From a virus, in the IMG/VR virus record IMGVR_UViG_3300047557_002430, positions 1-64,000 of that record: DNA of 64,000 nt; one strand, 5' to 3'. How positions within the stretch are numbered: the first letter of the stretch is position 1; every line of letters starts with the position of its first letter. Of the stretch, positions 1 through 64,000 are shown piece by piece. The position numbers were made by a program, and so were the translations under genes. Under the pieces are notes generated by a model. The model worked only from the letters and a program-made list of their open reading frames with translations. It had not been told where the DNA came from and searched no databases.

Positions 1-223
1 TATCGAACTCTGGAAACTTAAATCGACTTTCGTTTCCGGCGAATATTCTCAGATCTAGTCCTTGGGATTCTGCGATGGTGACGTCACGCAAAAGATTATC
101 CTTGGCAGCTTCGTAAGGTACGCCAAAAGATTCGCTTAGCTGTGTCTGTGCTGTTTCAAAGTCATTGAAAGCCTCAGCAGCTGTGGATGCCAATGAGACA
201 AGACTTGTAGTTTTGATGTTCAT
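1..223 (-). CDS. Hypothetical protein, C-terminus cut by window edge
   Basis: An ATG at 223 opens a leftward frame that stays open to the window edge (74 codons seen), beginning MNIKTTSLVSLASTAAEAF. The visible part is helix-prone and acidic and holds no motif I recognise. It is the most downstream visible member of the leftward small-gene array. There is no Shine-Dalgarno sequence before the start, as for most genes in this array. Function unknown. Confidence 0.6.
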   Translation of the reverse strand, partial: MNIKTTSLVSLASTAAEAFNDFETAQTQLSESFGVPYEAAKDNLLRDVTIAESQGLDLRIFAGNESRFKFPEFD

Positions 224-248
224 GGAGTTTGATGTGAAAGTGATGCAC

Positions 249-396
249 CACGTTGGGTCGGGCCGGTGCCGCCCGTGCTTACTGTAGCACGTTGGGAGTT
301 TTATGATCTTGTACTCAGCCGGGACCGGGGGAATCAAACCCCGCTCGTGCTGCGCTCAAACTCCCATTAAAAACGCAGCAGCCGTCAGGCGTCCCG
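249..396 (-). ncRNA. Candidate structured RNA with pseudoknot
   Basis: This lies in a 205-base gap with no credible ORF. Several pairings coexist: a closing stem of 320-325 with 391-396; a hairpin with a 19-base loop, 348-354 with 374-380; a tRNA T-arm-like hairpin, 327-331 with 339-342, with a 7-base loop; and a hairpin 275-279 with 286-290. The loop bases 358-366 are also perfectly complementary to 293-301 (AAACTCCCA with TGGGAGTTT), giving a possible pseudoknot. A 9-base direct repeat, CACGTTGGG, occurs at 249 and 288. Strand is inferred from the flanking leftward genes. It is not a normal tRNA: there is no D arm or anticodon arm. No known RNA family was recognised. Confidence 0.35.
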
Positions 397-428
397 CTGT
401 CCTTACCATTCTAGAAATGTAAAGGAGA

Positions 429-611
429 TTACTTCTTAGGGTAAACCGCAATTAAGTGTTTCTTAAATGTGGGATTTTCCTTAAGAGCTTCAGTCTTAGC
501 TTGTTCTGGAGTGTGCGCTTCGACTGAGAACTGATATTCCCACCCCGCTTTCCCCTTGCGGGCGAACACATCGAACTGTTTGCGCACCGTGGACATGAAC
601 CTTGTTTGCAT
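429..611 (-). CDS. Hypothetical small basic protein
   Basis: 60 residues starting at the ATG at 611; a TTG two codons upstream is possible but less likely. It is Lys-rich (ends AVYPKK) with aromatic residues around GKAGWEYQFSVEA. It resembles a small single-domain beta-alpha protein, but no family is recognised. It sits alone between two leftward intergenic regions in the early-type array. Confidence 0.5.
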   Translation of the reverse strand: MQTRFMSTVRKQFDVFARKGKAGWEYQFSVEAHTPEQAKTEALKENPTFKKHLIAVYPKK

Positions 612-820
612 GATCAAGTTGGAGGCAGTGTAATGCTATCCAGATCTGGTTACGTTTGAACCGCTTCGAATTTCCTTAAGCATTGTCATGTTGCTCACTG
701 ACATCATCTACAGATATAAAAAGTTAGCTTGGTAGACTCTGTTTATAGAATAAAGTTTTACTAAACCGGAAACACTTAACGTGATTTTCTACGTTATTAA
801 AACTTTTATGTATCTTGGCG
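612..820. other. AT-rich intergenic region
   Basis: No ORF above about 23 codons on either strand. The centre (715-810) is strongly AT-rich, with TATA-like words on the leftward strand, and probably holds the promoter for the 429..611 gene. No clear -35/-10 pair or terminator hairpin could be assigned. Confidence 0.35.
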
Positions 821-1003
821 TTAGCTCACTCGTTTGATCTGTTTATCTAGGACGGCACCGTCGTGTGCCATGGCGAATCCATCTGCAAAACCACTAGCAA
901 ACAGCATCACATCATCATCAGCGGCGAAGGTTCGCTGCGTTTCGAGTACAAGAAACTCGCCGCTGTTCGATTCGATTTCAACCTTAACGGTGTAGTAATG
1001 CAC
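821..1003 (-). CDS. Hypothetical small acidic protein
   Basis: 60 residues from a GTG start preceded by AACATC, a leader word shared with other genes of this array. The sequence alternates polar and hydrophobic residues (MHYYTVKVEIES) and then has an acidic, Ala/Phe-rich segment (FAADDDVMLFASGFADGFA). A small beta-strand plus helix fold is plausible. No known family. Confidence 0.5.
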   Translation of the reverse strand: MHYYTVKVEIESNSGEFLVLETQRTFAADDDVMLFASGFADGFAMAHDGAVLDKQIKRVS

Positions 1004-1025
1004 GATGTTCTGTAGTAATTAGTGA

Positions 1026-1340
1026 TTACGACGGCTTTCTGAACGGATTTTCAGAGGAGTATTGCTTGTAATACTCTGTCGGGTCTGCGTTAGCTATTGC
1101 CCAGATCATAAAATCTACTGAACATCCACTAAGCACATTGTTTTCGTCGAAATACACGATTGTTCGCGCCTCAGACACATCAATGAAATCCTTTTGGAGT
1201 TGAGAAAGTTGTTCGATGATGGCATCATCGACTCCGTTTGCTATCGCCTTGGCTGTCGCATCCAAGAAAGCCTTTTGCCAGTCGTCTGTAAAAGCCTGCG
1301 ATCGCTTCCAATTACTGCGATCAACATCATACATGTCCAT
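1026..1340 (-). CDS. Hypothetical protein
   Basis: 104 residues, acidic, with a helix-rich N-terminal half (AFTDDWQKAFLDATAKAIA) and a possible beta segment (RTIVYFDENNVLSG). The start ATG at 1340 follows a repetitive CAATCAATC leader. The coding strand carries one cyanobacterial-type GCGATCGC palindrome near 1298. No domain recognised. Confidence 0.55.
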   Translation of the reverse strand: MDMYDVDRSNWKRSQAFTDDWQKAFLDATAKAIANGVDDAIIEQLSQLQKDFIDVSEARTIVYFDENNVLSGCSVDFMIWAIANADPTEYYKQYSSENPFRKPS

Positions 1341-1371
1341 GATTGATTGAGATTGATGTGCGATTGATTCT

Positions 1372-1400
1372 ATTGTGTGCGGCGGCCCCGCGCAAGCGGG
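1372..1400 (-). repeat. Intergenic leader repeat: hairpin plus CACACAAT (copy 1)
   Basis: Read leftward, the hairpin CCCGC-TTGC-GCGGG (1400-1387) is followed by GGCC and CACACAAT. A near copy of the whole arrangement occurs at 5452..5481. Both sit after one small gene's stop and before the next start. There is no U-run, so this is not a standard terminator. A processing site or a promoter/leader element is possible. Confidence 0.45.
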
Positions 1401-1414
1401 ACCACCTCTATGTA

Positions 1415-1561
1415 TTAGATACGATCCATTGGACTATGAAACAGGATTAAGAATCCAATAACTGTAAAAAGGATTGCCAACGGAGGCGCTGTGGAACCAG
1501 CGAAGAACATCATCGTCAGACAAGCGAAGAATGTCCAATTAGTTTTCAGAGTTTTAGTCAT
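1415..1561 (-). CDS. Small two-helix membrane protein (holin-like size)
   Basis: 48 residues starting MTKTLKTNWTFF. The ATG at 1561 lies just after the stop of the upstream L,D-transpeptidase gene, so the two are probably co-translated; longer in-frame starts would lie inside that gene. Two hydrophobic segments (about residues 9-22 and 25-41) predict a membrane hairpin ending HSPMDRI. Size, topology and linkage to peptidoglycan-active genes make a holin or antiholin role possible, but nothing proves it. Confidence 0.5.
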   Translation of the reverse strand: MTKTLKTNWTFFACLTMMFFAGSTAPPLAILFTVIGFLILFHSPMDRI

Positions 1562-1563
1562 GG

Positions 1564-2307
1564 CTAGGACTTGACGGTAAGTCTTTGAATGTTGAAGTGT
1601 TTGATCCATGTGACGAGCTTTACTGTTGCGTCTGCCGATTCCAAACCTATACATCCGGACGTTCCTGATTCGCCATTAGTTTTACCCCACGAAGGATCTT
1701 GGTGAAGGCCAAGCGCTGATCTGTTTGTATTAAACAGAGGCGTAATCGGAACCCAATAACCGCGACCCAGTTCTGGATCTTCGAACGGCGCCGTGGCAAT
1801 CCCCCCACGATCTATTGAGTATGTGCCTGTAGGTAAAGGAGATTTGTTGCCCGCGATATTACGGTTCGCGGTTTGCTTAGATGCCCGGCCAGTAAGTGCA
1901 GGCAAGGACTCTAAGACTTGGCCTTCCTTAGTTACAAGCTCTAGAACCCAGATGGGATCGTTTGTCTTAGGTACAAGTTTGTCTGTGCGCCTCAGTACAA
2001 GCTGCGCCGATGGAGTTGAGCTATAGCCAGGAGGCTTGAATCCAGGTTTATACATAATTTCCGGGCGCGCAGAGCCTGGCAGCGGAGGAAATCCTGGCTC
2101 TGTACTTGCATCCAGCGGCAGAGAACCTTGAGGCGCAGTTCCATTTAATTCCTGTTTGGTTTGTTGTAAAAGTTGTGCGTACATGATGTCTTGCATGTGC
2201 GCATCGCGTTGATTGTGATGTGCAATAAGATTGCCTGCAGCAGTTACAGCTATAGCCGTAACACTGCCTGCAGCAAGAGATAAAGCTGCAATCATTGGGA
2301 GTTTCAT
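1564..2307 (-). CDS. L,D-transpeptidase (YkuD-like) with N-terminal membrane segment
   Basis: 247 residues. An N-terminal hydrophobic segment (about 4-25) is a signal anchor, followed by a Pro-rich linker (about 55-100) and a C-terminal YkuD-type domain. The signature is visible as HQDPSWGK (His near 202) and SGTSGCIGL (Cys near 219), matching the HxxxxxxxS(H/T)GC(I/V) active site. Such enzymes make or cut 3-3 peptidoglycan cross-links, or attach proteins, in the periplasm. It lies with RlpA-like and SH3 proteins, suggesting control of the host wall during infection or lysis. Family assignment is fairly sure; the in vivo role is inferred. Confidence 0.8.
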   Translation of the reverse strand: MKLPMIAALSLAAGSVTAIAVTAAGNLIAHHNQRDAHMQDIMYAQLLQQTKQELNGTAPQGSLPLDASTEPGFPPLPGSARPEIMYKPGFKPPGYSSTPSAQLVLRRTDKLVPKTNDPIWVLELVTKEGQVLESLPALTGRASKQTANRNIAGNKSPLPTGTYSIDRGGIATAPFEDPELGRGYWVPITPLFNTNRSALGLHQDPSWGKTNGESGTSGCIGLESADATVKLVTWIKHFNIQRLTVKS

Positions 2308-2310
2308 GAT

Positions 2311-2766
2311 TTACATGTTGCCGGGGCCTGCTGACCCCGACCGATAATACGCTGGCGGTGCCGGAGCATCTAGGTCTCCTGGCCCACGTGGCGGTGGCGG
2401 TGGGGATGCTGGCGCAGGCTGAGGGGCAGGGGCTGGCTGAGGGGTCGGAGCGACATAGGTTTGCTGAGGTTTCGGCTCTACATATGTAGGTTCCGATTGT
2501 TGTTGTGATTGTTGTGTTTGTTGCTGAGATTGCGTAGTTTGCACGGTAGACGTACCACCGGACAAGGGAGGTTGTCGCCCTTCTTTTACAGCTTTCTGAT
2601 ACTCTTGCCGCGAACGTTGTTGCGGCGTGGGTTCCATCTTTGCTGCAGGATCTGGGCCGTTGTTGGGTAGGAATCCTCCCACGATCATTTGCAGGATGTA
2701 TAAAACAAGAGAGGCCCCGATAAATGCAACGGAGCCTACGAACACTAAAAATAATTTGTGTTTCAT
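2311..2766 (-). CDS. Membrane-anchored Pro/Gln-rich periplasmic protein (spanin-like architecture)
   Basis: 151 residues. One N-terminal transmembrane segment (about 5-30) is followed by a low-complexity periplasmic tail: charged (about 40-65), a Gln-rich stretch with QSQQQTQQSQQQS (about 75-90), then a proline-rich part with PAPAPQPAPASPPPPPRGP. No enzymatic motif. A single anchor plus a stiff Pro-rich tail is reminiscent of spanins or TonB-like spacers that cross the periplasm. It lies 3 bases upstream of the L,D-transpeptidase gene. Function is inferred from architecture only. Confidence 0.6.
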   Translation of the reverse strand: MKHKLFLVFVGSVAFIGASLVLYILQMIVGGFLPNNGPDPAAKMEPTPQQRSRQEYQKAVKEGRQPPLSGGTSTVQTTQSQQQTQQSQQQSEPTYVEPKPQQTYVAPTPQPAPAPQPAPASPPPPPRGPGDLDAPAPPAYYRSGSAGPGNM

Positions 2767-2808
2767 TTAGTGAGAGCGCCTATTGGCAAGGAGGAAGTTT
2801 TCTGTGCT

Positions 2809-3078
2809 TTACCTGCATAAGTAATCGGCTCGTGCCCATCCTACAAGACCGTTGTACTCTACGTGATACCAGCGCATTCCATCACCGCCCCAGACCCAAT
2901 TAATGACGCGGATGTATTCGTTGTTTCGAATCGACGCAATGATGTAGTTACTGCGTGAGGGACCGTTTCGTAGATTTACTGAACTGTTGGGATCGTGTGT
3001 GCACGTTGTGGCCCATTGGGCTTGCGCTGGCAAGCAGAATCCCAGCGAAACAAGAAAAACGAATAAAGCTTTCTTCAC
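2809..3078 (-). CDS. Secreted bacterial SH3-domain protein
   Basis: 89 residues from a GTG start. The signal peptide is clear (KKALFVFLVSLGFCLPAQA, cleavage after AQA). The rest is one SH3b-type domain, seen as VNLRNGPS near residues 34-41 and GWARADYLC at the C-terminus. Cys near 26 and 88 could form a disulfide. SH3b domains commonly bind peptidoglycan, which fits the neighbouring envelope genes. Confidence 0.75.
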   Translation of the reverse strand: MKKALFVFLVSLGFCLPAQAQWATTCTHDPNSSVNLRNGPSRSNYIIASIRNNEYIRVINWVWGGDGMRWYHVEYNGLVGWARADYLCR

Positions 3079-3103
3079 AGTTGCGTTAGTTACGTGTTTG
3101 TTG

Positions 3104-3142
3104 GCGCCTGGGAGGCGCAGAAAATTATGATAGGAGCCTCCC
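3104..3142 (-). other. Alternative hairpins between small genes
   Basis: After the stop of the 3143..3487 gene, GGGAGGC (3142-3136) can pair with GCCTCCC (3116-3110). Bases 3104-3109 can instead pair with 3113-3118 in a tighter hairpin, so the two folds compete. No U-run follows. It may be a weak attenuator or an mRNA-stabilising element. Confidence 0.25.
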
Positions 3143-3487
3143 TTATTGCTGGAAGGCAGGTAGCTCTGGCTGCGTGGTTACTTTAACTACTTCGCCACAC
3201 ACCTCTGAAGGATTAAATGCTTTCCACTTATTGAATTCGGAGATCGTTACATTTACACGAACAGCGTGTAGGTTTGTCCAAGTGGCAAAGGGTTTGTGTA
3301 GCTGATACAAACCTCCCCAATCGTGTCCTTCATTGAACACCGCTGCAACGTGTCCATACTCTCCCAAGCAGACAATTAGTCGGCGAGGATTACCATTGGC
3401 ATCGTTAGATGTGCAGATGTGGAGCACGTTGTTAACGCGCCGCACGTTGTTGTCTGCGCTGTAGTGAAGAAAGAACTGAGTGTTCAT
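3143..3487 (-). CDS. Hypothetical protein
   Basis: 114 residues, mixed alpha/beta, with no motif recognised. The start ATG at 3487 overlaps the end of the upstream gene (3484..3732) by four bases, so they are translationally coupled. Segments such as RRLIVCLGEYGHVAAVF suggest a beta-strand core. Confidence 0.55.
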   Translation of the reverse strand: MNTQFFLHYSADNNVRRVNNVLHICTSNDANGNPRRLIVCLGEYGHVAAVFNEGHDWGGLYQLHKPFATWTNLHAVRVNVTISEFNKWKAFNPSEVCGEVVKVTTQPELPAFQQ

Positions 3488-3732
3488 GGCTGGTAGTTGT
3501 CGAGTTTGTTGCGGAGTTGTGCAGACTCTTTAAGTAATTGCTTGCCGTAGGTTAGCTCTACATACAAGCAGAGTTGTTCTGCTGCGTTTAGATGCCTAGG
3601 TTCCCACGGTTCTTCATTGAACACGTCGGCCTGATACTTAATAGCCTCGGACAATAATGCTGGCGGGATAAGATCCAACAGGGCTTCGATGGCTTGAGGT
3701 ACGAACTCATGTACACACTTTGTGTTGATCAT
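3484..3732 (-). CDS. Hypothetical acidic protein
   Basis: 82 residues, predominantly helical and acidic (ALLDLIPPALLSEAIKYQAD). Lies in a four-gene leftward run with stop/start overlaps (3143 to 4171). No family recognised. Confidence 0.5.
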   Translation of the reverse strand: MINTKCVHEFVPQAIEALLDLIPPALLSEAIKYQADVFNEEPWEPRHLNAAEQLCLYVELTYGKQLLKESAQLRNKLDNYQP

Positions 3733-3734
3733 TG

Positions 3735-3917
3735 TTAGAGAGAAGCGCGATAGTCTGCGTGGATGGTGTGGATGAGATCGTTTATCTCATCACATGTAGG
3801 GTCATCGTTCGTTAGGCGATCCATGATCATCTCCGCTAGGGTCTCGGTGTCATAGCGTGAATCACAATCCTGACCTGATTGATACAAGTAACTAACGATG
3901 TCGCTGACCTCAATCAT
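3735..3917 (-). CDS. Hypothetical acidic mini-protein
   Basis: 60 residues, strongly acidic (many Asp) and helical. Overlaps the upstream gene 3914..4171 by an ATGA-type junction. No motif. Could be a small inhibitor or adaptor, but nothing visible supports a specific role. Confidence 0.5.
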   Translation of the reverse strand: MIEVSDIVSYLYQSGQDCDSRYDTETLAEMIMDRLTNDDPTCDEINDLIHTIHADYRASL

Positions 3918-4171
3918 TTGAGCCCTCCGTTGTTAATGAAGTCTTTGCAGTTCGGTACGGTGTCGAAGGTTCCGATGACTACGGTTACTTCGATTACATC
4001 ACCATCTTCTAAATGGATGGGTGTAAACTTGCGCAACTCGTAGCCCTGCTGATACCTACTCTCTGTGATCTCGCCGACAAGATCATCATCGACGTAGATT
4101 AATTCTCTGAACCATACAATGTCACTGTCGTAATAGGTGCGCATGAACCGATAGGCTGGTGTCTCAATCAT
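3914..4171 (-). CDS. Hypothetical protein
   Basis: 85 residues from ATG 4171, preceded by GATC directly before the start. Aromatic and acidic, beta-rich (DIVWFRELIYVDDDLVGEI). Coupled by overlap to the next gene. No recognised family. Confidence 0.5.
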   Translation of the reverse strand: MIETPAYRFMRTYYDSDIVWFRELIYVDDDLVGEITESRYQQGYELRKFTPIHLEDGDVIEVTVVIGTFDTVPNCKDFINNGGLK

Positions 4172-4173
4172 GA

Positions 4174-4434
4174 TCAGTAATACATGCGGCGGTATTCATG
4201 GGCGATAGTCCAGGCGGGATTAACTGCTGCTGCGCCTGTCTCATCAGGTAGGCACGGACGTACATCATCGGCGTATACGTAGCCGAAACCTTTATAGTTT
4301 CCTGTCGCTTGCAGGACATGCTCAAGCGAATCGGAAAGTCCACGCTTGTGCATAGGTGTGAGCCAAGCAGATACAAGCTGCTTGTTTACCCAATCCTTAA
4401 AGTCTTGGACGTTGAGAGTCTTACGTCGGGGCAT
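4174..4434 (-). CDS. Hypothetical protein
   Basis: 86 residues using the ATG at 4434, which is preceded by AACATC as in sister genes; a start at 4503 would overlap the upstream RlpA-like gene by 35 bases. Mixed basic/acidic, with a helical segment (SDSLEHVLQATGN). No motif recognised. Confidence 0.5.
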   Translation of the reverse strand: MPRRKTLNVQDFKDWVNKQLVSAWLTPMHKRGLSDSLEHVLQATGNYKGFGYVYADDVRPCLPDETGAAAVNPAWTIAHEYRRMYY

Positions 4435-4468
4435 GATGTTAATGGGAGTTTGTGTCGCTGTGGTTATA

Positions 4469-4786
4469 TCAGTAGCTGATGTGAACCGTTGCAATACCGT
4501 CAAGCGGTACGCCTAACCTATAGGCAGCACCGGCAGACAAATCAATAGAATTACAATCACAGCGATCTGTAATAGGTACAGTGAGAACACGTCCGTTATG
4601 TCGAACACGCACTTGTGTGCCACATTCCAACCATGGGTGCGCTGCTGATATGCCCCAGTGTTGATACACTTGGCCGCAATATGTCACGCGGGAGTGATAC
4701 CATTCATGGTAAACAGTTGCTGTAACTGGGCGAGCACTGGCTGGACTTGTGAGTAGCAAAGGAAACAATAGGAGCAAACGTTTCAT
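4469..4786 (-). CDS. RlpA-like double-psi beta-barrel secreted protein
   Basis: 105 residues. Signal peptide MKRLLLLFPLLLTSPASA, then a single compact RlpA-type double-psi beta-barrel. The signature is VPITDRCDCNSIDLSAGAA (about 70-88), with the conserved Asp in TDR (about residue 74) and the family's later 'DLS..A...LG....G...V' pattern. RlpA family proteins cleave or bind denuded glycan strands in the periplasm. Extra Cys pairs (near 37, 55, 75 and 77) suggest disulfides. With the L,D-transpeptidase and SH3 proteins it forms an envelope-remodelling cluster. Good family confidence; catalytic activity unproven. Confidence 0.78.
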   Translation of the reverse strand: MKRLLLLFPLLLTSPASARPVTATVYHEWYHSRVTYCGQVYQHWGISAAHPWLECGTQVRVRHNGRVLTVPITDRCDCNSIDLSAGAAYRLGVPLDGIATVHISY

Positions 4787-4814
4787 GTGATGTTAAGGTG
4801 ATTGTGTGAGTCGA

Positions 4815-5108
4815 TTAGTTACAGGATTCCGGCTCAAGTTCCTCGCAGTCGTCTACAAGTAAGCCAGCCCACGAGACAAACGCAACCTGGCACAAACCTT
4901 GCGGGCGGATTGTATAGCCGTCCCCCTCATTCTGTACGTCACAGCGCAAACCAGACCAACCTAGCTCAGCCTTAGCGCGACGAATCACACCGACACGCGT
5001 GAGCGACTCGTGGGTGATGATCTGCGAGCGGTTGACCCAGGAGTAGTTAGCCTCGCCTCCAAACGTATCGGTGTGCGTTACATCCCAGCAATTAAAGTTG
5101 TTTGACAT
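4815..5108 (-). CDS. Hypothetical protein
   Basis: 97 residues starting MSNNFNCWDVTHTD at ATG 5108, directly preceded by the CACACAATCACATC leader. Beta-rich with several Trp and Cys. The pattern RVGVIRRAKAELGWSGLRC is distinctive but not a family I can name. An upstream in-frame start was rejected because it would include the leader. Confidence 0.55.
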   Translation of the reverse strand: MSNNFNCWDVTHTDTFGGEANYSWVNRSQIITHESLTRVGVIRRAKAELGWSGLRCDVQNEGDGYTIRPQGLCQVAFVSWAGLLVDDCEELEPESCN

Positions 5109-5146
5109 GATGTGATTGTGTGTTGGTGTTGTTATCGTTGAATTAA

Positions 5147-5431
5147 TTAGGCTTCTGGCCATTGGTAGCAGTCAGGAACTTCCCATAGGTCTTCATCTTG
5201 ATGTAGACGCCACGTAACATCATCGCTCACAATGTGTGCGTTATCGAGAATAGATTGCCATGCTTCCCAATACCATTCATGATCTGGGCCCTGCTGACAA
5301 ATTTGCACGTCTTTATAATCTACGCCGATACAGTTAGCCCGGTATTCGTCAACGTCGTTGCAAAACAGTTGCGGAATGTAGATACCGTGACCGCTAGATA
5401 ACACAAGATTAGGCTCAAAACGGATTGTCAT
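5147..5431 (-). CDS. Hypothetical acidic Trp-rich protein
   Basis: 94 residues, very acidic, with Trp/Tyr clusters (GPDHEWYWEAWQSILDNAH). The start at 5431 is preceded by a CACACAATCA leader and a hairpin. Low charge and many aromatics recall small phage DNA mimics or inhibitors of host enzymes, but this is speculation. No known family. Confidence 0.5.
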   Translation of the reverse strand: MTIRFEPNLVLSSGHGIYIPQLFCNDVDEYRANCIGVDYKDVQICQQGPDHEWYWEAWQSILDNAHIVSDDVTWRLHQDEDLWEVPDCYQWPEA

Positions 5432-5451
5432 GGCGTTAATGATGCTGGTTT

Positions 5452-5481
5452 GATTGTGTGAGTTGGCCCCGCGTTAGCGGG
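5452..5481 (-). repeat. Intergenic leader repeat: hairpin plus CACACAAT (copy 2)
   Basis: Read leftward: CCCGC-TAAC-GCGGG (5481-5468), then GGCC and CACACAATC (5460-5452), 20 bases before the ATG at 5431. Nearly identical in layout to 1372..1400. Additional CACACAATC copies without the hairpin are at 4800..4808 and 5114..5122. Confidence 0.5.
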
Positions 5482-5486
5482 AGGGA

Positions 5487-5654
5487 TTAACGTTCAGCCC
5501 ACGCCTTTGTAGGCTTGCGTGAGACATAGTGCCAAGCTGTAGGGTCCGCCACGTTATACTCGCGGCAGACTTCACATGCCTCTCTGTATGTTGTTAGCTC
5601 GTCAACAGTTTCTATATTGTTGCGAGACTCGCGGCGTTGAATGTAGAACGGCAT
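5487..5654 (-). CDS. Hypothetical 55-residue protein
   Basis: A short leftward ORF with an ATG at 5654 preceded by GATCATC, reading MPFYIQRRESRNNIETVDEL and ending RKPTKAWAER. Composition and leader match the neighbouring small genes, and it fills an otherwise empty 160-base gap, so it is probably real. Helical with two Cys. Function unknown. Confidence 0.55.
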   Translation of the reverse strand: MPFYIQRRESRNNIETVDELTTYREACEVCREYNVADPTAWHYVSRKPTKAWAER

Positions 5655-5659
5655 GATGA

Positions 5660-6007
5660 TCAACCTCGGACAAAGTGATGGATGGAGTTAGATTCGATCT
5701 CCCAATCTTGCTCTTCGATTGCGTGGGCAAACCATGTATGATTCTTCTGGTAGATACCAGCGCCGCACAACTCACGCAGCAGTGCATTTAGCCGCGACTT
5801 AGTTGTAGGTGTCTGCCAGCCGCAATCGCAGATTGATACAAGATCCGGCGTAACTTGTGCGATGCGATTGTTATGCAGGAAGACATTGATCCGTTCAATC
5901 ACTCGCTCACCGTGGGCGAAGTAAGTTACTTCTACCCGCGTGTTGCTGTTACGCCAATCCTTGCGGTTGTAGATGGCGGAAAGCATTTGCTTCTCAATGG
6001 CGCGCAT
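5660..6007 (-). CDS. Hypothetical protein with possible DNA-binding helices
   Basis: 115 residues. The N-terminal half is beta-rich (RVEVTYFAHGERVIERINVF). It is followed by TPTTKSRLNALLRELCGAGI, which could be a helix-turn-helix-like region, then an aromatic stretch. This layout recurs in small cyanophage early proteins I have seen, but I cannot name the family. It has the long conserved leader CACACCTACCTGA-N2-ATCATC before the start. Confidence 0.5.
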   Translation of the reverse strand: MRAIEKQMLSAIYNRKDWRNSNTRVEVTYFAHGERVIERINVFLHNNRIAQVTPDLVSICDCGWQTPTTKSRLNALLRELCGAGIYQKNHTWFAHAIEEQDWEIESNSIHHFVRG

Positions 6008-6011
6008 GATG

Positions 6012-6028
6012 ATTCTCAGGTAGGTGTG
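6012..6028 (-). repeat. Conserved leader CACACCTACCTGA (copy 1)
   Basis: The region upstream of the 6007 start reads CACACCTACCTGA, two variable bases, then ATCATCATG. The same arrangement precedes the 6570 start. TGATCTAA also occurs at 6041, a word found in tandem in the noncoding region near 7012. Confidence 0.5.
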
Positions 6029-6059
6029 ATGTCGAAGATGTGATCTAATTAATTACAAG

Positions 6060-6314
6060 TTAGTCGGAGCTGATGGATACCTCCAGTAACTCACCAATAG
6101 GCTGTTTAAGTAACGCAGCCTTGGCTTCCATAACTGTGGAAAACTTACCAAGACGCTTCTTAACAACCTTGCAGTCACTAAACTTATACACAACTGCAGA
6201 GTATTTATCCTCTGAGTCCATATTCCTGGCGATGTGGCCTATTATCGTGTCGTTAAGTTTGACGGTAAGCCAATACAGACCAGGGACTTCATTCCAGAGT
6301 TCAAAGTTAATCAT
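6060..6314 (-). CDS. Hypothetical protein
   Basis: 84 residues, beta-rich N-terminal half (GLYWLTVKLNDTIIGHIAR) and basic centre (CKVVKKRLGKF). Looks like a compact single-domain protein. The start is preceded by ATCAAACC. No family recognised. Confidence 0.5.
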   Translation of the reverse strand: MINFELWNEVPGLYWLTVKLNDTIIGHIARNMDSEDKYSAVVYKFSDCKVVKKRLGKFSTVMEAKAALLKQPIGELLEVSISSD

Positions 6315-6363
6315 GGTTTGATCTCGATGTTAAATGGATTTGCTGTGTGTGTTGCTGTGATGA

Positions 6364-6570
6364 TCAGTTAGCTTTGATCAGTTTGTACTCTTGAATATTG
6401 TAGTAGGCGTTTGTATCTGCGCTGTAGCTACGTAGACGCTTAATCTCATTCTGTGCGCCTTTGTAAGACTTAAAGAATTGATGATTCCATCGACCGTTAG
6501 TCTTAACGGCTACGCAGTGTGTTGCGTTCTTCTCAACCTGGCGGCCAGTTGCGAGTGTGAAAGTGTTCAT
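6364..6570 (-). CDS. Hypothetical basic protein
   Basis: 68 residues, basic, with an N-terminal beta hairpin (FTLATGRQVEKN) and a helical basic segment (KGAQNEIKRLRSYS). It has the long conserved leader. Possibly nucleic-acid binding from charge; not recognised. Confidence 0.5.
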   Translation of the reverse strand: MNTFTLATGRQVEKNATHCVAVKTNGRWNHQFFKSYKGAQNEIKRLRSYSADTNAYYNIQEYKLIKAN

Positions 6571-6574
6571 GATG

Positions 6575-6591
6575 ATGGTCAGGTAGGTGTG
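6575..6591 (-). repeat. Conserved leader CACACCTACCTGA (copy 2)
   Basis: Matches the leader upstream of 5660..6007 at all but about two positions from CACACC through the start codon. This is too long to be a Shine-Dalgarno-type coincidence. Confidence 0.5.
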
Positions 6592-6606
6592 CTGTTGTTG
6601 TGATGA

Positions 6607-6915
6607 TCAGGAGCAATAATGGCCCATGATTACATCGTTGTCTTCGGTGAACTTAATTACAACTCCGCTAAAGAATGAGTCGTAGCTATACCCATCCCAC
6701 CCGACAAGATCACCGCAGGCCTCAGGGGTGGGCATGAACTCGTCGAGGCAATAGGTGTAACCTTTGTAAGTTACAAAGTAGGCATCCTCGAACTCTGTAT
6801 CAGACAAGTAGTCAAACTGCTCGCGAATCTTGGCAGCTTGCTTGTCACCAACAAACAGTTCAAGGGTCAGGCCAGACATAGGCTGGCGGGGCTGATTGTT
6901 CGTGATGATGTCCAT
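6607..6915 (-). CDS. Hypothetical acidic protein, first gene of leftward array
   Basis: 102 residues from ATG 6915 (MDIITNNQPRQPMSGL); starts five codons up or twelve down are also possible. Acidic, with many Tyr/Phe (FEDAYFVTYKGYTYCLDEF). It is the promoter-proximal gene of the leftward array and follows a roughly 1 kb structured leader region, so that leader may regulate it. Function unknown. Confidence 0.5.
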   Translation of the reverse strand: MDIITNNQPRQPMSGLTLELFVGDKQAAKIREQFDYLSDTEFEDAYFVTYKGYTYCLDEFMPTPEACGDLVGWDGYSYDSFFSGVVIKFTEDNDVIMGHYCS

Positions 6916-6964
6916 AACATTCACCAGCAATAGAGCTGGCAGCTAACAACAAATGAGGGTGAAT

Positions 6965-6995
6965 CCCTCAGTCTGAGTAACAGTAACTCAGAGGG
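6965..6995. repeat. Hairpin-forming inverted repeat
   Basis: CCCT (6965-6968) and CTGAGT (6973-6978) pair with ACTCAG (6986-6991) and AGGG (6992-6995), with a 4-base bulge. It lies just upstream of the leftward operon start. Confidence 0.4.
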
Positions 6996-7010
6996 AGAGA
7001 ATCTAACTCC

Positions 7011-7040
7011 GTGATCTAAGATGATCTCATGTGATCTAAC
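7011..7040. repeat. Tandem 10-base TGATCT repeats
   Basis: TGATCT begins at 7012, 7022 and 7032, exactly one helical turn apart, in the contexts GTGATCTAAG, ATGATCTCAT and GTGATCTAAC. A related ATCTAAC is at 7001, and single copies are at 7270 and 7568. Helical phasing suggests cooperative protein binding on one DNA face, as an operator or origin iteron. Confidence 0.45.
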
Positions 7041-7129
7041 TTAGACCCTACCCGCTGACAAGGTAGAACAATTAAGGCCCCTCACAGATAAAAACCTGGC
7101 GGGGACAATCAAAACAATTTACCGGGCAT

Positions 7130-7287
7130 GTAGTTAGTTACAGCGCACAGAATCCAACTCAGGCATGTAACTAAGCCCGCCATCGCACGGAGACGCCGTG
7201 GTGGGGGCCAAGTGTCCAGAGTCTGCGTACCTGCACCATAGACAGATACGCTGGACAAAGGATCGACTGTGATCTGTAACTAACTAC
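7130..7287. ncRNA. Candidate structured RNA with competing stems
   Basis: Bases 7130-7143 are the exact reverse complement of 7274-7287 (14 bp). Part of the first arm, 7134-7142, is also the exact complement of 7166-7174 (9 bp), so two mutually exclusive folds exist. Inside the large loop, TGTCCA (7213) pairs with TGGACA (7252), and GCGTA pairs with TACGC. Strand and transcription are unknown. Switch-like leader, small RNA or origin are all open. Confidence 0.35.
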
Positions 7288-7338
7288 AACCGGACAAAGG
7301 TTGTATTCAGTTGCAACTTGACGAGAGTTACTGACATT

Positions 7339-7377
7339 TAGCGTCGCTTAGTTAAAAACTAAATGCCACTTACGCTA
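7339..7377. other. Nested hairpin
   Basis: TAGCGT (7339-7344) pairs with ACGCTA (7372-7377), enclosing TTAGTT-AAA-AACTAA (7348-7362). An alternative CATTTAG/CTAAATG pairing competes with it. Part of the structured noncoding region. Confidence 0.35.
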
Positions 7378-7921
7378 TGGGGTCGGTGAGCCTGCCACTG
7401 CTCGCGCTAATTTCAGTCCGGCCGCCGCCGTCGGGCTATTGCGCACACCATCGGCGCAATCCGCATCAGGCCCGTGCATGGTGCGGCGCTGGTTCGCCTA
7501 CCCTCACCACGTCGGTGCCTGTCCCCTTATTCGATTGTCCAGGTTCAACCGAGGCGCTTGCCCCAGTGATCTAAAGGTACAGGCTCAGCGGCTCGCCTGT
7601 CAACACCCCAGCGCTGGGAGCTTCCGATTCGGTTCGGCGCTCGCTTCTATACATATATGAACTGCGCGCAGGCACGCGAAATACCACCCTGCCCCTCCCA
7701 TTGTCAAGACTCAGCAGCGAATTGATAAGTTATAAATAGTAGAGAACAGTTAGTTATACTTAGTGCTGGAACTTTGGCTGCCGCAATATAGCAAACTGGC
7801 CTGCCCGCAATTCGGCCTTTTTTTTATATATAGGCTTTGGTCGACGGCGGCCGCGAGAAGGGTAAATTTTTCTTGATGGGAAAATGGGGTAAAACCTCTT
7901 GGACTGTCATTATACGAGCAT

Positions 7922-7949
7922 AAAAAAAGCTCTTCGTGAGCAGAAGAGC
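7922..7949 (-). terminator. Intrinsic terminator of the 7976..8383 gene
   Basis: On the leftward strand, GCTCTTC-TGCTCAC-GAAGAGC is a 7-bp stem followed by seven T. It lies 26 bases beyond the stop of the leftward gene. Good match to rho-independent terminators. Confidence 0.85.
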
Positions 7950-7975
7950 GAAAAAACCGCGTGGCTTTACAAAAA

Positions 7976-8383
7976 TTACTTGTTTACGGGTTCGATTTTG
8001 AAATAAATAAATTTCGGAAAGTAGTCAAAGAACTCCAAAGTCGCGGGACAGAGCCATCCACGCGGTGAATCCTCGTCAATTATGTGTTTTGCCGGGGTCG
8101 AGAGGGCATACCACGTGCCGTTGTCTTCCGCATATTGGTAAAAAAGGTGCCCTTGATGCTTTGGAAACTTGTTTGCGGAGAAAATAATGCGGTAAGGACC
8201 AATAAGATCACCCAATTTGTACTCGTTAATGACGTAATCGATGATTTCAGTCATTCCGAGGACAAAAGGTTCGTGCCGAAGCCCCCGATCGTGGTCGGTG
8301 AAGCACCAGCAGCCAAGGTGTCTGTAGATTTCGAGAGCCAAAAGGGAGTTCATGGAAGCAACTATGTGCATCTGACCCACCAT
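7976..8383 (-). CDS. DUF6717-like protein
   Basis: 135 residues from ATG 8383, supported by AGGA eight bases upstream. Internal ATGs at 8371 and 8353 exist, and the family usually begins near the latter (MNSLLALEIYRH). The pattern 'MNS..alE.YRH.G.W.F.D...GL..EPFV.G..eiIdy' and the later GWLCPAT...FD..P resemble the widespread DUF6717 family. Function unknown. It forms its own leftward unit with a terminator. Confidence 0.65.
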   Translation of the reverse strand: MVGQMHIVASMNSLLALEIYRHLGCWCFTDHDRGLRHEPFVLGMTEIIDYVINEYKLGDLIGPYRIIFSANKFPKHQGHLFYQYAEDNGTWYALSTPAKHIIDEDSPRGWLCPATLEFFDYFPKFIYFKIEPVNK

Positions 8384-8463
8384 AGCACATCCTGCGCACG
8401 AGGTTTTTCTTTCCGGTTTCTACAAAAATAAATTAAATTGGATTTATTCGTTGTTTGGGAAAT

Positions 8464-10251
8464 ATGGCTCCCGAAAGCAGGGTGGGTATAGACTCCCCAC
8501 GTTTCACTAGAGCAGAAACTTACGGTAAATTGCGCGAGTGGGCAGAGCGCCTGAAAAATTTTGAAGGTGTTCCCGATATGTATCGGGATATTCCTTCCTA
8601 CCCTGAATCTTTAACTAAGGAGTTTAATAGACTCGACAGAGAGGACGCTGACGAAGCAGCCCGCGCTTCTTTTTTAGATAAACACCTTGACTATTTAGAT
8701 ACTGTACGTAGGCAAGTTCAATTAAAAGATCCTGGTTACTTAAAGACGCAGCAGGTTATTGCAGAAAACTACGATAAATATCCGGGAGGAGCTTTTAGTG
8801 TTGGTTTGGATCCCGCAAAAGAATTACAGCTTTTTGGTAGTCAGGTTCAGGGAGATGTAACGCCTTTTTCTAAAGGTTTTATAGTTCCCGCTCACGAGAT
8901 TTTTGGACATCTAAGGCCAAGTTTGTACGGAATTCAGCCTGCATATAATCCTGTAACAGTCCCAGGTTTACCGGGTGTTTATAAGCCCAGTATTGTTTCG
9001 CCGACAAATGAATCCCTAGCGCATTTTTTAAATGAGGCGTTAGTTCGTAATTTAGGAGCATCGCCGGAAACTGTAACAAGTGATCCGGTTTTAAGTAAAA
9101 TTCGGAGTGAGTTAAAGGGCGAGCGTTTCCCCCATTTCTCTACAGCTCTACCCGGCAGACCTGATCAGACTCGACTCGATCCGGATCAGATTCTTGACAT
9201 TGCTACAGCAGCCCGCGATTTAGAGCAAACACCGGATAAATCTCCCTGGTTTAGATCAGGGATAGCTAGCGTTCGCAAGTTTCTTCATAGCCCTCCTTCT
9301 GTTGCATTATTAGAGACGCATCCTCGACTGTTTGATATTGTAAGCGCTCTGCGTGGGTCTAACTATCTCAGCCAAAGCGATCTACTTAGTGGCTTTGATG
9401 TACCTAAAGCTGCTCGTGATGTAATCACACGTGAATTTCTTGACAAATATGTCGACCCAACCTTACGCAACTTTAGGGAAGGCTTACGCATTTCTACACC
9501 GGGTTTTGAAAAATATACTGATTCTGGAATGGCTGTCTCTCGTGGACGTAATCCTCTGGACGAAAACACCAACCTTGTAGGGGATAAGTTAGCAACTTTA
9601 ACTGAGTTTGATCCGCTTAAACAGTACAGTCCGCTTGGAATGATGATTTTCGGTGCGGAGCCTGCTACTGCCGCAGCGCGCGGTGCGGTCGAACTTGCGA
9701 AAGGTTTACGTCGTACACCTTCTGCACTGCTTCCTGGTGTCGCAGATCTTATTCCCTCGCCTGAAGCAATCCAGACGGGTTACGCGCAAGGCCCTGTTGC
9801 AATGGGTGCTCAGATGGGGCGAGAGTTTTTACAGAGCCTTCCTGCTGCTGCAGCCAGTTCTGCTGTTCTAGCTACCCCTGCCGCAGCTCCTCTTGCTCCT
9901 GGGATTGGAGCAGGTTTGGTCGGAACGGCAGCAGCTCGGGCATTGAATGAAGTTGTCCGCCAAGAAACTGGTGAAGGTATCGTGCCTAAACTTCGTCAAG
10001 CCCTTGGCACTGCGCCACGAACCGGAATAGCTTCTCCTGCCCGCGTGGGTGAGCGACCCCTGGTTGCGCAAATAAAACCGTTAAGCGCAGCGCAGAAAAA
10101 GGAAGCTACACGGTTAGCGAGTTTAAACCCACTCCAACAAGGTATTCGATTAGCTCAAGAGCGATTTAATCCAACCAAAGGTGAGTTTGGAGGTTCTGAG
10201 GTATTAAAAGGATTGTTAGACTATATAAACCAAAAGGTAAAAGGGCGCTGA
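8464..10251 (+). CDS. Large virion-type protein with HExxGH motif
   Basis: 595 residues from ATG 8464. The N-terminal third is charged and helical. Near residue 140 is VPAHEIFGHLRPS, an HExxGH zinc-peptidase-like motif, followed about 40 residues later by TNESLAHFLNEAL, which could supply a third Glu ligand. The C-terminal third is Ala-rich and hydrophobic (AAAASSAVLATPAAAPLAP), as in ejected internal virion proteins, and ends basic. It resembles the Ala-rich proteins at 15626 and 40917 in style. Peptidase activity is only a hypothesis. Confidence 0.55.
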   Translation: MAPESRVGIDSPRFTRAETYGKLREWAERLKNFEGVPDMYRDIPSYPESLTKEFNRLDREDADEAARASFLDKHLDYLDTVRRQVQLKDPGYLKTQQVIAENYDKYPGGAFSVGLDPAKELQLFGSQVQGDVTPFSKGFIVPAHEIFGHLRPSLYGIQPAYNPVTVPGLPGVYKPSIVSPTNESLAHFLNEALVRNLGASPETVTSDPVLSKIRSELKGERFPHFSTALPGRPDQTRLDPDQILDIATAARDLEQTPDKSPWFRSGIASVRKFLHSPPSVALLETHPRLFDIVSALRGSNYLSQSDLLSGFDVPKAARDVITREFLDKYVDPTLRNFREGLRISTPGFEKYTDSGMAVSRGRNPLDENTNLVGDKLATLTEFDPLKQYSPLGMMIFGAEPATAAARGAVELAKGLRRTPSALLPGVADLIPSPEAIQTGYAQGPVAMGAQMGREFLQSLPAAAASSAVLATPAAAPLAPGIGAGLVGTAAARALNEVVRQETGEGIVPKLRQALGTAPRTGIASPARVGERPLVAQIKPLSAAQKKEATRLASLNPLQQGIRLAQERFNPTKGEFGGSEVLKGLLDYINQKVKGR

Positions 10252-10255
10252 TTCC

Positions 10256-10504
10256 GTGGATTCGTCTCTTGCTCTGGAGTTTTTAAATAGCGTTCTCGCT
10301 TCTAAAGCTCAGGAGCTTATTGCGACTGACCCTAGTTTCGTAATCGGTGGCGGTGCCGGAGATGCGCGTAGGGCTCGTAAGGGTCTTACGCCACAGGACG
10401 TCCAACGGTTGATCGAAGCTAACCCTGACTTCGGTCAGCAGATTAGAGATATGTATCTTCCTGGCCCCTCGCTTCCGCCTGTGCGACGCCTCCCCGGTGT
10501 CTGA
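10256..10504 (+). CDS. Hypothetical protein
   Basis: 82 residues from GTG 10256, five bases after the previous stop, so probably co-translated. Helical N-terminus (LALEFLNSVLASKAQELIA), then a Gly/Arg segment and a Pro-rich tail. Probably a partner of the upstream large protein. No family recognised. Confidence 0.5.
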   Translation: MDSSLALEFLNSVLASKAQELIATDPSFVIGGGAGDARRARKGLTPQDVQRLIEANPDFGQQIRDMYLPGPSLPPVRRLPGV

Positions 10505-10570
10505 GTGCCTGGTTGACACGGTGATCCTTCTGGGGTTACTGTGTCACTGGAACACCCCACATCACATCAC

Positions 10571-10915
10571 ATGCGCACCACACCCAAGGAAACCGGCTCT
10601 TACACCCGTATTAATGTAAATAGCGCTCATTTGGTTCCTGCGGCAGCCGCGTGGCAAGCCCATAAGATTATTGGCTCTTTGTGCTTAGCTGCAGTTACCA
10701 CGTGTGTGGTTGTCGTGTTTGGCGGTTTGGTTACTATTGTTGTTTCCAACAGCCCAGCATTCAACGAAAAAACACGTATTTCTCAGAAGATGATGGCTAA
10801 GTGTATGAACGTACCTCATGCGTCAGATTACGTTGCTGGGTTTTACTCCTCTGATAAGCATTTTTCTCGGTGCCTTAGCTCTACGGATGCTTACATCGCT
10901 ACGCTTCCTGACTAA
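10571..10915 (+). CDS. Single-pass membrane protein
   Basis: 114 residues using ATG 10571, whose leader ACATCACATCAC resembles those of other early genes; a GTG at 10541 is an alternative. One strong transmembrane segment (IIGSLCLAAVTTCVVVVFGG and beyond, about residues 35-60) with a short N-terminal side. The C-terminal domain holds two Cys (KCMNVPHAS, SRCLSS). Possibly an envelope protein. Not recognised. Confidence 0.5.
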   Translation: MRTTPKETGSYTRINVNSAHLVPAAAAWQAHKIIGSLCLAAVTTCVVVVFGGLVTIVVSNSPAFNEKTRISQKMMAKCMNVPHASDYVAGFYSSDKHFSRCLSSTDAYIATLPD

Positions 10916-10947
10916 CGCATTTAAACACAACGTTTGTTTCTGCAACT

Positions 10948-10970
10948 GACCCCTTGCCAGGGTCTTTTTT
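10948..10970 (+). terminator. Intrinsic terminator
   Basis: GACCC-CTTGCCA-GGGTC followed by six T, 33 bases after the 10571..10915 stop. It ends the rightward unit that starts near 8464. Confidence 0.8.
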
Positions 10971-11202
10971 GTGTGCTCTGCTGTTTACGTATTTAGTTTT
11001 TCCTGTGTCTCAACTTTTTCTCCATTCCGTTTGCCCTGTTTGTCAGACGCCTTTTGTTTTGAAAGGACACAAACTGCGGCGGTGGCTTGACCGTAAGAAA
11101 GCAAAGCCTACTATTTTGGGGCCTTTCTGCAACTATAAATGCTCAGCATCAGTCAACATCAGATCAGCTATTGCAGTACGCGCCCAAAGTAAGGACTCCT
11201 AA
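10969..11202 (+). CDS. Small protein with Cys pairs (possible zinc site)
   Basis: About 77 residues; the start is uncertain (TTG 10969, or GTG 11005). The N-terminus is hydrophobic (LCALLFTYLVFPVSQLFL), followed by CPVCQTPFVLKGHKLRRW and later FCNYKC, two CxxC-like pairs that could bind zinc. The ORF begins inside the terminator T-tract, which weakens the longest start. Function unknown. Confidence 0.4.
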   Translation: MCALLFTYLVFPVSQLFLHSVCPVCQTPFVLKGHKLRRWLDRKKAKPTILGPFCNYKCSASVNIRSAIAVRAQSKDS

Positions 11203-11245
11203 TGGTTGCGCCATAGCAGCTCAGAGCAGGTAGAGTTCCTGCACG

Positions 11246-11321
11246 GCGCGTCTAGCACTCTGGTGAATGCAGCCGACTCATAATCGGCTAGAGGTGGGTT
11301 CGATCCCCACGACGCGCACCA
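11246..11321 (+). tRNA. tRNA-Met (CAT)
   Basis: Acceptor GCGCGTC/GACGCGC, D-stem GCA/TGC, anticodon stem GCCGA/TCGGC with loop CTCATAA, T-arm GTGGG-TTCGATC-CCCAC, and an encoded CCA. All stems pair perfectly. The CAT anticodon means elongator or initiator Met, or an Ile-CAT that is later modified; which of these was not resolved. A GCAGG/CCTGC hairpin lies just upstream. Confidence 0.9.
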
Positions 11322-11322
11322 C

Positions 11323-11406
11323 GCCTCGGTGGTGGAATTGGTATGCACAACAGATTTAAAATCTGTCGCCCGGATGGGCTTGCGGGTTCGAGTCCCGCCC
11401 GAGGTA
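11323..11406 (+). tRNA. tRNA-Leu (TAA)
   Basis: A class II tRNA with acceptor GCCTCGG/CCGAGGT (terminal G-T), anticodon stem ACAGA/TCTGT with loop TTTAAAA (anticodon TAA), a long variable arm, and T-arm GCGGG-TTCGAGT-CCCGC. CCA is not encoded. Only one base separates it from tRNA-Met, so they are co-transcribed. Confidence 0.92.
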
Positions 11407-11424
11407 CTTACACTGTTTAAAATC

Positions 11425-11607
11425 ATGCCTGACATTTCACTTTGTGCTAACGGCGACACTTGCGATCTGCGCTTTAGTTGCTATCGTTTTCTGGCTTTCC
11501 CCAGTCAGGCTCAGAGTTACATTGAATCTCCCGAGCCTGGTGAGGATTGTATCTATTACTTTCCTGATCGAGAACTTTACATGAAACCCTTTAGAGAGCA
11601 TGACTGA
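11425..11607 (+). CDS. Small Cys-containing cyanophage-type protein
   Basis: 60 residues from ATG 11425, 18 bases after tRNA-Leu. Four Cys in the first 20 residues (SLCANGDTCDLRFSCYRFLA), then a QSY...PEPGEDCIYYF segment. This layout recalls a small family common in cyanophages, probably metal- or disulfide-stabilised. It overlaps the next gene by 8 bases. Confidence 0.6.
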   Translation: MPDISLCANGDTCDLRFSCYRFLAFPSQAQSYIESPEPGEDCIYYFPDRELYMKPFREHD

Positions 11608-11755
11608 ACCTGATCTTCCTTTCGTTGAAATTGACGATGATGTTTACGAGACTCTCGCTGCGGCTGCAGAGTTGTTGGATATGACCGTGGAAGATTACGC
11701 AAATATGTTGCTTATGGAGTTTGTTACTGAGTCTTGTAAAAAAGAAAAAAAATGA
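11600..11755 (+). CDS. Small acidic ribbon-helix-helix-like protein
   Basis: 51 residues: an acidic start (MTEPDLPFVEIDDDVYETL), then a helix-turn-helix-like pattern (AAAAELLDMTVEDYANMLLM) and a Lys-rich tail. The strand plus two helices is the size of a ribbon-helix-helix domain. Overlaps both neighbours (8 and 4 bases), so it is clearly part of the operon. Confidence 0.5.
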   Translation: MTEPDLPFVEIDDDVYETLAAAAELLDMTVEDYANMLLMEFVTESCKKEKK

Positions 11756-12111
11756 CTGAACACCCAATTACTCCGCCGCGTGAGCTGGTGCAGCAGTGGA
11801 TTGAAAACACTCGCTCCAATGATTGCATCGGCGCTTACGATCCGGAATATGAGCAGTGCATCGCTCTTCAAGCCGCCCGCTGGGGCAGCGATCAGGAGCT
11901 GGAGGCGTGCTGTGAGTGGCTAAGCATTGCTTCCAGTCATGGCCTTGGGTGGGGTGCAGCCACGATCCTGTCCGGCAAGCTCCGCACCGCCCGCCGAGCC
12001 AAGCCCCCGAGCCTGAAGCGGCGAGCACTTGAGGCGCTAGAAGATCACGAAATCGAGTGGTTAAAACGCTCAAGCATTATCCGTCAAGCACTTGAACAGA
12101 TTGATGACTGA
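11752..12111 (+). CDS. Conserved cyanophage/Synechococcus-type hypothetical protein
   Basis: 119 residues starting MTEHPITPPRELVQQWIEN, an opening I associate with a small-protein family of marine Synechococcus and its phages. Helical, with a DQELEACCEWL segment. Higher GC third positions than the virion genes, in common with the following five genes. Function unknown. Confidence 0.65.
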   Translation: MTEHPITPPRELVQQWIENTRSNDCIGAYDPEYEQCIALQAARWGSDQELEACCEWLSIASSHGLGWGAATILSGKLRTARRAKPPSLKRRALEALEDHEIEWLKRSSIIRQALEQIDD

Positions 12112-12502
12112 TTTCAGAACAAAGATGAAGAAAACGCTCAGCAAGGACACGCTTGCCGTCTTTGATGCCCACGACATTGGTTTCTCCACCCCGGCGATCC
12201 GTCTCGCAGAAGCCCTTAGGGCTTTAGCCGAACTTGATGACATCAAGCCAGTTGCCCTCGGCCCTCAAGAAGAAGGCGAGTCAGACCTGCAGCGCACGGT
12301 CGCAATCCACGTCAAGCAACGCCACATCCGCATCTACAGGAAGCTCAGGGCCATGGCTGACGAACTCGACCCGCCGCCGCTAAGTCTCAAGCAGCAGGCG
12401 CTGAAGGACTTCGACGCCCTCATGTCAGAGCTTGATAGAGACGGAAACTACAGCAACTGCGCGGAACGCATCCGCCGCGCCCTCGAATCCCTGCCCGATT
12501 AG
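12104..12502 (+). CDS. Hypothetical helical protein
   Basis: 132 residues from ATG 12104, overlapping the previous stop by 8 bases (ATGACTGA). Entirely helical and charged, with LRALAELDD and LRAMADELDPP echoing each other, and ending RRALESLPD. Member of the small-gene run 11600-13410. No function known. Confidence 0.55.
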   Translation: MTDFRTKMKKTLSKDTLAVFDAHDIGFSTPAIRLAEALRALAELDDIKPVALGPQEEGESDLQRTVAIHVKQRHIRIYRKLRAMADELDPPPLSLKQQALKDFDALMSELDRDGNYSNCAERIRRALESLPD

Positions 12503-12519
12503 TCAACATCACTAGCACC

Positions 12520-12678
12520 ATGACTGCAGCACCACGGATCTTTTCTATTGACGACCTAGATGAGTTCTGCCTCTGGTGGTGGGGCTCAGATAACGATGAG
12601 CGCACAGTCGCTGAAGTAATTGAAAGCGGAAGCATGGCCGCTTTTGCCGAAGCTGTTCTCGCCCGCTGGGGCAAGTAG
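12520..12678 (+). CDS. 52-residue protein ending in AVLARWGK
   Basis: ATG 12520, preceded by CAACATCACTAGCACC. It reads MTAAPRIFSIDDLDEFCLWW and ends FAEAVLARWGK. The C-terminal motif recurs in the gene at 12899 (FARAVLARWGS), so the two are related by duplication or shared function. Acidic, Trp-rich. Confidence 0.6.
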   Translation: MTAAPRIFSIDDLDEFCLWWWGSDNDERTVAEVIESGSMAAFAEAVLARWGK

Positions 12679-12695
12679 TCCGATCAACTACCACC

Positions 12696-12902
12696 ATGAC
12701 TAAACCTTTATCCCCCGCCGCACAGGCGATACTGGATTCCTTCAAAGAGCAAGTTGAGCTGACCTGGCTCACCAAAGATCCTGACCGGGTTGGCCTTGCC
12801 GCCGCCCTTCGCGCTGCTGCGGATCAAATCGACTACGACTGGTCTGCATTTAACTGCATCGACTCTTTGTATGAGATCGCCACCGAACTGGAGGGCCAAT
12901 GA
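12696..12902 (+). CDS. Hypothetical small acidic protein
   Basis: 68 residues, helical (AAQAILDSFKEQVELTWLT), with an LRAAADQIDYDW segment like those in neighbours. The leader CAACTACCACC precedes the ATG. It overlaps the next gene by 4 bases. Unknown function. Confidence 0.55.
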   Translation: MTKPLSPAAQAILDSFKEQVELTWLTKDPDRVGLAAALRAAADQIDYDWSAFNCIDSLYEIATELEGQ

Positions 12903-13186
12903 CCACCGACTTTCGCGCCCTGTGCACGGCATTGTTGGACGAGATTTCGCATGAATCGCCTACAACATGCCTTGCCCGCGCCGCACTGGCCGAGCCCCAG
13001 CCGGAACCGCCGACGGATGCGGAGCTGACGGTAGACACAATTATGCAAATTGCCGATGAATTCTTTGATTTTTATGGAAACTCACATCGTGATTGCTTTT
13101 TTGCCACATCTATTGTGGCCAAGGAAAACCCAACACAGTCGCTATATGACTTCGCCCGCGCCGTTCTCGCCCGATGGGGTTCGTAA
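12899..13186 (+). CDS. Small protein ending in AVLARWGS
   Basis: 95 residues. The N-terminal half is helical (FRALCTALLDEISHE), with a Pro-rich linker (EPQPEPPTDAE) and a C-terminal domain ending LYDFARAVLARWGS, which matches the tail of 12520..12678. AT-rich codons from about 13040 contrast with the GC-rich 5' half, so the gene may be a mosaic. Confidence 0.58.
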   Translation: MTTDFRALCTALLDEISHESPTTCLARAALAEPQPEPPTDAELTVDTIMQIADEFFDFYGNSHRDCFFATSIVAKENPTQSLYDFARAVLARWGS

Positions 13187-13197
13187 AGGATTAACTA

Positions 13198-13410
13198 ATG
13201 ACTACTGATCCCCACCCCAGCCCCATTTGGCGTACTCTTGAGTCCGCTACAGCGTGTCCTGTTGCCATTGACCCGCAGGAAATTGCAGCCTTGTTAGAGG
13301 TTTTAGCTGACTTAGTGGAGCAGCGTGGCGACAGAGGTTTAGACCTCGATCCTGGTGAGACCGCTGATTGGTTGCGCAGTGAAGCTGCTCGCGCTCAAGC
13401 AGGGGAGTAA
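13198..13410 (+). CDS. Hypothetical small acidic protein
   Basis: 70 residues. IAALLEVLADLVEQRGDRGL and PGETADWLRSEAARAQ are helical and acidic. Last gene of the run, followed by a structured intergenic region. Unknown function. Confidence 0.52.
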   Translation: MTTDPHPSPIWRTLESATACPVAIDPQEIAALLEVLADLVEQRGDRGLDLDPGETADWLRSEAARAQAGE

Positions 13411-13416
13411 TAAAGA

Positions 13417-13469
13417 GGGTCGGTAGCCAGTCCTCACGAGGTTCTGGCCTCACCGCTGCCGACCCACCA
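13417..13469 (+). other. tRNA-acceptor-like stem ending in ACCA
   Basis: GGGTCGG (13417-13423) pairs perfectly with CCGACCC (13459-13465), directly followed by ACCA. Inside, GCCAG pairs with CTGGC, or GAGG with CCTC. At 53 bases it is too short for a tRNA and lacks a T-loop. It may be an mRNA 3' structure, a tRNA-like element or chance. Confidence 0.3.
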
Positions 13470-13592
13470 GCGGCCATACCCATAGTTCCTGAAAAACTAC
13501 GGAACCCGGATCCTAACAGCTCACCAAAGCGTGACGCGAGGGTGCGCCCGTGTTTTTGCATCACTTTGACAAAACGTTGAATTGCCAACAGA

Positions 13593-13604
13593 GCCCACGT
13601 GGGC
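13593..13604. promoter_or_regulatory. 12-bp perfect palindrome GCCCACGTGGGC
   Basis: A perfect dyad lying 31 bases before the ATG at 13636, a possible operator for a dimeric regulator. The 13411-13635 gap otherwise holds hairpin sequences but no gene. Confidence 0.3.
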
Positions 13605-13635
13605 ACCTAAGGTTGGATCAGATCTCAACATCACC

Positions 13636-13932
13636 ATGAAAACAGATTTCGATAAACTTGCCCGCGTTAAGCGCGCAAAACCCAGCGTTCGCGAACAAAG
13701 CCTCATGGCCGAATATGGTAAACCTCACCCTGCAGTAGAAAAAGCGGCGCGGGCGATTTCTGACTGGCAGAGCGAGTCGGACTGGCCCATCCACGTGGAT
13801 CAAGCAATCCGCGTCATTGAAGCTATTTCAGAGCAACTGGGTCGCGAAGGTTTTACAGACGCCAAGGCGTATCTACGTTCTGTCGTTTGGGAAGAGCCCA
13901 AGCCACGCGCAAGCTCTACCAAAGTGCATTGA
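13636..13932 (+). CDS. Hypothetical protein
   Basis: 98 residues from ATG 13636 (leader CAACATCACC). Basic N-terminus (FDKLARVKRAKPSVREQ), then a helical acidic region and a basic tail. Possibly nucleic-acid associated from charge. A start 18 codons earlier would place the palindrome within the gene and is less likely. Confidence 0.52.
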   Translation: MKTDFDKLARVKRAKPSVREQSLMAEYGKPHPAVEKAARAISDWQSESDWPIHVDQAIRVIEAISEQLGREGFTDAKAYLRSVVWEEPKPRASSTKVH

Positions 13933-13985
13933 ACCGACTTTATTAACAATTTAAATAAACACCGATTATCAACAATCCGAGTTTT

Positions 13986-14357
13986 ATGGTTTTTGATCGT
14001 CAGTACGATTTCTCAAAGTGCTCCAACTGTGGTGAATTAACTTGCGTAACAATCGAAAGCAGACTTCAGAAAGATAAAACTAGACGGAGGAGGAAAGAGT
14101 GCACACACTGTAAGGCACGTTTTACTTATTATGAAGTGTCTGAGGAATTTTATAAACTTGCTCTTCGTAACCAAAAGCTTGTAGAAAACATTATTACGTG
14201 CTTAGACTTGAATTTTTGTACGCAATCGTCACATGCTGTATCCGTTGATGACTGTGATAACTGCGTTCACATGCGTTCCGATCGTTGCTACTTCGATTTT
14301 CCCGACGCTGGGGGATCTTTCGCGAGTGAGTGTTCAATGTTCGAACGAAAGACCTAA
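13986..14357 (+). CDS. NrdR-like zinc-ribbon protein with extra Cys-rich tail
   Basis: 123 residues. The N-terminal zinc ribbon is CSNCGE (about 12-17) with CTHCKARFTYYE (about 39-50) and intervening RRRR, closely matching the NrdR zinc-ribbon half that binds DNA. The ATP-cone domain of NrdR is absent. Instead the C-terminus has DDCDNCVHMRSDRC and ECSMF, a second possible metal site. A transcriptional regulator is likely; control of nucleotide-reduction genes is only suggested by the NrdR likeness. Confidence 0.65.
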   Translation: MVFDRQYDFSKCSNCGELTCVTIESRLQKDKTRRRRKECTHCKARFTYYEVSEEFYKLALRNQKLVENIITCLDLNFCTQSSHAVSVDDCDNCVHMRSDRCYFDFPDAGGSFASECSMFERKT

Positions 14358-14438
14358 GGATTTCTTAGGTAACTCATACAAATACATCGCTATAAAGGGT
14401 CAGAAAGCTAAAAATATATAGTAAGTAGGGGGTTTTGC

Positions 14439-14741
14439 TTGTCCGATCCGATCCTTGAGCGGTGCGTTGCGGAGTTTTTAATGGCTCCCGGCACCTGCGT
14501 GGAGCGAATGGCGGCAGTTTTCGACTATTTAGCTGATGAATTGCTGCGAGACGCGTTTCCTTGCGAACATGCGGGCCGTCTTGAGCTGTTTTTGGACGCC
14601 CCAAAGCTAAAACAGCGTCTTATTGACGCGATTAAAGTGCATCCAGAGGTTCGCTCGGCTAGTTATGAGTCGGACTTGGCGAGACTTACGGGGGATGAAC
14701 CGCTGCGGTTACAGGCGACCACGCACGACGAACGAGATTAG
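14439..14741 (+). CDS. Hypothetical acidic protein
   Basis: 100 residues from TTG 14439, preceded by AGGGGG about 8 bases upstream. Helical and acidic (ERMAAVFDYLADELLRDAF). No motif recognised. Lies before the oppositely oriented tRNA-Thr. Confidence 0.5.
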   Translation: MSDPILERCVAEFLMAPGTCVERMAAVFDYLADELLRDAFPCEHAGRLELFLDAPKLKQRLIDAIKVHPEVRSASYESDLARLTGDEPLRLQATTHDERD

Positions 14742-14879
14742 GCAAAGACCGGCGTTATTAGATGAGCTTAATGAAGTAGATGCGCCTTTTATGAAGCGAA
14801 ACCGGGCGCTTAATCGCTTCATTCCCAACGCGTGGGACGATATCGTCATCAGCAGCCTCCGGGAAGGCCGGTGGAGGGA

Positions 14880-14952
14880 GGCCCCTGCTCGGATTCGAAC
14901 CGAGAATCTACCGTTTACAAGACGGGTGCAGTAACCCTTGTGCTACAGGGGC
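14880..14952 (-). tRNA. tRNA-Thr (TGT)
   Basis: Read leftward: acceptor GCCCCTG/CAGGGGC, D-stem GCA/TGC, anticodon stem CCGT/ACGG with loop CTTGTAA (anticodon TGT), and T-arm CTCGG-TTCGAAT-CCGAG. CCA is not encoded. It is isolated and opposite in direction to both flanking genes, so it needs its own leftward promoter. Confidence 0.9.
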
Positions 14953-15013
14953 GTTGGCTGATCATAGCCCGAAATGGTGCTAGTGTGGTTTCGCCTACCA
15001 AGGCTTACTTCAC

Positions 15014-15253
15014 ATGTCTTTGAAATTCCCTGTCGGTACAGAAGTTCTTAAAAAGAACTCATGCGCGAACATGGCTGCCCCGCCACGCCGTGGGGTTGTC
15101 GTTGGCGTGACACAAAAGAAGAACAAGCGAGGTTCTTTGATGTCGTATTACCTCGTCAAGCTCGACGGTTCAGAGCGCACGGAAGAGTGGGCACCGGGGA
15201 TTACGGTTGCTGCCTCCGATAAAACAGCATCTACTGTCGCGTTTGCTTTTTAA
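15014..15253 (+). CDS. Small SH3/KOW-like basic protein
   Basis: 79 residues. The pattern FPVGTEVLKKNSC...PRRGVVVGVTQKK...YYLVKLDGSERTEEW suggests a five-stranded SH3-like barrel. Basic N-terminal half. Possibly nucleic-acid binding; no named family. Confidence 0.55.
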   Translation: MSLKFPVGTEVLKKNSCANMAAPPRRGVVVGVTQKKNKRGSLMSYYLVKLDGSERTEEWAPGITVAASDKTASTVAFAF

Positions 15254-15257
15254 GTTA

Positions 15258-15629
15258 ATGGCGCTTACTTTCAGACCCACCGCTTCGTTTCTTCATTCGG
15301 CTATTGAGGGGCATACAGAGTCCCGTCCTGCGTATTTAATTTGTGGCTGGTCTCCAGATGGATACTGTTTAGGAGAGTACAGCGTATTCGTTAATTTTTT
15401 ATCTAAAAATGTAGTTGTTACTCCTTCCCTTGAGCCTCTTATGTTTACAGCTTTATATGACTTTCGATGTATGAGTTTTTATTGCCGCAAGAATCCTGAC
15501 TTTTTGCTCGCTACGGCTTATCACCCCCTCGTAGCTAAAGGGGAAACCATTCAGCTCGATTTATTTAATGGTTCTATAAATACCCCGTTTCCTTACGAAA
15601 CGGACTTAAACAAACTCCTTTCTGTCTAG
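15258..15629 (+). CDS. Hypothetical protein
   Basis: 123 residues from ATG 15258 (MALTFRPTASF), four bases after the previous stop. Beta-rich with aromatics. It overlaps the convergent gene 15626..16495 by 4 bases. No recognised motif. Confidence 0.5.
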   Translation: MALTFRPTASFLHSAIEGHTESRPAYLICGWSPDGYCLGEYSVFVNFLSKNVVVTPSLEPLMFTALYDFRCMSFYCRKNPDFLLATAYHPLVAKGETIQLDLFNGSINTPFPYETDLNKLLSV

Positions 15630-16495
15630 TCCGCGATTCCTGGGGCTGCCATAGCCTCACGCCGCATCATTTCCCGGTATGCCAAACCGGGATTTTTTTG
15701 TGCCCAAGTCATTAGCGCAGAGTCAGACATACCAGCAGCACCGCCAGCTTCTTTTAATCGCCGTTGCAGCTCCCCAGTCTTTTCGAGTTCTTTGCCTAGG
15801 AAGTCCTGAGCGGAGTAGAACTGTCTCAGAGGCACCGTGGCGGGAGCTTCGAACCCTGTATCGGCTGCTGTTAAAGCGGCTTGAGAGATCGGCGCCAGGG
15901 TTTGGGTTTGTGCGGGAGCGGGCGCAACTAAGCGTGTCCGCACTGTCGATGTCTCCACGCGAGGCCCTGCGGCGGGCGGAGGACTGGGTTGACCCAGCGT
16001 GGCTTGTGTCGTTTGATCTGTTGCAGCTACGGCTGGGCTTGTCGCTCCTGCCATGCCTGGTGCTCCCCACCCTTCGCGGCGGGCTTGTGCCAGCATCTCC
16101 ATCTCGTTTGCTCCTGCCGGAGGAGGGTTGAGTAGAGGGTCTACTACACCGGCATAGAGAGCACCTACGACAGGATTTACTCTGGCCATAGCCAACCCAG
16201 TCTCTACGTTTAAGATCGGGTCTAGATATTTTGTAACAGCTCTATCTGGCAGCAACGAGTCTGCAATAATACCTAGCGCTGTGTTTCGCGCCATGTTTAC
16301 CCCAGCGGCACCCAGTCCCCCGCGTTTTGTCTGCGTGGGTCGCGAGGTGAGCGGGTTAATACCTTCCCGAACAGGAGCGGGTAACCGTCGATATTGGCGT
16401 AAGATTGGCGCTACAGCAGGGTTTGTTGTTGCCATACGAACCGCTTGCTGAGCGGCTTGACGTACGGGATTAACGAGTTGCTGCCACCACGACAT
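15626..16495 (-). CDS. Ala/Pro-rich virion-type protein, paralog tail of 40917 gene
   Basis: 289 residues, low complexity. An N-terminal amphipathic segment (SWWQQLVNPVRQAAQQAVRM), Gly/Ala hydrophobic stretches, a Pro/Thr-rich linker, and a charged C-terminus with LMTWAQKNPGLAYREMMRR. That motif matches LVTWAKSNPTLAYELLRK near the end of the protein at 40917..42458. Such composition suits internal or ejected virion proteins. It is the only virion-type gene here on the leftward strand outside the main module. Confidence 0.5.
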   Translation of the reverse strand: MSWWQQLVNPVRQAAQQAVRMATTNPAVAPILRQYRRLPAPVREGINPLTSRPTQTKRGGLGAAGVNMARNTALGIIADSLLPDRAVTKYLDPILNVETGLAMARVNPVVGALYAGVVDPLLNPPPAGANEMEMLAQARREGWGAPGMAGATSPAVAATDQTTQATLGQPSPPPAAGPRVETSTVRTRLVAPAPAQTQTLAPISQAALTAADTGFEAPATVPLRQFYSAQDFLGKELEKTGELQRRLKEAGGAAGMSDSALMTWAQKNPGLAYREMMRREAMAAPGIAD

Positions 16496-16532
16496 GATTC
16501 TTTTTTCTTTTAGTGTAACGGATTGACGAGTT

Positions 16533-16979
16533 ATGTTTTCAAACTGGGATTACAGGTTTTTAGATATTGCACAGCGGATCTCTGAGTGGAGTAAGGATCC
16601 GTCTACAAAGGTTGGCGCAGTAGCCGTTCGTGATCGGCGCATTCTTGCCACGGGCTACAACGGCTTCCCTCGTGGGGTTGCAGATTTAAGCGAGCGCTTA
16701 GAGGACCGTCAGCAAAAACTACTGCGTACAGTCCACGCTGAGGCGAATATTGTTGCTCAATGCTCTCGGTATGGTGTCAGTTTAGAAAACTCGTCTGTCT
16801 ACATTTGGCCATTTTTGCCTTGTTCTAGCTGTTGTACGCTGCTCATTCAGACTGGCGTTACTAGGATCGTTGTGCCTGATCGACCCATACCCGATCGTTG
16901 GATGGAAAGCTTTTCTGTATCTATAGAGTTGCTTAAAGAGTCAGGAGTTGATTTGGTGTTACTGGCAGATCCTGAGTAG
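16533..16979 (+). CDS. dCMP/deoxycytidylate deaminase
   Basis: 148 residues. Zinc-binding cytidine/dCMP deaminase fold, with HAE at about 68-70 and PCSSC at about 96-100, and the substrate-loop pattern GYNGFPRGVAD typical of dCMP deaminases. It converts dCMP to dUMP, feeding dTMP synthesis for phage DNA. Length is normal. It also sits next to dTDP-sugar genes that consume dTTP. Confidence 0.88.
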   Translation: MFSNWDYRFLDIAQRISEWSKDPSTKVGAVAVRDRRILATGYNGFPRGVADLSERLEDRQQKLLRTVHAEANIVAQCSRYGVSLENSSVYIWPFLPCSSCCTLLIQTGVTRIVVPDRPIPDRWMESFSVSIELLKESGVDLVLLADPE

Positions 16980-17006
16980 TCACTAACACACAGGTTTAGT
17001 TTATTT

Positions 17007-17885
17007 ATGAAAATCTTGTTGTTTGGCGCCTCCGGGCAGTTGGGGCGTTTTCTTCAGCGCGAAAAACCTCGTGACGTCGAGTTAATTACTCCGAGTCGTA
17101 ACGAAGTTAACTTTACCTCAGGTAACTTGCTGTGCGACTTCATTATTAAAGAGAACCCTGATTGGGTTATTAACGCTGCTGCATATACAGATGTTGAGAA
17201 AGCAGAGGAGGAGCGTTTATTTGCAACTGATCTAAACCACGGTGGACCCTCGTGCATTGCGTGGGCTTGTCAGTTTACAGGTTCGAAGCTTTTACATATT
17301 TCAACGGATTACGTTTTCGATGGCACAGCAATTCACCCATATGAGCCATCCGATCCGCCAAATCCGATTAATTACTACGGCTATACAAAATTGCGAGGTG
17401 AGCAGGCAATAGCTGACATCATGTCGCCAAGCTCGTTCTGTATTCTTCGGACGAGTTGGCTATACAGCGCATTCCGCAAAAATTTTTTCGCGTCTGTATT
17501 TAAGAAGCTGTTGTTCGATAAAGATTTCAATGTTGTTAACGATCAATTCGGGCGGCCCACGTCTGCGATTTGCTTGGCCAAAGTTTGTTGGCAGATTGTT
17601 TTGAGAGGCATTACGGGGGTGCATCACTTTGCGGAAGCTCCGTCGATGAGTCGCCACGCTTTCGCGTTGAAGATCCGCTCGATCGCCGAGACCACATGCG
17701 TGGGTGATTCGCTGAGTAGCGTGTTAGCTGTGCCTTCTACAGAGTACAAAACGAGGGCTTTGAGACCACGTTATAGTGTTCTGGCTAACAGCGTATCACT
17801 GGATGAGCTGGGCCTTGGGGATAACGACTGGGAGAAAAACATAGAGACCACTATTTATGACTTTGTGTTTCAGGATCCTTCGTGA
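17007..17885 (+). CDS. rmlD: dTDP-4-dehydrorhamnose reductase
   Basis: 292 residues, an SDR-fold RmlD. NAD(P)-binding GASGQLG (about 7-13), STDYVFDG with catalytic Thr/Asp region, and YYGYTKLRGE giving the YxxxK pair. It reduces dTDP-4-keto-rhamnose to dTDP-L-rhamnose. Overlaps rmlB by 4 bases. Full length and intact. Confidence 0.9.
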   Translation: MKILLFGASGQLGRFLQREKPRDVELITPSRNEVNFTSGNLLCDFIIKENPDWVINAAAYTDVEKAEEERLFATDLNHGGPSCIAWACQFTGSKLLHISTDYVFDGTAIHPYEPSDPPNPINYYGYTKLRGEQAIADIMSPSSFCILRTSWLYSAFRKNFFASVFKKLLFDKDFNVVNDQFGRPTSAICLAKVCWQIVLRGITGVHHFAEAPSMSRHAFALKIRSIAETTCVGDSLSSVLAVPSTEYKTRALRPRYSVLANSVSLDELGLGDNDWEKNIETTIYDFVFQDPS

Positions 17886-18889
17886 ACTATTCATTCTTTG
17901 ACGGAAAGCGTGTTACCGTAACGGGCGGTCTTGGCTTTATCGGGTCTTGTGTTGTTCGCAAGCTCTTAGCTAATACGGACTGCACCTTACGCATCATCGA
18001 CAAGATGGGCGTGGGGAGTAATAAGGATTTCATTCCTCAATCTTTTGGGGACCGCTATACGATCTCACCGATTGACTTAGCGCATACGCAAAAAGTTTTT
18101 AAGGATTTCGATTACTTTCAGCCGGATATTGTTATTCACTTGGCTGCTGAGAGCCACGTTGATCGCTCGATCACTGAGCCAGCAACCTTTGTTGAAAGCA
18201 ATGTCATCGGTACGTTTTCGGTTTTGGAAGCGAGCCGACGTTTATATGAGTCGCTGCCGCCTGATAAGAAAGCCCAGTTCCGTCTGCACCACGTATCGAC
18301 GGACGAGGTTTTTGGCAGTTTGAGCGACGAAGGCGTATTTACAGAACGTTCTCCCTACAGCCCAAACTCTCCTTACTCAGCCACGAAAGCAGCGAGCGAT
18401 CATTTGGTTCGAGCGTGGTATCACACGTACGGCTTGCCCGTCACTATTTCGAACTGCAGTAATAACTTCGGCCCTTGGCAGGCTGACGAAAAGCTGATCC
18501 CCACGGTGATCCGCTCGATCGTACAGGGCAAGCCCGTTCGGTTGTATGGGGATGGTCAGAATGTGCGGGATTGGCTCTATGTGGATGATCACGTTGACGC
18601 TATTTTTAGCTGCATCGAACGGGGTGTTGTAGGCGAAACCTATTGTGTTGGTGCGCGTAATGAGGTATCTAATGTCGATCTTGTGTACAAGATCTGCCAA
18701 CACCTACTCACAACACATTTGAGTAGTGTGCGTATTATCTTTGGCGAAGATCGTCCGGGTCACGACTTTAGGTACGCGATCGACCCAAGTAAGATCGAGA
18801 GCAAGCTCGGGTGGAAGCCCAAGCATAGCTTTGACGAGGCTTTAAAGGAAACCGTACAATGGTATGTCAAATGGTACGCCCAGAACTAA
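17882..18889 (+). CDS. rmlB: dTDP-glucose 4,6-dehydratase
   Basis: 335 residues, extended SDR. NAD-binding TGGLGFIGS (about 14-22), [12 protein letters not shown], the catalytic STDEVFGSL segment, and [10 protein letters not shown] with YxxxK. It converts dTDP-glucose to the 4-keto-6-deoxy sugar, which feeds rhamnose and other deoxysugars. Translationally coupled to rmlD, and overlaps rmlA by 31 bases. Confidence 0.92.
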
Positions 18890-19689
18890 TCAAGGAGTAT
18901 TGCGGCATTATCTTGGCGGGCGGTAACGGAACCCGTCTGCACCCGATTACAAGCGTGGTGTCTAAACAGCTACTGCCTGTTTACGACAAGCCCATGATTT
19001 ACTACCCACTTGCAACATTAATGCAGATGGGTATTCAAGATATTCTCATCATTACAAAACCTCGGGATAGCGCGTTATTCAAGCAGTTGTTGGGAACAGG
19101 TGCTCCGTGGGGCATAAGCCTGACGTACGCGGAACAACCTGAGCCGGAAGGTTTAGCGCAGGCTTTTTTGATTGCTGAGGATTTTATAGCGGACAGACCA
19201 TCGGCTTTGATCCTTGGCGATAACTTATTCCACGGTCCTTTAGATTTCTCGTTTGGGTACTTTTATGGGCAGGAGGGGGCCACGGTGTTTGGCTACCGCG
19301 TCAAGGATCCCCATCGCTACGGAGTTATAGATTTTGATATCGTTGAAAATCGCGTTAAGCGGATCGTCGAAAAACCAAAAGTTCCGCCGAGCAACTACGC
19401 CGTGACCGGCCTGTACTTTTATGACAATACAGTGTGTGAACGCGCCAAGAATCTGGAGAAGTCACCCCGTGGCGAATACGAGATCACAGATTTAAATAAT
19501 ACGTATATTACGGACAGTGTTCTAAACGTTGAGCTATTGGATGAGGGTTACGTCTGGTTAGATACAGGTACGCCCGATTCCCTGCACGAGGCTGCCTCGT
19601 ATGTGCAGACGCTACAGCATCGGCAGGGTATTCGAATCGGGTGCCCTTACACTATTGCGCAGGAAAAGCTCTGGGTTCCGAGAACTTAG
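18859..19689 (+). CDS. rmlA: Glucose-1-phosphate thymidylyltransferase
   Basis: 276 residues. Nucleotidyltransferase signature [16 protein letters not shown] (about 16-31), [16 protein letters not shown], and GDNLFHG with the metal-binding Asp. It makes dTDP-glucose from dTTP and glucose-1-phosphate. The ATG at 18859 has AAGGA nine bases upstream; a second ATG at 18871 is possible. No rmlC follows: the next gene is the convergent FkbM methyltransferase, overlapping by 38 bases. Confidence 0.92.
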
Positions 19690-20386
19690 CGAAGTACATA
19701 TTGTCGAAGGGACGGATCTCGCCGACTTCATAACGCATCGCGTGGAGGAAGTGGAACAGCTCTTTTTTGTCCACTTCAAACCACGGATCGTTATTGGCTT
19801 CGAAGATCAGGGGCGGGAAGTTGTTGCGCATCAGAGTGTATCGTGCGCCCTGTAAAGCTTTGAGTTCGTTGCCTTCGATGTCGAGTTTGATTAAGCCGAC
19901 GTTTTCGAAGTGGTAGTGATCGAGGGTTACAGTCTCAACTTTCTCTTCAGTTAAGACAGTTTGGAATGGCGCTGGTTTGCGGATGGTTGAGCCGCCGCCA
20001 TCTTCAGACACGATCGACAGCGTGGTTTTTTGATTGGCGTTAGCGGGATCTGTTACTGCTTTGTTGTATGGAGTGATGTTGGTCTTTTCGTTGATGAAGA
20101 TGTTGCCGCACAGTTGGAAGTATGTACGTCGCTGCGCTTCGAATGAATGGATTTCTTTAAATTTGTCAGACAGAAGGATGGAGTAAGCGCCCATGTGAGC
20201 GCCGCAATCGATAAAGAGTTTTTCTTTGTCGCCGAAGGTTTGGCCCGCCCAGTCGATGATGGGTTTTTCGGGGATGCCGACTTGGTGCATTTGACAACGA
20301 CCAGAATCGTCGTCGTGCATCAGGAAAGCCAGGTCCGGTGTGGGTACGATGAGTCGCTTCTCCGGACCCCAAAAGTAAGTAGCCAC
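19652..20386 (-). CDS. FkbM-family methyltransferase
   Basis: 244 residues from GTG 20386. SAM-binding [16 protein letters not shown] (motif I), a middle acidic loop, and [19 protein letters not shown], the FkbM signature. These enzymes O-methylate sugars or related small molecules. Placed antisense between rmlA and a glycosyltransferase, so it probably modifies the glycan they build. Complete. Confidence 0.85.
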
Positions 20387-20431
20387 CTGGCCTTGGCATA
20401 AGTGCTAACATATTAACAGCCACAGCCGACG

Positions 20432-21199
20432 ATGACTATACCTGTTATTGGTACTGCGGTTGTCAACGCCCCTCATTGGGTTTATAGACTTTTTTACAGT
20501 ATCGATTATCCTGTTGATACATTCGTCGTATTTAATAACAACGGGCGCAACCAGATTACGGAGGAGCTTGATCTACTTACAAAAGTTCCGCACAAATATG
20601 TAAAGCGCGTGGTTGTCACGCACATGCCTTCCAACATCGGATGTTCGGGGGCCTGGAACTTAATTATCAAGTCGTTTATGAGCGCCCCGTATTGGGTGAT
20701 CACAAACCACGACTTGATGTTTACGCCGGGCTTTTTGGCGAAAGCTGTGGAGAGCGCGCAAGATGCAGAAACAGGTATCGTCCACGGGGAGAACGGAAGT
20801 TGGGATTTCTTCCTTATAAAGGACTGGGTTATCCAGCAGTTCGGTCTGTTTGATGAGAACTTATATCCCGCATACTGCGAGGATATGGATTACGGGATGC
20901 GGTTTAAGCATCGCGAGTTTAAGCGCTGTATGTCCGTCGGGGTTCCTTACTACCATGGCGAAACTGCTGGTGATTACAAAGACGGTTCTCAGACCTGGCG
21001 TAGCGAGCCTGAGCTAGCGCAGGGTATTCACTATGCTCATGAGATGAATAAACAATATTTACACGCCAAGTGGAATCCTGCGTGGCAAGCTCACGTAGAA
21101 GGCGAAGTGTATAAACACCCATTTAATAACTCAAATATCCCTATTGATTACACTGCGTACGATCTGAACTTTGTTCGTAGCAAAAACTTGGGTTTTTAG
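20432..21199 (+). CDS. Glycosyltransferase, GT2-like
   Basis: 255 residues. GT-A-like opening (VIGTAVVNAPHWVYRLFYSI), NNIGC...AWN pattern as SNIGCSGAWNLII, NHD at about 90 in the DxD position, then YPAYCEDMDYGMRFKHREF, matching the ED..... catalytic segment of GT2 enzymes. Likely transfers a sugar to a surface or virion glycan. Acceptor unknown. Confidence 0.75.
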   Translation: MTIPVIGTAVVNAPHWVYRLFYSIDYPVDTFVVFNNNGRNQITEELDLLTKVPHKYVKRVVVTHMPSNIGCSGAWNLIIKSFMSAPYWVITNHDLMFTPGFLAKAVESAQDAETGIVHGENGSWDFFLIKDWVIQQFGLFDENLYPAYCEDMDYGMRFKHREFKRCMSVGVPYYHGETAGDYKDGSQTWRSEPELAQGIHYAHEMNKQYLHAKWNPAWQAHVEGEVYKHPFNNSNIPIDYTAYDLNFVRSKNLGF

Positions 21200-21265
21200 T
21201 TCCGTGTGACTAATCTTTAGACGGAGATTATGATCTGTTTTAACAAGACAATATATTGGTAGAAG

Positions 21266-21598
21266 ATGCCGTTTTATTCGTCTTACCCCTCCTGTGGAAA
21301 GTTAATTAACTGTCTGAAGGATGTTCTTCAGGACAAGAAAATATCGTCTTTTAAGTTAAGTAAGTTAGCTGAGGTATCTCCAACAACTACTAGAAAGATC
21401 TATTCAGATGAGCGGTACATCCCGTCTCCTGATGTGCTGGAACGTATCTGTTTGATTCTCGAAGTTCAGCCTGGCGATATTCTCAAGATTTCGCCTAAAC
21501 TGAACCTAGACGTAGCCGTGTGTTCAGGTGTTCTCTCCTCAGGATTACGAATTAGCGGCCCGTATCTTGGGCCTTCCGGTGCCTGTTACTCCGGCTGA
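21266..21598 (+). CDS. Cro/CI-type HTH regulator
   Basis: 110 residues. An XRE-type helix-turn-helix from about 15-70: LKDVLQDKKISSFKLSKLAE, VSPTTTRKIYSDE, then ICLILEVQPGDILKI. The C-terminal 30 residues overlap the next gene in another frame. No integrase is visible, so a lysogeny role is not implied. It may time expression of the virion module that follows. Confidence 0.72.
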   Translation: MPFYSSYPSCGKLINCLKDVLQDKKISSFKLSKLAEVSPTTTRKIYSDERYIPSPDVLERICLILEVQPGDILKISPKLNLDVAVCSGVLSSGLRISGPYLGPSGACYSG

Positions 21599-22031
21599 GA
21601 AAGCTGCTGCTACTCCTTTAACAGCAACCGTTATCCGTAATTTCTATAAGGCTGCTCCGCCTGCGCCTGGTCGTGAGGAACAAGGACTAAACACGAGTCC
21701 TACACGGTCTTTGAATGCTTACCCAGCTAATACGCAGCCTGAAGCTCGTGTTCAACTTGGGCGTCGTCTGCAGGCAGGCGTAATCACCACGGATGACGAG
21801 AATGAGCTTGAGGATTTGATCATGCTCATCCTGAATAACCCCACGGTTATGAGCATGTTCATGAACTTTATTCAAAATCTTGAGTCTGAGTCTCTTGAAA
21901 GTGGGGAGTACCTGAGTCAGCAGCGGCCTCTTGAGTACGATTTGCCGAACTACGGGGGGCAGTATTCCGTGTTAAATGCGCCTAGTAATTCTTCTGTTCC
22001 TCCGTCCATCGAGTATCAAAGCCTGGGTTGA
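21528..22031 (+). CDS. Putative virion protein
   Basis: 167 residues from GTG 21528, overlapping the HTH gene by 71 bases. Starts FSPQDYELAARILGLPVP, then a Pro/Ala linker, a helical acidic segment (DDENELEDLIMLILNN), and a Tyr/Asn/Ser-rich tail. First of six adjacent rightward genes with internal-virion-protein-like composition. Family unknown. Confidence 0.5.
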   Translation: MFSPQDYELAARILGLPVPVTPAEKAAATPLTATVIRNFYKAAPPAPGREEQGLNTSPTRSLNAYPANTQPEARVQLGRRLQAGVITTDDENELEDLIMLILNNPTVMSMFMNFIQNLESESLESGEYLSQQRPLEYDLPNYGGQYSVLNAPSNSSVPPSIEYQSLG

Positions 22032-22033
22032 TT

Positions 22034-22267
22034 ATGAATATCCGTGAACAACAGCTAAAGGAACGCGATGTGCGTCGTGGAGCCCCTGAGCTTGACCCCA
22101 CTACTTTTTTAGATGCTTACGTAGCATCTAACTTCCCGCAAACCGCAGCTTTCAAGTCGCCTGAACAAAAAGCCGACGGTATTGTGCCCCAATCAGAATC
22201 GACTAATGTAAACTATAAAAAGAAGCCTCTTTCAGGCACTTCATTTGATAACCCGGCAGGTTCCTAA
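22034..22267 (+). CDS. Small putative virion-associated protein
   Basis: 77 residues from ATG 22034, just after the previous stop. Charged N-terminus (REQQLKERDVRRGAPELD) and a Ser/Asn-rich tail. The stop overlaps the next ATG (TAATG). No motif. Confidence 0.5.
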   Translation: MNIREQQLKERDVRRGAPELDPTTFLDAYVASNFPQTAAFKSPEQKADGIVPQSESTNVNYKKKPLSGTSFDNPAGS

Positions 22268-22992
22268 TGGCTAGCGTCCCTGGTGCTACTGGAGTTGTCG
22301 GAATACAGGGGCTTAGTGATCTTGTCGATCTTTTAGCGAGCAAAAATATTCCGTCTGATCAAATCGGTAAATTACTGCCTGCTCTTATTCCCGCTGTTGT
22401 TGGCGGTGGCGCCGCCGCTGCTGCCACGGCGGGTCCAGGTATTCTTGCCGGTGCAGGCAACTTTGCTAAAGCTGTAGGAGCCGATTACGTAGCTGAGCGT
22501 TTAGTAAGTGGTCTTGCTGGGTCACCTCAGCCAGCTTATGTTCCCTCTGATCCCGGCGGCAGTAAGTATCTGGTTACTCCTGACCAACAGAAAGCATATA
22601 TTGAGTTCGCGGCCAGAGAAAACTATAACCGAAACATTTATAACTTCATTGCTAGGGCTATCGGACTTCCCCAAATGAAGCCCGTAGAAGAACCTTCAGC
22701 TTATGCTGAGCGCTCTGCTGCCTTAACAAGTAGGCAAATGGCGGAAGCTACTGAACGTGAGATTGCATTGGAACGCGCCAAGCGTGGTTATGACCTTGCA
22801 ATTCAGCAAGTTATTTCCCAAGCTGAATTAGGTAAACAACGGCTTCAATCGCTAGGCGATGTACAAAGGCAACGAGTCGAGTCGGGTTATACAGCAGCTA
22901 CTAATATGTTTAGTGACGTTATGAAGAACGTCGTGGCACGAGAGCGGTTTGAAAATAACGCAACCCTAGCTGAATTAGCTAAACCTGTTTGA
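22267..22992 (+). CDS. Putative internal virion protein
   Basis: 241 residues. An Ala/Gly hydrophobic region (about 40-75, with GGGAAAAATAGPGILAGAG) that could insert in membrane, followed by a long charged helical region (ALTSRQMAEATEREIALERA, about 150-235). A membrane-active segment plus coiled coil is typical of ejected proteins of short-tailed phages. Inferred from composition only. Confidence 0.5.
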   Translation: MASVPGATGVVGIQGLSDLVDLLASKNIPSDQIGKLLPALIPAVVGGGAAAAATAGPGILAGAGNFAKAVGADYVAERLVSGLAGSPQPAYVPSDPGGSKYLVTPDQQKAYIEFAARENYNRNIYNFIARAIGLPQMKPVEEPSAYAERSAALTSRQMAEATEREIALERAKRGYDLAIQQVISQAELGKQRLQSLGDVQRQRVESGYTAATNMFSDVMKNVVARERFENNATLAELAKPV

Positions 22993-23002
22993 GGATCTTC
23001 CC

Positions 23003-23815
23003 ATGACCGATTTTTTAGGCGAGGCAGGTAAAGCAGCAGAACAAATCCTCCGGCTTAGTAACCCGGTGGGGTGGGCTTTTACGCTACACGATGTTATTAA
23101 GGGCACATATCCTCGCCCTGATGGTAATACTCCGTTTGCTACGGGCGACCGCCAGATCGGTTCAAAAGTTGATGATCCTCGATTTGGTACAACTTATTAC
23201 GCTGGTGAAGCTTACGGAACTCAGACTCCTGGATCTTTTATAAAAATTGATCCCACTCGGGCTACGTCTGACCCCCGTGAGCAAGCTATTTTCCGAACTG
23301 TACAACAGCAATTGCGGCAAAAACTTGCCGCCGAAAGTAAGGCTGCAACGACGGGAGGTTCCACGCGGGCTGGTACTAGCAGTGGTGGGGCAAAAGCACC
23401 TTCGTCCGGTCCTGCACCTAAACCGGATACGCCTGCTGTGAGCACTGAAATCCCTCAGAAGGGGGATGCTCAGATGGACGCCATCCTTAAAACAATTAAG
23501 GAATGGGGGAGTCCTGAAAACAGGGCTATTTTCACTCAGCAAGATTTAGAGGCTGAGGTTAAGCGAGCGCTTATAACCAACGCTCTTTCGATGCGTCAGT
23601 CGCGAGAGAATACAAAACGCCAAGTTGAGTTAGAGAATATTAAAGCTTGGCGTGATTTAGAGTCCGCTCGAATCGAAGCTAACTCCCGCCAAGCCGCTGC
23701 GTTAGGCGCCGCTGTGGCCATGTCGATGCAGCCGAATGTTTCGTACATGGATGCCATGCAAAAGACTTATGCTAGTGCTATGGCTCCTTATACAAATTTC
23801 TCTCTGAAGGCATAG
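23003..23815 (+). CDS. Putative internal virion protein
   Basis: 270 residues: an amphipathic N-terminus (FLGEAGKAAEQILRLSNPVG), a Gly/Thr/Ser/Pro-rich linker (about 110-150), and a helical charged C-terminal half (about 160-260). Shares the tripartite layout of its neighbours. No enzymatic motif. Confidence 0.5.
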   Translation: MTDFLGEAGKAAEQILRLSNPVGWAFTLHDVIKGTYPRPDGNTPFATGDRQIGSKVDDPRFGTTYYAGEAYGTQTPGSFIKIDPTRATSDPREQAIFRTVQQQLRQKLAAESKAATTGGSTRAGTSSGGAKAPSSGPAPKPDTPAVSTEIPQKGDAQMDAILKTIKEWGSPENRAIFTQQDLEAEVKRALITNALSMRQSRENTKRQVELENIKAWRDLESARIEANSRQAAALGAAVAMSMQPNVSYMDAMQKTYASAMAPYTNFSLKA

Positions 23816-23819
23816 AAAT

Positions 23820-24629
23820 ATGGTTCTCCCTGTTGCAGCCGCTTTTACATTACCGATAATCCCCGGTCTTGCTTCTGCTGCCGGAATAGGAACTGCTGCT
23901 GCGGGAGCTGCCGGAGCTGCGGGAGCAGGTTTAGGTACTGCCGGATTATTGTCTGGGGCCGGAGCTTTATTGGGCGGCGGCGCTTCTTTAGCCAACGCTT
24001 TTATGGGCGGTGGTGGCGGAGGTTCGGCTGCTCCTGGGTATGACTACGCTTCCTTATATGCGTATCAGGCTCAGCCAGGTAATGTAGCGCTCACCACCGC
24101 TGGCTCAGAGTTAGCCAATTTAATGGCTGGTTATACAGGAACTAAAGGTATTGCTGCAAAAGTCTTAGGTCAGACAGCATACGATCAGTTTGATACCGCT
24201 AAACAACAACAGCAAACTTTATCTGGTCTACAGGCTGGTATTGCTTCTCAATACGCCAGTAGCGCTATCGGTCTTGGTGATTTAGCTGGTAAGGCTAAGA
24301 TTGCCACGGAGATGATGGGGCCTGAGGTAGCCTCGGCATTAACAAAACAATACGCCGAAGGTGTCCAGCAGTTAGCTACCGAAGGTCTTAAGGGTCAAAC
24401 GGCTTTATTAACTCCTGGGGCTACTGCCCTTGCTCAATCTTTCACAGATGCTCAGCGAGCAACAAATAAGTTAGCTGGAGATATCGCTTCGACTAACTTG
24501 CGCATTAAAGAGCAACAAGAAAATACGCGAAACCAAGCATTCTTAGCGCGGCAACAGTTTTCTAATTGGCAAGCGAAAAAACAAGTAGAAACTTCTCTTG
24601 CTATGGGGGCTCATCAAGCTTTTGCATGA
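23820..24629 (+). CDS. Putative internal virion protein with Gly/Ala membrane segments
   Basis: 269 residues. The first 70 residues are strongly hydrophobic and Gly/Ala-rich (AAGIGTAAAGAAGAAGAG, GALLGGGASLANAFMGG). The rest is Gln/Ala-rich coiled coil (LRIKEQQENTRNQAFLARQQ). Reminiscent of T7 gp14-like ejection proteins, although no homology is claimed. Overlaps the next gene by ATGA. Confidence 0.52.
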   Translation: MVLPVAAAFTLPIIPGLASAAGIGTAAAGAAGAAGAGLGTAGLLSGAGALLGGGASLANAFMGGGGGGSAAPGYDYASLYAYQAQPGNVALTTAGSELANLMAGYTGTKGIAAKVLGQTAYDQFDTAKQQQQTLSGLQAGIASQYASSAIGLGDLAGKAKIATEMMGPEVASALTKQYAEGVQQLATEGLKGQTALLTPGATALAQSFTDAQRATNKLAGDIASTNLRIKEQQENTRNQAFLARQQFSNWQAKKQVETSLAMGAHQAFA

Positions 24630-25156
24630 TTAAAGCACAGATTGGCGATTCTACAACTGTTGGAGATTGGTTAAATAGCTTAGATAAGTCTCAAAAGGAC
24701 GCTTTTGTTTTTTACGCTAAGAACGCTACTAGCGATATTGAAGCTTACCTATACGCTCGGTTTTTAAAACCGTCGTACCAAGGGAGCATCTCTGATTTAA
24801 CCGCGTGGGTACAAGAAAAATACCCTAAAGAAGATCTTAGAAAGATCTTGTTAATAGAAATCGATAATATGAAGACAGACATTGATAATGTCCGTAATAT
24901 GACTGTGACTGGGATGTTAGATCATGCAACGGCTGCGACGAAGATCTCTGCTTTGCAAAAAGAACTTCGTTCGCATATTCAGGCTGTTCGGTCTATTTCA
25001 GATGGGCTTGATCGTCGCGGCCTTTTATTGGCTGGTGCTGATCGATGCCTCCGCGAACTAATGCAGACGTTTGATGGTCAGCCAACAATACAGAGCCTTT
25101 TAGATGACTCTGCATTGCTGGTGTGGTCTACTTTGGAGCGAGAGGAGAAATCCTAA
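24626..25156 (+). CDS. Hypothetical helical protein
   Basis: 176 residues from ATG 24626 (MIKAQIGDSTTVGDWLNSL), sharing ATGA with the previous stop. Helical and charged throughout. No motif. Last of the rightward virion-type genes before the leftward glycan pair; overlaps the GH130-like gene by 4 bases at its end. Confidence 0.5.
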   Translation: MIKAQIGDSTTVGDWLNSLDKSQKDAFVFYAKNATSDIEAYLYARFLKPSYQGSISDLTAWVQEKYPKEDLRKILLIEIDNMKTDIDNVRNMTVTGMLDHATAATKISALQKELRSHIQAVRSISDGLDRRGLLLAGADRCLRELMQTFDGQPTIQSLLDDSALLVWSTLEREEKS

Positions 25157-26232
25157 TCAACAGGCTCTAAGAGCTTCGTGATATTTTCTAGCGGGCACCT
25201 GAAGATACCGATGAAGGCGTCATTGACCCCTAGGGACATTACTAGCTCTGTGTTGTCCACGAACGCGCCGAACGGAAGGATAACCGCGGGCTGATTTGAT
25301 ACCGGATTGCCTGTGTAGTCAGTCCATACGATTAATTTGTCGTTTAAGGAACCAGAGAACAGAGGTTTCTTGATTACATGAGTCACTTTCGTAAACTCTT
25401 TATCGATTAGGTAAGCACCAAGATGGTAGAGGAGATAACGCTGTCCGTTATTATCAAAAGCTACATGTTTCCAGTGGTAGAAAATTAAGTAGCCGTACTT
25501 AAGGTCGATCGGCGGAAGGGAGTTAAATGTTGCAGCTCCTTTTGTTACCTCTTCTAAAGCGTCTGTATTTATCTCGATCTTTTTGTTGCCCTCGCTTTCG
25601 ATAATTAAGGGCCTTGTGGAATACAGGCAGCGCAACTCATCCTTATGAGAGAAGAAACACCAGTTCTTCTCTGGTACGCCTTTTTCTAAGTTTTTGCCGA
25701 TCGGAGGGATTGCTGCCCTAACAGCTTCACCGAGAGGATCGATATAGCAAACAACTACTTTCGGTTGATCGAACAGTTTCTTATTACCTTTGTTGTACTT
25801 GCTTGCGTATGTAGACCCGACAAACTGTACATACAGTTCATCATCGGGACCGACAAACAGCCGTGGGTCTTCGTAGCTGAGCCTATGTTTATTCGGTCGG
25901 ATCTTTTTAGCGCCGATGATGGTTTCATCGTCATGCAGGAGACCTAAGTAAATATCTGTTGGAGCATTATTCAGGTAGTTATAGTTTCCGTCATGTTTAA
26001 ATCCAAAGGGTTCCGGCTGCGAACGCCAGGCAATATACGTTTTGTCTTTATGTCGTTGAATTGAGGGGCTGAAGTTAACCACGGAATCTTCTGGGAGACC
26101 TCGTGCAATTCGCGTAAAGGTTCCACCTAAAGCTTCCGCTTGGCCATACACATCTGGTATGCCTTTTTGCAGAGTCCGCACCGGATACAGGCAGTGCGAA
26201 TTGGTGTGATAAAAACGGTGCGTAGTTTGCAT
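25153..26232 (-). CDS. GH130-like five-bladed propeller glycan enzyme
   Basis: 359 residues. Motifs recall the GH130/GH43-like beta-propeller superfamily: VVNFSPSIQRHKDKTYIAWR (about 48-67), YEDPRLFVG with the EDPR signature, and VPEKNWCFFSHKDELRCLYS with the EKNW motif found in GH130 and related mannosyltransferases. It may phosphorolyse or transfer mannose-type sugars. Lies 3 bases downstream of a GT4 gene, so the two form a leftward glycan unit. Substrate unknown. Confidence 0.62.
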   Translation of the reverse strand: MQTTHRFYHTNSHCLYPVRTLQKGIPDVYGQAEALGGTFTRIARGLPEDSVVNFSPSIQRHKDKTYIAWRSQPEPFGFKHDGNYNYLNNAPTDIYLGLLHDDETIIGAKKIRPNKHRLSYEDPRLFVGPDDELYVQFVGSTYASKYNKGNKKLFDQPKVVVCYIDPLGEAVRAAIPPIGKNLEKGVPEKNWCFFSHKDELRCLYSTRPLIIESEGNKKIEINTDALEEVTKGAATFNSLPPIDLKYGYLIFYHWKHVAFDNNGQRYLLYHLGAYLIDKEFTKVTHVIKKPLFSGSLNDKLIVWTDYTGNPVSNQPAVILPFGAFVDNTELVMSLGVNDAFIGIFRCPLENITKLLEPVD

Positions 26233-26235
26233 GGT

Positions 26236-27408
26236 TCAGTTCAGGAGATCTTTTACAGCGTGAGAAAAACCGGCAGCTACGTTTTCCCAGCGATATTCAT
26301 TTCGCTGCGTGACTGCGTAGCAAGAATCAGCGACTTCGTTGTAAACCTCTTTGTTGTGGTAAAGCTCATTTAGGTTTTCTACAGCATGGTCTACGTTAAT
26401 AAGACCCCGCTCCACCCCAAGATCTTTATCGACAACCCACGTGGCGATATCGGTCAGAAGTGCTGCTTCCTCCCAGATGTCGGCGCAGGCGGTGTGATTC
26501 GGGACTACCTGAGGTTTGCGGCAGCTTGCGTGTTCAAACGAAACCAGACCCCAACCTTCGCCATCTGCGGTGTTGATGCCAACGTCACAGGAGTTATAAA
26601 TCCTGTTGAGCATTTCGTCGGAAGGCGCATCCAAGTAATTAAGTTCTGTAGAGGTAAGCACCAAACGTTTTACAGGGTCTAGGCCATACTTCTGCATTTC
26701 CCTGTTAAACAGAGGAATCACATCCCACCCCATGTCCTTCGCCCCCATATGGAGGTAAAGCATGGTCTCTGGTTTATCTACAGCGAATTTGGCGAAGGCT
26801 TGGATCGTCAGATCGATCCTCTTTCTCGGTTGATTTCGGTTTGCATTCAGAACGATAAATTTATCGTTCGGCAATCCGAGAGCTGCTCTGGCTTCTTCCT
26901 TAGGCATCGGCGTAAATTTACCGACATCAACCCCGTGGGGAAGAACACCTAAACGTTCGGCTTTGACACCGTGCTTTAAAATGCGGTGAGCGCAGTTAAT
27001 CGTAAAGGTGATTGCCATATCCCAATGAGGGATATTGCGCAACATGTCAGAAAAATACGCTTCGCTATCAATTGGAAAGTAACAAACAAATTTAAACTTA
27101 AGCTCATCTTTCATGAACTGGATGCGCTCCCAAACTTGGTTGCAAATCCAGATATCCTGAAGGCAGATAAAAACGTCGGGTCTTACTTTCTGTAGGATCT
27201 CAGGAAGCCTGGGGATCCCAAAACGATCTCCGCAATGCACGTTAGTTGCGGGATACACAGTAAACGGGTAGTCGTGCGGGTCTCCCGAATAATTCAGCCC
27301 CAGCACGTGGACTTCATGTTCCTTAGCTAAATGAGCTAGTACACTATGTGTTACCCGAGCGAACCCAGTATTACAACACGCATCACCGTACCAAAGAATT
27401 TTTGCCAT
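26236..27408 (-). CDS. Glycosyltransferase family 4-like protein
   Basis: 390 residues, GT-B fold. N-terminal strand and Gly loop ILWYGDACCNTGFARVTHS, mid-region LGLPNDKFIVLNANRNQPRK (start of the second Rossmann half), and C-terminal GWGLVSFEHASCRKPQV with the GT4 E-x7-E-like donor site. Probably transfers a nucleotide-activated sugar. First gene of the leftward pair; its start faces the terminase gene. Confidence 0.82.
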   Translation of the reverse strand: MAKILWYGDACCNTGFARVTHSVLAHLAKEHEVHVLGLNYSGDPHDYPFTVYPATNVHCGDRFGIPRLPEILQKVRPDVFICLQDIWICNQVWERIQFMKDELKFKFVCYFPIDSEAYFSDMLRNIPHWDMAITFTINCAHRILKHGVKAERLGVLPHGVDVGKFTPMPKEEARAALGLPNDKFIVLNANRNQPRKRIDLTIQAFAKFAVDKPETMLYLHMGAKDMGWDVIPLFNREMQKYGLDPVKRLVLTSTELNYLDAPSDEMLNRIYNSCDVGINTADGEGWGLVSFEHASCRKPQVVPNHTACADIWEEAALLTDIATWVVDKDLGVERGLINVDHAVENLNELYHNKEVYNEVADSCYAVTQRNEYRWENVAAGFSHAVKDLLN

Positions 27409-27461
27409 TCTTAATTGGCATTGAAGTACAGTTAATATAGCGGTACTGTCAACTTACTGAT

Positions 27462-28982
27462 ATGCCAAGTCGGGAAACGTTTGCGTATCGGCGGGCAGCT
27501 CAGATGCGGGCGCTACGCGCAACAGAGGATACGTCAAATACAGTTGACACTATTTATTCTAAAGCCGCTAACGACTTCCATACGTTCTGTACGCTTCTGG
27601 ATAAGCCTCCAGCAAAGCACATGTTGGAGTGGCACCAGCACCTAATTACAGGGGAATCGAACAAATACCTTTTAGATATCGCAGGGCAGAATCTCTCCAT
27701 CCTGGCGCCGCGCGGCTCAGCAAAGTCCACAGTCCTTAACCTCTTTACCGCGTGGGTTATTGGCCGCCACACGACAGCTAAGCGCCCTTTACAGATTATT
27801 TACGTCTCTTACAACATCGCAACGGCTATTCCGAAGAGCAGAATTATCCGTCAGATCATCGATTCTCCTGAATTTAAAAAAGTTTTTCCGAAAGTTCAGC
27901 TAAGAGCAGGGATGCAGTCGGATATTGGTTGGTCGATTGATTTTGAATATGCAGGTATCCCTCGGATTGGTGACGAAGAATTTACTTTACGAGCTGCTGG
28001 TCTACGAGGTTCGATTACGTCTAAACGTGCGCATCTCGTAATCGTGGATGACCCAATAAAATCGAGCGCGGATATTAAAAATCCGGCGATTCGGGAGGAG
28101 ATGAACAATAACTGGTCGTCTGTTATCGCTCCGATTATCTTCGAGGGCGGCCGAGCGCTCTGTTTGGGCACTCGATTCCACCCTCTCGACATCCATAAAA
28201 CGATGTTTGTGCCCGAAAAAGGGTGGAAGCAGGTTACGCAAGAGGCTATTACGTATAGCAACATGGGCGAACCGGTCAGTTATTGGCCCGAACAATGGTC
28301 TGCAGAGTATTTGTTGGGTCAAAAAGAGCTAGATCCTGTTGCTTTTGCCTTCCAGTATCAGCAACAGCCCGTTATGACGTCAGATTTAGTGGTTTCACCT
28401 GATTTATTGGTGAAAGGGGAAGTTGTAACCGAGTTCGATTCCCTCGCCGTGGGAATAGATCTCTCTGCAAGCAAAAATGAGACCAGTGATTACACAGCTT
28501 TTGTGTTAGGAGGGCGTTTAAAAGATAAATACTACATAATTGACGCGCATCAGTGCCGTTCGATCGGAAATTTAGAGAAAATTGATCTCTTGTGCGACAT
28601 GTTACTGGAATGGGGCATCCTTACGCAGCACGACGGTGTATTTTTACCCACATATTCGACTATTACGCTCGTTGTAGAGTCTGTCGCGTATCAAGCGTCT
28701 CTTGCGGCGGACTTAAAACGCGTTCTGATCAATGAACGTGAGCTGGGTAACCTTCATATTCATGAAGTTAAAGGTTTTAGAGGGGACAAGATCGCCCGGT
28801 TCCGTGGAACTTTAGGATTGCTAGAAAACAAGAAAATTACGTTCAATAAATACCGTAAATTCGACGCTTTGTTCGATCAGTTGATCAACGTCGGCGCCAC
28901 GGCTCACGATGACCTGCTGGACGCCTACACCTGGCTAATCCAGTTTTTACAAAGACGTGGTGAATTTTCGATTGAATACTGA
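27462..28982 (+). CDS. Terminase large subunit
   Basis: 506 residues. Walker A LAPRGSAKST (about 81-90), Walker B HLVIVDD (about 191-197), and coupling motif near GTRFHPLD. The C-terminal RNase H-like nuclease has Asp in VGIDLSASKNETSDY (about 332) and HDDLLDAYTW near 490. It pumps DNA into the prohead and cuts concatemers. Full length. No small subunit was recognised nearby. Marks the start of the head module. Confidence 0.9.
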   Translation: MPSRETFAYRRAAQMRALRATEDTSNTVDTIYSKAANDFHTFCTLLDKPPAKHMLEWHQHLITGESNKYLLDIAGQNLSILAPRGSAKSTVLNLFTAWVIGRHTTAKRPLQIIYVSYNIATAIPKSRIIRQIIDSPEFKKVFPKVQLRAGMQSDIGWSIDFEYAGIPRIGDEEFTLRAAGLRGSITSKRAHLVIVDDPIKSSADIKNPAIREEMNNNWSSVIAPIIFEGGRALCLGTRFHPLDIHKTMFVPEKGWKQVTQEAITYSNMGEPVSYWPEQWSAEYLLGQKELDPVAFAFQYQQQPVMTSDLVVSPDLLVKGEVVTEFDSLAVGIDLSASKNETSDYTAFVLGGRLKDKYYIIDAHQCRSIGNLEKIDLLCDMLLEWGILTQHDGVFLPTYSTITLVVESVAYQASLAADLKRVLINERELGNLHIHEVKGFRGDKIARFRGTLGLLENKKITFNKYRKFDALFDQLINVGATAHDDLLDAYTWLIQFLQRRGEFSIEY

Positions 28983-29040
28983 TTAACTCGCTTTCAGCGT
29001 CATAGATTGTTCCTGTTCTCTCGGCGGTGCCGAGCTAAAA

Positions 29041-29913
29041 ATGTCTAAGAAAATCTGGGTCGCCATCACAGCACACAATCCTTTGGCGCGTTTAAACCCG
29101 CTTATTAATGTTCTAACTGAGTACCAAAAATATCCTCATGACGTTCACATTAATGTGTACGTTAATTATGAGGCTCAAGAGGACGTGCCAACACTAGAGG
29201 CGGTGTTGGAACCCTTTAGCGATCTGAACGTTCAGATAAAAGTAGCTTCGCCTGACTATAAAGGTTGGTTTCTCACGTGGGCGCATAAAACAGACTTAGC
29301 ACTCGCAATCCTTAATCGCGAAGCAGACTATTACGTCTATCAAGAAAATGATGTCCTGATTCGTAAGGATAACTTTGATTATTACGTTAAGTGGAAGCCT
29401 GCTCTTAATCGTTACGGCTTGGAGCCTGGATTTGCTCTTTATGAAAGTTTCGAAGGTAAACGAGTACCAATCGGTAACTATGAAAAATGGAGCCTAACCA
29501 AGGAGACACCTAAGGTTTGGCACGACTTTGGTTTTATGGTTCCAAAAATCCTCGTGGTTGATTATGAGGTTGACTTCTTTATCCAGTTGGGTAGCCCGTA
29601 TTACTGCGGCATGATCTTGGATCAATTAGACGGAGAGCAGTATATTCGGTCTGACAGTTTTGACCCAGAAAAGAGTTATGTAAAAACTGGAATTAGGAAC
29701 TGGCCTATTGCTGATCGCAGCTCCATGGGCTTGGCCTTTGAAGATCTTCCCCACGGGTATGAGCACAGGCGTTGTGTTCCGGTCTATAAAAACAAAACCC
29801 AGTATCAAATCCTTGAGTGTGGCCTAATTCGGCACGACGACGATAAATACTCTAAAAACCTAAAAGAGAGACACAACAAATTATTATGTGTTGAGGAGAT
29901 GCTCGTCGTGTGA
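29041..29913 (+). CDS. Putative glycosyltransferase (GT-A-like)
   Basis: 290 residues. Opening IWVAITAHNPLARLNPLINV resembles GT-A enzymes, and YYVYQENDVLIRKDNFDYY has ENDV in the DxD position (about 100-118). The C-terminal part has ECGLIRHDDDKY. Family not certain. Inserted between terminase and portal genes, where glycan genes are unusual. Confidence 0.55.
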   Translation: MSKKIWVAITAHNPLARLNPLINVLTEYQKYPHDVHINVYVNYEAQEDVPTLEAVLEPFSDLNVQIKVASPDYKGWFLTWAHKTDLALAILNREADYYVYQENDVLIRKDNFDYYVKWKPALNRYGLEPGFALYESFEGKRVPIGNYEKWSLTKETPKVWHDFGFMVPKILVVDYEVDFFIQLGSPYYCGMILDQLDGEQYIRSDSFDPEKSYVKTGIRNWPIADRSSMGLAFEDLPHGYEHRRCVPVYKNKTQYQILECGLIRHDDDKYSKNLKERHNKLLCVEEMLVV

Positions 29914-29974
29914 TTTAAAGTGCGGCATAGTGGGGCTGAATACGTCCACATTTGTTACTTCTACTTAGGGAAAC

Positions 29975-30277
29975 ATGAGTGCCAAACCCTTCCACGAAGC
30001 GACGCCTACCGATTACGACGATTTTTGGAACGATGCAATGGAACGATCTTCTGGTTCAATCCTGCAGGCTGATAAAGCGGTTAGACCAGATTACTACAAA
30101 CGTAATGGTTTAGAATGTTATGACGTTCAGCGAGCTTCTATGGGGCTCGTAAAATATCAGGGCTATCTTGAAGGATGTGCCCAGAAATACCTGTGGCGTT
30201 GGGAACAGAAAAACGGGAAACAGGATCTGCAAAAAGCGGTCGAATATTTGAGTAAACTTATAGAAACACTCGATTGA
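29975..30277 (+). CDS. DUF3310-like protein
   Basis: 100 residues. The C-terminal 70 follow the DUF3310 pattern: PDYYKRNGLECYDVQRASMG, then GCAQKYLWRWEQKNGKQDLQ and KAVEYLSKLIETL. The family is common in phages, sometimes fused to nucleotide kinases; its role is unknown. Good pattern match. Confidence 0.75.
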   Translation: MSAKPFHEATPTDYDDFWNDAMERSSGSILQADKAVRPDYYKRNGLECYDVQRASMGLVKYQGYLEGCAQKYLWRWEQKNGKQDLQKAVEYLSKLIETLD

Positions 30278-30278
30278 T

Positions 30279-30566
30279 ATGGACGTAAGAGCTTTTGGCG
30301 GTTCGTTTTATCCGTATAGCGCCAACCTTCCTTATACGAGTGGGTTTTTAGTCACTGCCAGCGGGCAGTCCACAAATTTCCCTGCTTGCCGTGCTGTTTA
30401 TATTGATGACGGAAACAGCAACCAGAATCTTCAAGTAATTTTGACGGATGCTCCCGGTACTCCGATTACCATCCGTAAGGTAACAGCAAACGCTCTCATT
30501 CCGATTTCAATCACAACCATCAGTGGTGCCGAAACAACCGTGGAAAAAGTTGTGGTGCTCTACTGA
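30279..30566 (+). CDS. Small beta-rich structural protein
   Basis: 95 residues, beta-strand rich (TASGQSTNFPACRAVYIDDG, VTANALIPISITTI), with the composition of small virion decoration or tail-spike base proteins. One base overlaps the next ATG. No named family. Confidence 0.55.
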   Translation: MDVRAFGGSFYPYSANLPYTSGFLVTASGQSTNFPACRAVYIDDGNSNQNLQVILTDAPGTPITIRKVTANALIPISITTISGAETTVEKVVVLY

Positions 30567-30796
30567 TGGCCGAAATCGCTAAAAAAAGAGATCCGCAAAA
30601 GTGGGCTCGGGCTAAGGCTAAGGCCCGTGCCAAACTCGGCGGCCATAGTGCACGGGCGATGCAGCTTGCGACTAAGTATTATAAAGAAATGGGAGGACGT
30701 TACGAAGGTAAAAAGTCCTCTGAAAATCGCCTTTCGCGGTGGTCTAAAGAAGACTGGCAGACACGAGAGGAGTACGAAAAATCTAAGGAAGACTGA
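30566..30796 (+). CDS. Small basic protein with GHSARAMQLA motif (DUF5872-like)
   Basis: 76 residues, very basic. KWARAKAKARAKLGGHSARA, MQLATKYYKE, then GGRYEGKK and LSRWSKEDW. The HSARxMQLA...YK...GY.GKK..N.L..W...W pattern recurs in phage and giant-virus proteins; I believe it is DUF5872-like. Possibly DNA or virion associated. Overlaps neighbours by one base each. Confidence 0.58.
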   Translation: MAEIAKKRDPQKWARAKAKARAKLGGHSARAMQLATKYYKEMGGRYEGKKSSENRLSRWSKEDWQTREEYEKSKED

Positions 30797-31008
30797 TGGC
30801 TTACACAACGACTGACCTGTTAACCGCTCTCGGCGGCAAAAAAACTTTTTCTACCGAGGTTCTGCCAGAATCCAAGGATTTTGAGGCTTACTTAATAGGT
30901 TCAGATTACTCTTCGATTATGAAATCTCTTTTGGATAGAACTAAGGATGCCCTTCTTTTAAAAGCCTATGCTGATCGGAAACTTATAGACCCCTCTGCGA
31001 GTATGTAA
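30796..31008 (+). CDS. Hypothetical protein
   Basis: 70 residues, mixed, beginning MAYTTTDLLTALGGKKTFST. Coupled by one-base overlap to the previous gene. No recognised motif. Confidence 0.5.
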   Translation: MAYTTTDLLTALGGKKTFSTEVLPESKDFEAYLIGSDYSSIMKSLLDRTKDALLLKAYADRKLIDPSASM

Positions 31009-31009
31009 T

Positions 31010-31225
31010 ATGTCGGACTTAGCTAGGGAAAAGGGTCGGACTGAGCGGTATTTACCCCGAGCAGCTTGGGCAGCACTTTCTGCCGAAGAACGTCGCGCAA
31101 CTGACGAAAAAAAGAAGGCCGCCACACGCGGGGATAAACCTGTGAATACTAGAGTACCTAATACCAATAAAGCTAGAGAAGCTCGTAAAAAGGCTTCCGA
31201 GTACATCAAGCGTAAAGCTCAATGA
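31010..31225 (+). CDS. Small basic protein, YLPxAAW type
   Basis: 71 residues, Lys/Arg-rich. RYLPRAAWAALSAEERRATD followed by KKKAATRG and VPNTNKAREARKKA. Similar small basic proteins occur beside GHSAR-type proteins in phages and large viruses. Probably DNA-binding or capsid-internal. Overlaps the next gene by ATGA. Confidence 0.55.
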   Translation: MSDLAREKGRTERYLPRAAWAALSAEERRATDEKKKAATRGDKPVNTRVPNTNKAREARKKASEYIKRKAQ

Positions 31226-31548
31226 TTAATCCGCAGAGCCCTTTCGGTCAAGCAAGCCAGTTTTTTGGTTCTGCTTTCAATGACATGAAACAAGCGTCGG
31301 AGTTTCAGGAACGTGTTCAGGGCTCTAACAGCCCTAAAAATTTATATTCGGAAGAATATGACCGTTCTCATATGTACGGGTCTGTGCCTCCGCGAACTTC
31401 TGCGTATAGCCCGGATCAAACGAGTGTCAGTAGTGTCGAGTCACTGAAAGAAGAACTCCTATCGACCGCTCGCGCTCAACAGCGTTCCTCGAACGGAAGT
31501 ATCGCAGTGCGGGCAGGCGGTGGTATTAATACTGCCATTCGACGCTAA
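31222..31548 (+). CDS. Hypothetical protein, possible virion component
   Basis: 108 residues, Ser/Gln/Asn-rich (FGQASQFFGSAFNDMKQASE), C-terminus basic. No motif. Part of the head-module operon. Confidence 0.48.
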   Translation: MINPQSPFGQASQFFGSAFNDMKQASEFQERVQGSNSPKNLYSEEYDRSHMYGSVPPRTSAYSPDQTSVSSVESLKEELLSTARAQQRSSNGSIAVRAGGGINTAIRR

Positions 31549-31573
31549 TATACTGACAGTCGCGTGACTGTTT

Positions 31574-32416
31574 GTGCTGTTCGACTGCTTTTTATATTTC
31601 GACGAGAAGGAACTTCTTGAACTTCGCTACGAGTTGTTAAAAGACGTTGTAGACGGTTTTATTATCACAGACGGAAACAGGACGTTTAGAGGAGACCCTA
31701 AACCTTTTACCTGCGTAGATACAATCAGGGAGTTAGGTTTACCTGAGGATAAGATTCAGGTTCTACACGTTGAACTTCCCACGCCGGAAGAGTGCTCAAT
31801 CCCGTGGTCGCGGGAATATGCGCAGAGGGATGCCTTAGGGGTCGGTATGCGTATGTGTCCTCCGGACTCCGTGTTCTTTTTTAGTGATGTTGACGAGATT
31901 CCCAAACCAGAAAAACTTTTAGAAGCTGTCGAAGTAGCTAAACAGGATCCTTCGCGCTGTGTGCGACTTTCTATGCCTATGTTCTATGGGCGCGCGGATT
32001 TGCGAGTTAAGGATCCGAACGGAGATGACTCGAAAGCCCCAAATAATTGGACATGTGGGACGATCGTTTTATATGAGCATCTCGATCGCACACCCTCTCA
32101 GATTCGTATGAACCCTAACGATATCGTCTTAGGGAACTGTGACGCAGGGTGGCATTTCTCGTGGATGGGAGACTCATCCCGTATGAAACGTAAGGTGACT
32201 TCGTTTTCTCATTGTTTCGATGACATCCCTAACTCAGTCGCACCGGCTTACAGCGAGGAAATGTTGGATCATTTAGACAACTATAAAGCACAAGCTGGTA
32301 ATACAGACCCATTGGGACGTACGGATCATATTTTAGAGCTTTATCCGCATGACCTTTTACCGCCAGAATTGTTTAAACTTGAGAGAGTACGCAAGTATTT
32401 GCTTCCCGATGGCTAG
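31574..32416 (+). CDS. Glycosyltransferase family 17-like protein
   Basis: 280 residues from GTG 31574. FDCFLYFDEKELLELRYELL with VVDGFIITDG matches the GT17 N-terminus, and VFFFSDVDEIPKPEKLLEAV carries the DVDEIP metal/donor motif. GT17 enzymes add N-acetylglucosamine in animals and have many phage and bacterial relatives of unknown acceptor. It overlaps the next gene (ATGGCTAG). Confidence 0.82.
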   Translation: MLFDCFLYFDEKELLELRYELLKDVVDGFIITDGNRTFRGDPKPFTCVDTIRELGLPEDKIQVLHVELPTPEECSIPWSREYAQRDALGVGMRMCPPDSVFFFSDVDEIPKPEKLLEAVEVAKQDPSRCVRLSMPMFYGRADLRVKDPNGDDSKAPNNWTCGTIVLYEHLDRTPSQIRMNPNDIVLGNCDAGWHFSWMGDSSRMKRKVTSFSHCFDDIPNSVAPAYSEEMLDHLDNYKAQAGNTDPLGRTDHILELYPHDLLPPELFKLERVRKYLLPDG

Positions 32417-32582
32417 TTCCATGCCCGAAGGGCTTCGCAAGCACATGGAATCGAAAGAAGAGCGTGGCGAACACGGTAAAAAAGACGACGAAAAGTCAGA
32501 AATGAAGCGTCGCGAAGCTCTTCGTAAGGCCAAAAAAGCTAAGACTAAGCGTCACGCCGAAAAAGAAGCCGAAAAGCGTTGA
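32409..32582 (+). CDS. 57-residue Lys/Glu-rich protein
   Basis: ATG 32409 overlaps the GT17 stop. Almost entirely Lys, Arg and Glu after MASSMPEGLRKHMESKEERG. Probably a single charged helix, possibly packaged with DNA or a scaffold-like helper. Lies just before the portal gene. Confidence 0.5.
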   Translation: MASSMPEGLRKHMESKEERGEHGKKDDEKSEMKRREALRKAKKAKTKRHAEKEAEKR

Positions 32583-32613
32583 TTTTGGCTTAAAAAACCT
32601 GTATTAATAGGTC

Positions 32614-34848
32614 ATGGCAGATACTCTGGGCATCCGACAGCGCTTTAGCGAGATCCTTGAGGCTTCTCGTACGCAGGATCGGAGTAAACAATCTGCCACG
32701 ATGGTGGTTCTTAGTCATTTGCAGCAGATGACGCTGCTTATGATTAAGAAGGGCTTGTTTTTCTACTGTGAGCAGGACACTTACAAAGCCCGCACAAAAT
32801 TCTTAGGATCTTTAATTACTCTAAATCGTCTGGACATCCGTTTTCCAGCGATTATTCGTAATTTCCTGATCGATGGGTGCGGGCTTTTTTATTTTCGTCC
32901 TGACCCAAAGCTCAAATATCAGATTTATTTCTTTCCTAAGAGTCAGTACCGCGTATATCACGATATAAACGGCAACATCGATGAAGTTGTAATCCTTTAC
33001 AGCTATAAAGTTCGTAACTCTACGCTGGGTTTGCCTGCTGAGACCTACGGGCAGAACAAGCGGTACGTTCGAATTTCTATAACAGAAGAGCGTATTAACG
33101 AGTTCGAGTCCAACAGTGAACTCAGCTTTGAATTAGAACCCGGCACAATTCTTACACCTAAGAACAGCCGCAAAAACGAACTTGGGTTTATTCCCGCTGT
33201 AGAGGTTTTAAACAAACCCAACAGCAGCGGTACTGAGGGAGAAGGAGAGTTTGAACCGTTCATGGAGCAGATAGTGCTTCATGACAACATGATTAAAAAT
33301 ATCGCGAAGAATATTGAGTTCTTTGGCAATCCCACGCTGATTAGTTCTCGGCCTCGTTCCGATCTGGTCGAGGCTTCTGATTCGGATCGCACATTCCGCC
33401 CTACAATCAGCAGCCAAAGCGGTTTTGCTGGTCGCGATACACCTTCGACTCGCGTTTCTGAGCCTTTTGGCTCTTCCGCAATGATTGGTGGTTTGCGCGT
33501 TCCGCGCATTATCGCCAACGTTGAGCCTTCGGATCGTGTGGGTTACATGACCCCCGATCCGGTTAACGGGGACATGAACCGTTATGCCCTTCTACTGCGT
33601 GAAGAAATTCGCACGGCATTAGGGGGTGTTGACGAAATTTCTATTTCTGCTGGCGCTACCGCCACGGAAATTAAGGGTTTGATGGGTCGTGCACAAGCGA
33701 CCGCTCTTCGAAAAAATAAGAGTTTCCTTACATACGGCTTCTGCCGTTTGCTGGAGATGATTATTTATCATCAAGAGCAAATTTTCCGCGAAAGTTTTAT
33801 TCAAGTTATGGGGATGGAGCCCCCTAAACCTCCTAAAGAACAAACGGAAGAAGCTCAAGAGCGTTACCAAAAACGTCTCGCTAAATACGAACGTGATGTT
33901 GACGCCGCAATGCAAGTGGCGTTGCAACAAAATAAAGTGCCGAGTGGTGTTTACGGACTTCCCCCGGATGGTGATCGTGAAGTCACCTACCGATTCCAGG
34001 GCGATGTTTATGAGGACACTGCTTACGACATCAACCAAAAATCTATCGTTGTTCGAAACCTTCAGGAACTAGGTGTGGACAGCGTGGAAGCGCTTAAATA
34101 CCTCTTCCCTGATAAAACTGATTCCGAACGTGCAGAAATGTTGAAGGGATTTCCCTTCCGAATGATTCAACAAACGCAGGGCGCTTTTCAGCAATTTCTA
34201 TTATTATTGAATCAGATGTTGCAAGCGCCACATCCACTTGCGCCGAATCAACCCCTAGCGGCTGACCCTCGGCTAAACATAACGCCCTTGCTTTATAGGA
34301 CGTTTGACCACCTTGCGCAAGAACTGACTTACTCGGGCAGCTATGAGCCAGCAGATCCAAGCTTCGATCCCGAGCCCGGTCTCCCCGGCGGTAGCGGCCC
34401 CGCAGGCAGCGCCTTCGGTAGACCAGGGTTCAACAGCCTACCCGCAGTGGGTAGCAACTACCCAGGCGGCACCTTCGGCAGCTATGCCCCAAGCGCCGTC
34501 GCCGGTAACACCGGTTACGGTCCCTTCTACCAACAACCAGTACAGCCAGTCTCCGTCAACGTCCTCCCCGTCCAACCCGTGGGAAGCGGCGATGGGCAGC
34601 CTGGAGCGGGTGGTTTCGCGTCTCTCCCCGTCCCCCAGCCAGACAGCATCGTATCCGCAGTACCTGACGGCGCCGCAGGATACTCAACTTTACAGTCAGA
34701 GTTCACAGGCCCAACCGTATCTGTACCAAGCCCCTACGGCTCAGCCGATCTCGTACAGCAACGGATCTACAACCCAGACTTCTTATCCGATTTCTACGGA
34801 GCAACAGCAGCTCCCGCAGCTAAGCCCCGAAACCGCCGCCGTCGTTAA
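32614..34848 (+). CDS. Portal protein with long Pro/Gly-rich C-terminal extension
   Basis: 744 residues. The N-terminal 570 residues are a helical, charged portal-type protein (LDIRFPAIIRNFLIDGCGLF, ELGFIPAVEVLNKPNSSG), placed right after terminase and before scaffold and capsid. The last 168 residues (from about 577) are Gly/Pro/Ser/Gln-rich and end RNRRRR. They are encoded by DNA that also encodes the start of the next protein in another frame. Portal rings form the DNA channel at one capsid vertex. Assignment rests on context and composition. Confidence 0.72.
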   Translation: MADTLGIRQRFSEILEASRTQDRSKQSATMVVLSHLQQMTLLMIKKGLFFYCEQDTYKARTKFLGSLITLNRLDIRFPAIIRNFLIDGCGLFYFRPDPKLKYQIYFFPKSQYRVYHDINGNIDEVVILYSYKVRNSTLGLPAETYGQNKRYVRISITEERINEFESNSELSFELEPGTILTPKNSRKNELGFIPAVEVLNKPNSSGTEGEGEFEPFMEQIVLHDNMIKNIAKNIEFFGNPTLISSRPRSDLVEASDSDRTFRPTISSQSGFAGRDTPSTRVSEPFGSSAMIGGLRVPRIIANVEPSDRVGYMTPDPVNGDMNRYALLLREEIRTALGGVDEISISAGATATEIKGLMGRAQATALRKNKSFLTYGFCRLLEMIIYHQEQIFRESFIQVMGMEPPKPPKEQTEEAQERYQKRLAKYERDVDAAMQVALQQNKVPSGVYGLPPDGDREVTYRFQGDVYEDTAYDINQKSIVVRNLQELGVDSVEALKYLFPDKTDSERAEMLKGFPFRMIQQTQGAFQQFLLLLNQMLQAPHPLAPNQPLAADPRLNITPLLYRTFDHLAQELTYSGSYEPADPSFDPEPGLPGGSGPAGSAFGRPGFNSLPAVGSNYPGGTFGSYAPSAVAGNTGYGPFYQQPVQPVSVNVLPVQPVGSGDGQPGAGGFASLPVPQPDSIVSAVPDGAAGYSTLQSEFTGPTVSVPSPYGSADLVQQRIYNPDFLSDFYGATAAPAAKPRNRRRR

Positions 34849-35254
34849 TCACTTCGGTGTTGAAGCTCCTGGCATCCTGAATCAGTATGCCACCGTGCTT
34901 GAGGATGCTCTGATCCAACAGCACCAAGTTCTGGAGCAAACCGCTGCTCGCGGTATGGTTATGGAACAGATCCTGACGGATCCTGATCAACTCGCCGATT
35001 ACACCAATCGGTTCTTTACCGAGGTTTACCCCGTGGACGCCGACGGCGAAACTCAGGGCTATCAGCCTCGTTATGATCAGCTTCCCGCTGTTCCTGCTTC
35101 TGCTTTAGCTGGCGCTCCTAGCGTTGACACTGACACTCAGTGGCAAGGTTTCAGCGAAGCTATGAACAAGAGCCCTGATCAGGCTTGGCGTTACCTGGCT
35201 CAGATGAGCCCCGATGCCTTCCGCGGCAAACTGCTGTTCATGGATTCGAACTGA
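34343..35254 (+). CDS. Putative scaffold protein, overlapping portal gene by 506 bases
   Basis: 303 residues from ATG 34343, read in the +1 frame relative to portal. The first 168 residues are Pro/Ser/Gln-rich and disordered; the remainder (about 170-303) is a helical acidic domain (PGILNQYATVLEDALIQQHQ). Disordered plus helical layout, position before the capsid gene, and its own terminator support a scaffold role. The shared DNA encodes two proteins of low complexity. No strong Shine-Dalgarno sequence precedes the ATG. Confidence 0.62.
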   Translation: MSQQIQASIPSPVSPAVAAPQAAPSVDQGSTAYPQWVATTQAAPSAAMPQAPSPVTPVTVPSTNNQYSQSPSTSSPSNPWEAAMGSLERVVSRLSPSPSQTASYPQYLTAPQDTQLYSQSSQAQPYLYQAPTAQPISYSNGSTTQTSYPISTEQQQLPQLSPETAAVVNHFGVEAPGILNQYATVLEDALIQQHQVLEQTAARGMVMEQILTDPDQLADYTNRFFTEVYPVDADGETQGYQPRYDQLPAVPASALAGAPSVDTDTQWQGFSEAMNKSPDQAWRYLAQMSPDAFRGKLLFMDSN

Positions 35255-35278
35255 AGCAGTAAAACCTGAGTAAGCTGA

Positions 35279-35309
35279 GACCCCGTTAACGTGTAGCGGG
35301 GTCTTTTTT
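35279..35309 (+). terminator. Intrinsic terminator after scaffold
   Basis: GACCCCG-N11-CGGGGTC followed by six T, 25 bases after the scaffold stop. Confidence 0.88.
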
Positions 35310-35312
35310 ATT

Positions 35313-35978
35313 ATGTGTGCTCGCCACGTCATCCAAGGTTCTTTTAGTTCATTAGATGACGACCCAGCAACGCAATCTTTTACAGATTACGAATTAGTCG
35401 CTGAGGCGATCAAGTTTGCAGCAAGTGAACCTATACTCCCTGACTTTGAGTTTGCGAATGTATTTCCTGGCGAACATTATCGAATATTATCTGGTCTTTT
35501 AAAGGTATTAAAACCTGCGTTTTTAATCGATATCGGAACCTACCGTGGGTGCTCAGCACGAGTCATGTTGGACTCCACCGGTAGTTATTCAACGGTGTAC
35601 ACTTATGACCTTTATGATTACTTATCGTTTGATTGGACTGTTTTAAAAGAACAAGATTTTGCTTCTGGCAGATTACAGCAACATTTAGTTAATTTAATTA
35701 ACCCTGATATTTTTGAGCAGCATAAAGTGTTGTTAAATAGAGCAGATTTTATTATGTTAGACGGACCTAAAGACGATCACTTTGAAAAAACTTTATTACA
35801 TATGATGCAGACAGTTGAGTTTAGTGATAAACCGCGCTGGTTGTTCATTGACGATATTCGGTTCACAAACATGCAAGACCTGTGGCGCTCAATCAAATCT
35901 CCCAAACTAGACCTAAGCAGCTTCGGGCATTTTTCTGGGACGGGAATAGTTAACATACAAAAAGGTCTTCTGATTTAG
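35313..35978 (+). CDS. SAM-dependent methyltransferase (class I, sugar/O-type)
   Basis: 221 residues. GEHYRILSGLLKVLKPAFLI, then DIGTYRGCSARVM is the glycine-rich SAM loop; ADFIMLDGPKDDHFEKTLL and LFIDDIRF follow the Methyltransf_24-like layout. Acceptor unknown, perhaps a sugar. AT-rich codon use contrasts with the GC-biased scaffold and capsid genes on both sides, so it looks like an inserted accessory gene. Confidence 0.68.
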   Translation: MCARHVIQGSFSSLDDDPATQSFTDYELVAEAIKFAASEPILPDFEFANVFPGEHYRILSGLLKVLKPAFLIDIGTYRGCSARVMLDSTGSYSTVYTYDLYDYLSFDWTVLKEQDFASGRLQQHLVNLINPDIFEQHKVLLNRADFIMLDGPKDDHFEKTLLHMMQTVEFSDKPRWLFIDDIRFTNMQDLWRSIKSPKLDLSSFGHFSGTGIVNIQKGLLI

Positions 35979-35980
35979 AG

Positions 35981-36154
35981 ATGCCCTTTGTGAGCGAGGC
36001 CCAGCGGCGTAAATTCTACGCAATGTCTGAGCGAGGTGAAATCTCAAAAGCAAAAGTTGCGGAGTATGAAAAAGAAACTAAGGGCGACCTTCCCGAACGG
36101 GTAAAGGCAAAGAAAAAAGCACAGAAGTATACTGAATCTAAGAAAGGATCCTGA
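35981..36154 (+). CDS. 57-residue basic phage protein (SEAQRRKFYAM type)
   Basis: ATG 35981 to TGA 36154, two bases after the previous stop. Reads MPFVSEAQRRKFYAMSERGE with a Lys-rich rest and LPERVKAKKKA. The opening 'SEAQRRKFYA....GEIS...V.EWE..T' recurs in many phage head modules as a small protein of unknown role. Probably real despite its size. Confidence 0.62.
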   Translation: MPFVSEAQRRKFYAMSERGEISKAKVAEYEKETKGDLPERVKAKKKAQKYTESKKGS

Positions 36155-36155
36155 A

Positions 36156-36338
36156 ATGCCTAACTCTATTGGCCGCCGTCTTCGCAGCACAAGCTCGACT
36201 GAGGTTGAACAGCTCAAGCAAGAGTTAGCTGTTCTAAAGGAAGCTTATGTGCGTGATATGCAAAATATAAGCACGGATATGAGTGCGCTCAGTCAAAAAA
36301 TTGATGTAACTCCTTCTGGCGTAGAGCCCAGCGCTTAA
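36156..36338 (+). CDS. Small coiled-coil protein
   Basis: 60 residues, one base after the previous stop. STEVEQLKQELAVLKEAYVR shows clear heptads (about 12-50), so it is a short coiled coil. Possibly a scaffold-like or decoration adaptor. Unknown. Confidence 0.55.
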   Translation: MPNSIGRRLRSTSSTEVEQLKQELAVLKEAYVRDMQNISTDMSALSQKIDVTPSGVEPSA

Positions 36339-36371
36339 AACTTATACTAGGTGTATAGCCGCTAACATCTC

Positions 36372-37124
36372 GTGGTTTATACACCGTTATCTAATTACAA
36401 ATACGACAGCGGTTTTCACCGTATTCAGTCCGGCCCAAGCCACGAAGGTTTCGTCGTATTAAGTTCCGGCATTCGGGATACTGGTGCAGACCTTGGCGTA
36501 ATAACTTCAGGCCCACCTAATAGTGGATCGTGGTACTTAACGACTGAATGGCGTACTGTTCCTCAGGCTGTTTCTGGCTATTGGACAGATTATGAAAATT
36601 CAGATTATTTACCGAGCGGTTCTCTAAGTTCTTACAACGGTTACAGACCTTTATCTGTTACTACGATCGCGAATGCGAAGGTCGTAACTTCCACAGGGCC
36701 TCAATACGGTTTACGTGACGAGGGGAAATATACGTATTACGGAGGTATCGCTCCGTCTAACCAAAGCTATAACCCGTATAACACCCCCGACGCAAACACA
36801 GCCGCCGAAGGTTCCACGGGCGGTGGTGTTACACACCGTAATTACGAAGGTACTTTATTAACTAATATTCTGGGTTCTCAGGGAACCGCTGATCGATCTC
36901 AGTGGGTCTATAACCCTCCTGTTTATTGCCAAACGTTTACAGAGACCGTTAGGTCTACAGCTCCGGGTTTAATGTCTTCTGCTCTTCGGTACGTTTATCG
37001 GGGTCGCTCTACTCGTTACGCCTACAACTACGGTTCCGTGTACTTACAGGGTTCTGAATCTGTACGGAATATGGTTCATCGGTTTAGTCCCACTGTTAAC
37101 AGCAGCAATCAAAAATCGATTTAA
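36372..37124 (+). CDS. Putative structural protein, Tyr/Ser-rich
   Basis: 250 residues from GTG 36372. Beta-prone with high Tyr, Ser, Gly and Asn (YTYYGGIAPSNQSYNPYNTP). C-terminal ALRYVYRGRSTRYAYNYGSV. Composition suggests a head fibre or outer virion protein. Immediately precedes the major capsid gene. Not recognised. Confidence 0.5.
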   Translation: MVYTPLSNYKYDSGFHRIQSGPSHEGFVVLSSGIRDTGADLGVITSGPPNSGSWYLTTEWRTVPQAVSGYWTDYENSDYLPSGSLSSYNGYRPLSVTTIANAKVVTSTGPQYGLRDEGKYTYYGGIAPSNQSYNPYNTPDANTAAEGSTGGGVTHRNYEGTLLTNILGSQGTADRSQWVYNPPVYCQTFTETVRSTAPGLMSSALRYVYRGRSTRYAYNYGSVYLQGSESVRNMVHRFSPTVNSSNQKSI

Positions 37125-37203
37125 CGCTAAAAATGCGACAGCACAGTGTTCTCCTGGCTCTTTTTGTTTTAAACTAACCTTGTAGTTTTCGGAGATATCG
37201 ACA

Positions 37204-38319
37204 GTGTTTGTCGATAACGATTTCCCGAAGCTGCTTGGTGCTGAGTTATATCGACCGCACCCTGCGTATGTAGTCGAAATGGCTGCAGAACCAGTGGTGG
37301 TCCATGACTTCTCCAAACAGCCCGGCCAGACAGTTCAGTTAGATCGTTACCGCTTCTGGGGCAACCCTGGTTCTAAGGAATCGCGGGAACGTACAGCCGA
37401 ACAGACAATCGGCACCGCTAACAGCAGGAATATTGTTAAGGACAAGGTGCTCGTGACTCTTCGCGAGTACACCGGTCCCGCTGACCCGACTGATCCTACT
37501 CAGCCCAGCACCTTCAAAATCGCTCGCGAGACTCTGATCACCGCGCAGCGCTTACTGCTGGATACTGGCAACCTGACTGCGTTCCACCAGTCTATCGGTT
37601 CGTTAACTCTGCTTGACGACTACCGGCGGTGGCGTGATCGGGTGTTCATCAACGAACTCCTGAAAGCCGTTTCTAAGGGTAAGGCTTCCGACAGCCAGGG
37701 TGGCTACTACTACCCCGGCGACCTTGCCGTCGGCGGTCTGACCTACTCTAACGCAGAGCAGGCCAAGTTCGACGTTAAGGACGACCTGCTGCGCGTGGTG
37801 AAGAGCCTCCGTAAGCGGAACGTCCCCACCTACCAGGACGGGTTCTATCGCTGCGTCTGCGATCCTACCTTCCTGATGCACCTGCGTCAGAACAGCGACT
37901 TCCGCGAGGTTGCACGCTATCCTGGCAACGGCCAAATCAACCCCCTCATGTCGGCGATGCAGCCCAACGCTGCGCTGTACATGGGTCAAGGCTTCGGCCA
38001 AGCCACCTTCGTGGCTGGCGAGCCCATCATGCCGACTGGCTTTGTGTTTGAAGGTGTGCGGTTCTTCGAATCCACCAACATGCCTTCGCAGACTGCCACG
38101 GCGACTATCGGTGGCACCGCAGGTACATACGATACCGCCATCGGTATGTTCTTCGGTCCCCAAAGCGTTGGTGTCGGTATCGGCGGCAACAACGCCCAGG
38201 TGCTGCTGAACAACAACGACGACTTCAGCCGTTTCATCATGATGATTTGGAGCCTGTACGCAGGTTTCGAACTTCTGAACGCTGACTTCGCCACCATCGC
38301 TTACTCCTTTAGCGTTTGA
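37204..38319 (+). CDS. Major capsid protein candidate (HK97-like/N4 gp56-like)
   Basis: 371 residues from GTG 37204 with GGAG upstream. Layout recalls the N4 gp56-type capsid family: RWRDRVFINELLKAVSKGK, then a region of RNVPTYQDGFYRCVCDPTFL followed by MHLRQNSDFREVARYP. It ends with a beta-rich domain. Codons are strongly GC-ending, unlike most neighbours, as expected for the most abundant protein. Position after portal and scaffold supports the call. Confidence 0.72.
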   Translation: MFVDNDFPKLLGAELYRPHPAYVVEMAAEPVVVHDFSKQPGQTVQLDRYRFWGNPGSKESRERTAEQTIGTANSRNIVKDKVLVTLREYTGPADPTDPTQPSTFKIARETLITAQRLLLDTGNLTAFHQSIGSLTLLDDYRRWRDRVFINELLKAVSKGKASDSQGGYYYPGDLAVGGLTYSNAEQAKFDVKDDLLRVVKSLRKRNVPTYQDGFYRCVCDPTFLMHLRQNSDFREVARYPGNGQINPLMSAMQPNAALYMGQGFGQATFVAGEPIMPTGFVFEGVRFFESTNMPSQTATATIGGTAGTYDTAIGMFFGPQSVGVGIGGNNAQVLLNNNDDFSRFIMMIWSLYAGFELLNADFATIAYSFSV

Positions 38320-38322
38320 TAA

Positions 38323-38330
38323 GGAGGTAA
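38323..38330 (+). promoter_or_regulatory. Strong Shine-Dalgarno (AAGGAGGT)
   Basis: AAGGAGGT lies about 7 bases before ATG 38337, nearly complementary to the 16S rRNA 3' end. It stands out because most genes here lack a clear site. Fits very high expression of the next gene. Confidence 0.8.
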
Positions 38331-38336
38331 CTAACG

Positions 38337-39200
38337 ATGGCTATTAATCCTCAGCAAATCGCCGTTGCCAAAATCTATCCTGGCAACTACACCAACGTTC
38401 TCCGTTACTGGCACTCCACCAGCAACTTCAGTTTTCTGAACGAGAACGGCACTAACGAGACCTACTCCAATCAGCCGATTGGCGGTCCCGTCGGCGTGGT
38501 GTTCCGTCCCGGTTGGATTGCCCAACAGGCTGTTGGTTATGTTGACCTGTCTTATCAGGCCAGCTCCAGCACTAACCAACTGGATTACTACACCCAGCCT
38601 TATGGCTCGGGTCAAAACGGCACTAACCAGCCCTTCCGGGCTGCCGACATCATTATTCCGTCTCCTGACGCTTATAAGGATGTCCGTGCCGATATCACCG
38701 ACGGTATCACCGTGCCTTCTGGCGCTTATGTGTACCGCGTGTCTGTGCGTCTTGATGGCGGCGATGTGATCTCCAGTGGTATCGCTGGTGCTCAGACCGC
38801 TCCCGCTCTCGGCGTGGGCCCCGCTCTGTCTTCGGGTCTCACCGTGGCCCCCAGCCCCAGCGGCTTCTTCGCGAACCTCGTGGGCTCCAACAGCCGCATT
38901 GAGAACGGCACGTGGAATTCCAGCAACGCCTGGAACGACGCCAACATGCACGTGGTGACTGCGGATACGAAGTACCGTCTGTACAGCACCGCCACCGTTC
39001 CTGGCTCCGGTCTGGGTCTCGGTTCTGGTGTGTACGATCCCCGTGCTCAGGCCAACAAACTGGCCGGTCGCAACAAAGCCCTCGGCATCTGCGAAGTGTG
39101 CTGGCTCATCCCCGATGAGGCTCCCAAGCGCGATGACCTGGCTCTGCAACCCGCTGGTCTGGTCGAGTCCAACGTGTACACCTCGACTGTTCCCTCCTGA
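38337..39200 (+). CDS. Abundant structural (decoration/minor capsid) protein
   Basis: 287 residues, beta-rich, with YRVSVRLDGGDVISSG and a Gly/Ser-rich middle. Same GC-ending codon bias as the capsid gene, a near-perfect ribosome site, and a strong terminator after it. It is therefore probably made in amounts like the capsid: a decoration, cement or second capsid protein. No family recognised. Confidence 0.6.
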   Translation: MAINPQQIAVAKIYPGNYTNVLRYWHSTSNFSFLNENGTNETYSNQPIGGPVGVVFRPGWIAQQAVGYVDLSYQASSSTNQLDYYTQPYGSGQNGTNQPFRAADIIIPSPDAYKDVRADITDGITVPSGAYVYRVSVRLDGGDVISSGIAGAQTAPALGVGPALSSGLTVAPSPSGFFANLVGSNSRIENGTWNSSNAWNDANMHVVTADTKYRLYSTATVPGSGLGLGSGVYDPRAQANKLAGRNKALGICEVCWLIPDEAPKRDDLALQPAGLVESNVYTSTVPS

Positions 39201-39224
39201 TAAACTCAGGCTGGAATGTTCAAG

Positions 39225-39248
39225 CCCCCTCTTCGGAGGGGGTTTTTT
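39225..39248 (+). terminator. Intrinsic terminator after capsid operon
   Basis: CCCCCTC-TTCG-GAGGGGG with a UUCG tetraloop and six T. Very strong; ends the capsid transcription unit. Confidence 0.95.
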
Positions 39249-39259
39249 ATTGTTTACTG

Positions 39260-39270
39260 TGCTATAACTA
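39260..39270 (+). promoter_or_regulatory. Possible extended -10 promoter
   Basis: TGTGCTATAACT lies between the terminator and ATG 39293. A TGn-TATAAC extended -10 is plausible, with no good -35. Restarting transcription after such a strong terminator would be needed. Confidence 0.35.
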
Positions 39271-39292
39271 GCTTCAGAGCACTGTCTACATA

Positions 39293-39727
39293 ATGACTGC
39301 TGTGACCACGAAGGAATACACCTACACTCCGAATGGTGTAAAAATTGAAGTAATTAGTGAGCACGATGAAGGTGAATATAAGATGGTGAAGTCCTTAACT
39401 ACCGGGAAGGTTTTCTTTGCCCATCGAAATCAAATTGCTGAAGTCGAGAAAGAAGCTGAGCCCGAATCTAAAACTGCAAAACAGCGCCGTGGGCGACAAA
39501 TTGTAAAACCGGAAGTTCAGGCTTTTAACCGCGTAAACATCAATAGCGCTACTCCCCAGTTACTGACTCAGGTTCTTAAAGGTGTTGGCCTTAAAACGGC
39601 TACTGAAATTAAAGAGCTTCAGCAGTCTATGCCTGGCGAGCGCTTTACTAAGTTGGAGCAACTGCGGGCGATCACCCGCGTGGATTGGGATTCTGTTCTT
39701 GAGGGTGACCATGTGTATGTGGAATGA
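39293..39727 (+). CDS. Helix-hairpin-helix protein
   Basis: 144 residues. N-terminal beta domain (about 5-60), Lys/Arg-rich linker (KTAKQRRGRQIVKP), then a ComEA-type helix-hairpin-helix: VNINSATPQLLTQVLKGVGL then TATEIKELQQ...LEQLRAI. HhH domains bind DNA non-specifically. In a head module it could be a connector or DNA-contacting protein. Its 3' end is overlapped antisense by the HNH gene. Confidence 0.72.
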   Translation: MTAVTTKEYTYTPNGVKIEVISEHDEGEYKMVKSLTTGKVFFAHRNQIAEVEKEAEPESKTAKQRRGRQIVKPEVQAFNRVNINSATPQLLTQVLKGVGLKTATEIKELQQSMPGERFTKLEQLRAITRVDWDSVLEGDHVYVE

Positions 39728-40232
39728 TATTTAAAAACGCGAATTCACCAAAATATTTTTTAGCTGCTTCGTTATATGCGATAGCAGCTTTTTCTTCTGT
39801 GTCGTAACCTCCTAGGCTTATAGTTTTGTAATTTAATTTAATTCGACTATAGTATCTTCCGTCTCTTTTATCACAATATACGCCTTTATACTTTTTTCCT
39901 TTTCTAGGTCTTTGGTTTGCTGTTTGCTGTGATCTATTAGCTAGTCGAAGTTTTCCTGTGTTCTCGTAATCATGATCTTCATGATCAATTTCAAAATCAC
40001 CTGGATCTTTATTATTTTTTAAAGCAAAGTATACTCTGTGATTTAAATAAGCTATATTATTAAGTGAGAATTCATAGTATGTTAAATTTTTTCTTTTGCA
40101 TTTATTTCCTACAGGGTCTCCTATTTTTACTCTATTAGAAGGTCTTTTTGACCACCTTAGTTTTTGAGGAATAGTTTCGTCTATTTCGATCCATTGCTTT
40201 AAAAATCCTATATCTAAGCGTTTTGGTTTCAC
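39672..40232 (-). CDS. HNH homing-type endonuclease with AP2 domain
   Basis: 186 residues from GTG 40232. HNH core: LNHRVYF, EIDHEDHDYENTGKLRLANR (about 78-97) with N..Q. The AP2-type DNA-binding domain follows: YKGVYCDKRDGRYYSRIKLN to AIAYNEAAKKYFGEFAFLN (about 117-167). AT-rich codons differ from the neighbourhood. The last 18 residues come from reading into the HhH gene on the other strand, so the natural end was lost or replaced on insertion. Confidence 0.88.
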   Translation of the reverse strand: MKPKRLDIGFLKQWIEIDETIPQKLRWSKRPSNRVKIGDPVGNKCKRKNLTYYEFSLNNIAYLNHRVYFALKNNKDPGDFEIDHEDHDYENTGKLRLANRSQQTANQRPRKGKKYKGVYCDKRDGRYYSRIKLNYKTISLGGYDTEEKAAIAYNEAAKKYFGEFAFLNIIPHTHGHPQEQNPNPRG

Positions 40233-40265
40233 GTAGACTAAAAGGTAGGGTATGGAGTCTAGAAC

Positions 40266-40886
40266 ATGGCTCAGCTAAGCACACAAGAGCTAGAGCAGAT
40301 TCAGTCATATTTAGCCGGACAAGGGGTTGTTTTTCAACCAGATGTCACAGACGCTACTAAAAGAGAAGTAGTTTATGCGGCGATTAATCAGCTTACACGT
40401 AATCCAGCAAGCGTATTTGGATACAGACTTGATGATTTTAACTTTAGCCGTGTAGCGTATCATTTAGGTTACAATATCGCTACTGTTCCTGCAGGTGACT
40501 ATGCTCGCCTAATGGAAGCGTGTAATAGTATTCCTTCTGAATTTTATTACGACAAGATTGTTCAGCAGATCGAACGCTGCGAAGAAGCTGAGCGTTTGAC
40601 TGAATTAGCTACTGGTCGAGCAACTAGCCGTCAGGAAACAATTCTGGGTGATGTTAGTCGCTCCATTAATATTCAGGACAAGCGTGAAACAGCCAGGATT
40701 TGGCGTGAAAACTATTCGTACGAATGCGATCGACTGGCTCATATGTTGTATGTTCCGAATTATCGGGATCCTGTTACTGCTCGTTATCGTTTTGAACGCA
40801 GTGGTGGTGAGTTTATTCAGGCCATCCCTGGTCCGCCAGATACGTCGCGAGCGGACCGCTTGTACTTCTATGCAAACTGGCGCTAA
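40266..40886 (+). CDS. Putative head-tail connector protein
   Basis: 206 residues, mostly helical, with LSTQELEQIQSYLAGQGVVF at the N-terminus and YECDRLAHMLYVPNYRDPVT later. Size, helical content and position after the capsid gene suit an adaptor or connector. No sequence family recognised. Confidence 0.48.
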   Translation: MAQLSTQELEQIQSYLAGQGVVFQPDVTDATKREVVYAAINQLTRNPASVFGYRLDDFNFSRVAYHLGYNIATVPAGDYARLMEACNSIPSEFYYDKIVQQIERCEEAERLTELATGRATSRQETILGDVSRSINIQDKRETARIWRENYSYECDRLAHMLYVPNYRDPVTARYRFERSGGEFIQAIPGPPDTSRADRLYFYANWR

Positions 40887-40916
40887 CATACATTTAGTTA
40901 TTCCGTAAGGTTATAC

Positions 40917-42458
40917 ATGGCTCCACGGATAGACGCAAATCTTTTGCGGAGGTTTGCGGAGAGTGCTCTCTCTGCGCTGGGGGATACAGGTGAGCAGATG
41001 CTGCGCCAAGCGGGATATTCGATTCCGGATGTAACGGGCGCAACCTTACGGAAAGCTGCGCAAAAACCTGCAGGAATTTTCAAAGCCCCCGTGGCTGAAG
41101 CAGGTGAGCGAGCTGTACAAGGCACATATCGCTTAGGTCGAGAAGCTGCGCAAAAAGCAGCTCCTAAAGCGCAAGAAGTTTTAGAACAAACTATTCGTGC
41201 GGTTGCCCCTGCGCGCCGAGCTGAACCTCCGGTTATGGGTGTGTTCACTCCCCCCGCGAGCCCCGCTGTTCGTTCCGTTGTAGAAGCTGCCCCTGATATT
41301 GCACGCACTCCTACCGGTGCTCCTGAGGCTCCTGTCCCTTTGGACGGACGTCAGCTCGATCTCTTTTCCGGTTTTAACCGTTTAACTTACCCCAAAGGGA
41401 CTGTTACCGCTGAAGGCACAAAGGTCGGGGGCTTAACTTATAACCCCGCAGACGTAATGCCTGAGGGCGAGTCCACGCAGTTTGTTCGTGAGCTTGCTCG
41501 TAAGTACGGAATTGACGAAGATTTAGCGCTGCAACAAATGCGCAACCCAGGCCCAAGCTTGGCTGACGAAATGTACGGACAAGAGATCCCGCGTGGTACA
41601 GGGCTCTTCTCAAGTCCGACACGATTTGGTGTATATCAAGCACGGAACTTAATTGGCAGCAAAGTAGCAGATCTTGCTCAATTAGCTCGCGAGAATCCTG
41701 ATTTAGTAGCAGGGGGAGCTGCTGGTCTGGCTGGTTTAGGTTTGGGCACTTACGCTCTTACACGCCCCTCTTCTCCTGCCGCACCTGAGACCCCTGCGGA
41801 AACTCCGATGGGTCCGACCACAGAAACTGTGGATGCCGGTGGATTAATTAACGACCCGGAAGCTGCCCAAAATCGAATCCGCGCTATCCAGCAGGTTGCA
41901 GCAGCTCAAGAACCGGGCGCTCGTGCTCAGTTAGAGACTCCGACTTATCGAGGTGCTGACGGCCAGACCGTCATTGTCACCCGTGGCGAGAATGAAGCGC
42001 TGCGTTCAGCTAAGCAGCAGTACGCTAAACCTTCTCAGGGTCAGGAAGCGTTACAGAAGTATTACCGTCAGCGTCAGGCTTACGCTACATACCCTCAGTA
42101 TCGCGAAGAAGTTATTTCTGAGCTTACTAAGCGTAATGTCTTAGATACTCCTGAACTCGTCACCTGGGCTAAGTCCAATCCGACTTTGGCCTACGAGTTG
42201 TTACGAAAAGCTACTGGATCTACCACATTACCTAGTCAGCAATCTGCTCAAGTTAAGCAGACTGTTATTGGTACTCCTATGGGTACTAACACAACCAATA
42301 ATGCTGTAGGTAACGCCACTGCTGCTGGTTTAAACGCCGCTACAGGGACTCAGGCAGCGTCTGAGCTTACGGATGCTACAAGGCCACAGGTTTATGAGCA
42401 GATTCAGCCGTTAGATCCTCGCTTGATCTATGGTTCCTCTTTAAACCTCTTACGTTAA
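40917..42458 (+). CDS. Ala/Pro-rich virion-type protein, paralog tail of 15626 gene
   Basis: 513 residues. An amphipathic N-terminus (LLRRFAESALSALGDTGEQM), Ala/Pro-rich middle, a hydrophobic Gly/Leu segment (AGGAAGLAGLGLGTYALTRP, about 264-283) and Gln-rich helices. The motif LVTWAKSNPTLAYELLRK near residues 420-437 is shared with the leftward gene at 15626. Composition fits an ejected internal virion protein. Confidence 0.52.
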   Translation: MAPRIDANLLRRFAESALSALGDTGEQMLRQAGYSIPDVTGATLRKAAQKPAGIFKAPVAEAGERAVQGTYRLGREAAQKAAPKAQEVLEQTIRAVAPARRAEPPVMGVFTPPASPAVRSVVEAAPDIARTPTGAPEAPVPLDGRQLDLFSGFNRLTYPKGTVTAEGTKVGGLTYNPADVMPEGESTQFVRELARKYGIDEDLALQQMRNPGPSLADEMYGQEIPRGTGLFSSPTRFGVYQARNLIGSKVADLAQLARENPDLVAGGAAGLAGLGLGTYALTRPSSPAAPETPAETPMGPTTETVDAGGLINDPEAAQNRIRAIQQVAAAQEPGARAQLETPTYRGADGQTVIVTRGENEALRSAKQQYAKPSQGQEALQKYYRQRQAYATYPQYREEVISELTKRNVLDTPELVTWAKSNPTLAYELLRKATGSTTLPSQQSAQVKQTVIGTPMGTNTTNNAVGNATAAGLNAATGTQAASELTDATRPQVYEQIQPLDPRLIYGSSLNLLR

Positions 42459-42472
42459 ACTTAATAAAAACG

Positions 42473-42784
42473 ATGAACTCTTTTCCTGACTATAGTTTCG
42501 TCTTCAATCCCAGTCCCTCGGCAGCTCCTGCTACCAAACCAGGGACTGATTGGACGGCAATTGGTTTAGGTGCCCAAGATTTTCTTACAGGAATTGGGGA
42601 TGTTGTTCGGGCTGTTCGTGGCGTGCCCGAATCACCTTATCGTGTCGCCGGTTCGCGTCTGCAAGAGTATCTGAAATCTCAAAAGGAGGATGACTACCTC
42701 CAGCGGTTGTTAGGCACAATCCTAAGTTCTAGGTCAAAAGAATCGTCTTCTTTTGATCCTAAAGCTGGTAAACCCGTAATTTAA
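42473..42784 (+). CDS. Hypothetical virion-associated protein
   Basis: 103 residues: Pro/Ser-rich start (FVFNPSPSAAPATKPGTDW), a Gly/Val segment, then a charged helical tail (LQEYLKSQKEDDYLQRLLG). Likely accompanies the preceding protein. No motif. Confidence 0.48.
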   Translation: MNSFPDYSFVFNPSPSAAPATKPGTDWTAIGLGAQDFLTGIGDVVRAVRGVPESPYRVAGSRLQEYLKSQKEDDYLQRLLGTILSSRSKESSSFDPKAGKPVI

Positions 42785-42806
42785 TCTAAAGCATTAGGTA
42801 AGCATC

Positions 42807-43361
42807 ATGGCCTCGACGAGCACTAACAAACAACCTTGCTTAATCGATCGCCCCTTTCTTAGGGGTGCTCGCGTTACATCGGCTACGCAGAAGTGCGATC
42901 CCACTAACCCAAACCTCACCGATCTAATTCAATTAGTCCGCGTGGGGGATCTTCCTTCTGAAGATGCTGCGCTTGTAGAGGACATCACAATCGTCAGTAA
43001 TGAGGATTATCCGAATAACGCTGGCGTTCGTACAGCCGATATAGGACTTTACGTGTATGCGCCTAACCAGGCGGCACCTTCAACATCGTCGGCTTTAATG
43101 GTTGGCCGTTTTGAGGTTGGCCTGAGCGGCGATACATTTGGTTATCCTCTTCCTGTTCAACTTTTTGCTGTTAATGCTCCTGTTCCCAAAGTAGGAGACA
43201 CGTCCATAGTGGCTCCCATACAAGTTGGTAAGGGAGAGGGTTTGTACCTCGAAAAAGGTTACATCCTCTGTGCTGGATACATCGGTAACGGCCCTTCATC
43301 TGTATCGGGTGGCCTTAGTTCGTCCGGTATTACAATCTGGTGTCAAGGAGGGTTCTATTGA
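42807..43361 (+). CDS. Beta-rich structural protein
   Basis: 184 residues, beta-rich (NNAGVRTADIGLYVYAPNQA, MVGRFEVGLSGDTFGYPLPV), ending GITIWCQGGFY. Looks like a virion jelly-roll or tail-associated protein. Followed at once by a terminator. No family recognised. Confidence 0.52.
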   Translation: MASTSTNKQPCLIDRPFLRGARVTSATQKCDPTNPNLTDLIQLVRVGDLPSEDAALVEDITIVSNEDYPNNAGVRTADIGLYVYAPNQAAPSTSSALMVGRFEVGLSGDTFGYPLPVQLFAVNAPVPKVGDTSIVAPIQVGKGEGLYLEKGYILCAGYIGNGPSSVSGGLSSSGITIWCQGGFY

Positions 43362-43864
43362 TAAAGAGTGGGCTCAACATGAGCCCATTTTTTGTTCCTT
43401 TTTATTAAAGAAATACATACTTGAGAAACACCATATTTATTAGCTAAAGATAGCTGTGTTTCGTTTGTAGTTGCGAGCAGTAGTTTTATCTCAGCTACTT
43501 CTCTTTCAGTAAGTTTGCTTGCTCTATTTTTAGATCCAGTATTATTAGGTTGATTAAACTTTCTTTTATTTTTTTGTTGTTCTGATCTAGAAGACCATTT
43601 ACAGTTTGAGGGTTCGTAGTTTCCGTCATTATTTATACGATCCAAGGAATATTCTTGGGAGGGTTTTTCTCCCATATCGGTTATAAAATTTAGAAAACCT
43701 TCTTTCTGGTATTTTTTTGTTTTATCTGGCAGCCACCGGTCACATATTGTTATTCCTCTTCCTCCGTATCTGGGATAAGCCGAATGATTTTTTCTGTAGC
43801 AACGATCTACCATAGATTTATAAGTATTCCAGAGAGGATGCGCACACAAACATACATTTGTCAT
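43355..43864 (-). CDS. HNH homing-type endonuclease with C-terminal HTH
   Basis: 169 residues from ATG 43864; a GTG three codons up is possible. HPLWNTYKSMVDRCYRKNHS, then YGGRGITICDRWL, and SLDRINNDGNYEPSNCKW give the HNH signature common in phage homing genes. The C-terminal SKLTEREVAEIKLLLATTN plus YGVSQVCISLIKRNKKW is a recognition HTH. It crosses the terminator and overlaps the rightward gene by 7 bases. Confidence 0.9.
   Translation of the reverse strand: MTNVCLCAHPLWNTYKSMVDRCYRKNHSAYPRYGGRGITICDRWLPDKTKKYQKEGFLNFITDMGEKPSQEYSLDRINNDGNYEPSNCKWSSRSEQQKNKRKFNQPNNTGSKNRASKLTEREVAEIKLLLATTNETQLSLANKYGVSQVCISLIKRNKKWAHVEPTLYQ
43369..43393 (+). terminator. Intrinsic terminator
   Basis: TGGGCTC-AACAT-GAGCCCA followed by six T, eight bases past the 43361 stop. 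The same DNA encodes the C-terminus of the leftward HNH gene. Confidence 0.9.
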
Positions 43865-43894
43865 AATGTTCACAGAAACTTATTCTAAGGTATC

Positions 43895-45427
43895 ATGGCC
43901 AGAAAAAAAGGGTCCGACAATTTTGGGTTTCGTGATTTCAAGGCATCAAAACCTGTAGAGCAACCGAAAACGATACGGGGCTCGGACAATCGTTTAGAGT
44001 TGTCCAGCCCTTTGCCGTTTAAGCGGAGATTTCGTCCAGCTACGGGGACGAAAGATTTTAGTGTTATAAGCGAGTATGACTACGCTTCGCTCTGGGTGCG
44101 TTGGCGCCGTGGCTATGAGCTTGCGATGTACTCTCAGCAAGCTTATGACGGATTAACTTACTCTTTTAAATATTTTCCTCAGGGAAACCCAGGAACAGGT
44201 GTCTTCGTCCCTGGTGCTTGCTTTATGTATCCCACAACGCGTTCTGACATGCGTATGTGGATGGTTGGGGTCAGACCTCGTGACTCTTTTAACTTTCTAA
44301 ATTTCGGTTACTCCGTATCGTCTGTAACTAAGTACAACGAAGACACTTATGCTGTTCAATTAAATACTCGGTTTGGTGCCCCTATATCCTTCTTTACAGG
44401 AGAGGTTTTATCTAATCGATTTAATGCAGATGGATCTGAAAAACAGTACGGGTATAACAACTACACGGTCACAGCCGTGGGTTTTAATAACGTCCCTCTA
44501 ACACCTACGTTTGCCCCTATTTTTAATACACTGTTTTTATCAATAAGCAGAGATAAAAGTTGGTCTGTTGTTGACGCAACGACACTTGCTGTTCCCGCGT
44601 CTGGTCCGCCAGCTATTGGCGAGTATCTGACAACTGAAATGCGGGCACAATGCACATGCCCTGATTTCCTCAATCGTGAGAATTTAAATTTATGGGATGT
44701 GTCTCTGCGTCAGCGGTATCCATACACGCGTGTTCAGAACATGGATCCGGGTTTTTATGACGCTGGTCCAAACCAAGCACAGCGGCTTAATAACTCCTCA
44801 GATGATCCCGGCTATGCACGGGCCTTCGGATTTATCTACTTAAACGAAATTTATAACATAGCAAGTTACTCTGAAGCTAGTTATTCAGACCCTAACTTGT
44901 ATTACTTTCAGCCCAAATGGTGTAAGCATATATACGCTGCTATGTGGGATATGCAGTTGAGATACAACCAGACGACAACGACTTCACCGTGGGTTCTTCA
45001 TCAGCCGAATGATGAGCCTATGAACGAATACTACAGGGAGAAATTCGATAGAGATTTAGAGAAACAGTTTACGTTCTTGAAGCGCGAGAAAGATCTGGTG
45101 TGGTGGCAACGATATAGCCCGACAAAGGACGGTATGCCTGACCGCATCATGTTGCCTGATATGTACAACATGATGGCGAAAACATTAAATGTTGGGGGGT
45201 TAGACAGCGCCACGCCTATGCGTCCGCAGGCGTTTGACATGTTTACGTTTGATACCTTTGATCCCTTTGCTCCTGTAAGTCCAGAAAACCTACAGGTTTA
45301 CGACGGCGGTACGTATGCGTACGGTTCCCCGGTATCAATGCCGGTTAACATACTGGACGGAACAACGTATAAAAACGGTACACAAGCTTTTGTACCTGCT
45401 TTTGCTTTAAACGGAGGAACTTATTAA
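43895..45427 (+). CDS. Large virion protein with split SWIM-like CxC...CxH motif
   Basis: 510 residues, aromatic and beta-rich, beginning with a basic tail (ARKKGSDNFGFRDFKASKP). At about 252 is AQCTCPDFLNRENLNLW and at about 342 WCKHIYAAMWDMQ, together matching CxCPDF...CKHI of SWIM zinc fingers but with some 88 residues between. Placed between head and fibre genes, so a tail or head-tail protein is likely. It overlaps the next gene by one base. Confidence 0.55.
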   Translation: MARKKGSDNFGFRDFKASKPVEQPKTIRGSDNRLELSSPLPFKRRFRPATGTKDFSVISEYDYASLWVRWRRGYELAMYSQQAYDGLTYSFKYFPQGNPGTGVFVPGACFMYPTTRSDMRMWMVGVRPRDSFNFLNFGYSVSSVTKYNEDTYAVQLNTRFGAPISFFTGEVLSNRFNADGSEKQYGYNNYTVTAVGFNNVPLTPTFAPIFNTLFLSISRDKSWSVVDATTLAVPASGPPAIGEYLTTEMRAQCTCPDFLNRENLNLWDVSLRQRYPYTRVQNMDPGFYDAGPNQAQRLNNSSDDPGYARAFGFIYLNEIYNIASYSEASYSDPNLYYFQPKWCKHIYAAMWDMQLRYNQTTTTSPWVLHQPNDEPMNEYYREKFDRDLEKQFTFLKREKDLVWWQRYSPTKDGMPDRIMLPDMYNMMAKTLNVGGLDSATPMRPQAFDMFTFDTFDPFAPVSPENLQVYDGGTYAYGSPVSMPVNILDGTTYKNGTQAFVPAFALNGGTY

Positions 45428-46002
45428 TGACATCAACCCCTGTTGTCTTTCTCTTAAAAAGATCTGGTCTCTCCTCAGACCGTCCTAGCGGCGTTATTCT
45501 GCAGGGAGGCGAGCCTGCGCTTTGTTTTGGTGCTGCAGACCCAGGACTTTACTTTGAAGATTCTGCGGGTTCTGTTCGCAAAATAGGTCCGGCTCATTAC
45601 GGAACGACGGCGCCTAACTCTTCTCCGCAGGGATTAGCGGGAAACTCTACCGGTGAGTTATGGACCGATAGCTCAACTTCAGAGTATTACTTAAAAGTTT
45701 GGACAGGATCAGCGTGGCAGAAAGTAGGGGCTGCGTTTTCCGACTCCGCCACCATAGCTACCTCGGCTGCTACTGCGGGTTCCGCTGTATTAGCGTCTGG
45801 CGCTGTTTTGGCGTCCGGAGCTATTTTGGCCTCCGGAGCAATCCTTGCGTCAGGTGCTATTAAATGCGCAGACATTGGAGTGAGTGGATTACCCGCCCCC
45901 AGCAGCTATGCTTCCGGGTCGCTCTTCTACCAAATACAGCCTTCAGGATCCTTTGGTGCGGGACTGTTTGTTAGGGCCTCAAATACTTGGCTTCAGGCCT
46001 GA
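45427..46002 (+). CDS. Fibre/adhesin protein with LASGAI repeats
   Basis: 191 residues. An N-terminal region with a GELWTDSSTSEYYLKVWTGS module (about 77-96), then short repeats VLASGAILASGAILASGA (about 117-140) and a Gly/Ser-rich C-terminus ending FVRASNTWLQA. The ASG repeats occur in many fibre proteins from 53 kb on. Convergent with the Dps gene, overlapping by 10 bases. Confidence 0.65.
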   Translation: MTSTPVVFLLKRSGLSSDRPSGVILQGGEPALCFGAADPGLYFEDSAGSVRKIGPAHYGTTAPNSSPQGLAGNSTGELWTDSSTSEYYLKVWTGSAWQKVGAAFSDSATIATSAATAGSAVLASGAVLASGAILASGAILASGAIKCADIGVSGLPAPSSYASGSLFYQIQPSGSFGAGLFVRASNTWLQA

Positions 46003-46532
46003 TCGCGCAGCGTGGCCTTTAAAAACCACGCGGCTTTGAACATCATTTTGACAAGATCCGCCATGTAGTTTTCTACATCGGGTGCTTGTGCTTCGCGAGC
46101 GAGAACGCCGGTTTCCTTCGCCATCATGCCTGCGTTCTCTAAATTCTTTACGTAGGTCGTCAACGCCTCGCGGGCGGTGTAAGATTTAACATGTTTGAAA
46201 CCTTTGTACGCTCCTGTTAAACCTCGTGCACACATAGGCATGAGGTAATCCATGGAGCGAACAAACTCAGCAACACTGTCGAATTGATCGATGTGATCTT
46301 CGTACTGTTGTTTTAAAAACTCGTGAATAGGTAAAAACAGAGGGCCTTCAATATTTAAGTGAATGAGGTGAGCTTGTAAGTACAGTTGATTTAAATAAGA
46401 CCCAACGACTACAAGTTGATCGATAAGTTCGCCAACTGTAGCCGTCGGTTTTTGCTCCGGCGCCTCGGACTGCATAAATCCCCCAGCGTGGGGCATCTCT
46501 GCGGGTGTTTCGAAAGCGCCGGAGAGAGTCAT
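45993..46532 (-). CDS. Dps/ferritin-like protein
   Basis: 179 residues. After a roughly 30-residue extension comes a Dps four-helix fold: AHLIHLNIEGPLFLPIHEFL (about 54-73) and DHIDQFDSVAEFVRSMDYL (about 79-97). His58, His70, Asp85 and Glu89 reproduce the spacing (12, 15, 4) of the Dps ferroxidase ligands, although the usual Asp four residues after the second His is Lys74. Dps cages bind iron or DNA and quench peroxide. Encoded with an HTH gene two bases upstream. Confidence 0.8.
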   Translation of the reverse strand: MTLSGAFETPAEMPHAGGFMQSEAPEQKPTATVGELIDQLVVVGSYLNQLYLQAHLIHLNIEGPLFLPIHEFLKQQYEDHIDQFDSVAEFVRSMDYLMPMCARGLTGAYKGFKHVKSYTAREALTTYVKNLENAGMMAKETGVLAREAQAPDVENYMADLVKMMFKAAWFLKATLRDQA

Positions 46533-46533
46533 A

Positions 46534-46803
46534 TCAGAATTGGCAGGCCGAAGGCGCCGCCACGGTTTCTTCAGCCTCTACTTTAGCGGTAGAAGAACTT
46601 TGAAGATACTCTTCGAGTGCTGTTTTATTCACTCGGTACAGCGATTTAGCACCGTTGGGCTGGAGGTTAACGTAAACGGATTTAGGCCAACCGCCAGGCT
46701 GATTAGCCTCCGACAGAGCAATACGCTTACGAACAAAACCGGAGCTGCAGTTTAAAAGCTCAGCAGTTTCTGCAATGGTCAGGAGTGTCTTACCGTCCGG
46801 CAT
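46534..46803 (-). CDS. Excisionase-like HTH protein
   Basis: 89 residues from ATG 46803 (MPDGKTLLTIAETAELLNCS). The first 60 residues are a winged helix of the MerR/excisionase HTH_17 type (LLNCSSGFVRKRIALSEA, then SLYRVNKTALEEYLQ), and the tail is acidic. It lies 2 bases before the Dps gene, so it may regulate it. No integrase is visible in the window. Confidence 0.7.
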   Translation of the reverse strand: MPDGKTLLTIAETAELLNCSSGFVRKRIALSEANQPGGWPKSVYVNLQPNGAKSLYRVNKTALEEYLQSSSTAKVEAEETVAAPSACQF

Positions 46804-46930
46804 TGTATATGCGGAGAAAAAGCAACGCATTTATATTAGCTCTATTTGTTCTGTGCACAGCGGGACTTGTGCGACTAAAGGAGTTCTTAAGATTTGTTTG
46901 AGCTAGCATGAATTCACAAAGGTAAGACTC

Positions 46931-47179
46931 ATGACGATCCGGCTCGCTGGTGAAATTTTTAAAGGATACAACGTCCCTAAGCGAGATGTTCAAGGCGGAA
47001 AAGAGTTCGCCGTGGCGGCTAAGGAGGGAGATCAGGTTCGTTTAGTGCGGTTCGGAGACCCCAATATGGAAAATAAGAGCGACGATCCTAAACGACGTGC
47101 TGCATTTCGCTCTAGGCACAGTTGTGACGAGAAAAAGAGTAAGTTAACACCAGGCTACTGGAGTTGCAAATCATGGTAG
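46931..47179 (+). CDS. Small phage protein, FGDPNM...RHSCD...YWSCKSW type
   Basis: 82 residues. KEGDQVRLVRFGDPNMENKS, then KRRAAFRSRHSCDEKK and TPGYWSCKSW. This strongly patterned small family recurs in phages and some large viruses, usually near head genes. The two Cys and the His may bind metal. Role unknown; I do not name the family. Confidence 0.65.
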   Translation: MTIRLAGEIFKGYNVPKRDVQGGKEFAVAAKEGDQVRLVRFGDPNMENKSDDPKRRAAFRSRHSCDEKKSKLTPGYWSCKSW

Positions 47180-47264
47180 TATATAACTATTAAGTAATTC
47201 TGTGTTCCGCCTTAGTTTGTTTGTTTTCTGCTAGAGCTAGACTTGAATTAGCTGGCTTAGGAAC

Positions 47265-47516
47265 ATGGCTTCGCGTAAGTCTGATGAGTCTCAGAATATA
47301 AACTGTCAGCTTACACTTGAAGACGAGTTTGTTCTGACCCGAATCAGAGCAAAGGCGTACTCTTTATCTAATAAAGATCGAGACCAGTATTTGTGGTCTA
47401 CCGTTTTCAAATTAATTTGCCGCGAACGTGCCTATAAAGCTGTTATGGCTGAAGTAGGAATAGCGATGGACACTAACATGAACCTGTTCGATGATGACCT
47501 TGAATTAGAAGAATAA
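47265..47516 (+). CDS. Hypothetical protein
   Basis: 83 residues, helical, polar N-terminus and acidic tail (MNLFDDDLELEE). DEFVLTRIRAKAYSLSNKDR resembles small cyanophage proteins between head genes, but no named family is recognised. Confidence 0.52.
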   Translation: MASRKSDESQNINCQLTLEDEFVLTRIRAKAYSLSNKDRDQYLWSTVFKLICRERAYKAVMAEVGIAMDTNMNLFDDDLELEE

Positions 47517-47572
47517 ACCGCCCGCGTGGTTTTACAATAGGTAATAAGAAACGTTTAGCGGTTTTTGCTGGC

Positions 47573-48907
47573 ATGGCTACGGATTACAGAGAGCTAGCTC
47601 GGCAAAAAGCTGCTAAATATGGGTTAATACCCGAGGTTTTTGAGCGGCAAATACAAGCTGAATCTGGGTTTAGCCCTGATGTAATTTCGGGTCAAAGGAA
47701 GTCTAGTGCCGGTGCTTTAGGTATTGCCCAAATAATGCCTTCCACGGCGGCTTCGTGGGGAGTTAATCCCTTAGATCCTGTCGCAGCCTTAGATGCGGCA
47801 GCCAAAAATATGGCCGCATATGTTAAGACATTCGGAGGAGTGGGAACAACAGATCCTGTAAAAGTTCGTACAGCGTATGAAAAAGCTTTACAGGCATATA
47901 ACGCTGGGCCAGGCAGCGTAGGTAAATATCTGCCAGCGGAGACTAAAAGCTACATCAGCAAAATTGTAGGCCCCGACAAGTTCAGCTTTACCGAAGCTGT
48001 TCAACGCGGTGTGGGCGCTACTGTTAGTTCTCCAGACACTGCACCCGCTCCAACTCCTGTTGAGCCTATTAAGTTACCTCGGTTTGATTTCAAGGGAGCA
48101 TTAACCGATATCGTCTCAAGTTTTGCTCAGAAAGTTAACGCACCGTCAGAAAGCTCGAATGCTTTTAAATATTTAGAGCTAGCTAATGCTCTTGATCAAT
48201 CTGGTAATCCGGAAAGTTCCGCTCTCGCTGAGGCGTATAGGGCAAAAGCTTTAGAAGCTTCTATGCAACCTATATCAAAAAATAGACCAGAACCTACAGA
48301 TTTGTTAGGTCAGATTTTGCAAGCAAAAGTAAAAGAATCGCAGCATAACGCTGAGGCCGCAGCATTAGAACAACAGATAAATAAATCCATAGGAGCTACT
48401 CAGACTGCAACTACGGCTCCGACACAATTAACTCCGGGTAAAGGATTAGCTCTAAAAGGGGTGACGATAACCTCCCCCGTAGATACTTCAGGTGAACCTG
48501 GGTTTGACTTTGTTATTCCCGGCGGACGTGGTGCCACTTTTACAACTCCGTTTAAAGCTCAGGTTCTTAAAGTTGTTAATGATCCTTGGGAAACCAATTT
48601 AGAGAAAGGGCCTGGTCGTAGGGGTTACGGAAACTACGTTGATGTACGAGGGGTTGACCCCATAACAGGGCGTCAATTTGATGTTCGGTTAGCGCATTTT
48701 GATAAACTGAACCCAGCCTTAAAGCCCGGTGCCGTAATCGAAGCGGGTACACCTATTGGTACTCAGGGAAGGTCAGGTTCTACAACCGGAGCGCACGTAT
48801 CCGCCGATTTCTACGACCCAGGAAAAAACACAGCGAGTGCAGATATACTTAAATTACGTGACAGAATTCGCGATAGACTGGCTAAAGGACTTCCAGTTTT
48901 CGAGTAA
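47573..48907 (+). CDS. Virion lysozyme: SLT transglycosylase plus degenerate M23-like domain
   Basis: 444 residues. N-terminal SLT domain: RQIQAESGFSPDVIS with catalytic Glu near 30, SSAGALGIAQIMPSTA and YNAGPGSV. The Ala/Gln-rich middle is a spacer. The C-terminal LytM/M23-like domain (about 300-430) has VRLAHFDKL, GTPIGTQGRSGST and TGAHVSADFYD, but the HxxxD is lost (PGFDFVIPGG) and HxH reads HVS, so zinc binding is doubtful. Probably a virion protein that opens the wall during DNA entry. TAATG overlap with the next gene. Confidence 0.85.
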   Translation: MATDYRELARQKAAKYGLIPEVFERQIQAESGFSPDVISGQRKSSAGALGIAQIMPSTAASWGVNPLDPVAALDAAAKNMAAYVKTFGGVGTTDPVKVRTAYEKALQAYNAGPGSVGKYLPAETKSYISKIVGPDKFSFTEAVQRGVGATVSSPDTAPAPTPVEPIKLPRFDFKGALTDIVSSFAQKVNAPSESSNAFKYLELANALDQSGNPESSALAEAYRAKALEASMQPISKNRPEPTDLLGQILQAKVKESQHNAEAAALEQQINKSIGATQTATTAPTQLTPGKGLALKGVTITSPVDTSGEPGFDFVIPGGRGATFTTPFKAQVLKVVNDPWETNLEKGPGRRGYGNYVDVRGVDPITGRQFDVRLAHFDKLNPALKPGAVIEAGTPIGTQGRSGSTTGAHVSADFYDPGKNTASADILKLRDRIRDRLAKGLPVFE

Positions 48908-49467
48908 TGGGTGCCCCTAAGTCACAAACATTAAACGTACAAACTCCTAACTTTAATGAGGGGCTTGCGCAGCGTATTATTCAAGACGCTATTCAAAAGC
49001 AGTCTGAAACCGAAGGTAAATTACTCTCTCGTGGCGATTACTACAAAGGTCTTGAAAAAGAAGCACAATTTCAATTAGGTAGCCTATTTGGTCGTAGTGG
49101 AGAAGAAGCCCGGAAAAGTTATGAGGAAGCTTTTGCTGCAGGGATTCCAAATATTAAGTCGGAGTTTGAAACGAGGCAAAGCTTTTTTAATCCTAGAGTA
49201 ATAAAGTCTTCTTCTTATGCTGATTTAGCAGACTCTTTAAAGGGCTCCGCTCAAGAGTACACCGCTGGTATGCGCGGAGCTACTGAGGAAGCTAGTTCTC
49301 GGCTATACCAAGCTTTAATGGCTCCCTCCGTTGCTTTTGATGCTGTAGCGCAAACACCTACGTTTAATAAGTTATACGATCCTCGGTTTATGTCGCTAGC
49401 TACAAAGCCTCCCACAGTGCAAAGTGATGTTGACTCTATGAAGAGTCTGTATACATACAATGTCTGA
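48907..49467 (+). CDS. Putative virion protein
   Basis: 186 residues, helical and charged (LAQRIIQDAIQKQSETEGKL) with a Tyr/Pro-rich end. Partner of the virion lysozyme by overlap. No motif recognised. Confidence 0.5.
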   Translation: MGAPKSQTLNVQTPNFNEGLAQRIIQDAIQKQSETEGKLLSRGDYYKGLEKEAQFQLGSLFGRSGEEARKSYEEAFAAGIPNIKSEFETRQSFFNPRVIKSSSYADLADSLKGSAQEYTAGMRGATEEASSRLYQALMAPSVAFDAVAQTPTFNKLYDPRFMSLATKPPTVQSDVDSMKSLYTYNV

Positions 49468-49759
49468 CTCTATTAGAGAGTCAAAACACGAACGTAAGGT
49501 TCGCTTTCATGGCGAAGCCCCGTTTGCGAAACACGATTACCGCTATCGGAGTCGTGGTGTAATACGTATGGCGGGGCAAGTCTGGGCTGAAAGTGCTCAG
49601 GAGCGCCAAAACAGGCTGTTGAGAGAGCGGACCTTAAAAAAGACGCGCCAAACCCCCGTGGGAATCGGATTCGGTGACGACGATTCCTTCGGCCCCGACG
49701 ACACGTATAAATCTGTGCGATTTATTAGCAATAGACCCGCCCCAGCGACGTATACATAG
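49460..49759 (+). CDS. Hypothetical basic protein
   Basis: 99 residues, Arg/Lys-rich (RESKHERKVRFHGEAPFAKH), beta-prone end. Overlaps the previous gene by 8 bases and the convergent Dam-like gene by 35. Unknown. Confidence 0.48.
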   Translation: MSDSIRESKHERKVRFHGEAPFAKHDYRYRSRGVIRMAGQVWAESAQERQNRLLRERTLKKTRQTPVGIGFGDDDSFGPDDTYKSVRFISNRPAPATYT

Positions 49760-50303
49760 TTTTAAATTGTGCAATATGTTGTTCTGTATTTAAATAATGA
49801 GGAAGATATAGAATAAACCCTAGACAACGAGTTCCACCTAGTTTGGGTAGCCCAGGACTGTCTATGAGCAGATCAGGATGATTTTTTAGAACGCAGATCG
49901 GTAAATCTATATCTAATTTTTGAGTGACTAATAAAGCGACTTCGGTAGACGTCAAGAAAATTATGGCTTGCTCGAACTCTCCTCTCCTGTACTTACGTAA
50001 ACACTCTTCTAGCCACACTCGTTGAGCAGACTTTTGAAATCGTCTGCGACGAGTAAATAATAAGGTTTCTTTAGGTTGCTCCGTGGCAGTTAAAAAGTCT
50101 CTAGGAGGATAAAGGTAGACGTTTTTAGCCTTCCAAGTTTGCGCTAAACCATTCTCTTTAATCGTGAAGTATCTGTATGCGTTAATTAAAGTATTAGCCT
50201 CTGAGCTTGATGCAGGATCTAGATCAATCTGACCATCAAAAAAAGAGGTTGTTACTCCCACGACGTTCGCAGGAGAGACAAAATCAATCTCGGATAATGG
50301 CAT
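49725..50303 (-). CDS. Dam-like (phage N6-adenine methyltransferase family) protein, altered motif
   Basis: 192 residues. FFDGQIDLDPASSSEANTLI followed by YFTIKENGLAQTWKAKNVYL matches the phage Dam family (fDLDpAas... dGL...W). The catalytic (N/D)PPY is replaced by YPPRDF, and the C-terminal half reads QAIIFLTSTEVALL. Either a catalytically dead relative or one with different chemistry. It could block host restriction or bind the target without methylating. Confidence 0.68.
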   Translation of the reverse strand: MPLSEIDFVSPANVVGVTTSFFDGQIDLDPASSSEANTLINAYRYFTIKENGLAQTWKAKNVYLYPPRDFLTATEQPKETLLFTRRRRFQKSAQRVWLEECLRKYRRGEFEQAIIFLTSTEVALLVTQKLDIDLPICVLKNHPDLLIDSPGLPKLGGTRCLGFILYLPHYLNTEQHIAQFKTMYTSLGRVYC

Positions 50304-50703
50304 TAGAGAATTCGTTTAGTCGCTCTTCTGCAGCATTTAAATCGATTAAATGAATACTCATAGCTTCTCTATTAACCAAGACGACTACGGCAACCTCATT
50401 TTTTTGTTCTTTATCCACTACAACTAAAAGCTTCTCTAGGAATTGTTTGAGCTGATCATCCATTATTTCCTCTGCGAGAGCTATGTCCTTCCTGATGTCG
50501 GACACAGACATATAGGTACTGGCTTCAGGAGCCGAGGGGTTAAAGAAGAGTGCACCCGCTCCTTCAGCTTTTTTAAACTCGTCGTGGAGAGTAACGATAT
50601 CTCCCACGATCATCTTTACAGCATTTAAAGCTATACGATTTTGTACTTCGCTTTTTCCGAAAATACTGTTAGCTAATTTAGAAGCGGGCTGACTCTTGCT
50701 CAT
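50284..50703 (-). CDS. Hypothetical protein
   Basis: 139 residues from ATG 50703. Helical, with VQNRIALNAVKMIVGDIVTL and acidic LDDQLKQFLEKLL-like segments. Overlaps the Dam-like gene by 20 bases. No motif. Confidence 0.52.
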   Translation of the reverse strand: MSKSQPASKLANSIFGKSEVQNRIALNAVKMIVGDIVTLHDEFKKAEGAGALFFNPSAPEASTYMSVSDIRKDIALAEEIMDDQLKQFLEKLLVVVDKEQKNEVAVVVLVNREAMSIHLIDLNAAEERLNEFSNAIIRD

Positions 50704-50705
50704 AA

Positions 50706-51014
50706 TTAATACCCTGTGAAAGAAGTCCAAGCGTCCTTGAGCACTTTAGCGGCATCGAACAAGAAATTACTTGTGTTGGTTTCCGTAGGATCTAATTTGC
50801 AGTAGTGTCTGCCTTCGACTAAACCAGATGTTCCCTTAGAAGTTACTCCCTGATAAATTAACTTATCTACAGTTACTGGGGAGACACCTAAACGCGCAGC
50901 GATCGCCTTCTTGTTAACAAATGCTGTAGTGACTCCGCCCGCATTTGTGTTGGCGATGATCTGGAGGCTTGTGTCGATGTTCTTTAGAACATCCAGCAGT
51001 TCTTTCGGAAACAT
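50706..51014 (-). CDS. HTH DNA-binding protein
   Basis: 102 residues from ATG 51014 (MFPKELLDVLKNIDTSLQ). FVNKKAIAARLGVSPVTVDK (about 30-50) is a winged-helix or HTH_17-like segment. Probably a regulator of this leftward block. The leader holds the 8-bp inverted repeat at 51073-51101. Confidence 0.65.
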   Translation of the reverse strand: MFPKELLDVLKNIDTSLQIIANTNAGGVTTAFVNKKAIAARLGVSPVTVDKLIYQGVTSKGTSGLVEGRHYCKLDPTETNTSNFLFDAAKVLKDAWTSFTGY

Positions 51015-51072
51015 AAAAAAAGATGTGGAGGCTGCCAAAGCACTTGACGTCAAGCACTTCGGTTCACTTACG

Positions 51073-51101
51073 GCAGATCGGAAACGGTAAAAACGATCTG
51101 C
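51073..51101. promoter_or_regulatory. Inverted repeat GCAGATCG / CGATCTGC
   Basis: Two perfect 8-base arms with a 13-base spacer, 59 bases upstream of the 51014 start. A candidate operator for that HTH protein, or an mRNA hairpin between genes. No T-run in the transcribed direction. Confidence 0.4.
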
Positions 51102-51153
51102 GCCCCCACGGTACTAGCTCACGACCGTTCTTGCTAGAGCTAGTAGCCTTATT

Positions 51154-51579
51154 CTAAGGTTGTCGTAACCATTGAGCATCAGATAAATCCGATATCGGTG
51201 TGGTTTTACGGGTGTACCCTACTCGCACAGATTTAAATATATCTGATGATTCAAACCGTGACCTATGATGCGCTGGGTTCACGCAACCAACTGTGCGACA
51301 AATTCGCTTCAGCTTAAAGTTTCCTACGTCTCCTTTATAAAAGGCATATAGAACGTTTTCTATTCGCATTTTCTTTTTATTGAGTCTCAGCGTCGTATAG
51401 TTTGACTTCCAACAATCCGCTAAGTCTCTATTTTGCAGCGTTAGCTGACTGAATAAGGCCCTTAGTTCTGGTGTGATTTGGTTTAGATCAGGTTCAAAAG
51501 GCGGATTGTCTATCTCTTTAAGACAATCCGCGCACACTGTATCTGTTTTGTTGTGAAAACGATTCCGAATGCAGGTCAA
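51154..51579 (-). CDS. Zinc-binding (HNH-like) protein, C(x4)CVNPxH motif
   Basis: 141 residues. N-terminal VCADCLKEI and central RICRTVGCVNPAHHRSRFE (about 90-108), the latter like the CxxxxCvNPxH zinc knuckle of HNH_3 proteins. The catalytic histidine and asparagine of a full HNH are not obvious. Shares this motif with 52210..52869. DNA-binding regulator or nuclease remnant; overlaps the next gene by 4 bases. Confidence 0.58.
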   Translation of the reverse strand: MTCIRNRFHNKTDTVCADCLKEIDNPPFEPDLNQITPELRALFSQLTLQNRDLADCWKSNYTTLRLNKKKMRIENVLYAFYKGDVGNFKLKRICRTVGCVNPAHHRSRFESSDIFKSVRVGYTRKTTPISDLSDAQWLRQP

Positions 51580-51995
51580 AGGAGAGACTCTAGTTGCTCC
51601 ACAAAATCCTTAGGTTCGTCGATCAGCAGTTGGATGACCTTGTTAACTTTGACGCCCACATCAATCGTGTTGGCTTTGCGTTTATTAAGCAAAAGCCAAT
51701 ACTTATATGCGTTAAGCATGTAAAGATGCGTTTGTTTTGCTCGAAGTGCCTGTGCTTTCCAGCGTTCGAATTCAAAACTAGATGAATGCCGACTGCTGCC
51801 GGTCTTTAATTCGAGTTCTCGAACCTCAATTTGAAGGTCAATATCGCGGATCGTGTACTCTGTCGCAGAGATCTTGGCCTCACACTCGTGGAGAGAAGTC
51901 GGCTCAGGGTTGTCCGAATAAATCCACGTGGGGAGATTTTCAATGATGTACTCTTTAGACCAGAGACACGGTTTTGTTTCCTGCTCGTAAGTCAT
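51576..51995 (-). CDS. Hypothetical coiled-coil protein
   Basis: 139 residues, highly charged and helical (AKISATEYTIRDIDLQIEVR). Coupled to both neighbours by 4-base overlaps. No motif. Confidence 0.52.
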   Translation of the reverse strand: MTYEQETKPCLWSKEYIIENLPTWIYSDNPEPTSLHECEAKISATEYTIRDIDLQIEVRELELKTGSSRHSSSFEFERWKAQALRAKQTHLYMLNAYKYWLLLNKRKANTIDVGVKVNKVIQLLIDEPKDFVEQLESLL

Positions 51996-52324
51996 AGATC
52001 TAGAACTGAGCGAATAACTGTATTGAAATTGCCGTTTATGACATAAAGAACATGTGACTCAAACGAGACCTTAATGACCAGCCCGTATTTTTGGAGCTGT
52101 TTTAAATCCCGTAAGAGTTTTTGTTTAGAGAAACCAATTTCACTAAGAAGTTCTTTTGTCGATAAAGGCTGACGGAAGTTTAGCAGGTGTATCAACTCCG
52201 CGTGAAACCTTATGCAAGCAGTGATTTTTTTAAATTGGTGATCGTTCTTAGAGAAAGCGAACAGTTGTATTTTATTTCGAGCATTTGCTTCATGATTTTG
52301 GGGTTCACGTTGTTCATAGTCCAT
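51992..52324 (-). CDS. Winged-helix DNA-binding protein
   Basis: 110 residues from ATG 52324 with AAAGGA nine bases upstream. HLLNFRQPLSTKELLSEIGF, then SKQKLLRDLKQLQKYGLVIK, is a winged helix. Its first 38 codons overlap the end of 52210..52869 in another frame, which is long for this genome, but the ribosome site supports it. Confidence 0.6.
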   Translation of the reverse strand: MDYEQREPQNHEANARNKIQLFAFSKNDHQFKKITACIRFHAELIHLLNFRQPLSTKELLSEIGFSKQKLLRDLKQLQKYGLVIKVSFESHVLYVINGNFNTVIRSVLDL

Positions 52325-52869
52325 TTGTAGACATCCTTTTTCATTTCGGGTGTTACTTTTGCCGCCGGGCTTGCGGCCAGCATCATATGGTAAGGATTAA
52401 CGCATAAGGGATCACTGCATGTAGAAAGAATCTTATCAGAGCGCTTCAGCTCGACGTTAAAGAATTTGGAATAAACGAAGCGCCGTGGACGCATTACTGT
52501 GTTTTTATCTGTGTCAACCAATCGGCAGAAGTCTTTAGGAAGGTGCAGGTGCGCTTCCTTAGTTATCGAAGGTTTGTTTTGCGTGAACCAGACGCCGATT
52601 TTATCGGAGGGTGTTTTTGCGTTTTTAAGTTCTTGTAAACATGTCTGGCACGCGTATAAACCTGAGGATGGGTGAATTTTACGTAAATCAGAAAGCGCAA
52701 TTAGATAAGGGGCTGACCGTTGACACTTACAAGTAAACCGAACTGTCTCTGTAAATACCTCAACCTTGAAGGAATCAAGGGTATAGCACTCCTGTACTAC
52801 CGAATCGGGGGGCTTAGCGGGGTGCGGCTCAAGCAGACCGAAGACTGCGATCAGGTTCATGGGGCTCAT
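52210..52869 (-). CDS. Zinc/HTH regulatory-type protein, C(x4)CVNPxH motif
   Basis: 219 residues. FTCKCQRSAPYLIA and YACQTCLQEL form a possible zinc site (about 47-80). STCSDPLCVNPYHMMLAAS (about 148-166) is the HNH_3-like knuckle shared with 51154..51579. The C-terminal KIMKQMLEIKYNCSLSLRT is HTH-like. Probably a DNA-binding regulator or inactivated nuclease, first gene of the leftward block. Confidence 0.6.
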   Translation of the reverse strand: MSPMNLIAVFGLLEPHPAKPPDSVVQECYTLDSFKVEVFTETVRFTCKCQRSAPYLIALSDLRKIHPSSGLYACQTCLQELKNAKTPSDKIGVWFTQNKPSITKEAHLHLPKDFCRLVDTDKNTVMRPRRFVYSKFFNVELKRSDKILSTCSDPLCVNPYHMMLAASPAAKVTPEMKKDVYKWTMNNVNPKIMKQMLEIKYNCSLSLRTITNLKKSLLA

Positions 52870-53240
52870 GTAGTGACACCTAGTGCTCTAGTGCTCACAC
52901 AAGGATAGCACGGTCCAACTGGCTTTAAAAAGAAACTTTTTTCTGACTGGATCTGGTTAACGCGTTTTGCCACCTTATTGGAGTTTTTAAATCTGTTGGG
53001 TAACTGGGCTATTTAAAAATCCAGCCGGGCTGGAAACTTAGAAACGCGTTGTATTATATAATTTAATTTTAAATTAATTTAAATAACCCTGCTTACACGC
53101 AATTCACGTTAAGTGAAGCGGCCGAATAAAAAGTTTTTTCGACTCAGTTTGCCAGGAGAAGCGGCGTGGTAGTACGCAATTTAAGCATTCCTTTAGATGC
53201 TGTGTTACTGTTGGTTCAGTAGAGCCCTTAAAGGTCCGCC
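52870..53240. other. Divergent AT-rich control region
   Basis: 371 bases with no gene between leftward and rightward blocks. Contains two AACGCGTT palindromes (52959 and 53043, 84 bases apart), a TCCAGC-CGG-GCTGGA hairpin (53020-53034), and a very AT-rich stretch (53051-53090) with TATAATTTA. Likely divergent promoters and operators, possibly an origin. Confidence 0.45.
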
Positions 53241-53405
53241 ATGACTTCAATACCCACTAAGGACTCAGCATTCGTAGAGACTCCAGAAACCGATTTTTGG
53301 CAAGAGTGTCGTAAGCGCGCTCAGGAACTGGGTATCCCTGCCTGGAAACTCGCTGAGGAGGGCTTCACTCATTGGGGTGTTGACAAGGAGACACCGGTTC
53401 GGTAG
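53241..53405 (+). CDS. 54-residue hypothetical protein
   Basis: ATG 53241 with AAAGG nine bases upstream; reads MTSIPTKDSAFVETPETDFW, then RKRAQELGIPAWKLAEEGFT and ends VR. Helical, acidic. RKRAQELG...LAEEGF could be HTH-like. Precedes the two-HTH regulator. Confidence 0.52.
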   Translation: MTSIPTKDSAFVETPETDFWQECRKRAQELGIPAWKLAEEGFTHWGVDKETPVR

Positions 53406-53410
53406 TCTAG

Positions 53411-53441
53411 TCCTGCATTTTTTGAATTTTTAAATGCAGGA
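53411..53441 (+). promoter_or_regulatory. Hairpin covering the start codon of the 53434 gene
   Basis: TCCTGCATTT (53411-53420) pairs perfectly with AAATGCAGGA (53432-53441), a 10-bp stem with an 11-base loop. The ATG at 53434-53436 lies inside the 3' arm, so folding would hide the start. As DNA it is also a dyad suited to a dimeric repressor. Confidence 0.55.
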
Positions 53442-53781
53442 AGCTGGGACTCTAGAGGACCGGACTGACCGGTTTCGCCAGGTATACGAACTTTATCTAG
53501 ATGGGATGTCGTTTCGTGAAATCGGGGCAAAGTTTGGTGTTTCGCACGAATGTATTAGACAGTTGCTTAAGCGGGGTTCAACAGTTGAGGAATATAAGGT
53601 TCTGAAACTGTACGCTGATAAAAGGCGCGGCAGAACCTGGCAGACTACAGAAGCTATAAATCTGCTTAACGAAGGAAACTCCTGTTCTCAGGTAGCTAAA
53701 ATCCTTGGTGTTTCGCTTAGCGCTGTAAAACGTCTTTCGACTGAGTACAACAAAAAGAAAAAGTTAGAGCAAATTAGCTAG
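53434..53781 (+). CDS. Double-HTH regulator (sigma-region-4-like)
   Basis: 115 residues with two HTH units: LDGMSFREIGAKFGVSHECI (about 24-43) resembles sigma-70 region 4, and NEGNSCSQVAKILGVSLSAV (about 77-96) is similar. Basic C-terminus. Could direct or modulate transcription of the fibre module that follows. Its own start sits in a hairpin, hinting at autoregulation. Confidence 0.68.
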   Translation: MQEAGTLEDRTDRFRQVYELYLDGMSFREIGAKFGVSHECIRQLLKRGSTVEEYKVLKLYADKRRGRTWQTTEAINLLNEGNSCSQVAKILGVSLSAVKRLSTEYNKKKKLEQIS

Positions 53782-53841
53782 AGTTCTTCTTAAAAGAGCT
53801 AAACTTAACTCTAGGAGGCTCTCAGTTACTCAGGGACTACA

Positions 53842-54765
53842 ATGGGAGCTTGTCCACATTACCCTAGTCGTCACAGTTTTCATACACCGAATTTTGAAGG
53901 GGCTATTGCGGCCCTTGTACAATGTATTTATACGGTCAGCGGCGTGGGCACAACCTCTTTCACGATTGATCCCTCGGGGTATGCCTCTAACTTCGAGGGC
54001 TTAGTTCAGTGCATCGAGGACTTAAATTTTACGCTTAGTGGAGTTAGCGCTGGCGGAGGTGTTTCCTCTATTCAGGCTGGTTCCGGCATTTATTTCAGCA
54101 GCAGCGGCACAGCTACCGTAATTAATGCCTCTGTTACTTCGGCCTCTGGTATTTCCTTTACAGCAGGGTCTGGCCTTTATTTAGTTGGTAGCCAGTTCAA
54201 CATCAACTATGACAATGTATTTCAGGGTTCAGTCTCTGGTCATATCCTTGGCGCTGGTGATAACACTGTTAGCTATAGCGGCAACACCGTAACGATTAGC
54301 GGAAGCGGAACAACCGGAGGCGGTGGCGGCGGAGGAGTGTCCGTTGTGGTCTCCGGTTCGCCTGGCGTTGGGTACACGAACGGTTCGCTTTGGTTCGATA
54401 CTAACCAGGGGCGGATGTTTGTGTACGCCAGTGGCAATGGCGTTACTTCAGCGCCTGACTGGTATCAGACGAACGCCGAGGCTCTTGCCTACAAGAGCGA
54501 GCAGCCGCCCTCTGGAACCGGCGCCAATGCTCCCGCTCGCGACGGTAGCCTCTGGTTTAACACCCTGCTGGGCTCGCTCTTCGTCTACGACGCGACAACC
54601 AGCGGTTGGTACGAAACCGGACCTAGCCGGGGTATTAGCTACAGCGTCGCCGCACCTGCTCCCAGCACTGAGGGTGCTATCTGGGTTCAGTCTTCTACGA
54701 GTCTGGTCAAGGTTTGGAACGGCTCTTCGTGGGCTGACATTAACATTGATGGAGGGGTTTACTAA
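53842..54765 (+). CDS. Fibre protein with GSLWF modules
   Basis: 307 residues. The N-terminal half is Ser/Gly/Ala/Tyr-rich beta (ASGISFTAGSGLYLVGS). Then come a Gly-rich hinge (GSGTTGGGGGGGVSV) and three similar modules: TNGSLWFDTNQGRMFVYASG, DGSLWFNTLLGSLFVYD, and EGAIWVQSSTSLVKVWNGSS. Likely a trimeric fibre or collar protein. First gene of the adhesin module. Confidence 0.65.
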   Translation: MGACPHYPSRHSFHTPNFEGAIAALVQCIYTVSGVGTTSFTIDPSGYASNFEGLVQCIEDLNFTLSGVSAGGGVSSIQAGSGIYFSSSGTATVINASVTSASGISFTAGSGLYLVGSQFNINYDNVFQGSVSGHILGAGDNTVSYSGNTVTISGSGTTGGGGGGGVSVVVSGSPGVGYTNGSLWFDTNQGRMFVYASGNGVTSAPDWYQTNAEALAYKSEQPPSGTGANAPARDGSLWFNTLLGSLFVYDATTSGWYETGPSRGISYSVAAPAPSTEGAIWVQSSTSLVKVWNGSSWADINIDGGVY

Positions 54766-54767
54766 TC

Positions 54768-55409
54768 ATGCCTAACAGACAGCTTTGTAAGCGTACGGCG
54801 TCTGGTGTCCTTACAGGGCAGCCCTTAGTTGGTGAACTGGTTTTAAATACTGCTTCTGGTTATTTATATACAACTAGGGATGACGGCAGTTTAGTCTTAA
54901 TTAACGGCTTAATTCCCGGCCCCAGTGGAGTACAAGGTCCAACAGGCAGCGGTCTTGTGCCGTTTTATGGCAATTTTTATGACACAACTACACAGACTAA
55001 TGCTTCGGGTACTGCTGTAAATAAAATTTCCTATAATACCACTGTTGAAGCTAACGGTGTCTCTGTTGTTTCGGGGTCTTTAATACAAGTTTCTAATTCT
55101 GGCGTATATAACATTCAGTTTTCGGCTCAGGTAGATAAAACTAACGCTAGTTCTGAAGATGTTTTTATTTGGCTTGCCAAAAACAATTCCAATGTTTCTA
55201 ACTCGAATACTTCATTAACTATTCAAGGTAACAACACTCGTTTAGTTGCTAGCTGGAACTGGTTTTTAACTATGGACCGCAATGAACACGCCGAGTTGCG
55301 ATGGCATTCGACGGACACAACAGTTCGTTTGTTGTATTCTGGCGGTGCTAATTTACCTACCCGTCCTGCAATTCCTTCTGTTATTCTTACAGTTAACCGA
55401 GTTGCTTGA
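54768..55409 (+). CDS. Fibre-tip protein with C1q/jelly-roll-like domain
   Basis: 213 residues. GELVLNTASGYLYTTRDDGS opening, a short collagen-like hinge (IPGPSGVQGPTGSG), then a beta jelly-roll-like domain (NGVSVVSGSLIQVSNSGVYN, IQFSAQVDKT...). Similar domains are receptor-binding tips. Inferred from pattern. Confidence 0.6.
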   Translation: MPNRQLCKRTASGVLTGQPLVGELVLNTASGYLYTTRDDGSLVLINGLIPGPSGVQGPTGSGLVPFYGNFYDTTTQTNASGTAVNKISYNTTVEANGVSVVSGSLIQVSNSGVYNIQFSAQVDKTNASSEDVFIWLAKNNSNVSNSNTSLTIQGNNTRLVASWNWFLTMDRNEHAELRWHSTDTTVRLLYSGGANLPTRPAIPSVILTVNRVA

Positions 55410-55453
55410 CGTTTCTGGATTTGCCGTTACACTAACCGGGTTGCTTTTGCTCC

Positions 55454-55579
55454 ATGGCAAAACCCAAATCTAACGTCGTCAAAATCGAATCCAAGCCTAA
55501 GACAACTTCGATTGGGCACGGGATTAACTCGCGCCCGGCCCGCCGAGGCAAAAAAAGATATCGCGGCCAGGGGCGTTAA
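55454..55579 (+). CDS. 41-residue basic protein ending RYRGQGR
   Basis: ATG 55454 to TAA 55579. Reads MAKPKSNVVKIESKPKTTSI and ends GKKRYRGQGR. Tiny basic proteins with a 'TSIGxG...K(R/K)YRGQGR' tail recur in phage structural modules. Probably real; role unknown. Confidence 0.62.
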   Translation: MAKPKSNVVKIESKPKTTSIGHGINSRPARRGKKRYRGQGR

Positions 55580-55603
55580 ACTTTAAGTAGATCTAAGGTC
55601 GAG

Positions 55604-56086
55604 ATGTCGTTAGTCACTTTTAGGCCAGGCGAAAACATCTCGACCGGTGATGTCGTCTTCGTTGGTGTAAGCGGGCTCGCTTTTAAAGCCAACGCTATTT
55701 ATTCGGATCAAGCCTCTGCTGTCGGTATCGCTACAACTCCCGGCACGTTCGGCTCTGGTTTCCGCGTGGACACCGACGGTGTTTACGCCAATTACTCGGG
55801 GTTAACTCCATCGGATAATCAGTATGTTGCTCTTACACCTTCGGGTGGTATTGCAACGTATAGCGGTTTTGTTGATCAGTTAAGTCTTTCGTTTATTCCT
55901 GGCGCTTACCTAACCGTTATTGGACGCGCTCTTTCTGCATCAGGAGTTTCCATTGAGCGTGGGCGACCTATTTTCATTAACAACACAGCGTCTCGACTTT
56001 TTCTTGAGTCAGGTACTGTTATTGTTGGGGATGCTATGCTTTTAGAGGATGGTTCCTTTATTGATTTAGAAACCAACACTCCGTAA
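55604..56086 (+). CDS. Structural protein, beta-rich
   Basis: 160 residues. FRPGENISTGDVVFVGVSGL opening resembles virion proteins of the cyanophage fibre region, with VDTDGVYANYSGLTPSDNQY and Thr/Ser/Gly composition. Part of the adhesin operon. Specific role unknown. Confidence 0.58.
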   Translation: MSLVTFRPGENISTGDVVFVGVSGLAFKANAIYSDQASAVGIATTPGTFGSGFRVDTDGVYANYSGLTPSDNQYVALTPSGGIATYSGFVDQLSLSFIPGAYLTVIGRALSASGVSIERGRPIFINNTASRLFLESGTVIVGDAMLLEDGSFIDLETNTP

Positions 56087-56091
56087 TTGCA

Positions 56092-56859
56092 ATGCCTAAT
56101 CAGAAGATATCTCAGTTAGCTGCAATTACAACGTTAGTAAGCGGTGATTATTTTCCCGTTGTACAAGCTTCTGGAACCACAAATAAACGTGTTGGCGTAG
56201 ACGTTCTTGACGGTCGTTATTATTCGACCGCAAGCGGTGCCGCTGCTTTAAGTCGGGCTAATGAGGCTTTAGCTTCTGGTAACGCCGGTATTTTAAATGC
56301 TGGTCTTGCGCAGGCGTCTGGTAACGCTGCTTTAGCTTCTGGTAACGCCGCTTTAGTTCTGGGATCCCTAGCTTTAGCGTCTGGAAACCTCGGTATTGCT
56401 AATGCTGCGACAGCTTTAGCTTCGGGTAACGCTGCGCTCGTTTCTGCGGCTTCTAGGCTGAGTCTTGGCGGCGGTACTCTTTCTGGCGCCCTAAATATTT
56501 CTGGATCGCTTGACGCTTCCGGTGTCATTCGTGATCAAATCGGAAACGTTCGCGCTATTCCTCAAACCTCCGTGGGGACGAGCACATATACACTCGTTTC
56601 TGGTGATATTGGTAAGCATATTTCTATTGCTTCCGGCGTAGTTACAGTTCCCAGCGGTGTGTTCACTGTTGGCGCTGCCGTTTCTATTTTCAACAACTCC
56701 TCTGGTACTCAGGTCGTAAGCGGTCAGGCTGGTATTACTCTTCGTCAAGCTGGTACTACAAATACAGGCCAGCGTTCCGTTGCAGCATACGGTTTAACAA
56801 CAGTACTTTGTGTTGATAACACGCAAATTTTTGTTATTACTGGCGCTGGAATTAGCTGA
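56092..56859 (+). CDS. Fibre protein with ALASGNA repeats
   Basis: 255 residues. PNQKISQLAAITTLVSGDYF is the common N-terminus of phage fibre proteins ('KISQLpa...l..dd.fpv'). Residues about 50-120 are ALASGNA-type heptad-like repeats, and the C-terminal DIGKHISIASGVVTVPSGVF to the end is beta-rich. A likely trimeric fibre shaft plus tip. DNA repeats underlie the shaft. Confidence 0.72.
   Translation: MPNQKISQLAAITTLVSGDYFPVVQASGTTNKRVGVDVLDGRYYSTASGAAALSRANEALASGNAGILNAGLAQASGNAALASGNAALVLGSLALASGNLGIANAATALASGNAALVSAASRLSLGGGTLSGALNISGSLDASGVIRDQIGNVRAIPQTSVGTSTYTLVSGDIGKHISIASGVVTVPSGVFTVGAAVSIFNNSSGTQVVSGQAGITLRQAGTTNTGQRSVAAYGLTTVLCVDNTQIFVITGAGIS
56262..56450 (+). repeat. Degenerate tandem repeat (TCTGGTAACGC units)
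   Basis: Repeated units including GCTTCTGGTAACGC encode the ALASGNA shaft. They are imperfect but similar enough to allow length change by recombination. Confidence 0.6.
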
Positions 56860-57704
56860 TGGGGATACTGCAGGCTTTACTAGCATCTGGCGGTTCGGCT
56901 GCACCTAGTACAGTCGAATACCTTGTCGTTGCTGGCGGCGGCGGTGGGGGTGGGCGCTATTACGCTGGTGGCGGCGGTGCTGGCGGCTATCGAACAGCTA
57001 CAGGGCTTGCGGTTACTACAGGAACACCCTTAACCGTAACTGTTGGAGGAGGCGGTCCTGGCGGTGCCGGTAGTGCCACACGCGGAACGCAAGGCACTGA
57101 CTCAGTATTTAGTTCGATTACATCGACCGGCGGCGGCGGCGGCGGTTCTTATAGCACGGCAGCTAAAGGCGGCAGCGGCGGTTCTGGCGGTGGTAATAGT
57201 GGTTACGATACAGGGACAGCGGGCGCAGGGACTGTTGGACAAGGCAACAACGGCGGCTCCGGCGGAACCTATGGCGGCGGCGGTGGTGGTGGTGCGGGAG
57301 GCGCAGGTAGTAATGGTCCCGGTAACTCCATAGGCGGCACAGGAGGAATTGGTCTCCAATCCTCGATTACAGGTACGGCAACTTATTACGCTGGCGGTGG
57401 TGGTGGCGCTAACGGCCAATTAGGAACAGGAAACGGCGCAGCGGGCGGTTTAGGCGGCGGTGGCCGAGGATCCAGCACAAACGTCACAGGCACCGCAGGT
57501 ACTGCAAACACAGGCGGCGGCGGTGGCGGCGCTAATGGTATTGATGGTGTATTTAACGGCCAAAACGGAGGATCCGGTATCGTTATTATTCGGTATCCAT
57601 CGACTTTCGGCGCCGCCGCAGCCACCACAGGAAGCCCCACCGTGGTCGTCTCTGGAGGTTTCCGTATTTACACTTGGACAAGCAGCGGGAGCATTACGTT
57701 CTGA
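56859..57704 (+). CDS. Gly-rich adhesin (poly-Gly II-like) protein
   Basis: 281 residues. After VEYLVVAGGGGGGGRYYAGG comes a Gly-rich region with motifs GGGGGG repeated, ending GSGIVIIRYPSTFGAA, then a small domain ending GGFRIYTWTSSGSITF. This is the layout of the Gly-rich adhesins of marine phages and of T4-type gp38 tips. Likely receptor binding. Confidence 0.72.
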   Translation: MGILQALLASGGSAAPSTVEYLVVAGGGGGGGRYYAGGGGAGGYRTATGLAVTTGTPLTVTVGGGGPGGAGSATRGTQGTDSVFSSITSTGGGGGGSYSTAAKGGSGGSGGGNSGYDTGTAGAGTVGQGNNGGSGGTYGGGGGGGAGGAGSNGPGNSIGGTGGIGLQSSITGTATYYAGGGGGANGQLGTGNGAAGGLGGGGRGSSTNVTGTAGTANTGGGGGGANGIDGVFNGQNGGSGIVIIRYPSTFGAAAATTGSPTVVVSGGFRIYTWTSSGSITF

Positions 57705-58072
57705 TGGCACACTTTGCAGAACTTGATTCCACTAATATTGTTCTGCGCGTAGTCGTCGTCGGTAATTCCGATTGTTTAGACAGCTCTGGTGCGGAATCTG
57801 AAGCTGTTGGCGTTGCTTTCTGCCAAAGCCTTTTTGGCGCTGAGACACGGTGGAAGCAGACAAGTTACAACAACAGATTCCGGAAGCGTTATGCCGGGAT
57901 TGGCTATACCTACGACGAAACCTTAGACGCTTTTATTCCTCCAAAACCGTACCCGAGCTGGGGGTTAAATTCTGATACCTGTGATTGGGAGGCGCCTGTT
58001 CCGTATCCTAATGATGGCAATCTTTATAGTTGGAATGAGGAAACCCTTAGTTGGGTTCCTGTTCCAATCTAA
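57704..58072 (+). CDS. Conserved cyanophage virion protein (MAHFAxLD type)
   Basis: 122 residues from ATG 57704, overlapping the previous stop by one base. MAHFAELDSTNIVLRVVVVG, FCQSLFGAETRWKQTSYNN, FRKRYAGIGYTYDETLDAFI and PPKPYPSWGLN match a small protein family widespread in marine T4-like and other cyanophages and pelagiphages. Function unknown; it is a good marker of a marine phage. Confidence 0.82.
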   Translation: MAHFAELDSTNIVLRVVVVGNSDCLDSSGAESEAVGVAFCQSLFGAETRWKQTSYNNRFRKRYAGIGYTYDETLDAFIPPKPYPSWGLNSDTCDWEAPVPYPNDGNLYSWNEETLSWVPVPI

Positions 58073-58087
58073 ACCTCCCGCTCTGTT

Positions 58088-58093
58088 TATAAT
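58088..58093 (+). promoter_or_regulatory. TATAAT box
   Basis: TATAATTTA 27 bases before GTG 58120; TATAATTTA also appears at 58627. No convincing -35. Possible internal promoter. Confidence 0.3.
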
Positions 58094-58119
58094 TTAAGTA
58101 GCAATTTGAGATACATATT

Positions 58120-58623
58120 GTGACTGATCGGGCGATATTTAACCGAAAATATACCGACTATACACCTGCATCTACTCAGGTCTGGTTAGTTAACGGGGCT
58201 GGTGTTACAACACTTCCTGTAAAAAGCCAGACTTTTGTCGCAGGCACTAACTTGATTCAAGGTGACGCCGTTTATGTCAGCGGCACACAAGTTTTCCCCG
58301 CCACCGCTGCTAGCGGAGACGCTTCATTCAAGGTAAATGCGGTTGGGTTTACGACGACTTCCGCTACCGTCACAAGCGGAGTCAGCGTGGTGTTCGATGA
58401 TATTGCTTTAATTAGTTCATCGAATTTGGTTGGTGAGACCCAGATGGTTCCCGGCCAGTATTACTATCTGTCTAAATTTGCCGGAAAGATAACACAGTAC
58501 GTTACAGCTTCTGGTTCTGTTACAGCGTCTGGGGGGTACTCTAACTTAGTTTCGTTAGGAGTTGCTTTAAGTCCTTCTGAGTTAGCTGTGATGATTGCTC
58601 AACCCGTTAATTTGTACGGTTAA
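58120..58623 (+). CDS. Structural protein, beta-rich
   Basis: 167 residues from GTG 58120. Ser/Thr/Gly/Val-rich (NLIQGDAVYVSGTQVFPATA, TASGSVTASGGYSNLVSLGV). Similar in style to 55604..56086; a repeated fibre-associated protein. Role unknown. Confidence 0.55.
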   Translation: MTDRAIFNRKYTDYTPASTQVWLVNGAGVTTLPVKSQTFVAGTNLIQGDAVYVSGTQVFPATAASGDASFKVNAVGFTTTSATVTSGVSVVFDDIALISSSNLVGETQMVPGQYYYLSKFAGKITQYVTASGSVTASGGYSNLVSLGVALSPSELAVMIAQPVNLYG

Positions 58624-58649
58624 TCGTATAATTTAGAAAAGGGTATGTC

Positions 58650-59018
58650 ATGGCGCTCCGTAAACCTCTAGTCATTATCAGCGGGCTTCAGTCGGAGCTT
58701 CCCCCTGGTGATTTCGTAGAGGGCGTTCAGCTCACCTTAGTTTCAAACCCCAGCGGCCTTTATTTAGACGGTACAAACCTAGGGTTTGATGGTGTTGCTC
58801 AGCGCACTGCAAGTAGTGCTTTAGCTAGCGGTAACGCGGCTTTAACGATTCTTGCAAGTGGAGTCCCATTCGTTGCTCCTAATGCAGTAACAACTGTTAG
58901 TATTAGTGGGAAACAGGTTACTACTGAGAAAATAGCTGATGGTGCTATAACTTCCGGTCTTTTAGCTCCGTCGCTCGCTATTTTAGTTAACCCGAACAAC
59001 TTCATCGATCTCCTTTGA
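58650..59018 (+). CDS. Small structural protein with ASGNAAL segment
   Basis: 122 residues. ELPPGDFVEGVQLTLVSNPS, then ASSALASGNAALTILASGVP and a C-terminal Ile/Thr-rich part. Shares the ASG motif with the fibre at 56092. Accessory fibre or adaptor. Confidence 0.55.
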   Translation: MALRKPLVIISGLQSELPPGDFVEGVQLTLVSNPSGLYLDGTNLGFDGVAQRTASSALASGNAALTILASGVPFVAPNAVTTVSISGKQVTTEKIADGAITSGLLAPSLAILVNPNNFIDLL

Positions 59019-59021
59019 GCT

Positions 59022-60608
59022 ATGTCTTACCAGACTGATCTTGTAGATAAGCTCAACAACGTTAACGTCAACACTGCGAGCACAGACGACTTATATGTTT
59101 TAACTAAGGCTTTTTTTGAGAGCCCGATTGGTCTTGAGTATATTCCTAAAACTTTTGTAAAAGCTCTTAAATCGCGGCTTCTAGACGCGGGTACTACAGC
59201 GGCTCGCGATATCGGTCTTCTTCAAAAGTCGATTAACTATTTGAATTTTGCCGCGTTCCGCGTGGCAAGTACCAACACATTTACACCTAGTGTAAACGCT
59301 ATTATTTCACCTGCTCTTGATGATACCGATTTAGATTACCCTATTTTTACTGCAGTTTATGCACCCCGTCTTCCTGACGGGATGCTTATGAAAGCTGTTA
59401 ATATCCCTTCTAATACAAATACTACTATTGGTAACACCATTCGTTTAGCACCCACATATCCCGGTGCTACTTTATTTAGCACATCTAATCGACAGAATCG
59501 CTTTCAAAGTGAAATCCCCTTTCAGTTGGGCGATAAGTTAACTATTTCGTTTAATGGTTCTCGGGCTTCTATTGGAGCTACAAATAATCTTCCTGACAAT
59601 AATTCTGGGTATGCTGCTCAGAACGGACCTAATCCAACAACTTCAGATAACTTTTTCACAGTTCTATCTCGTTCCTCGGCGCCTAATTCTTTTGATACGT
59701 CTCTTGGTTATTCAAAAGACTGGATTGTTGTACAAGACAACTCCAAAGTTGCTACAACAAATGTGACTTGTTTTGCTTATGTGCTTCCTGTATATAACTT
59801 TTTAAAAGATAATGCAGCTTACTTCTCTAAATTTGGGATCCCTAAAGTTTTCCGCGTACGGATGTGGGGAGCTGGAGGAGGTGGCGGTGGTGGAACCGCA
59901 TCCTACGGTGGCGTCCCTGGCGGCGGCGGCGCTTATACAGAAGCCTATGTTACATACGGGGATATAGTTAAAAATCCTTGGGTTTGTGCTGGGGCTGGTG
60001 GGTGCCCTGCTGACTACTACACAAGCCCTAATGATTGCGGTGGAGACGGACAAGCATCTCGTTTTGCCGGGATTGTAGCAAATGGAGGGTTTGGAGGAAA
60101 AAGTTATAACATCGGTGGTTATGGCGGCGCTGCTCAACCTATAGGAGGGCAGATTTTATTTTCTGCCTCTGGCGGTTATTGTACGTCTGCTGGGCGCGGC
60201 ACTGATTCATATAAAGGTGGGTCTTCTGCGGGCGGTCCTTGGGGCCCAGGATTTGCTGGCGCGACCGCCAACAGCGCCTGTGGAGGTGGGGGCATCGCAG
60301 GCTCGGGTTTCGGAGTGGCTGGCGGAAGCGGAACAGTAAATATCAGCGGATGGTTCACTCCAATTCTTAGTGGTTGGGTAGGCGCACAGAACATTAGTGG
60401 AATAAATCAAGGTGGTGGTGCCGGAGGCTCAGCAATCGCAGGATATTATTCTGGAGGATTTTTCGCAGGAGGCGCTGCTGGCGGCTTCACCACAGCGTTT
60501 AGCGCAGAAGGATACGGAACTTTCGGAGGCGGCGGCGCAGGCTCGGTGCCAGGCTACGGCGTGGGCGCCTTCGGTGGTAACGGCGTAGTTATTATTGAGT
60601 GGTTTTAA
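59022..60608 (+). CDS. Large Gly-rich adhesin
   Basis: 528 residues. The N-terminal 280 residues are a mixed domain beginning YQTDLVDKLNNVNVNTASTD. The rest is Gly-rich (GAGGGGGGGTASYGGVPGGG and many GG repeats) and ends GGNGVVIIEWF, echoing the GSGIVIIRYP of 56859..57704. Probably the main receptor-binding fibre or tip. Confidence 0.68.
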   Translation: MSYQTDLVDKLNNVNVNTASTDDLYVLTKAFFESPIGLEYIPKTFVKALKSRLLDAGTTAARDIGLLQKSINYLNFAAFRVASTNTFTPSVNAIISPALDDTDLDYPIFTAVYAPRLPDGMLMKAVNIPSNTNTTIGNTIRLAPTYPGATLFSTSNRQNRFQSEIPFQLGDKLTISFNGSRASIGATNNLPDNNSGYAAQNGPNPTTSDNFFTVLSRSSAPNSFDTSLGYSKDWIVVQDNSKVATTNVTCFAYVLPVYNFLKDNAAYFSKFGIPKVFRVRMWGAGGGGGGGTASYGGVPGGGGAYTEAYVTYGDIVKNPWVCAGAGGCPADYYTSPNDCGGDGQASRFAGIVANGGFGGKSYNIGGYGGAAQPIGGQILFSASGGYCTSAGRGTDSYKGGSSAGGPWGPGFAGATANSACGGGGIAGSGFGVAGGSGTVNISGWFTPILSGWVGAQNISGINQGGGAGGSAIAGYYSGGFFAGGAAGGFTTAFSAEGYGTFGGGGAGSVPGYGVGAFGGNGVVIIEWF

Positions 60609-60611
60609 ATC

Positions 60612-61292
60612 ATGTCTTTATCTATTCGAGACACACAAGCTTTTACTAACGTTCCTAATAGTAGGAATATCGGCGAATTAGCTTCGCTTTATGAGACCGA
60701 ATCTTTAATTCAAGATCAGTTAATTCCTAATGGTGCTCAGGGTATTACTAATCTCTCGTCTCTTGTAATACCTTCTACTGATGTTTTATTAAACGCTATT
60801 CAGCCCGGTTCTTCTGGCGCAACTACGATCCGTTTTCCGTATAACAGAGATTTGTATGAAGTTTATAAAATTCTTTTTTTAGGGTGTTTTCAGACTGGCG
60901 GCACAGGTGCACTTAATCTAAAGTTTAATGATGATACGGGGTCTAATTACAACCACACATATGCTTTTTGGTCTGGTACAACAAGTAGTGCTACACAAGC
61001 AAGTGCAGCCACTACCAATCCTGTTCTTATAAATTCTCAAGCTTCTAGTATTCCTTTTAATGCTTTTCTAACTATATATACCCCTAATTATCAGACTATT
61101 GCTGCGCAGGATTACCCTGTCTGGTCCTACCAGCACTTTTCTACTGTGCAAGGTTTTGCTTCTGGTTATATGACAGCTACAGAACCTGAATATATTCAGA
61201 TAACTACAACGTATGCGTTTACTCGCGGCCAGATTTTATGCTACGCAACTCCCCAAGTTGCTACCACTAACGTTCCCCCAGCTAACGGTTGA
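60612..61292 (+). CDS. Structural protein
   Basis: 226 residues, Thr/Ser/Gln/Asn-rich beta protein (NLSSLVIPSTDVLLNAIQPG, NDDTGSNYNHTYAFWSGTTS). Part of the adhesin operon, three bases before the next start. Unknown. Confidence 0.55.
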   Translation: MSLSIRDTQAFTNVPNSRNIGELASLYETESLIQDQLIPNGAQGITNLSSLVIPSTDVLLNAIQPGSSGATTIRFPYNRDLYEVYKILFLGCFQTGGTGALNLKFNDDTGSNYNHTYAFWSGTTSSATQASAATTNPVLINSQASSIPFNAFLTIYTPNYQTIAAQDYPVWSYQHFSTVQGFASGYMTATEPEYIQITTTYAFTRGQILCYATPQVATTNVPPANG

Positions 61293-61294
61293 CT

Positions 61295-61639
61295 ATGACT
61301 GGCAAAATAATCGACGGTATCTTTTACGAGTACACTCCCGAAGAGCAGGCGGAACACGACGCCAAGGTAGTTGCTCAGCTTGAGTACGAAAAAGATCTTG
61401 CGTGGTACTACCTGCGCTCAAAGAGAAATTATCTTTTAACGGCGTCTGATTGGGTTGTTACACGCTCTGTAGAGTTTGGCACTCCCATTCCGGACGACGT
61501 TATTTCATTCCGCGAAGCTCTTCGTACTATAACCGTTGGGCTTACTGATCCTTCTCAGGCTGTTTGGCCGCCCATACCTGAGATTGTCGCTAAGTCTTTA
61601 TTAGACCAGCCTGCTTATCCTTCGGATCCCGTTCTTTAA
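61295..61639 (+). CDS. Tail-fibre assembly chaperone-like protein
   Basis: 114 residues from ATG 61295. LRSKRNYLLTASDWVVTRSV, EFGTPIPDDVISFREALRTI and PSQAVWPPIPE follow the pattern 'R..LL..tDW...R....p.....yR.aLR.it......v.wP..P' of phage tail assembly chaperone family proteins. Directly after the adhesin genes, so it may help fold or assemble them. Confidence 0.68.
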   Translation: MTGKIIDGIFYEYTPEEQAEHDAKVVAQLEYEKDLAWYYLRSKRNYLLTASDWVVTRSVEFGTPIPDDVISFREALRTITVGLTDPSQAVWPPIPEIVAKSLLDQPAYPSDPVL

Positions 61640-61645
61640 AGTCTA

Positions 61646-62518
61646 TTAGATACAGAGTTTATTATAAAGATTCGTAGCTTCTTGTTTCCATATAAGTTTC
61701 CACTTAGCCCAGAATAACTTGCATTCTTCTTGCAGTTGTTTTGTTTCAGTTTCGCTCATATTTTTTACTCTTTCAAAGCATTCCTGCCACGATTCCTCTA
61801 ACACAAAAGGCAACGTGCTTTCTCCATAGAACACGCCGTGCCAATACGAAGGATAAATTTTAAACTGATTTGAGTATTTCACGGTAATAGGGATACACCC
61901 TGCTTCTAGTGCTTCATATAACCTAAAAGAGTCCATGCTGTCCTGCCCTGCGGGACACAGAGCGAACACACTGTCCCTCATTAACTGGGAGTATTTCTGA
62001 GTCTCTAATCCGTCTGCGGCTCCGAATCCGCTGCACTCTTTATGTATATAGGGCTTTAATGGTTTGAACAAATCGAGCAGTTGTTTGCGCTCACCGTGGG
62101 GAGTACCCATAAAACACCACACGTGATCTCTTACAGATTTAGTAGGCTCCTCGCAAAATCCTCTCTTATAGCCCAACCCAAAAACAGTTACTTTTGGGTG
62201 CTTTAACTGCATTGGATTTAAGTAGTTTCTTAGAAGTCTTACACAATTAGGATCGTGCAGCCATTCACAGGGATCCCTGAGGTTTTCATCACTAAGGAGA
62301 ACAATTGCGTATTTCTTTCCTTCTGCCCTCAGCTCATCTAAAACAAACCTATAAGGGACTGCATGATTGCAGATAATGATGCTGTCCGTAATATTTACTG
62401 CTATGCCTTCGACTACAGGTTTTATAGGTGTCCCACAATCTTTAAATAGGTGTGTAAGCCAGTCAAGCTCAAATAGAGTTTTATCCTGAGTTAGCCATTG
62501 TATCTCAGGGGTTTTCAT
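61646..62518 (-). CDS. Exostosin-like glycosyltransferase (GT47-type)
   Basis: 290 residues. The C-terminal MRDSVFALCPAGQDSMDSFR, LYEALEAGCIPITV matches the exostosin (GT47) signature 'l..S.F.LcP.G...ds.R..EAl..GCIPv'. The N-terminal half has SIIICNHAVPYRFVLDELR. A distinct family from the other glycosyltransferases here. Leftward accessory gene after the fibre module. Confidence 0.75.
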   Translation of the reverse strand: MKTPEIQWLTQDKTLFELDWLTHLFKDCGTPIKPVVEGIAVNITDSIIICNHAVPYRFVLDELRAEGKKYAIVLLSDENLRDPCEWLHDPNCVRLLRNYLNPMQLKHPKVTVFGLGYKRGFCEEPTKSVRDHVWCFMGTPHGERKQLLDLFKPLKPYIHKECSGFGAADGLETQKYSQLMRDSVFALCPAGQDSMDSFRLYEALEAGCIPITVKYSNQFKIYPSYWHGVFYGESTLPFVLEESWQECFERVKNMSETETKQLQEECKLFWAKWKLIWKQEATNLYNKLCI

Positions 62519-62562
62519 GTAACTCCAGTCTCTTCGGGCGCTATCGTAGCAGCGAATGTCAT

Positions 62563-63369
62563 TTGCGGTTTCACAAAGTTTTGGATAAGTTAAATTTTCT
62601 TACTGGTTTACCTCGTTCTGGTAACACACTGATTGCTTCCATATTAAACCAAAATCCTGCTATTTACGCTGGCCCACACAGTCCTCTAGTTGAACTTCTT
62701 TGGCGGGCTCAAACTTTATTAACTGGCGAGGAACTCAAAATGTTTCCTCATACCGCTCCTTTAATACACACGCTTAAGTCCATACCTAAAGCGTATTACA
62801 GCCATTGTTCGGCTGATTTAATCCTTGATCGAGGCACGTGGGGATGCCCAGAGAACTTAACGATGATTACAGAGTATATAACCCCAACGCCAAAATTTCT
62901 TGTTCTAGTTCGTCCTATTGAAGAAGTTATTGTTTCGTTTTTACGGTTGGCTCAGAGGAACCCCGATTCTCCTCTTGCTTCTATTTCATCAGTCACGGAG
63001 CAGTTTGAATATATCGTTAATAACCTAACGATGTTTAGGAAAGGATTACTAGCAGTTTTATCTTTACATGCGAACCGTGATCGTTACCAATCTCTGTTTA
63101 TTGATTACAACAACTTTGTTTCAGATCCAGTTAAAGAATTAGAAAGAATATATGCGTTCTTCGAACTTCCTTTATTTACTCATTCACTTACAAATATACA
63201 ACAGCTAACAATTGACTCTATTACTTATGATGATTCTGGGTTTGAATTTACTGATTTACATACGCTCAGGGAGCATAATATTTCTAAAACAGAATGTGTT
63301 GTAGAGGACTATTTACCTTTTGAAATCATTCAAGAGTGTCGAGACTTTAATGTCTGGCTTAAGGAATAA
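62563..63369 (+). CDS. Sulfotransferase (PAPS-dependent)
   Basis: 268 residues from TTG 62563 (start uncertain). FLTGLPRSGNTLIASILNQN (about 12-31) is the 5'-PAPS binding loop, and FLVLVRPIEEVIVSFLRLAQ (about 111-130) the 3'-phosphate binding region with Arg and Ser. Transfers sulfate from PAPS to a sugar or tyrosine. Fits a role in decorating a surface glycan made by the nearby transferases; substrate unknown. Confidence 0.82.
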   Translation: MRFHKVLDKLNFLTGLPRSGNTLIASILNQNPAIYAGPHSPLVELLWRAQTLLTGEELKMFPHTAPLIHTLKSIPKAYYSHCSADLILDRGTWGCPENLTMITEYITPTPKFLVLVRPIEEVIVSFLRLAQRNPDSPLASISSVTEQFEYIVNNLTMFRKGLLAVLSLHANRDRYQSLFIDYNNFVSDPVKELERIYAFFELPLFTHSLTNIQQLTIDSITYDDSGFEFTDLHTLREHNISKTECVVEDYLPFEIIQECRDFNVWLKE

Positions 63370-63375
63370 AGTGTG

Positions 63376-63403
63376 TTGTTCAGCGCTTTAACAACTTTAT
63401 AAT
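63376..63403 (+). promoter_or_regulatory. Likely sigma-70-type promoter of speD
   Basis: TTGTTC (63376-63381), 16-base spacer, TATAAT (63398-63403). The best promoter seen in the window. The speD start is only 17 bases past the -10, so the mRNA leader would be about 10 bases. Confidence 0.5.
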
Positions 63404-63420
63404 TAACTGTCGCTGCGGTA

Positions 63421-63792
63421 TTGGCGTTGGATTGTCGGCATTACGTTGCAGAGCTGTACAACGCTGATTCGGCAAAACTAAACGACGAGAGTTTAATCCG
63501 AGAGTTTCTTATTTGCGCTGCTGAGCAGGCTAACTCTTCGTTGATTGACGTAAAAACTCATTCATTTTCACCTCAGGGTATAACTGGGTTTGCTCTGCTG
63601 GCCGAGTCTCATATTTCTATTCACACTTGGCCCGAGCATAACTTTGCAGCCGTGGATGCCTTTACGTGCGGAGAACACACAGATCCTGAAAAAGCCTGTT
63701 TATACTTAGCTTTAATGCTGGATGCTAAAGGACACTCAGTTACATACGTTGAGCGTATGATACCTGAATTCTTAAGTAAATCTAATGCTTAA
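63421..63792 (+). CDS. speD: S-adenosylmethionine decarboxylase proenzyme
   Basis: 123 residues from TTG 63421. AESHISIHTWPEHNFAAVDA: Glu62-Ser63 is the autocleavage site that makes the pyruvoyl group. His68 and Cys83 (FTCGEHTD) match the processing/catalytic residues of the prokaryotic class 1B enzyme. Decarboxylated SAM is the aminopropyl donor for spermidine. speD is known as an auxiliary gene of marine cyanophages. Full length. Own promoter; no speE seen. Confidence 0.93.
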   Translation: MALDCRHYVAELYNADSAKLNDESLIREFLICAAEQANSSLIDVKTHSFSPQGITGFALLAESHISIHTWPEHNFAAVDAFTCGEHTDPEKACLYLALMLDAKGHSVTYVERMIPEFLSKSNA

Positions 63793-63831
63793 TATAAACC
63801 GCTAAAATAGATACATATTCGCGCACTCTTT

Positions 63832-64000
63832 GTGAGCGAGTCCGATCTTGTTTTTAGTCTTCAGTGTTTACAACGTCGGACTGCTCGCAAAAGATTTAGA
63901 AAAGATATTTTAGATGCTTGGAATAACGTATGTGCTTATTGCGGTTCTGATCGCGCACATACTTTAGATCATATTGTAGCGCGGGCAAAAGGCGGTCCTA
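63832..64000 (+). CDS. HNH endonuclease, truncated by window end
   Basis: A GTG at 63832 opens a frame (56 codons seen) reading to the edge: basic RRTARKRFRKDILDAWNN, CAYCGSDRAHTLDHIVARA, the CxxC and DH of an HNH nuclease. Third HNH-type gene in the window, here on the rightward strand. The C-terminal half lies outside. Confidence 0.82.
   Translation, partial: MSESDLVFSLQCLQRRTARKRFRKDILDAWNNVCAYCGSDRAHTLDHIVARAKGGP

Follow-up and report, generated by a model that had tools for sequence, protein, structure and literature searches.

Phage cell-wall enzymes are known chiefly as endolysins and virion lysins. Among the described systems closest to the locus reported here are the lysozymes of the cyanophage S-2L and of Nodularia phages (annotated 'lysozyme' or 'endolysin'), which consist of a GH24 domain plus a C-terminal domain with the YkuD, or L,D-transpeptidase (LDT), fold. 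The type VI secretion LD-transpeptidase/carboxypeptidase effector Tlde1a offers a works-like analogy, using an LDT fold for editing peptide stems and not for wall building; its H129A mutant keeps D-amino-acid exchange, while carboxypeptidase products are halved and cross-linking is strongly reduced (PMC9638812). In the lysis module of T1-like phages (Drexlerviridae), a standalone SH3 gene (DUF7244) lies beside the lysis cassette, adjoining the genes for the pinholin, SAR endolysin and u-spanin (PMC13164509). RlpA-like proteins are common in cyanophages.

The window analysed here covers positions 1 to 64,000 of a virus record from IMG/VR that is 87,088 bp long. Since the two ends of the record carry an exact repeat of 127 bp, it is probably a complete genome. 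The nearest named virus is the freshwater Synechococcus phage S-EIV1 (KJ410740; capsid protein 69%, terminase 52%), and primase, thymidylate synthase and DNA polymerase are also common to the two viruses. Judging from this kinship with S-EIV1, the host is probably a picocyanobacterium.

The original prediction, made from the letters of the window, placed five envelope-related proteins in a single cluster at 1415-4786. All five are present there on the minus strand, together with one structural element:

4469..4786, minus strand: RlpA-like double-psi beta-barrel (DPBB) protein, predicted to be secreted, 105 aa (Pfam DPBB_1, E=1e-16)
2809..3078, minus strand: SH3_3 protein, predicted to be secreted, 89 aa, GTG start, cassette gene 1 (Pfam SH3_3, E=2e-9)
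2311..2766, minus strand: Pro/Gln-rich anchored protein, 151 aa, cassette gene 2 (gene order and tail motif)
1564..2307, minus strand: YkuD-fold LDT-like enzyme, predicted to be membrane-anchored, 247 aa, cassette gene 3 (Pfam YkuD, E=6e-7)
1415..1561, minus strand: small membrane protein, 48 aa, two hydrophobic stretches (sequence)
1380..1406, minus strand: stable, GC-rich hairpin that directly follows the small membrane gene (z-score -4.06)

The YkuD, SH3_3 and DPBB_1 matches each exceed the curated Pfam cut-off; the Pro/Gln-rich protein and the small membrane protein gave no convincing Pfam match. The conserved unit is nevertheless smaller than the proposed cluster: it is a cassette of only three genes, SH3, Pro-rich anchor and LDT, at 1564-3078. 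The RlpA gene is not contiguous with the rest, as five small genes without envelope features (3143-4503) lie between it and the SH3 gene. At the other end, the most likely start of the small membrane gene is the ATG at 1561, directly after the LDT stop, which gives a product of 48 aa and not the 79-aa open reading frame. The hairpin that follows lacks a T-run and is a possible transcript end or processing point. A hairpin upstream of SH3 was not significant, and a promoter scan did not exceed chance level.

To define the unit, we relied on loci collected by LDT- and SH3-profile searches of viral contigs. The order SH3, Pro-rich anchor, LDT is identical in all 25 loci with enough DNA, which correspond to 19 distinct viruses once near-identical records are removed, and the gap between the Pro-rich gene and the LDT gene is mostly 0-8 nt. 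Loci L042-L045 have one or two extra small genes between SH3 and the Pro-rich gene, leaving the order unchanged, and the surroundings of the cassette otherwise vary between loci. Estimates of dN/dS (0.02-0.26 for the SH3, Pro-rich and LDT genes) place all three under purifying selection. Because the order never changes and these ratios are low, the cassette goes beyond a chance arrangement.

The presence of the genes is also correlated. SH3 and LDT were both present in nine and both absent in nine of 18 records, which are related to one another, so that the counts are not independent. Among 13 records reached via the capsid gene alone, four had LDT, with SH3 also in those four, and SH3 was missing from all eight of the LDT-negative records checked for it. 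S-EIV1 itself lacks the SH3, Pro-rich anchor, LDT and RlpA genes, all four of which are present in the window virus. The genome contigs and plasmids searched held no relative of the LDT that would indicate a cellular source, and a search for a source of SH3 returned just generic matches (25-48%) in unrelated bacteria. No description of this arrangement turned up in searches of open-licence papers for cyanophage or phage-encoded LDTs. From these comparisons, it is a conserved, apparently undescribed and putatively wall-active cassette of S-EIV1-like cyanophages.

The other two members of the proposed cluster were rejected as parts of the cassette. The RlpA-like protein was found in 8 of 23 related records, three of which lack LDT. 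Its gene and the LDT gene share a strand, with RlpA 2-6 kb upstream, both in the window and in the five of these records that have the two genes, but RlpA varies independently and behaves as a patchy accessory of the neighbourhood. Its fold is that of the DPBB family (DPBB_1), shared with RlpA-like proteins of the cyanophages S-CBS4, S-CRM01, S-CBP1/3/4 and S-SRP01 at 31-40% identity; unlike these, it is a bare domain with Gln for Glu in the GE motif, and it lies outside the cassette. At 40.8 bits it missed the curated NCBI RlpA cut-off of 82. Catalysis by this protein is doubtful because Gln (GQ) stands where PA4485 has the Glu of the GE motif. Membership of the small membrane gene is likewise doubtful, as it is absent from relatives and varies independently.

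Ahead of its YkuD-fold domain, the LDT has an N-terminal anchor. The window protein matches YkuD (PF03734) with 30.5 bits against a cut-off of 23.4, its relatives also score above the cut-off, and His202 and Cys219 are invariant across 20 aligned LDT sequences. The active-site motif reads T-S-G-C in 25 of 25 loci, compared with the canonical (S/T)-H-G-C, so that Ser takes the place of the second motif His. By sequence, we therefore class the protein as a member of the YkuD fold family and do not file it as a canonical cross-linking LDT. Membership in the Tlde1 effector family (PF10908) was rejected, since YkuD alone was reported and the Tlde1 domain was unmatched; unlike the Tlde1a system, the cassette also has no secretion-system or immunity gene. 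The predicted model is moderately confident (mean pLDDT 64). Foldseek searches with it matched, among viral models, a Nodularia phage endolysin (E=5e-9) as well as a Synechococcus phage GH19 protein and a tail lysozyme; the best match among solved structures was weak, to V. cholerae LdtA (E=0.01), and a sequence search of solved structures with the LDT profile gave nothing relevant.

A tblastn search of named phages gave no direct match to the LDT at E 0.01. With E up to 10, eight of the ten weak matches were to cyanophages, and these led us to the YkuD domain fused to lysozyme. In hhalign, the cassette LDT aligned with the C-terminal domain of the S-2L and Nodularia phage lysozymes at a probability of 97.6% (E=4e-12, 137 columns), compared with 1.8% for the lysozyme half as a control, and on this profile evidence we regard the two domains as homologous. 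Both have the pattern H-x-D...GT[SA]GC[IV]G without the second motif His, which is replaced by Ala in the lysozyme-fused domains, by Gln in that of S-H34 and by Ala in that of Mic1. The domain of S-2L and the Nodularia phages is fused to a muramidase, whereas the cassette LDT is free-standing, predicted to be membrane-anchored and part of a three-gene set on the strand opposite the muramidase. Its homologue being fused to GH24 lysozymes suggests that the YkuD domain serves wall attack in other cyanophages.

The original prediction had allowed for a device that either strengthens or edits the host wall, and the two halves of this proposal fared differently. If the wall were strengthened, 3-3 cross-links made by the LDT would hold the infected cell together until lysis. 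Cross-linking is the usual YkuD activity, and the enzyme does match the Pfam YkuD family, but its second motif His is replaced throughout the loci, and the Tlde1a mutant with the matching change has greatly reduced cross-linking (PMC9638812). Strengthening is thus the less likely half, and we consider it very improbable. Editing fits the conserved cassette, its intact Cys and His and its place in the replication-side arm of the genome. The Tlde1a H129A mutant resembles the natural active-site state of the cassette LDT, and the analogy points to editing rather than strengthening. From it we infer a membrane-tethered stem-peptide editor acting by carboxypeptidase or exchange chemistry rather than by cross-linking.

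The two partners of the LDT have features of wall-associated proteins. The SH3 protein, conserved in 27 loci, scores 38 bits with the SH3_3 profile (cut-off 27) and carries an export signal: its cleavable leader ends in AQA, the AQ after the hydrophobic leader is conserved among the SH3 proteins. The protein also has two conserved Cys. The closest solved relatives of its profile are the wall-binding SH3 domains of the autolytic lysozyme 4krt. The Pro-rich protein has an N-terminal transmembrane anchor followed by a low-complexity arm, predicted to be periplasmic, and gave no match in family searches. Its tail bears two GPG[ND] motifs and ends in GPGN[ML] in 25 of 25 loci (GPGNM in the window protein). 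We rejected a spanin role for it, given that it has no lipobox, that the window protein has no Cys and that Cys occurs in only 13 of 25 homologues. A role as an Lpp-box or LDT-tethered protein (as in Lpp and OutB) was rejected as well, since the tail lacks Lys and ends in GPGN[ML] at every locus.

These binding features could also be taken to mean that the LDT fold binds stems without catalysis and that the cassette is a scaffold or tether that ties some structure or protein of the phage to the wall. The SH3 protein and the Pro-rich arm suggest binding, and the domain fused to lysozymes might likewise bind the wall; the invariant catalytic His and Cys argue against this explanation, which we regard as highly unlikely. 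Were the lysozyme-fused YkuD domain binding rather than catalytic, this would count against the editing reading too.

The relation of the cassette to lysis was assessed from the whole record. As had been predicted, 1415-4786 is not a classical holin-endolysin-spanin cassette: the muralytic endolysin lies not in the cluster but just outside the window on the plus strand, where record positions 65289-66533 encode a GH24 lysozyme that also carries a C39-like peptidase domain (Pfam E=2e-44; PHROG endolysin E=1e-71). The further suggestion of an unusual lysis system does not hold for the main lysis system of the phage. Of 23 related records, 20 encode a GH24 lysozyme whether or not they carry the cassette, and S-EIV1, which lacks the cassette, encodes one too; with the endolysin encoded in this genome and in relatives, and with the cassette in the opposite, replication-side arm, we rejected a sole or replacement lysis role. 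A classical lysis cassette elsewhere, which the prediction had named as a counter-finding, was recovered in part: the GH24 endolysin is there, but a holin and a spanin were not identified with confidence. Candidates beside the endolysin are small membrane proteins on the minus strand, at record 64225-64401 and 64490-64759, the latter common to this virus and S-EIV1.

In 10 of 10 records the LDT gene shares the strand of the DNA polymerase gene, which lies 7-14 kb downstream. It is on the strand opposite to the capsid gene (13/13) and the lysozyme gene (12/12), which puts the LDT outside the lysis operon. From strand and position, we infer that the cassette is expressed with the replication arm. 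An auxiliary lysis cassette would instead act at the end of infection, with the LDT cutting stem peptides in aid of GH24, SH3 forming a separate subunit that binds the wall and the Pro-rich protein acting as a bridge in the manner of a spanin. Support for this comes from the S-2L and Nodularia phage lysozymes, in which the LDT domain is fused to GH24, and from the standalone SH3 gene within the T1-like lysis module (PMC13164509). Like the SH3 gene here, that gene is small, free-standing and accessory, always keeps its locus and belongs to phages whose host is of the Gram-negative type. Unlike the T1-like protein, the cassette SH3 is a predicted secreted SH3_3 protein adjoining the Pro-rich anchor and the LDT, away from the endolysin. 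The opposite strand to the lysozyme in every record compared, the position in the replication arm, the missing spanin lipobox and the many relatives that lyse without the cassette all weigh against an auxiliary lysis role, which we hold to be unlikely, if still a serious possibility.

Our best reading, given about an even chance of being right, is that the cassette is a dedicated periplasmic peptidoglycan-editing set of S-EIV1-like cyanophages, working alongside an ordinary GH24 endolysin. Its proteins would be made before lysis from the replication-side arm, as strand and position suggest. The SH3 protein, whose fold is assigned by sequence, would be exported and presumably bind peptidoglycan; the Pro-rich protein would be anchored in the inner membrane and reach into the periplasm with a long flexible arm, and its conserved GPGN tail may, at a guess, dock a partner or the wall. 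The membrane-tethered LDT would act on tetrapeptide stems via Cys219 and His202, most likely hydrolysing or exchanging the terminal residue (L,D-carboxypeptidase or D-amino-acid exchange) and not forming 3-3 cross-links, if the Tlde1a mutants are a guide. Loosened or re-marked from inside, the wall would be pre-conditioned for the endolysin, and possibly become a poorer substrate for superinfecting phages.

Superinfection exclusion has also been weighed as an explanation in itself, in which the wall enzymes on the virions of other phages would find the edited wall harder to attack or to pass. The cassette is accessory, lineage-restricted and in the replication arm, and such phages do encode wall enzymes of the virion, such as the SLT/M23 protein at 47573-48907, but there was no convincing defence-family match; the search of defence families gave one weak composition-like match only, PD-T4-6 on the Pro-rich protein. 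We find this explanation clearly improbable. A more elaborate form of the editing reading, in which a three-component inner-membrane machine built on a free-standing endolysin-type YkuD domain would re-mark stems by exchange or trimming during replication, serving both superinfection protection and lysis priming, is offered only tentatively and is rather unlikely in full.

Through the link to the S-2L and Nodularia phage lysozymes, it can be tested directly whether the enzyme, with its second motif His replaced, hydrolyses, exchanges or cross-links. The uncultured relatives of S-EIV1 that carry the cassette probably remodel the host wall during infection, besides bursting the host at its end. 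An LDT-fold enzyme, a putative wall-binding protein and an anchored protein are inherited together in a conserved cassette that lies apart from the lysis genes, which suggests that wall editing may be a separate step of infection in some cyanophages.

Genes for predicted wall-active enzymes were found in the structural arm and just beyond the window:

47573-48907, plus strand: SLT transglycosylase domain with a sub-cut-off match to M23 peptidase, in the structural arm.
Record positions 65289-66533 (L003:5289-6533), plus strand: endolysin, a GH24 lysozyme with a C-terminal C39/AvrRpt2-like cysteine peptidase domain, just beyond the window.

The structural-arm product is probably a virion-associated wall enzyme. 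The GH24 lysozymes of Synechococcus phage S-EIV1, the nearest named virus, and of the related viruses at loci L005, L006 and L008 are shorter than this endolysin and lack its C39/AvrRpt2-like domain. Cyanophage S-2L and Nodularia phages have lysozymes (L166:1745-2887; L168:1742-2995) with an unannotated C-terminal YkuD-fold domain, which scores under the Pfam cut-off.

A GC-rich, very stable hairpin (1380-1406, minus strand; z = -4.06), without a T-run, lies 3' of the small membrane gene that follows the L,D-transpeptidase-like gene of the cassette. Directly 3' of the cassette in L005 is a PcfJ-like gene (L005:6741-8534). Genes resembling it occur in L006 and L008, but the window virus has no PcfJ-like gene directly after its cassette.

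Positions 1-127 of the record are repeated exactly at 86962-87088 (127 bp), which makes it likely that the circular assembly is complete. The product of 45993-46532 (minus strand) is 48% identical to an annotated DNA-binding ferritin-like protein of S-EIV1. The gene at 63421-63792 (plus strand) looks by eye, from its sequence, like one for S-adenosylmethionine decarboxylase, an enzyme that is also annotated in S-EIV1. Judged in the same way, VWA-domain protein and MoxR-type AAA ATPase look-alikes lie close to replication genes (record 81554-84460, minus strand), and three neighbouring genes (17007-19689, plus strand) resemble dTDP-rhamnose synthesis enzymes, possibly with a role in surface glycans.

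Follow-up and report, generated by a model that had tools for sequence, protein, structure and literature searches.

A partial dTDP-L-rhamnose operon with an altered RmlA at a variable locus in phages related to cyanophage S-EIV1

The rml genes and their genomic setting

The window, by which we mean the 64,000 nucleotides at positions 1 to 64,000 of IMG/VR record IMGVR_UViG_3300047557_002430, carries three consecutive plus-strand genes of the dTDP-L-rhamnose pathway. The first, rmlD (17007..17885, 292 aa), encodes a dTDP-4-dehydrorhamnose reductase of the classical single-function type; rmlB (17882..18889, 335 aa, with a GTG start) encodes a dTDP-glucose 4,6-dehydratase; and rmlA (18859..19689, 276 aa, with another in-frame ATG at 18871) encodes a glucose-1-phosphate thymidylyltransferase. 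These identities were assigned with NCBIfam equivalog profiles, each of which scored over its cut-off (TIGR01214, 251.4 bits against 224.05; TIGR01181, 394.1 against 365.1; TIGR01207, 369.9 against 360.65, respectively). The reading frames overlap by 4 bp (rmlD/rmlB) and 31 bp (rmlB/rmlA), which bears out the original prediction that the three genes are tightly coupled. All three are intact and retain their catalytic residues in alignments, and RmlB can be aligned to 1g1a and 1bxk across almost its full length.

A dCMP deaminase gene lies upstream (16533..16979, plus strand; PF00383, 1.6e-19), and downstream are a gene for an FkbM-family methyltransferase (19652..20386, minus strand; PF05050, 9.4e-15, and TIGR01444) and one for a GT2-like glycosyltransferase (20432..21199, plus strand; PF00535, 3e-5; phrog_29879, 1.1e-20) that is 67-92% identical in relatives. 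Farther to the right are two glycan genes conserved across the lineage, encoding a GH130-like protein (25153..26232, minus strand; PF04041, 2.2e-8) and a GT4-like glycosyltransferase (26236..27408, minus strand; PF00534, 9.2e-9; phrog_2170, 2.7e-46), followed by the terminase large subunit gene (27462..28982, plus strand; phrog_38, 6.9e-77), which served to place the phage. Elsewhere in the record we noted a small protein that has an NrdR-like zinc ribbon (window 13986-14357; PF22811, barely over the cut-off), genes for tRNA-Met, tRNA-Leu(taa) and tRNA-Thr(tgt) that could be a clue to the host (window 11246-11407 and 14880-14952), and, on the minus strand of stretch L002 (1554-4460), a MoxR-like AAA ATPase (bpMoxR, 2.1e-55) adjoining a VWA-domain protein, possibly an ATPase/VWA module in a cyanophage.

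By terminase, the nearest isolated phage is cyanophage S-EIV1 (KJ410740), whose large subunit is 52% identical to that of the window. In IMG/VR, 386 stretches encode relatives, and the 80 that we kept have large subunits 84-93% identical to the window's. Among the relatives, GT2, GH130-like and GT4 genes form a glycan island ahead of the terminase, and its gene order is common to these 80 as far as their contigs reach. On this sequence comparison we place the window phage in a sister group to S-EIV1. Since S-EIV1 infects Synechococcus, a picocyanobacterial host is likely. In S-EIV1 itself the RmlC, NAD-epimerase and NTP-transferase families give no match, and the glycan-island queries found none in the stretch of S-EIV1 that was read.

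A variable slot holding different rml subsets

The slot, which has the dCMP deaminase gene as its left border and the GT2 gene as its right border, was compared in 47 distinct relatives in which both borders could be read. Its usual filling is an FkbM methyltransferase gene of about 750 bp. Across the relatives, the region corresponding to window 16979-20432 shows turnover of FkbM, SAM methyltransferase and rml genes; by eye, we also named an HNH-like gene in one slot (L032) and tail-fibre-like proteins in two others (L063 and L071). Just outside it, a reading frame upstream of the deaminase in another relative (L017, 313-786) has what we judged, again by eye, to be an AP2-type DNA-binding motif.

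Genes of the rml set occupy the slot in 5 of the 47 relatives. One (L272) has rmlC-D-B-A, two (L021 and L090) have rmlD as the sole one of the four, and two (L030 and L252) likewise have only rmlB. With the window, which holds rmlD-B-A, the fully visible rml slots thus comprise one complete set, one D-B-A set, two with D alone and two with B alone. Three contigs cut off on the left add L005/L084 (D-B-A), L027 (B-A) and L039 (B and then directly fkbM). Partial rml sets are usual in this lineage. For one record with a lone rmlD (G011), whose ends share no repeat, the absence of rmlA, rmlB and rmlC is firm for the slot only. A further contig with a 51% identical RmlB (L253) was rejected as a member of the lineage, since it sits among bacterial and transposase-like genes. 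The relatives emerged only through alignments; a single-protein scan with the window RmlD returned none of them.

The order of deaminase, rmlC, rmlD, rmlB, rmlA and GT2 in L272 matches that of the window, in the same slot. The L272 RmlC scores 231.8 bits with TIGR01221 against a cut-off of 155.75, and its gene, which begins 25 bp past the deaminase, shares 4 bp with rmlD. The window has rmlD itself beginning 27 bp past the deaminase, and no remnant of rmlC is found between the two genes. In phylogenetic trees the phage RmlD proteins form a clade with an SH-aLRT value of 100 and the phage RmlA proteins one with 98 (96 with L272 included); monophyly of phage RmlB is unsupported, at 36. The simplest reading would be that the window's D-B-A is C-D-B-A minus C, and both a loss here and a gain in L272 fit. 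Judged from these sequences, the window genome would have dropped, or never gained, the epimerase gene. RmlC was likewise not found in the 50 relatives' records that were searched whole, nor in L090, L252, L027 and L039; the proposition that the lineage never carries RmlC, to which those 50 negative records had pointed, was rejected on the evidence of L272.

Such a patchwork is also what would be expected if the cassette were a decaying remnant, left over from an acquired full operon that is losing its genes singly and no longer has a function. The differing subsets, or none, held by relatives fit this account. So do two individual lesions, a reading frame broken within the L272 rmlA (by sequencing error or in reality) and a Gly in place of the pocket Trp of the L084 RmlD, and decay could indeed be under way in parts of the lineage. 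We nevertheless consider decay an unlikely explanation for the cassette, given three intact window genes with their catalytic residues and the constraint seen on the lone genes. The dN/dS ratio is 0.158 for lone rmlD (L021 against L090) and 0.134 for lone rmlB (L030 against L252). Both genes are under purifying selection, and the values fit genes retained for single steps. The corresponding ratio for rmlA, window against L005, is 0.109 with dS near saturation.

The missing epimerase and the sugar produced

The full record is 87,088 bp long and carries an identical 127-bp direct repeat at both ends (window 1-127; L002 6962-7088), which leaves about 86,961 unique bases when the repeat is counted once. 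This exact terminal repeat indicates that the genome is complete, and hence that the absence of RmlC is real. PF00908, the RmlC family, has no match anywhere in the 87,088 bp, whereas 11 of 14 control genomes gave one in the same search. In tblastn against the record, the matches listed for RmlC queries of phage, E. coli and cyanobacterial origin are at chance level (best E 0.22), and since the same approach recovers RmlC next to RmlD at most bacterial loci, we regard this search as sensitive enough. Two other families of cupin sugar epimerase, Cupin_2 (PF07883) and FdtA (PF05523), are also absent from the full record. Of the canonical RmlABCD set, the genome thus encodes RmlA, RmlB and RmlD and not RmlC. 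The original prediction had noted that RmlC is missing beside the three genes, and this now holds for the complete genome; its suggestion that the epimerase might be carried elsewhere on the phage, where an rmlC near other glycan genes would have been the telling find, is refuted, as none was found.

A reductase that epimerises its own substrate, as do plant NRS/ER and bacterial GDP-fucose synthase, would make RmlC unnecessary. Single-domain epimerase-reductases of this kind exist, and giant viruses reportedly use one for UDP-L-rhamnose. The residues of the window RmlD point the other way. T100-D101-Y102, Y124, K128 and W151 align with Salmonella RmlD (1kbz) and E. coli RfbD, and the T-D-Y and Y-x3-K motifs of single-function RmlD are present. 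The column of E. coli Fcl Cys109, which we take to be the catalytic residue of that enzyme, holds Tyr102. By the Cys criterion the phage protein would not self-epimerise and should need the product of RmlC, and the self-epimerising RmlD was rejected as a candidate on this ground. As the protein also scores as RmlD and the lineage has a separate RmlC in L272, we consider a bifunctional enzyme extremely improbable.

The original prediction had also raised the making of a different 6-deoxy sugar, for example dTDP-D-fucose or dTDP-6-deoxy-D-glucose. RmlA, RmlB and RmlD would then work without any 3,5-epimerisation, and the RmlD homologue would reduce the un-epimerised 4-keto sugar. A complete genome without RmlC or another cupin epimerase is what this would look like, and natural reductions of the 4-keto group of un-epimerised dTDP-4-keto-6-deoxyglucose exist. 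The argument is weakened by an RmlD that exceeds its equivalog cut-off and retains the RmlD pocket residues when compared with 1kbz, and by the L272 operon, where these genes are preceded by a good RmlC. The proposal is therefore disfavoured, and we rate it as quite unlikely.

A related question is where the sugar goes. The dCMP deaminase borders the slot in relatives both with and without rml genes, and the phage also has a ThyX-type thymidylate synthase (record 67980-68690, L001 3980-4690; PF02511, 1.2e-36). The deaminase therefore looks like a contributor to dTMP supply in general, with no particular tie to rmlA, so that the proposed supply of dTTP to RmlA appears non-specific. The same two enzymes, and the position of the cassette next to one of them, might be taken to favour a dTDP-sugar that glycosylates modified phage DNA instead of a surface glycan, a use that has been put forward for phapecoctaviruses, which have the complete dTDP-rhamnose pathway (PMC7552041). 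We regard this as very improbable here: the deaminase occurs whether rml genes are there or not, no DNA-base hydroxymethylase was found among the families searched, and the neighbours are FkbM, GT2, GT4 and GH130-like genes.

An altered RmlA and the host pathway

The RmlA of this lineage departs from its cellular counterparts at or beside the site of inhibition by dTDP-L-rhamnose. In E. coli numbering, the window protein has the changes R220E, E255Y, E256T, F259Q and R260E. Positions 220, 255, 256, 259 and 260 read EYTQE in the window, EDTRR in L084, DYTAQ in L027 and CGLQQ in L272; E. coli and most bacteria have R-E-E-aromatic-R, and Glu255 and Glu256 are retained in all 48 aligned bacterial RmlAs. 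Arg220 is, we assume, a residue of the allosteric pocket. Glu256 of Salmonella RmlA touches dTDP-L-rhamnose, and mutating it reduces feedback inhibition (PMC10375476). In the P. aeruginosa enzyme, the lining of the allosteric pocket includes Ile256 and Arg259, and Tyr293, at the C-terminus, is close to the pocket entrance (PMC8613358). The lineage RmlAs also stop 4-6 residues past E. coli position 262, against a bacterial median of 34, and the C-terminus of the window protein is about 28 residues shorter than that of bacterial RmlA.

Among 139 class-conserved positions, seven are altered in all three intact lineage RmlAs, and three of the seven (220, 256 and 259) belong to the pocket set; the hypergeometric p of 0.0026 for this enrichment serves as a guide only, as the pocket set was in part chosen after inspection. 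The AlphaFold model of the window RmlA (pLDDT 84.6) has RmlA structures as its best PDB matches, with TM scores of 0.84-0.89, and the predicted fold is thus that of RmlA. Most other phage RmlAs, including that of phAPEC8, retain the allosteric residues and the tail. Two from other viral contigs (L291 and L306) also lack much of the tail, ending 13 and 5 residues past position 262, perhaps through independent losses of the regulatory region. A short RmlA without Arg220, Glu256 and the aromatic residue at 259 may be insensitive to feedback. Loss of the allosteric residues could reflect relaxed constraint instead of selection.

We suggest that the three genes are part of a dTDP-L-rhamnose operon that arose from, or recombines with, a full rmlC-D-B-A operon in a lineage of S-EIV1-like cyanophages and that tops up the pathway of the host, and we hold this to be rather probable. 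Phage RmlA would make dTDP-glucose and phage RmlB would convert it to dTDP-4-keto-6-deoxy-glucose; host RmlC would carry out the 3,5-epimerisation, and phage RmlD would complete dTDP-L-rhamnose. Phage or host glycosyltransferases would then probably use this donor to change a surface glycan. Supply of RmlC by the host is the best-supported reading and the most likely one; it is what we infer, as are L-rhamnose as the product, the loss of feedback and the glycan target. Of 121 Cyanobiaceae genomes, 88 have PF00908 and 33 lack it; those listed as lacking it are mostly smaller genomes. In Synechocystis PCC 6803, deletion of both rfbC candidates left rhamnose unchanged (PMC12285223), and genes annotated as RmlC in cyanobacteria may therefore neither limit nor make rhamnose. 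No rhamnosyltransferase was identified, and conservation of the glycosyltransferases around the slot does not depend on the presence of rml genes.

A more specific proposal is that RmlA in this cyanophage lineage has evolved to be insensitive to feedback, with its pocket replaced and its tail removed, and that the epimerase step is left to the host. Such an RmlA would keep working as dTDP-L-rhamnose accumulates, and infection would break the host's control over synthesis of the L-rhamnose donor. We put this forward tentatively, at somewhat short of an even chance.

Phages with whole rml operons or partial sets, including single genes, are already known (PMC7552041, PMC8224337, PMC9602691). Phapecoctaviruses such as Escherichia phage phAPEC8 (PMC7552041) have clustered rmlA, rmlB and rmlD of the same enzyme families, but with rmlC, another gene order and an RmlA whose allosteric residues and full C-terminus are intact, and phAPEC8 infects E. 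coli. T4-like cyanophages such as S-SCSM1 (PMC9602691) share with the window phage a part of the pathway, in that case a lone dTDP-glucose 4,6-dehydratase in an unrelated phage group for which neither a D-B-A operon nor a relative carrying the entire operon has been described. The Shimia haliotis prophage (PMC8224337) bears an rml operon as an auxiliary metabolic cluster, yet rfbABCD there comprises all four genes and the phage is a temperate roseobacter phage. Among cells, Prochlorococcus clusters (L170, L172 and L174) hold rmlA, rmlC, rmlD and rmlB together, and their RmlAs are the nearest cellular ones by tree path; they differ in having rmlC, the order A-C-D-B, an RmlD about 36% identical and an RmlA of the regulated type.

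What is new here is the altered RmlA and the series of operon forms at a single locus. The occurrence of C-D-B-A, D-B-A, D, B or none in the same slot, together with selection on the lone genes, argues that phages can contribute individual steps to the pathway of a host instead of bringing a self-sufficient one. If feedback on RmlA has truly been lost, the enzyme would parallel in nature the desensitised RmlA obtained by engineering, and would clearly exemplify a phage lifting a metabolic brake.

Follow-up and report, generated by a model that had tools for sequence, protein, structure and literature searches.

Dps proteins of bacteria and phages

In canonical Dps proteins, the ferroxidase site is built from two His and one Asp of one subunit together with an Asp and a Glu of the partner subunit, and the acidic residue 67 reaches the second iron site (B site) via a water molecule (PMC6675082). 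Among the His-type cyanobacterial Dps proteins, represented by NpDps4 and TeDpsA, NpDps4 was found to oxidize Fe2+ with O2 although its Asn67 is noncoordinating, and to bind Zn at a His-rich site (PMC6675082). Dps is also encoded by Lactobacillus phages, the gut phages of the Gratiaviridae/Flandersviridae, and the phages SU10 and G, and relief of iron or peroxide stress was proposed for the proteins of the Lactobacillus phages (PMC6669764) and of the gut phages (PMC8008677). The closest described system is Synechococcus phage S-EIV1 (KJ410740), the namesake of a recognized cyanophage lineage (PMC5332604), in which the gene product AHV82153 is annotated as "DNA-binding ferritin-like protein".

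Here, we analyzed a stretch of viral DNA of 64,000 nucleotides (positions 1 to 64,000 of IMG/VR record IMGVR_UViG_3300047557_002430, hereafter the window) carrying a dps gene at 45993-46532 on the minus strand. Its 179 aa product is an ortholog of AHV82153 with 48% identity and the same invariant ligands, and both phages share a lineage by their capsid, terminase, and portal genes. The S-EIV1 protein differs, however, by a Gly at position 74 and a mildly basic N-terminal tail, and its gene lacks an HTH partner and occupies another genome position. Compared with canonical Dps (E. coli, PDB 1dps; TpF1, 2fjc; PA0962, 8ff9), the phage protein has the same BC-helix fold and the equivalents of H51, H63, D78, and E82, but shares only ~15-28% identity, carries a Lys in place of D67 and an acidic N-terminal tail, and replaces the Trp beside the first ligand His by Leu (HWN to HLN). 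In addition, the signature RSMDYLMPMC sets the phage clade apart from canonical Dps. The His-type cyanobacterial proteins resemble phage Dps in the nonacidic residue 67, the cyanobacterial setting, and the fold; phage Dps nevertheless keeps an Asp at position 78, which is His in NpDps4. The Dps proteins of the other phages mentioned above come from unrelated phages and show roughly 13-24% identity to the window protein in structural alignment. The S-EIV1 ortholog was thus already annotated, and the modest variant features of phage Dps are the clade-wide noncanonical B site and, in one sub-lineage, a fixed HTH partner.

Identification of a phage-encoded mini-ferritin

The initial annotation had proposed a Dps-like ferritin on this strand and at this position, and both the gene model and the assignment were borne out by profiles, predicted structure, and conservation. 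The product matched the curated Pfam profile Ferritin PF00210 with 46.5 bits (cut-off 24.5, E=4.6e-12) and the PHROG profile phrog_3636 with E=1.3e-24, the latter family being named "DNA binding protein". A sequence search of the PDB retrieved the Dps proteins TpF1 and those of C. jejuni and P. aeruginosa, whereas the NCBIfam Dps equivalogs matched far under their cut-offs.

An AlphaFold model calculated from a 104-sequence alignment (pLDDT 87.9, pTM 0.79) replaced an earlier one from 31 narrow sequences, which had reached a pLDDT of 67 and fused the first helices. The predicted helices A (33-60), B (66-93), BC (102-108), C (120-147), and D (151-178) follow a disordered acidic N-terminal tail (residues 1-25), and the C-terminal tail is very short. 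This order corresponds to the Dps layout, with the short BC helix present and a fifth (E) helix absent. In a Foldseek comparison, the top 50 PDB matches were all Dps-type proteins (probability 1.00), and the model superposed on the closest solved Dps structures at about 1.3-1.6 Å over ~145 residues. The comparison with Dps structures that had been suggested at the outset hence returned a four-helix ferritin bundle and no differing fold. Judged by profiles, model, and ligand conservation together, the match lies far beyond chance and the product is a genuine Dps-type mini-ferritin.

An altered ferroxidase site throughout the phage clade

Alignment with Dps of E. coli K-12 assigned His58 (codon 46359-46361, minus strand as for all following codons; A site) to H51, His70 (46323-46325) to H63, Lys74 (46311-46313) to D67, Asp85 (46278-46280) to D78, and Glu89 (46266-46268) to E82. 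The four ligands at Dps spacing and the exchange of one usual Asp for Lys, both recognized in the initial annotation, were accordingly exact against this reference. Two scans of IMG/VR yielded 160 dps loci, some of which represent the same contig region found twice, and collapsing identical ORFs left 115 phage Dps sequences, one of them partial. His58 and His70 are kept in all 114 sequences covering that region, Asp85 and Glu89 in 115 of 115, and W169 is likewise invariant among the phage relatives. Position 74 in turn is acidic in none of 114 relatives (95 Lys, 14 Gly, two Gln, two Asn, and one Arg), which is why we did not file phage Dps as having a canonical ferroxidase center, with its acidic residue 67 at the B site.

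As the equivalent position also varies among cellular and other comparators (Asp, Glu, Gln, and Met), the loss of the acid is not unique to phage Dps; the unusual part is the charge-reversing Lys fixed across most of the phage clade. Pairwise dN/dS values of ~0.01-0.10, with dS being saturated for distant pairs, point to strong purifying selection on dps. With invariant ligands and a position 74 that is never acidic, this argues for a ferroxidase site altered clade-wide instead of a decayed gene. Assignment to the His-type cyanobacterial center (NpDps4/TeDpsA) was rejected, since this center needs a His at position 78 and Asp85 is invariant. The natural series of Lys-for-Asp exchanges would itself provide a test of the role of the B-site carboxylate in Dps.

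dps as a probable core gene of S-EIV1-type cyanophages

Comparison of the 87-kb record with S-EIV1 revealed identities of ~69-70% for the major capsid protein, 53% for the terminase, and 43% for the portal, and further genes are common to both. These gene sequences place the phage in the S-EIV1 cyanophage lineage. The photosynthetic host assumed in the initial annotation thereby gains indirect support, as the major capsid protein shares ~70% identity with its Synechococcus phage counterpart.

Near relatives of the window capsid gene were present on 23 contigs, 19 of which carry dps; the four others are fragments of 22-31 kb, and dps is present in all 11 contigs of at least 33 kb. Conversely, the capsid gene was found in 31 of 41 dps records and in 16 of 16 with a length of at least 62 kb. 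Many of these records are fragments, so that the co-occurrence is to be read as a strong tendency and not as proof; given its consistency in long contigs, dps most likely belongs to the core genes of this widespread S-EIV1-type lineage. In the S-EIV1 clade, dps lies in a different genome region and the HTH gene is absent, and retention at two different genome positions indicates a value of the gene itself. Given an apparent core gene and S-EIV1 as a cultured isolate, its value to infection is directly testable. The statement that dps genes are uncommon in phages was right in part: the rarity is overstated, as GenBank already lists the S-EIV1 ortholog under a ferritin-like annotation and other phages are known to have Dps folds, and in this lineage dps occurs in every long contig checked.

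A structure search showed Dps folds in many unrelated phages. A Dps-like fold was also detected in long proteins of uncultured phages named "prohead protease" (BFVD A0A6J7WPK9, A0A6J7XDU5, and A0A6J7WIS1; Foldseek probability 1.00), and these models suggest that Dps domains are fused to head-assembly proteins in other phages. Beside dps in S-EIV1, the gene at 17153-18619 of KJ410740 is labeled "sulfate adenylyltransferase", although its sequence does not resemble one by eye. Homologs of this gene were found at only five of the dps loci, and a misannotation is possible.

The HTH-dps cassette and its neighbors

Directly upstream of dps, and separated from its start at 46532 by a 1-nt gap, an HTH gene of the HTH_17/excisionase type is located on the same minus strand (46534-46830), with a conserved start, probably ATG, at 46803. 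Its product scores about at the cut-offs of the respective profiles. On the other side, a minor tail protein-like gene (45427-46002, plus strand) converges with dps, the 3' ends overlapping by 10 nt, and a conserved small gene (phrog_7595; 46931-47179, plus strand) diverges from the cassette. The antisense placement among virion genes with an HTH partner, as initially described, was confirmed by this arrangement. The order of tail genes, antisense dps and HTH gene, small conserved gene, NblA-like gene, and lytic transglycosylase gene recurs in 76 of the 160 loci, which supports the notion of a self-contained cassette. Within the window sub-lineage, the HTH gene is always paired with dps, and among near relatives its product shows higher conservation (82-92%) than Dps does (64-72%). 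The examined regions upstream of the HTH gene contained no conserved operator or strong promoter.

The HTH protein carries a conserved Cys96 in >90% of relatives, usually as third residue from the C-terminus, and to judge from this conservation the Cys might represent a redox or metal handle. Also near dps, a small protein resembling NblA (phycobilisome degradation; 47265-47516, plus strand) is kept throughout the sub-lineage. As it scores 18.6 bits against a Pfam cut-off of 25, with eight of 31 relatives matching at E<=0.01, its identity as NblA is only possible.

Proposed function and alternative explanations

Iron and H2O2 are both hazards in an illuminated cyanobacterium. Based on the site conservation and the predicted fold, we consider it reasonably probable that phage Dps acts as a detoxifier of iron and peroxide during infection, with its second iron site being weakened. 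The product would assemble into a mini-ferritin of presumably 12 subunits, binding Fe2+ during infection at sites between paired subunits. There, Fe2+ would be oxidized by H2O2 and/or O2 and then stored as a ferric mineral. Fenton damage to DNA and proteins would thereby be suppressed in the illuminated host while the phage replicates. Since the A-site ligands (His58, Asp85, and Glu89) are kept along with His70, iron binding and oxidation remain likely, whereas the clade-wide replacement of the B-site carboxylate, mostly by Lys or Gly, probably leaves the second iron only weakly bound. Slower or O2-driven oxidation may be the consequence, by analogy with NpDps4. In the window sub-lineage, dps and the gene of the small HTH protein, both antisense to the tail genes, would be expressed together, probably on a schedule of their own. 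Two features speak against such a function: a Lys at the B site might repel the second iron and stop turnover, and the canonical Trp beside the first ligand His is Leu in phage Dps. Control of iron and peroxide may be no less a part of the cyanophage take-over of photosynthetic cells than the better-known photosystem and pigment genes.

The same exchange at position 74 gives rise to a different reading, in which Lys74 keeps the second iron out. The protein would then form a catalytically dead or metal-buffering shell that sequesters one metal ion per site (Fe2+, Zn2+, or another) and shows no ferroxidase turnover. A position that is nonacidic in 114 relatives, with a charge-reversing Lys predominating, would fit such a shell, as would the Zn at the His-rich site of NpDps4 (PMC6675082). 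Asp85 and Glu89 are fully invariant, however, cellular Dps comparators depart at residue 67 as well (Gln and Met), and NpDps4 is active with Asn67 (PMC6675082); we consequently rate this explanation as rather improbable. Turning to the cage as a whole, it could primarily bind or pack DNA, either condensing the host nucleoid or protecting phage DNA, with iron chemistry being secondary. Membership in the Dps family and the PHROG family name agree with such a role, and so do the relatives without the HTH gene on the S-EIV1 side, whose N-terminal tails are mildly basic (mean net charge +1.2, e.g., KPKAPGKSK). The window protein in contrast does not possess the mobile Lys/Arg-rich N-terminal tail of E. 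coli-type DNA-binding Dps. Its tail has a net charge of -3 and contains one Lys, the window clade averages -4.4, and the core is acidic too. Lysine-tail DNA condensation is therefore unlikely for the window protein by its residue composition and less unlikely on the S-EIV1 side, and the idea of host-DNA condensation raised in the initial annotation is weakened. Considering also that the four invariant metal ligands are needless for DNA packing and that the C-terminal tail is so short, we regard a DNA-packing cage as unlikely overall. We attach a still lower probability to a structural role, with the Dps-fold protein residing in the particle or serving as an assembly factor. The location of dps within the tail gene module and the Dps-like fold in some "prohead protease" proteins of uncultured phages would be in line with it, but dps and its own HTH partner run antisense to the virion genes, and in the S-EIV1 clade dps lies outside the tail module.

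Beyond detoxification of iron and peroxide, a broader interpretation may be offered tentatively, and we hold it to be doubtful as a whole: a phage-only Dps branch with a permanent replacement, in most cases Lys, of the second-iron carboxylate would be fixed as a core gene of S-EIV1-type phages and, in one sub-lineage, part of a two-gene cassette with a dedicated HTH regulator whose conserved C-terminal Cys might sense redox state or iron.

Origin of phage Dps and additional genome features

When 84,980 genomes of bacteria and archaea were scanned twice by a procedure detecting close relatives only, no close cellular relative of phage Dps was found, leaving a recent host origin of the gene unsupported. 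The best plasmid-borne Dps proteins were 25-30% identical. In a quick tree, a single branch with full support separated the nine comparators from the entire set of phage sequences; owing to one long-branch comparator (E. coli), the deep tree is unreliable, and this split is the only part used. From the compared sequences, the phage Dps branch is either old or fast-evolving.

Regarding other features of these genomes, the major capsid gene is intact in the window and interrupted in three relatives (L261, 227-560; L259, 405-1193; and the contigs of L002, L014, and L025). One of the inserts matches the Rfam group I intron model (RF00028, 72 bits), and another holds an ORF that by eye looks like a homing endonuclease. 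An HNH endonuclease gene (phrog_374/3377) is inserted antisense between virion genes of the window (43355-43873, minus strand). Two further window regions (15600-32400 and 61646-63369) harbor sugar and glycan genes, including RmlD-like and GDP-mannose dehydratase-like genes, an FkbM methyltransferase, several glycosyltransferases, a GH130-like gene, and a sulfotransferase. This gene content suggests modification or synthesis of a surface glycan by the phage.
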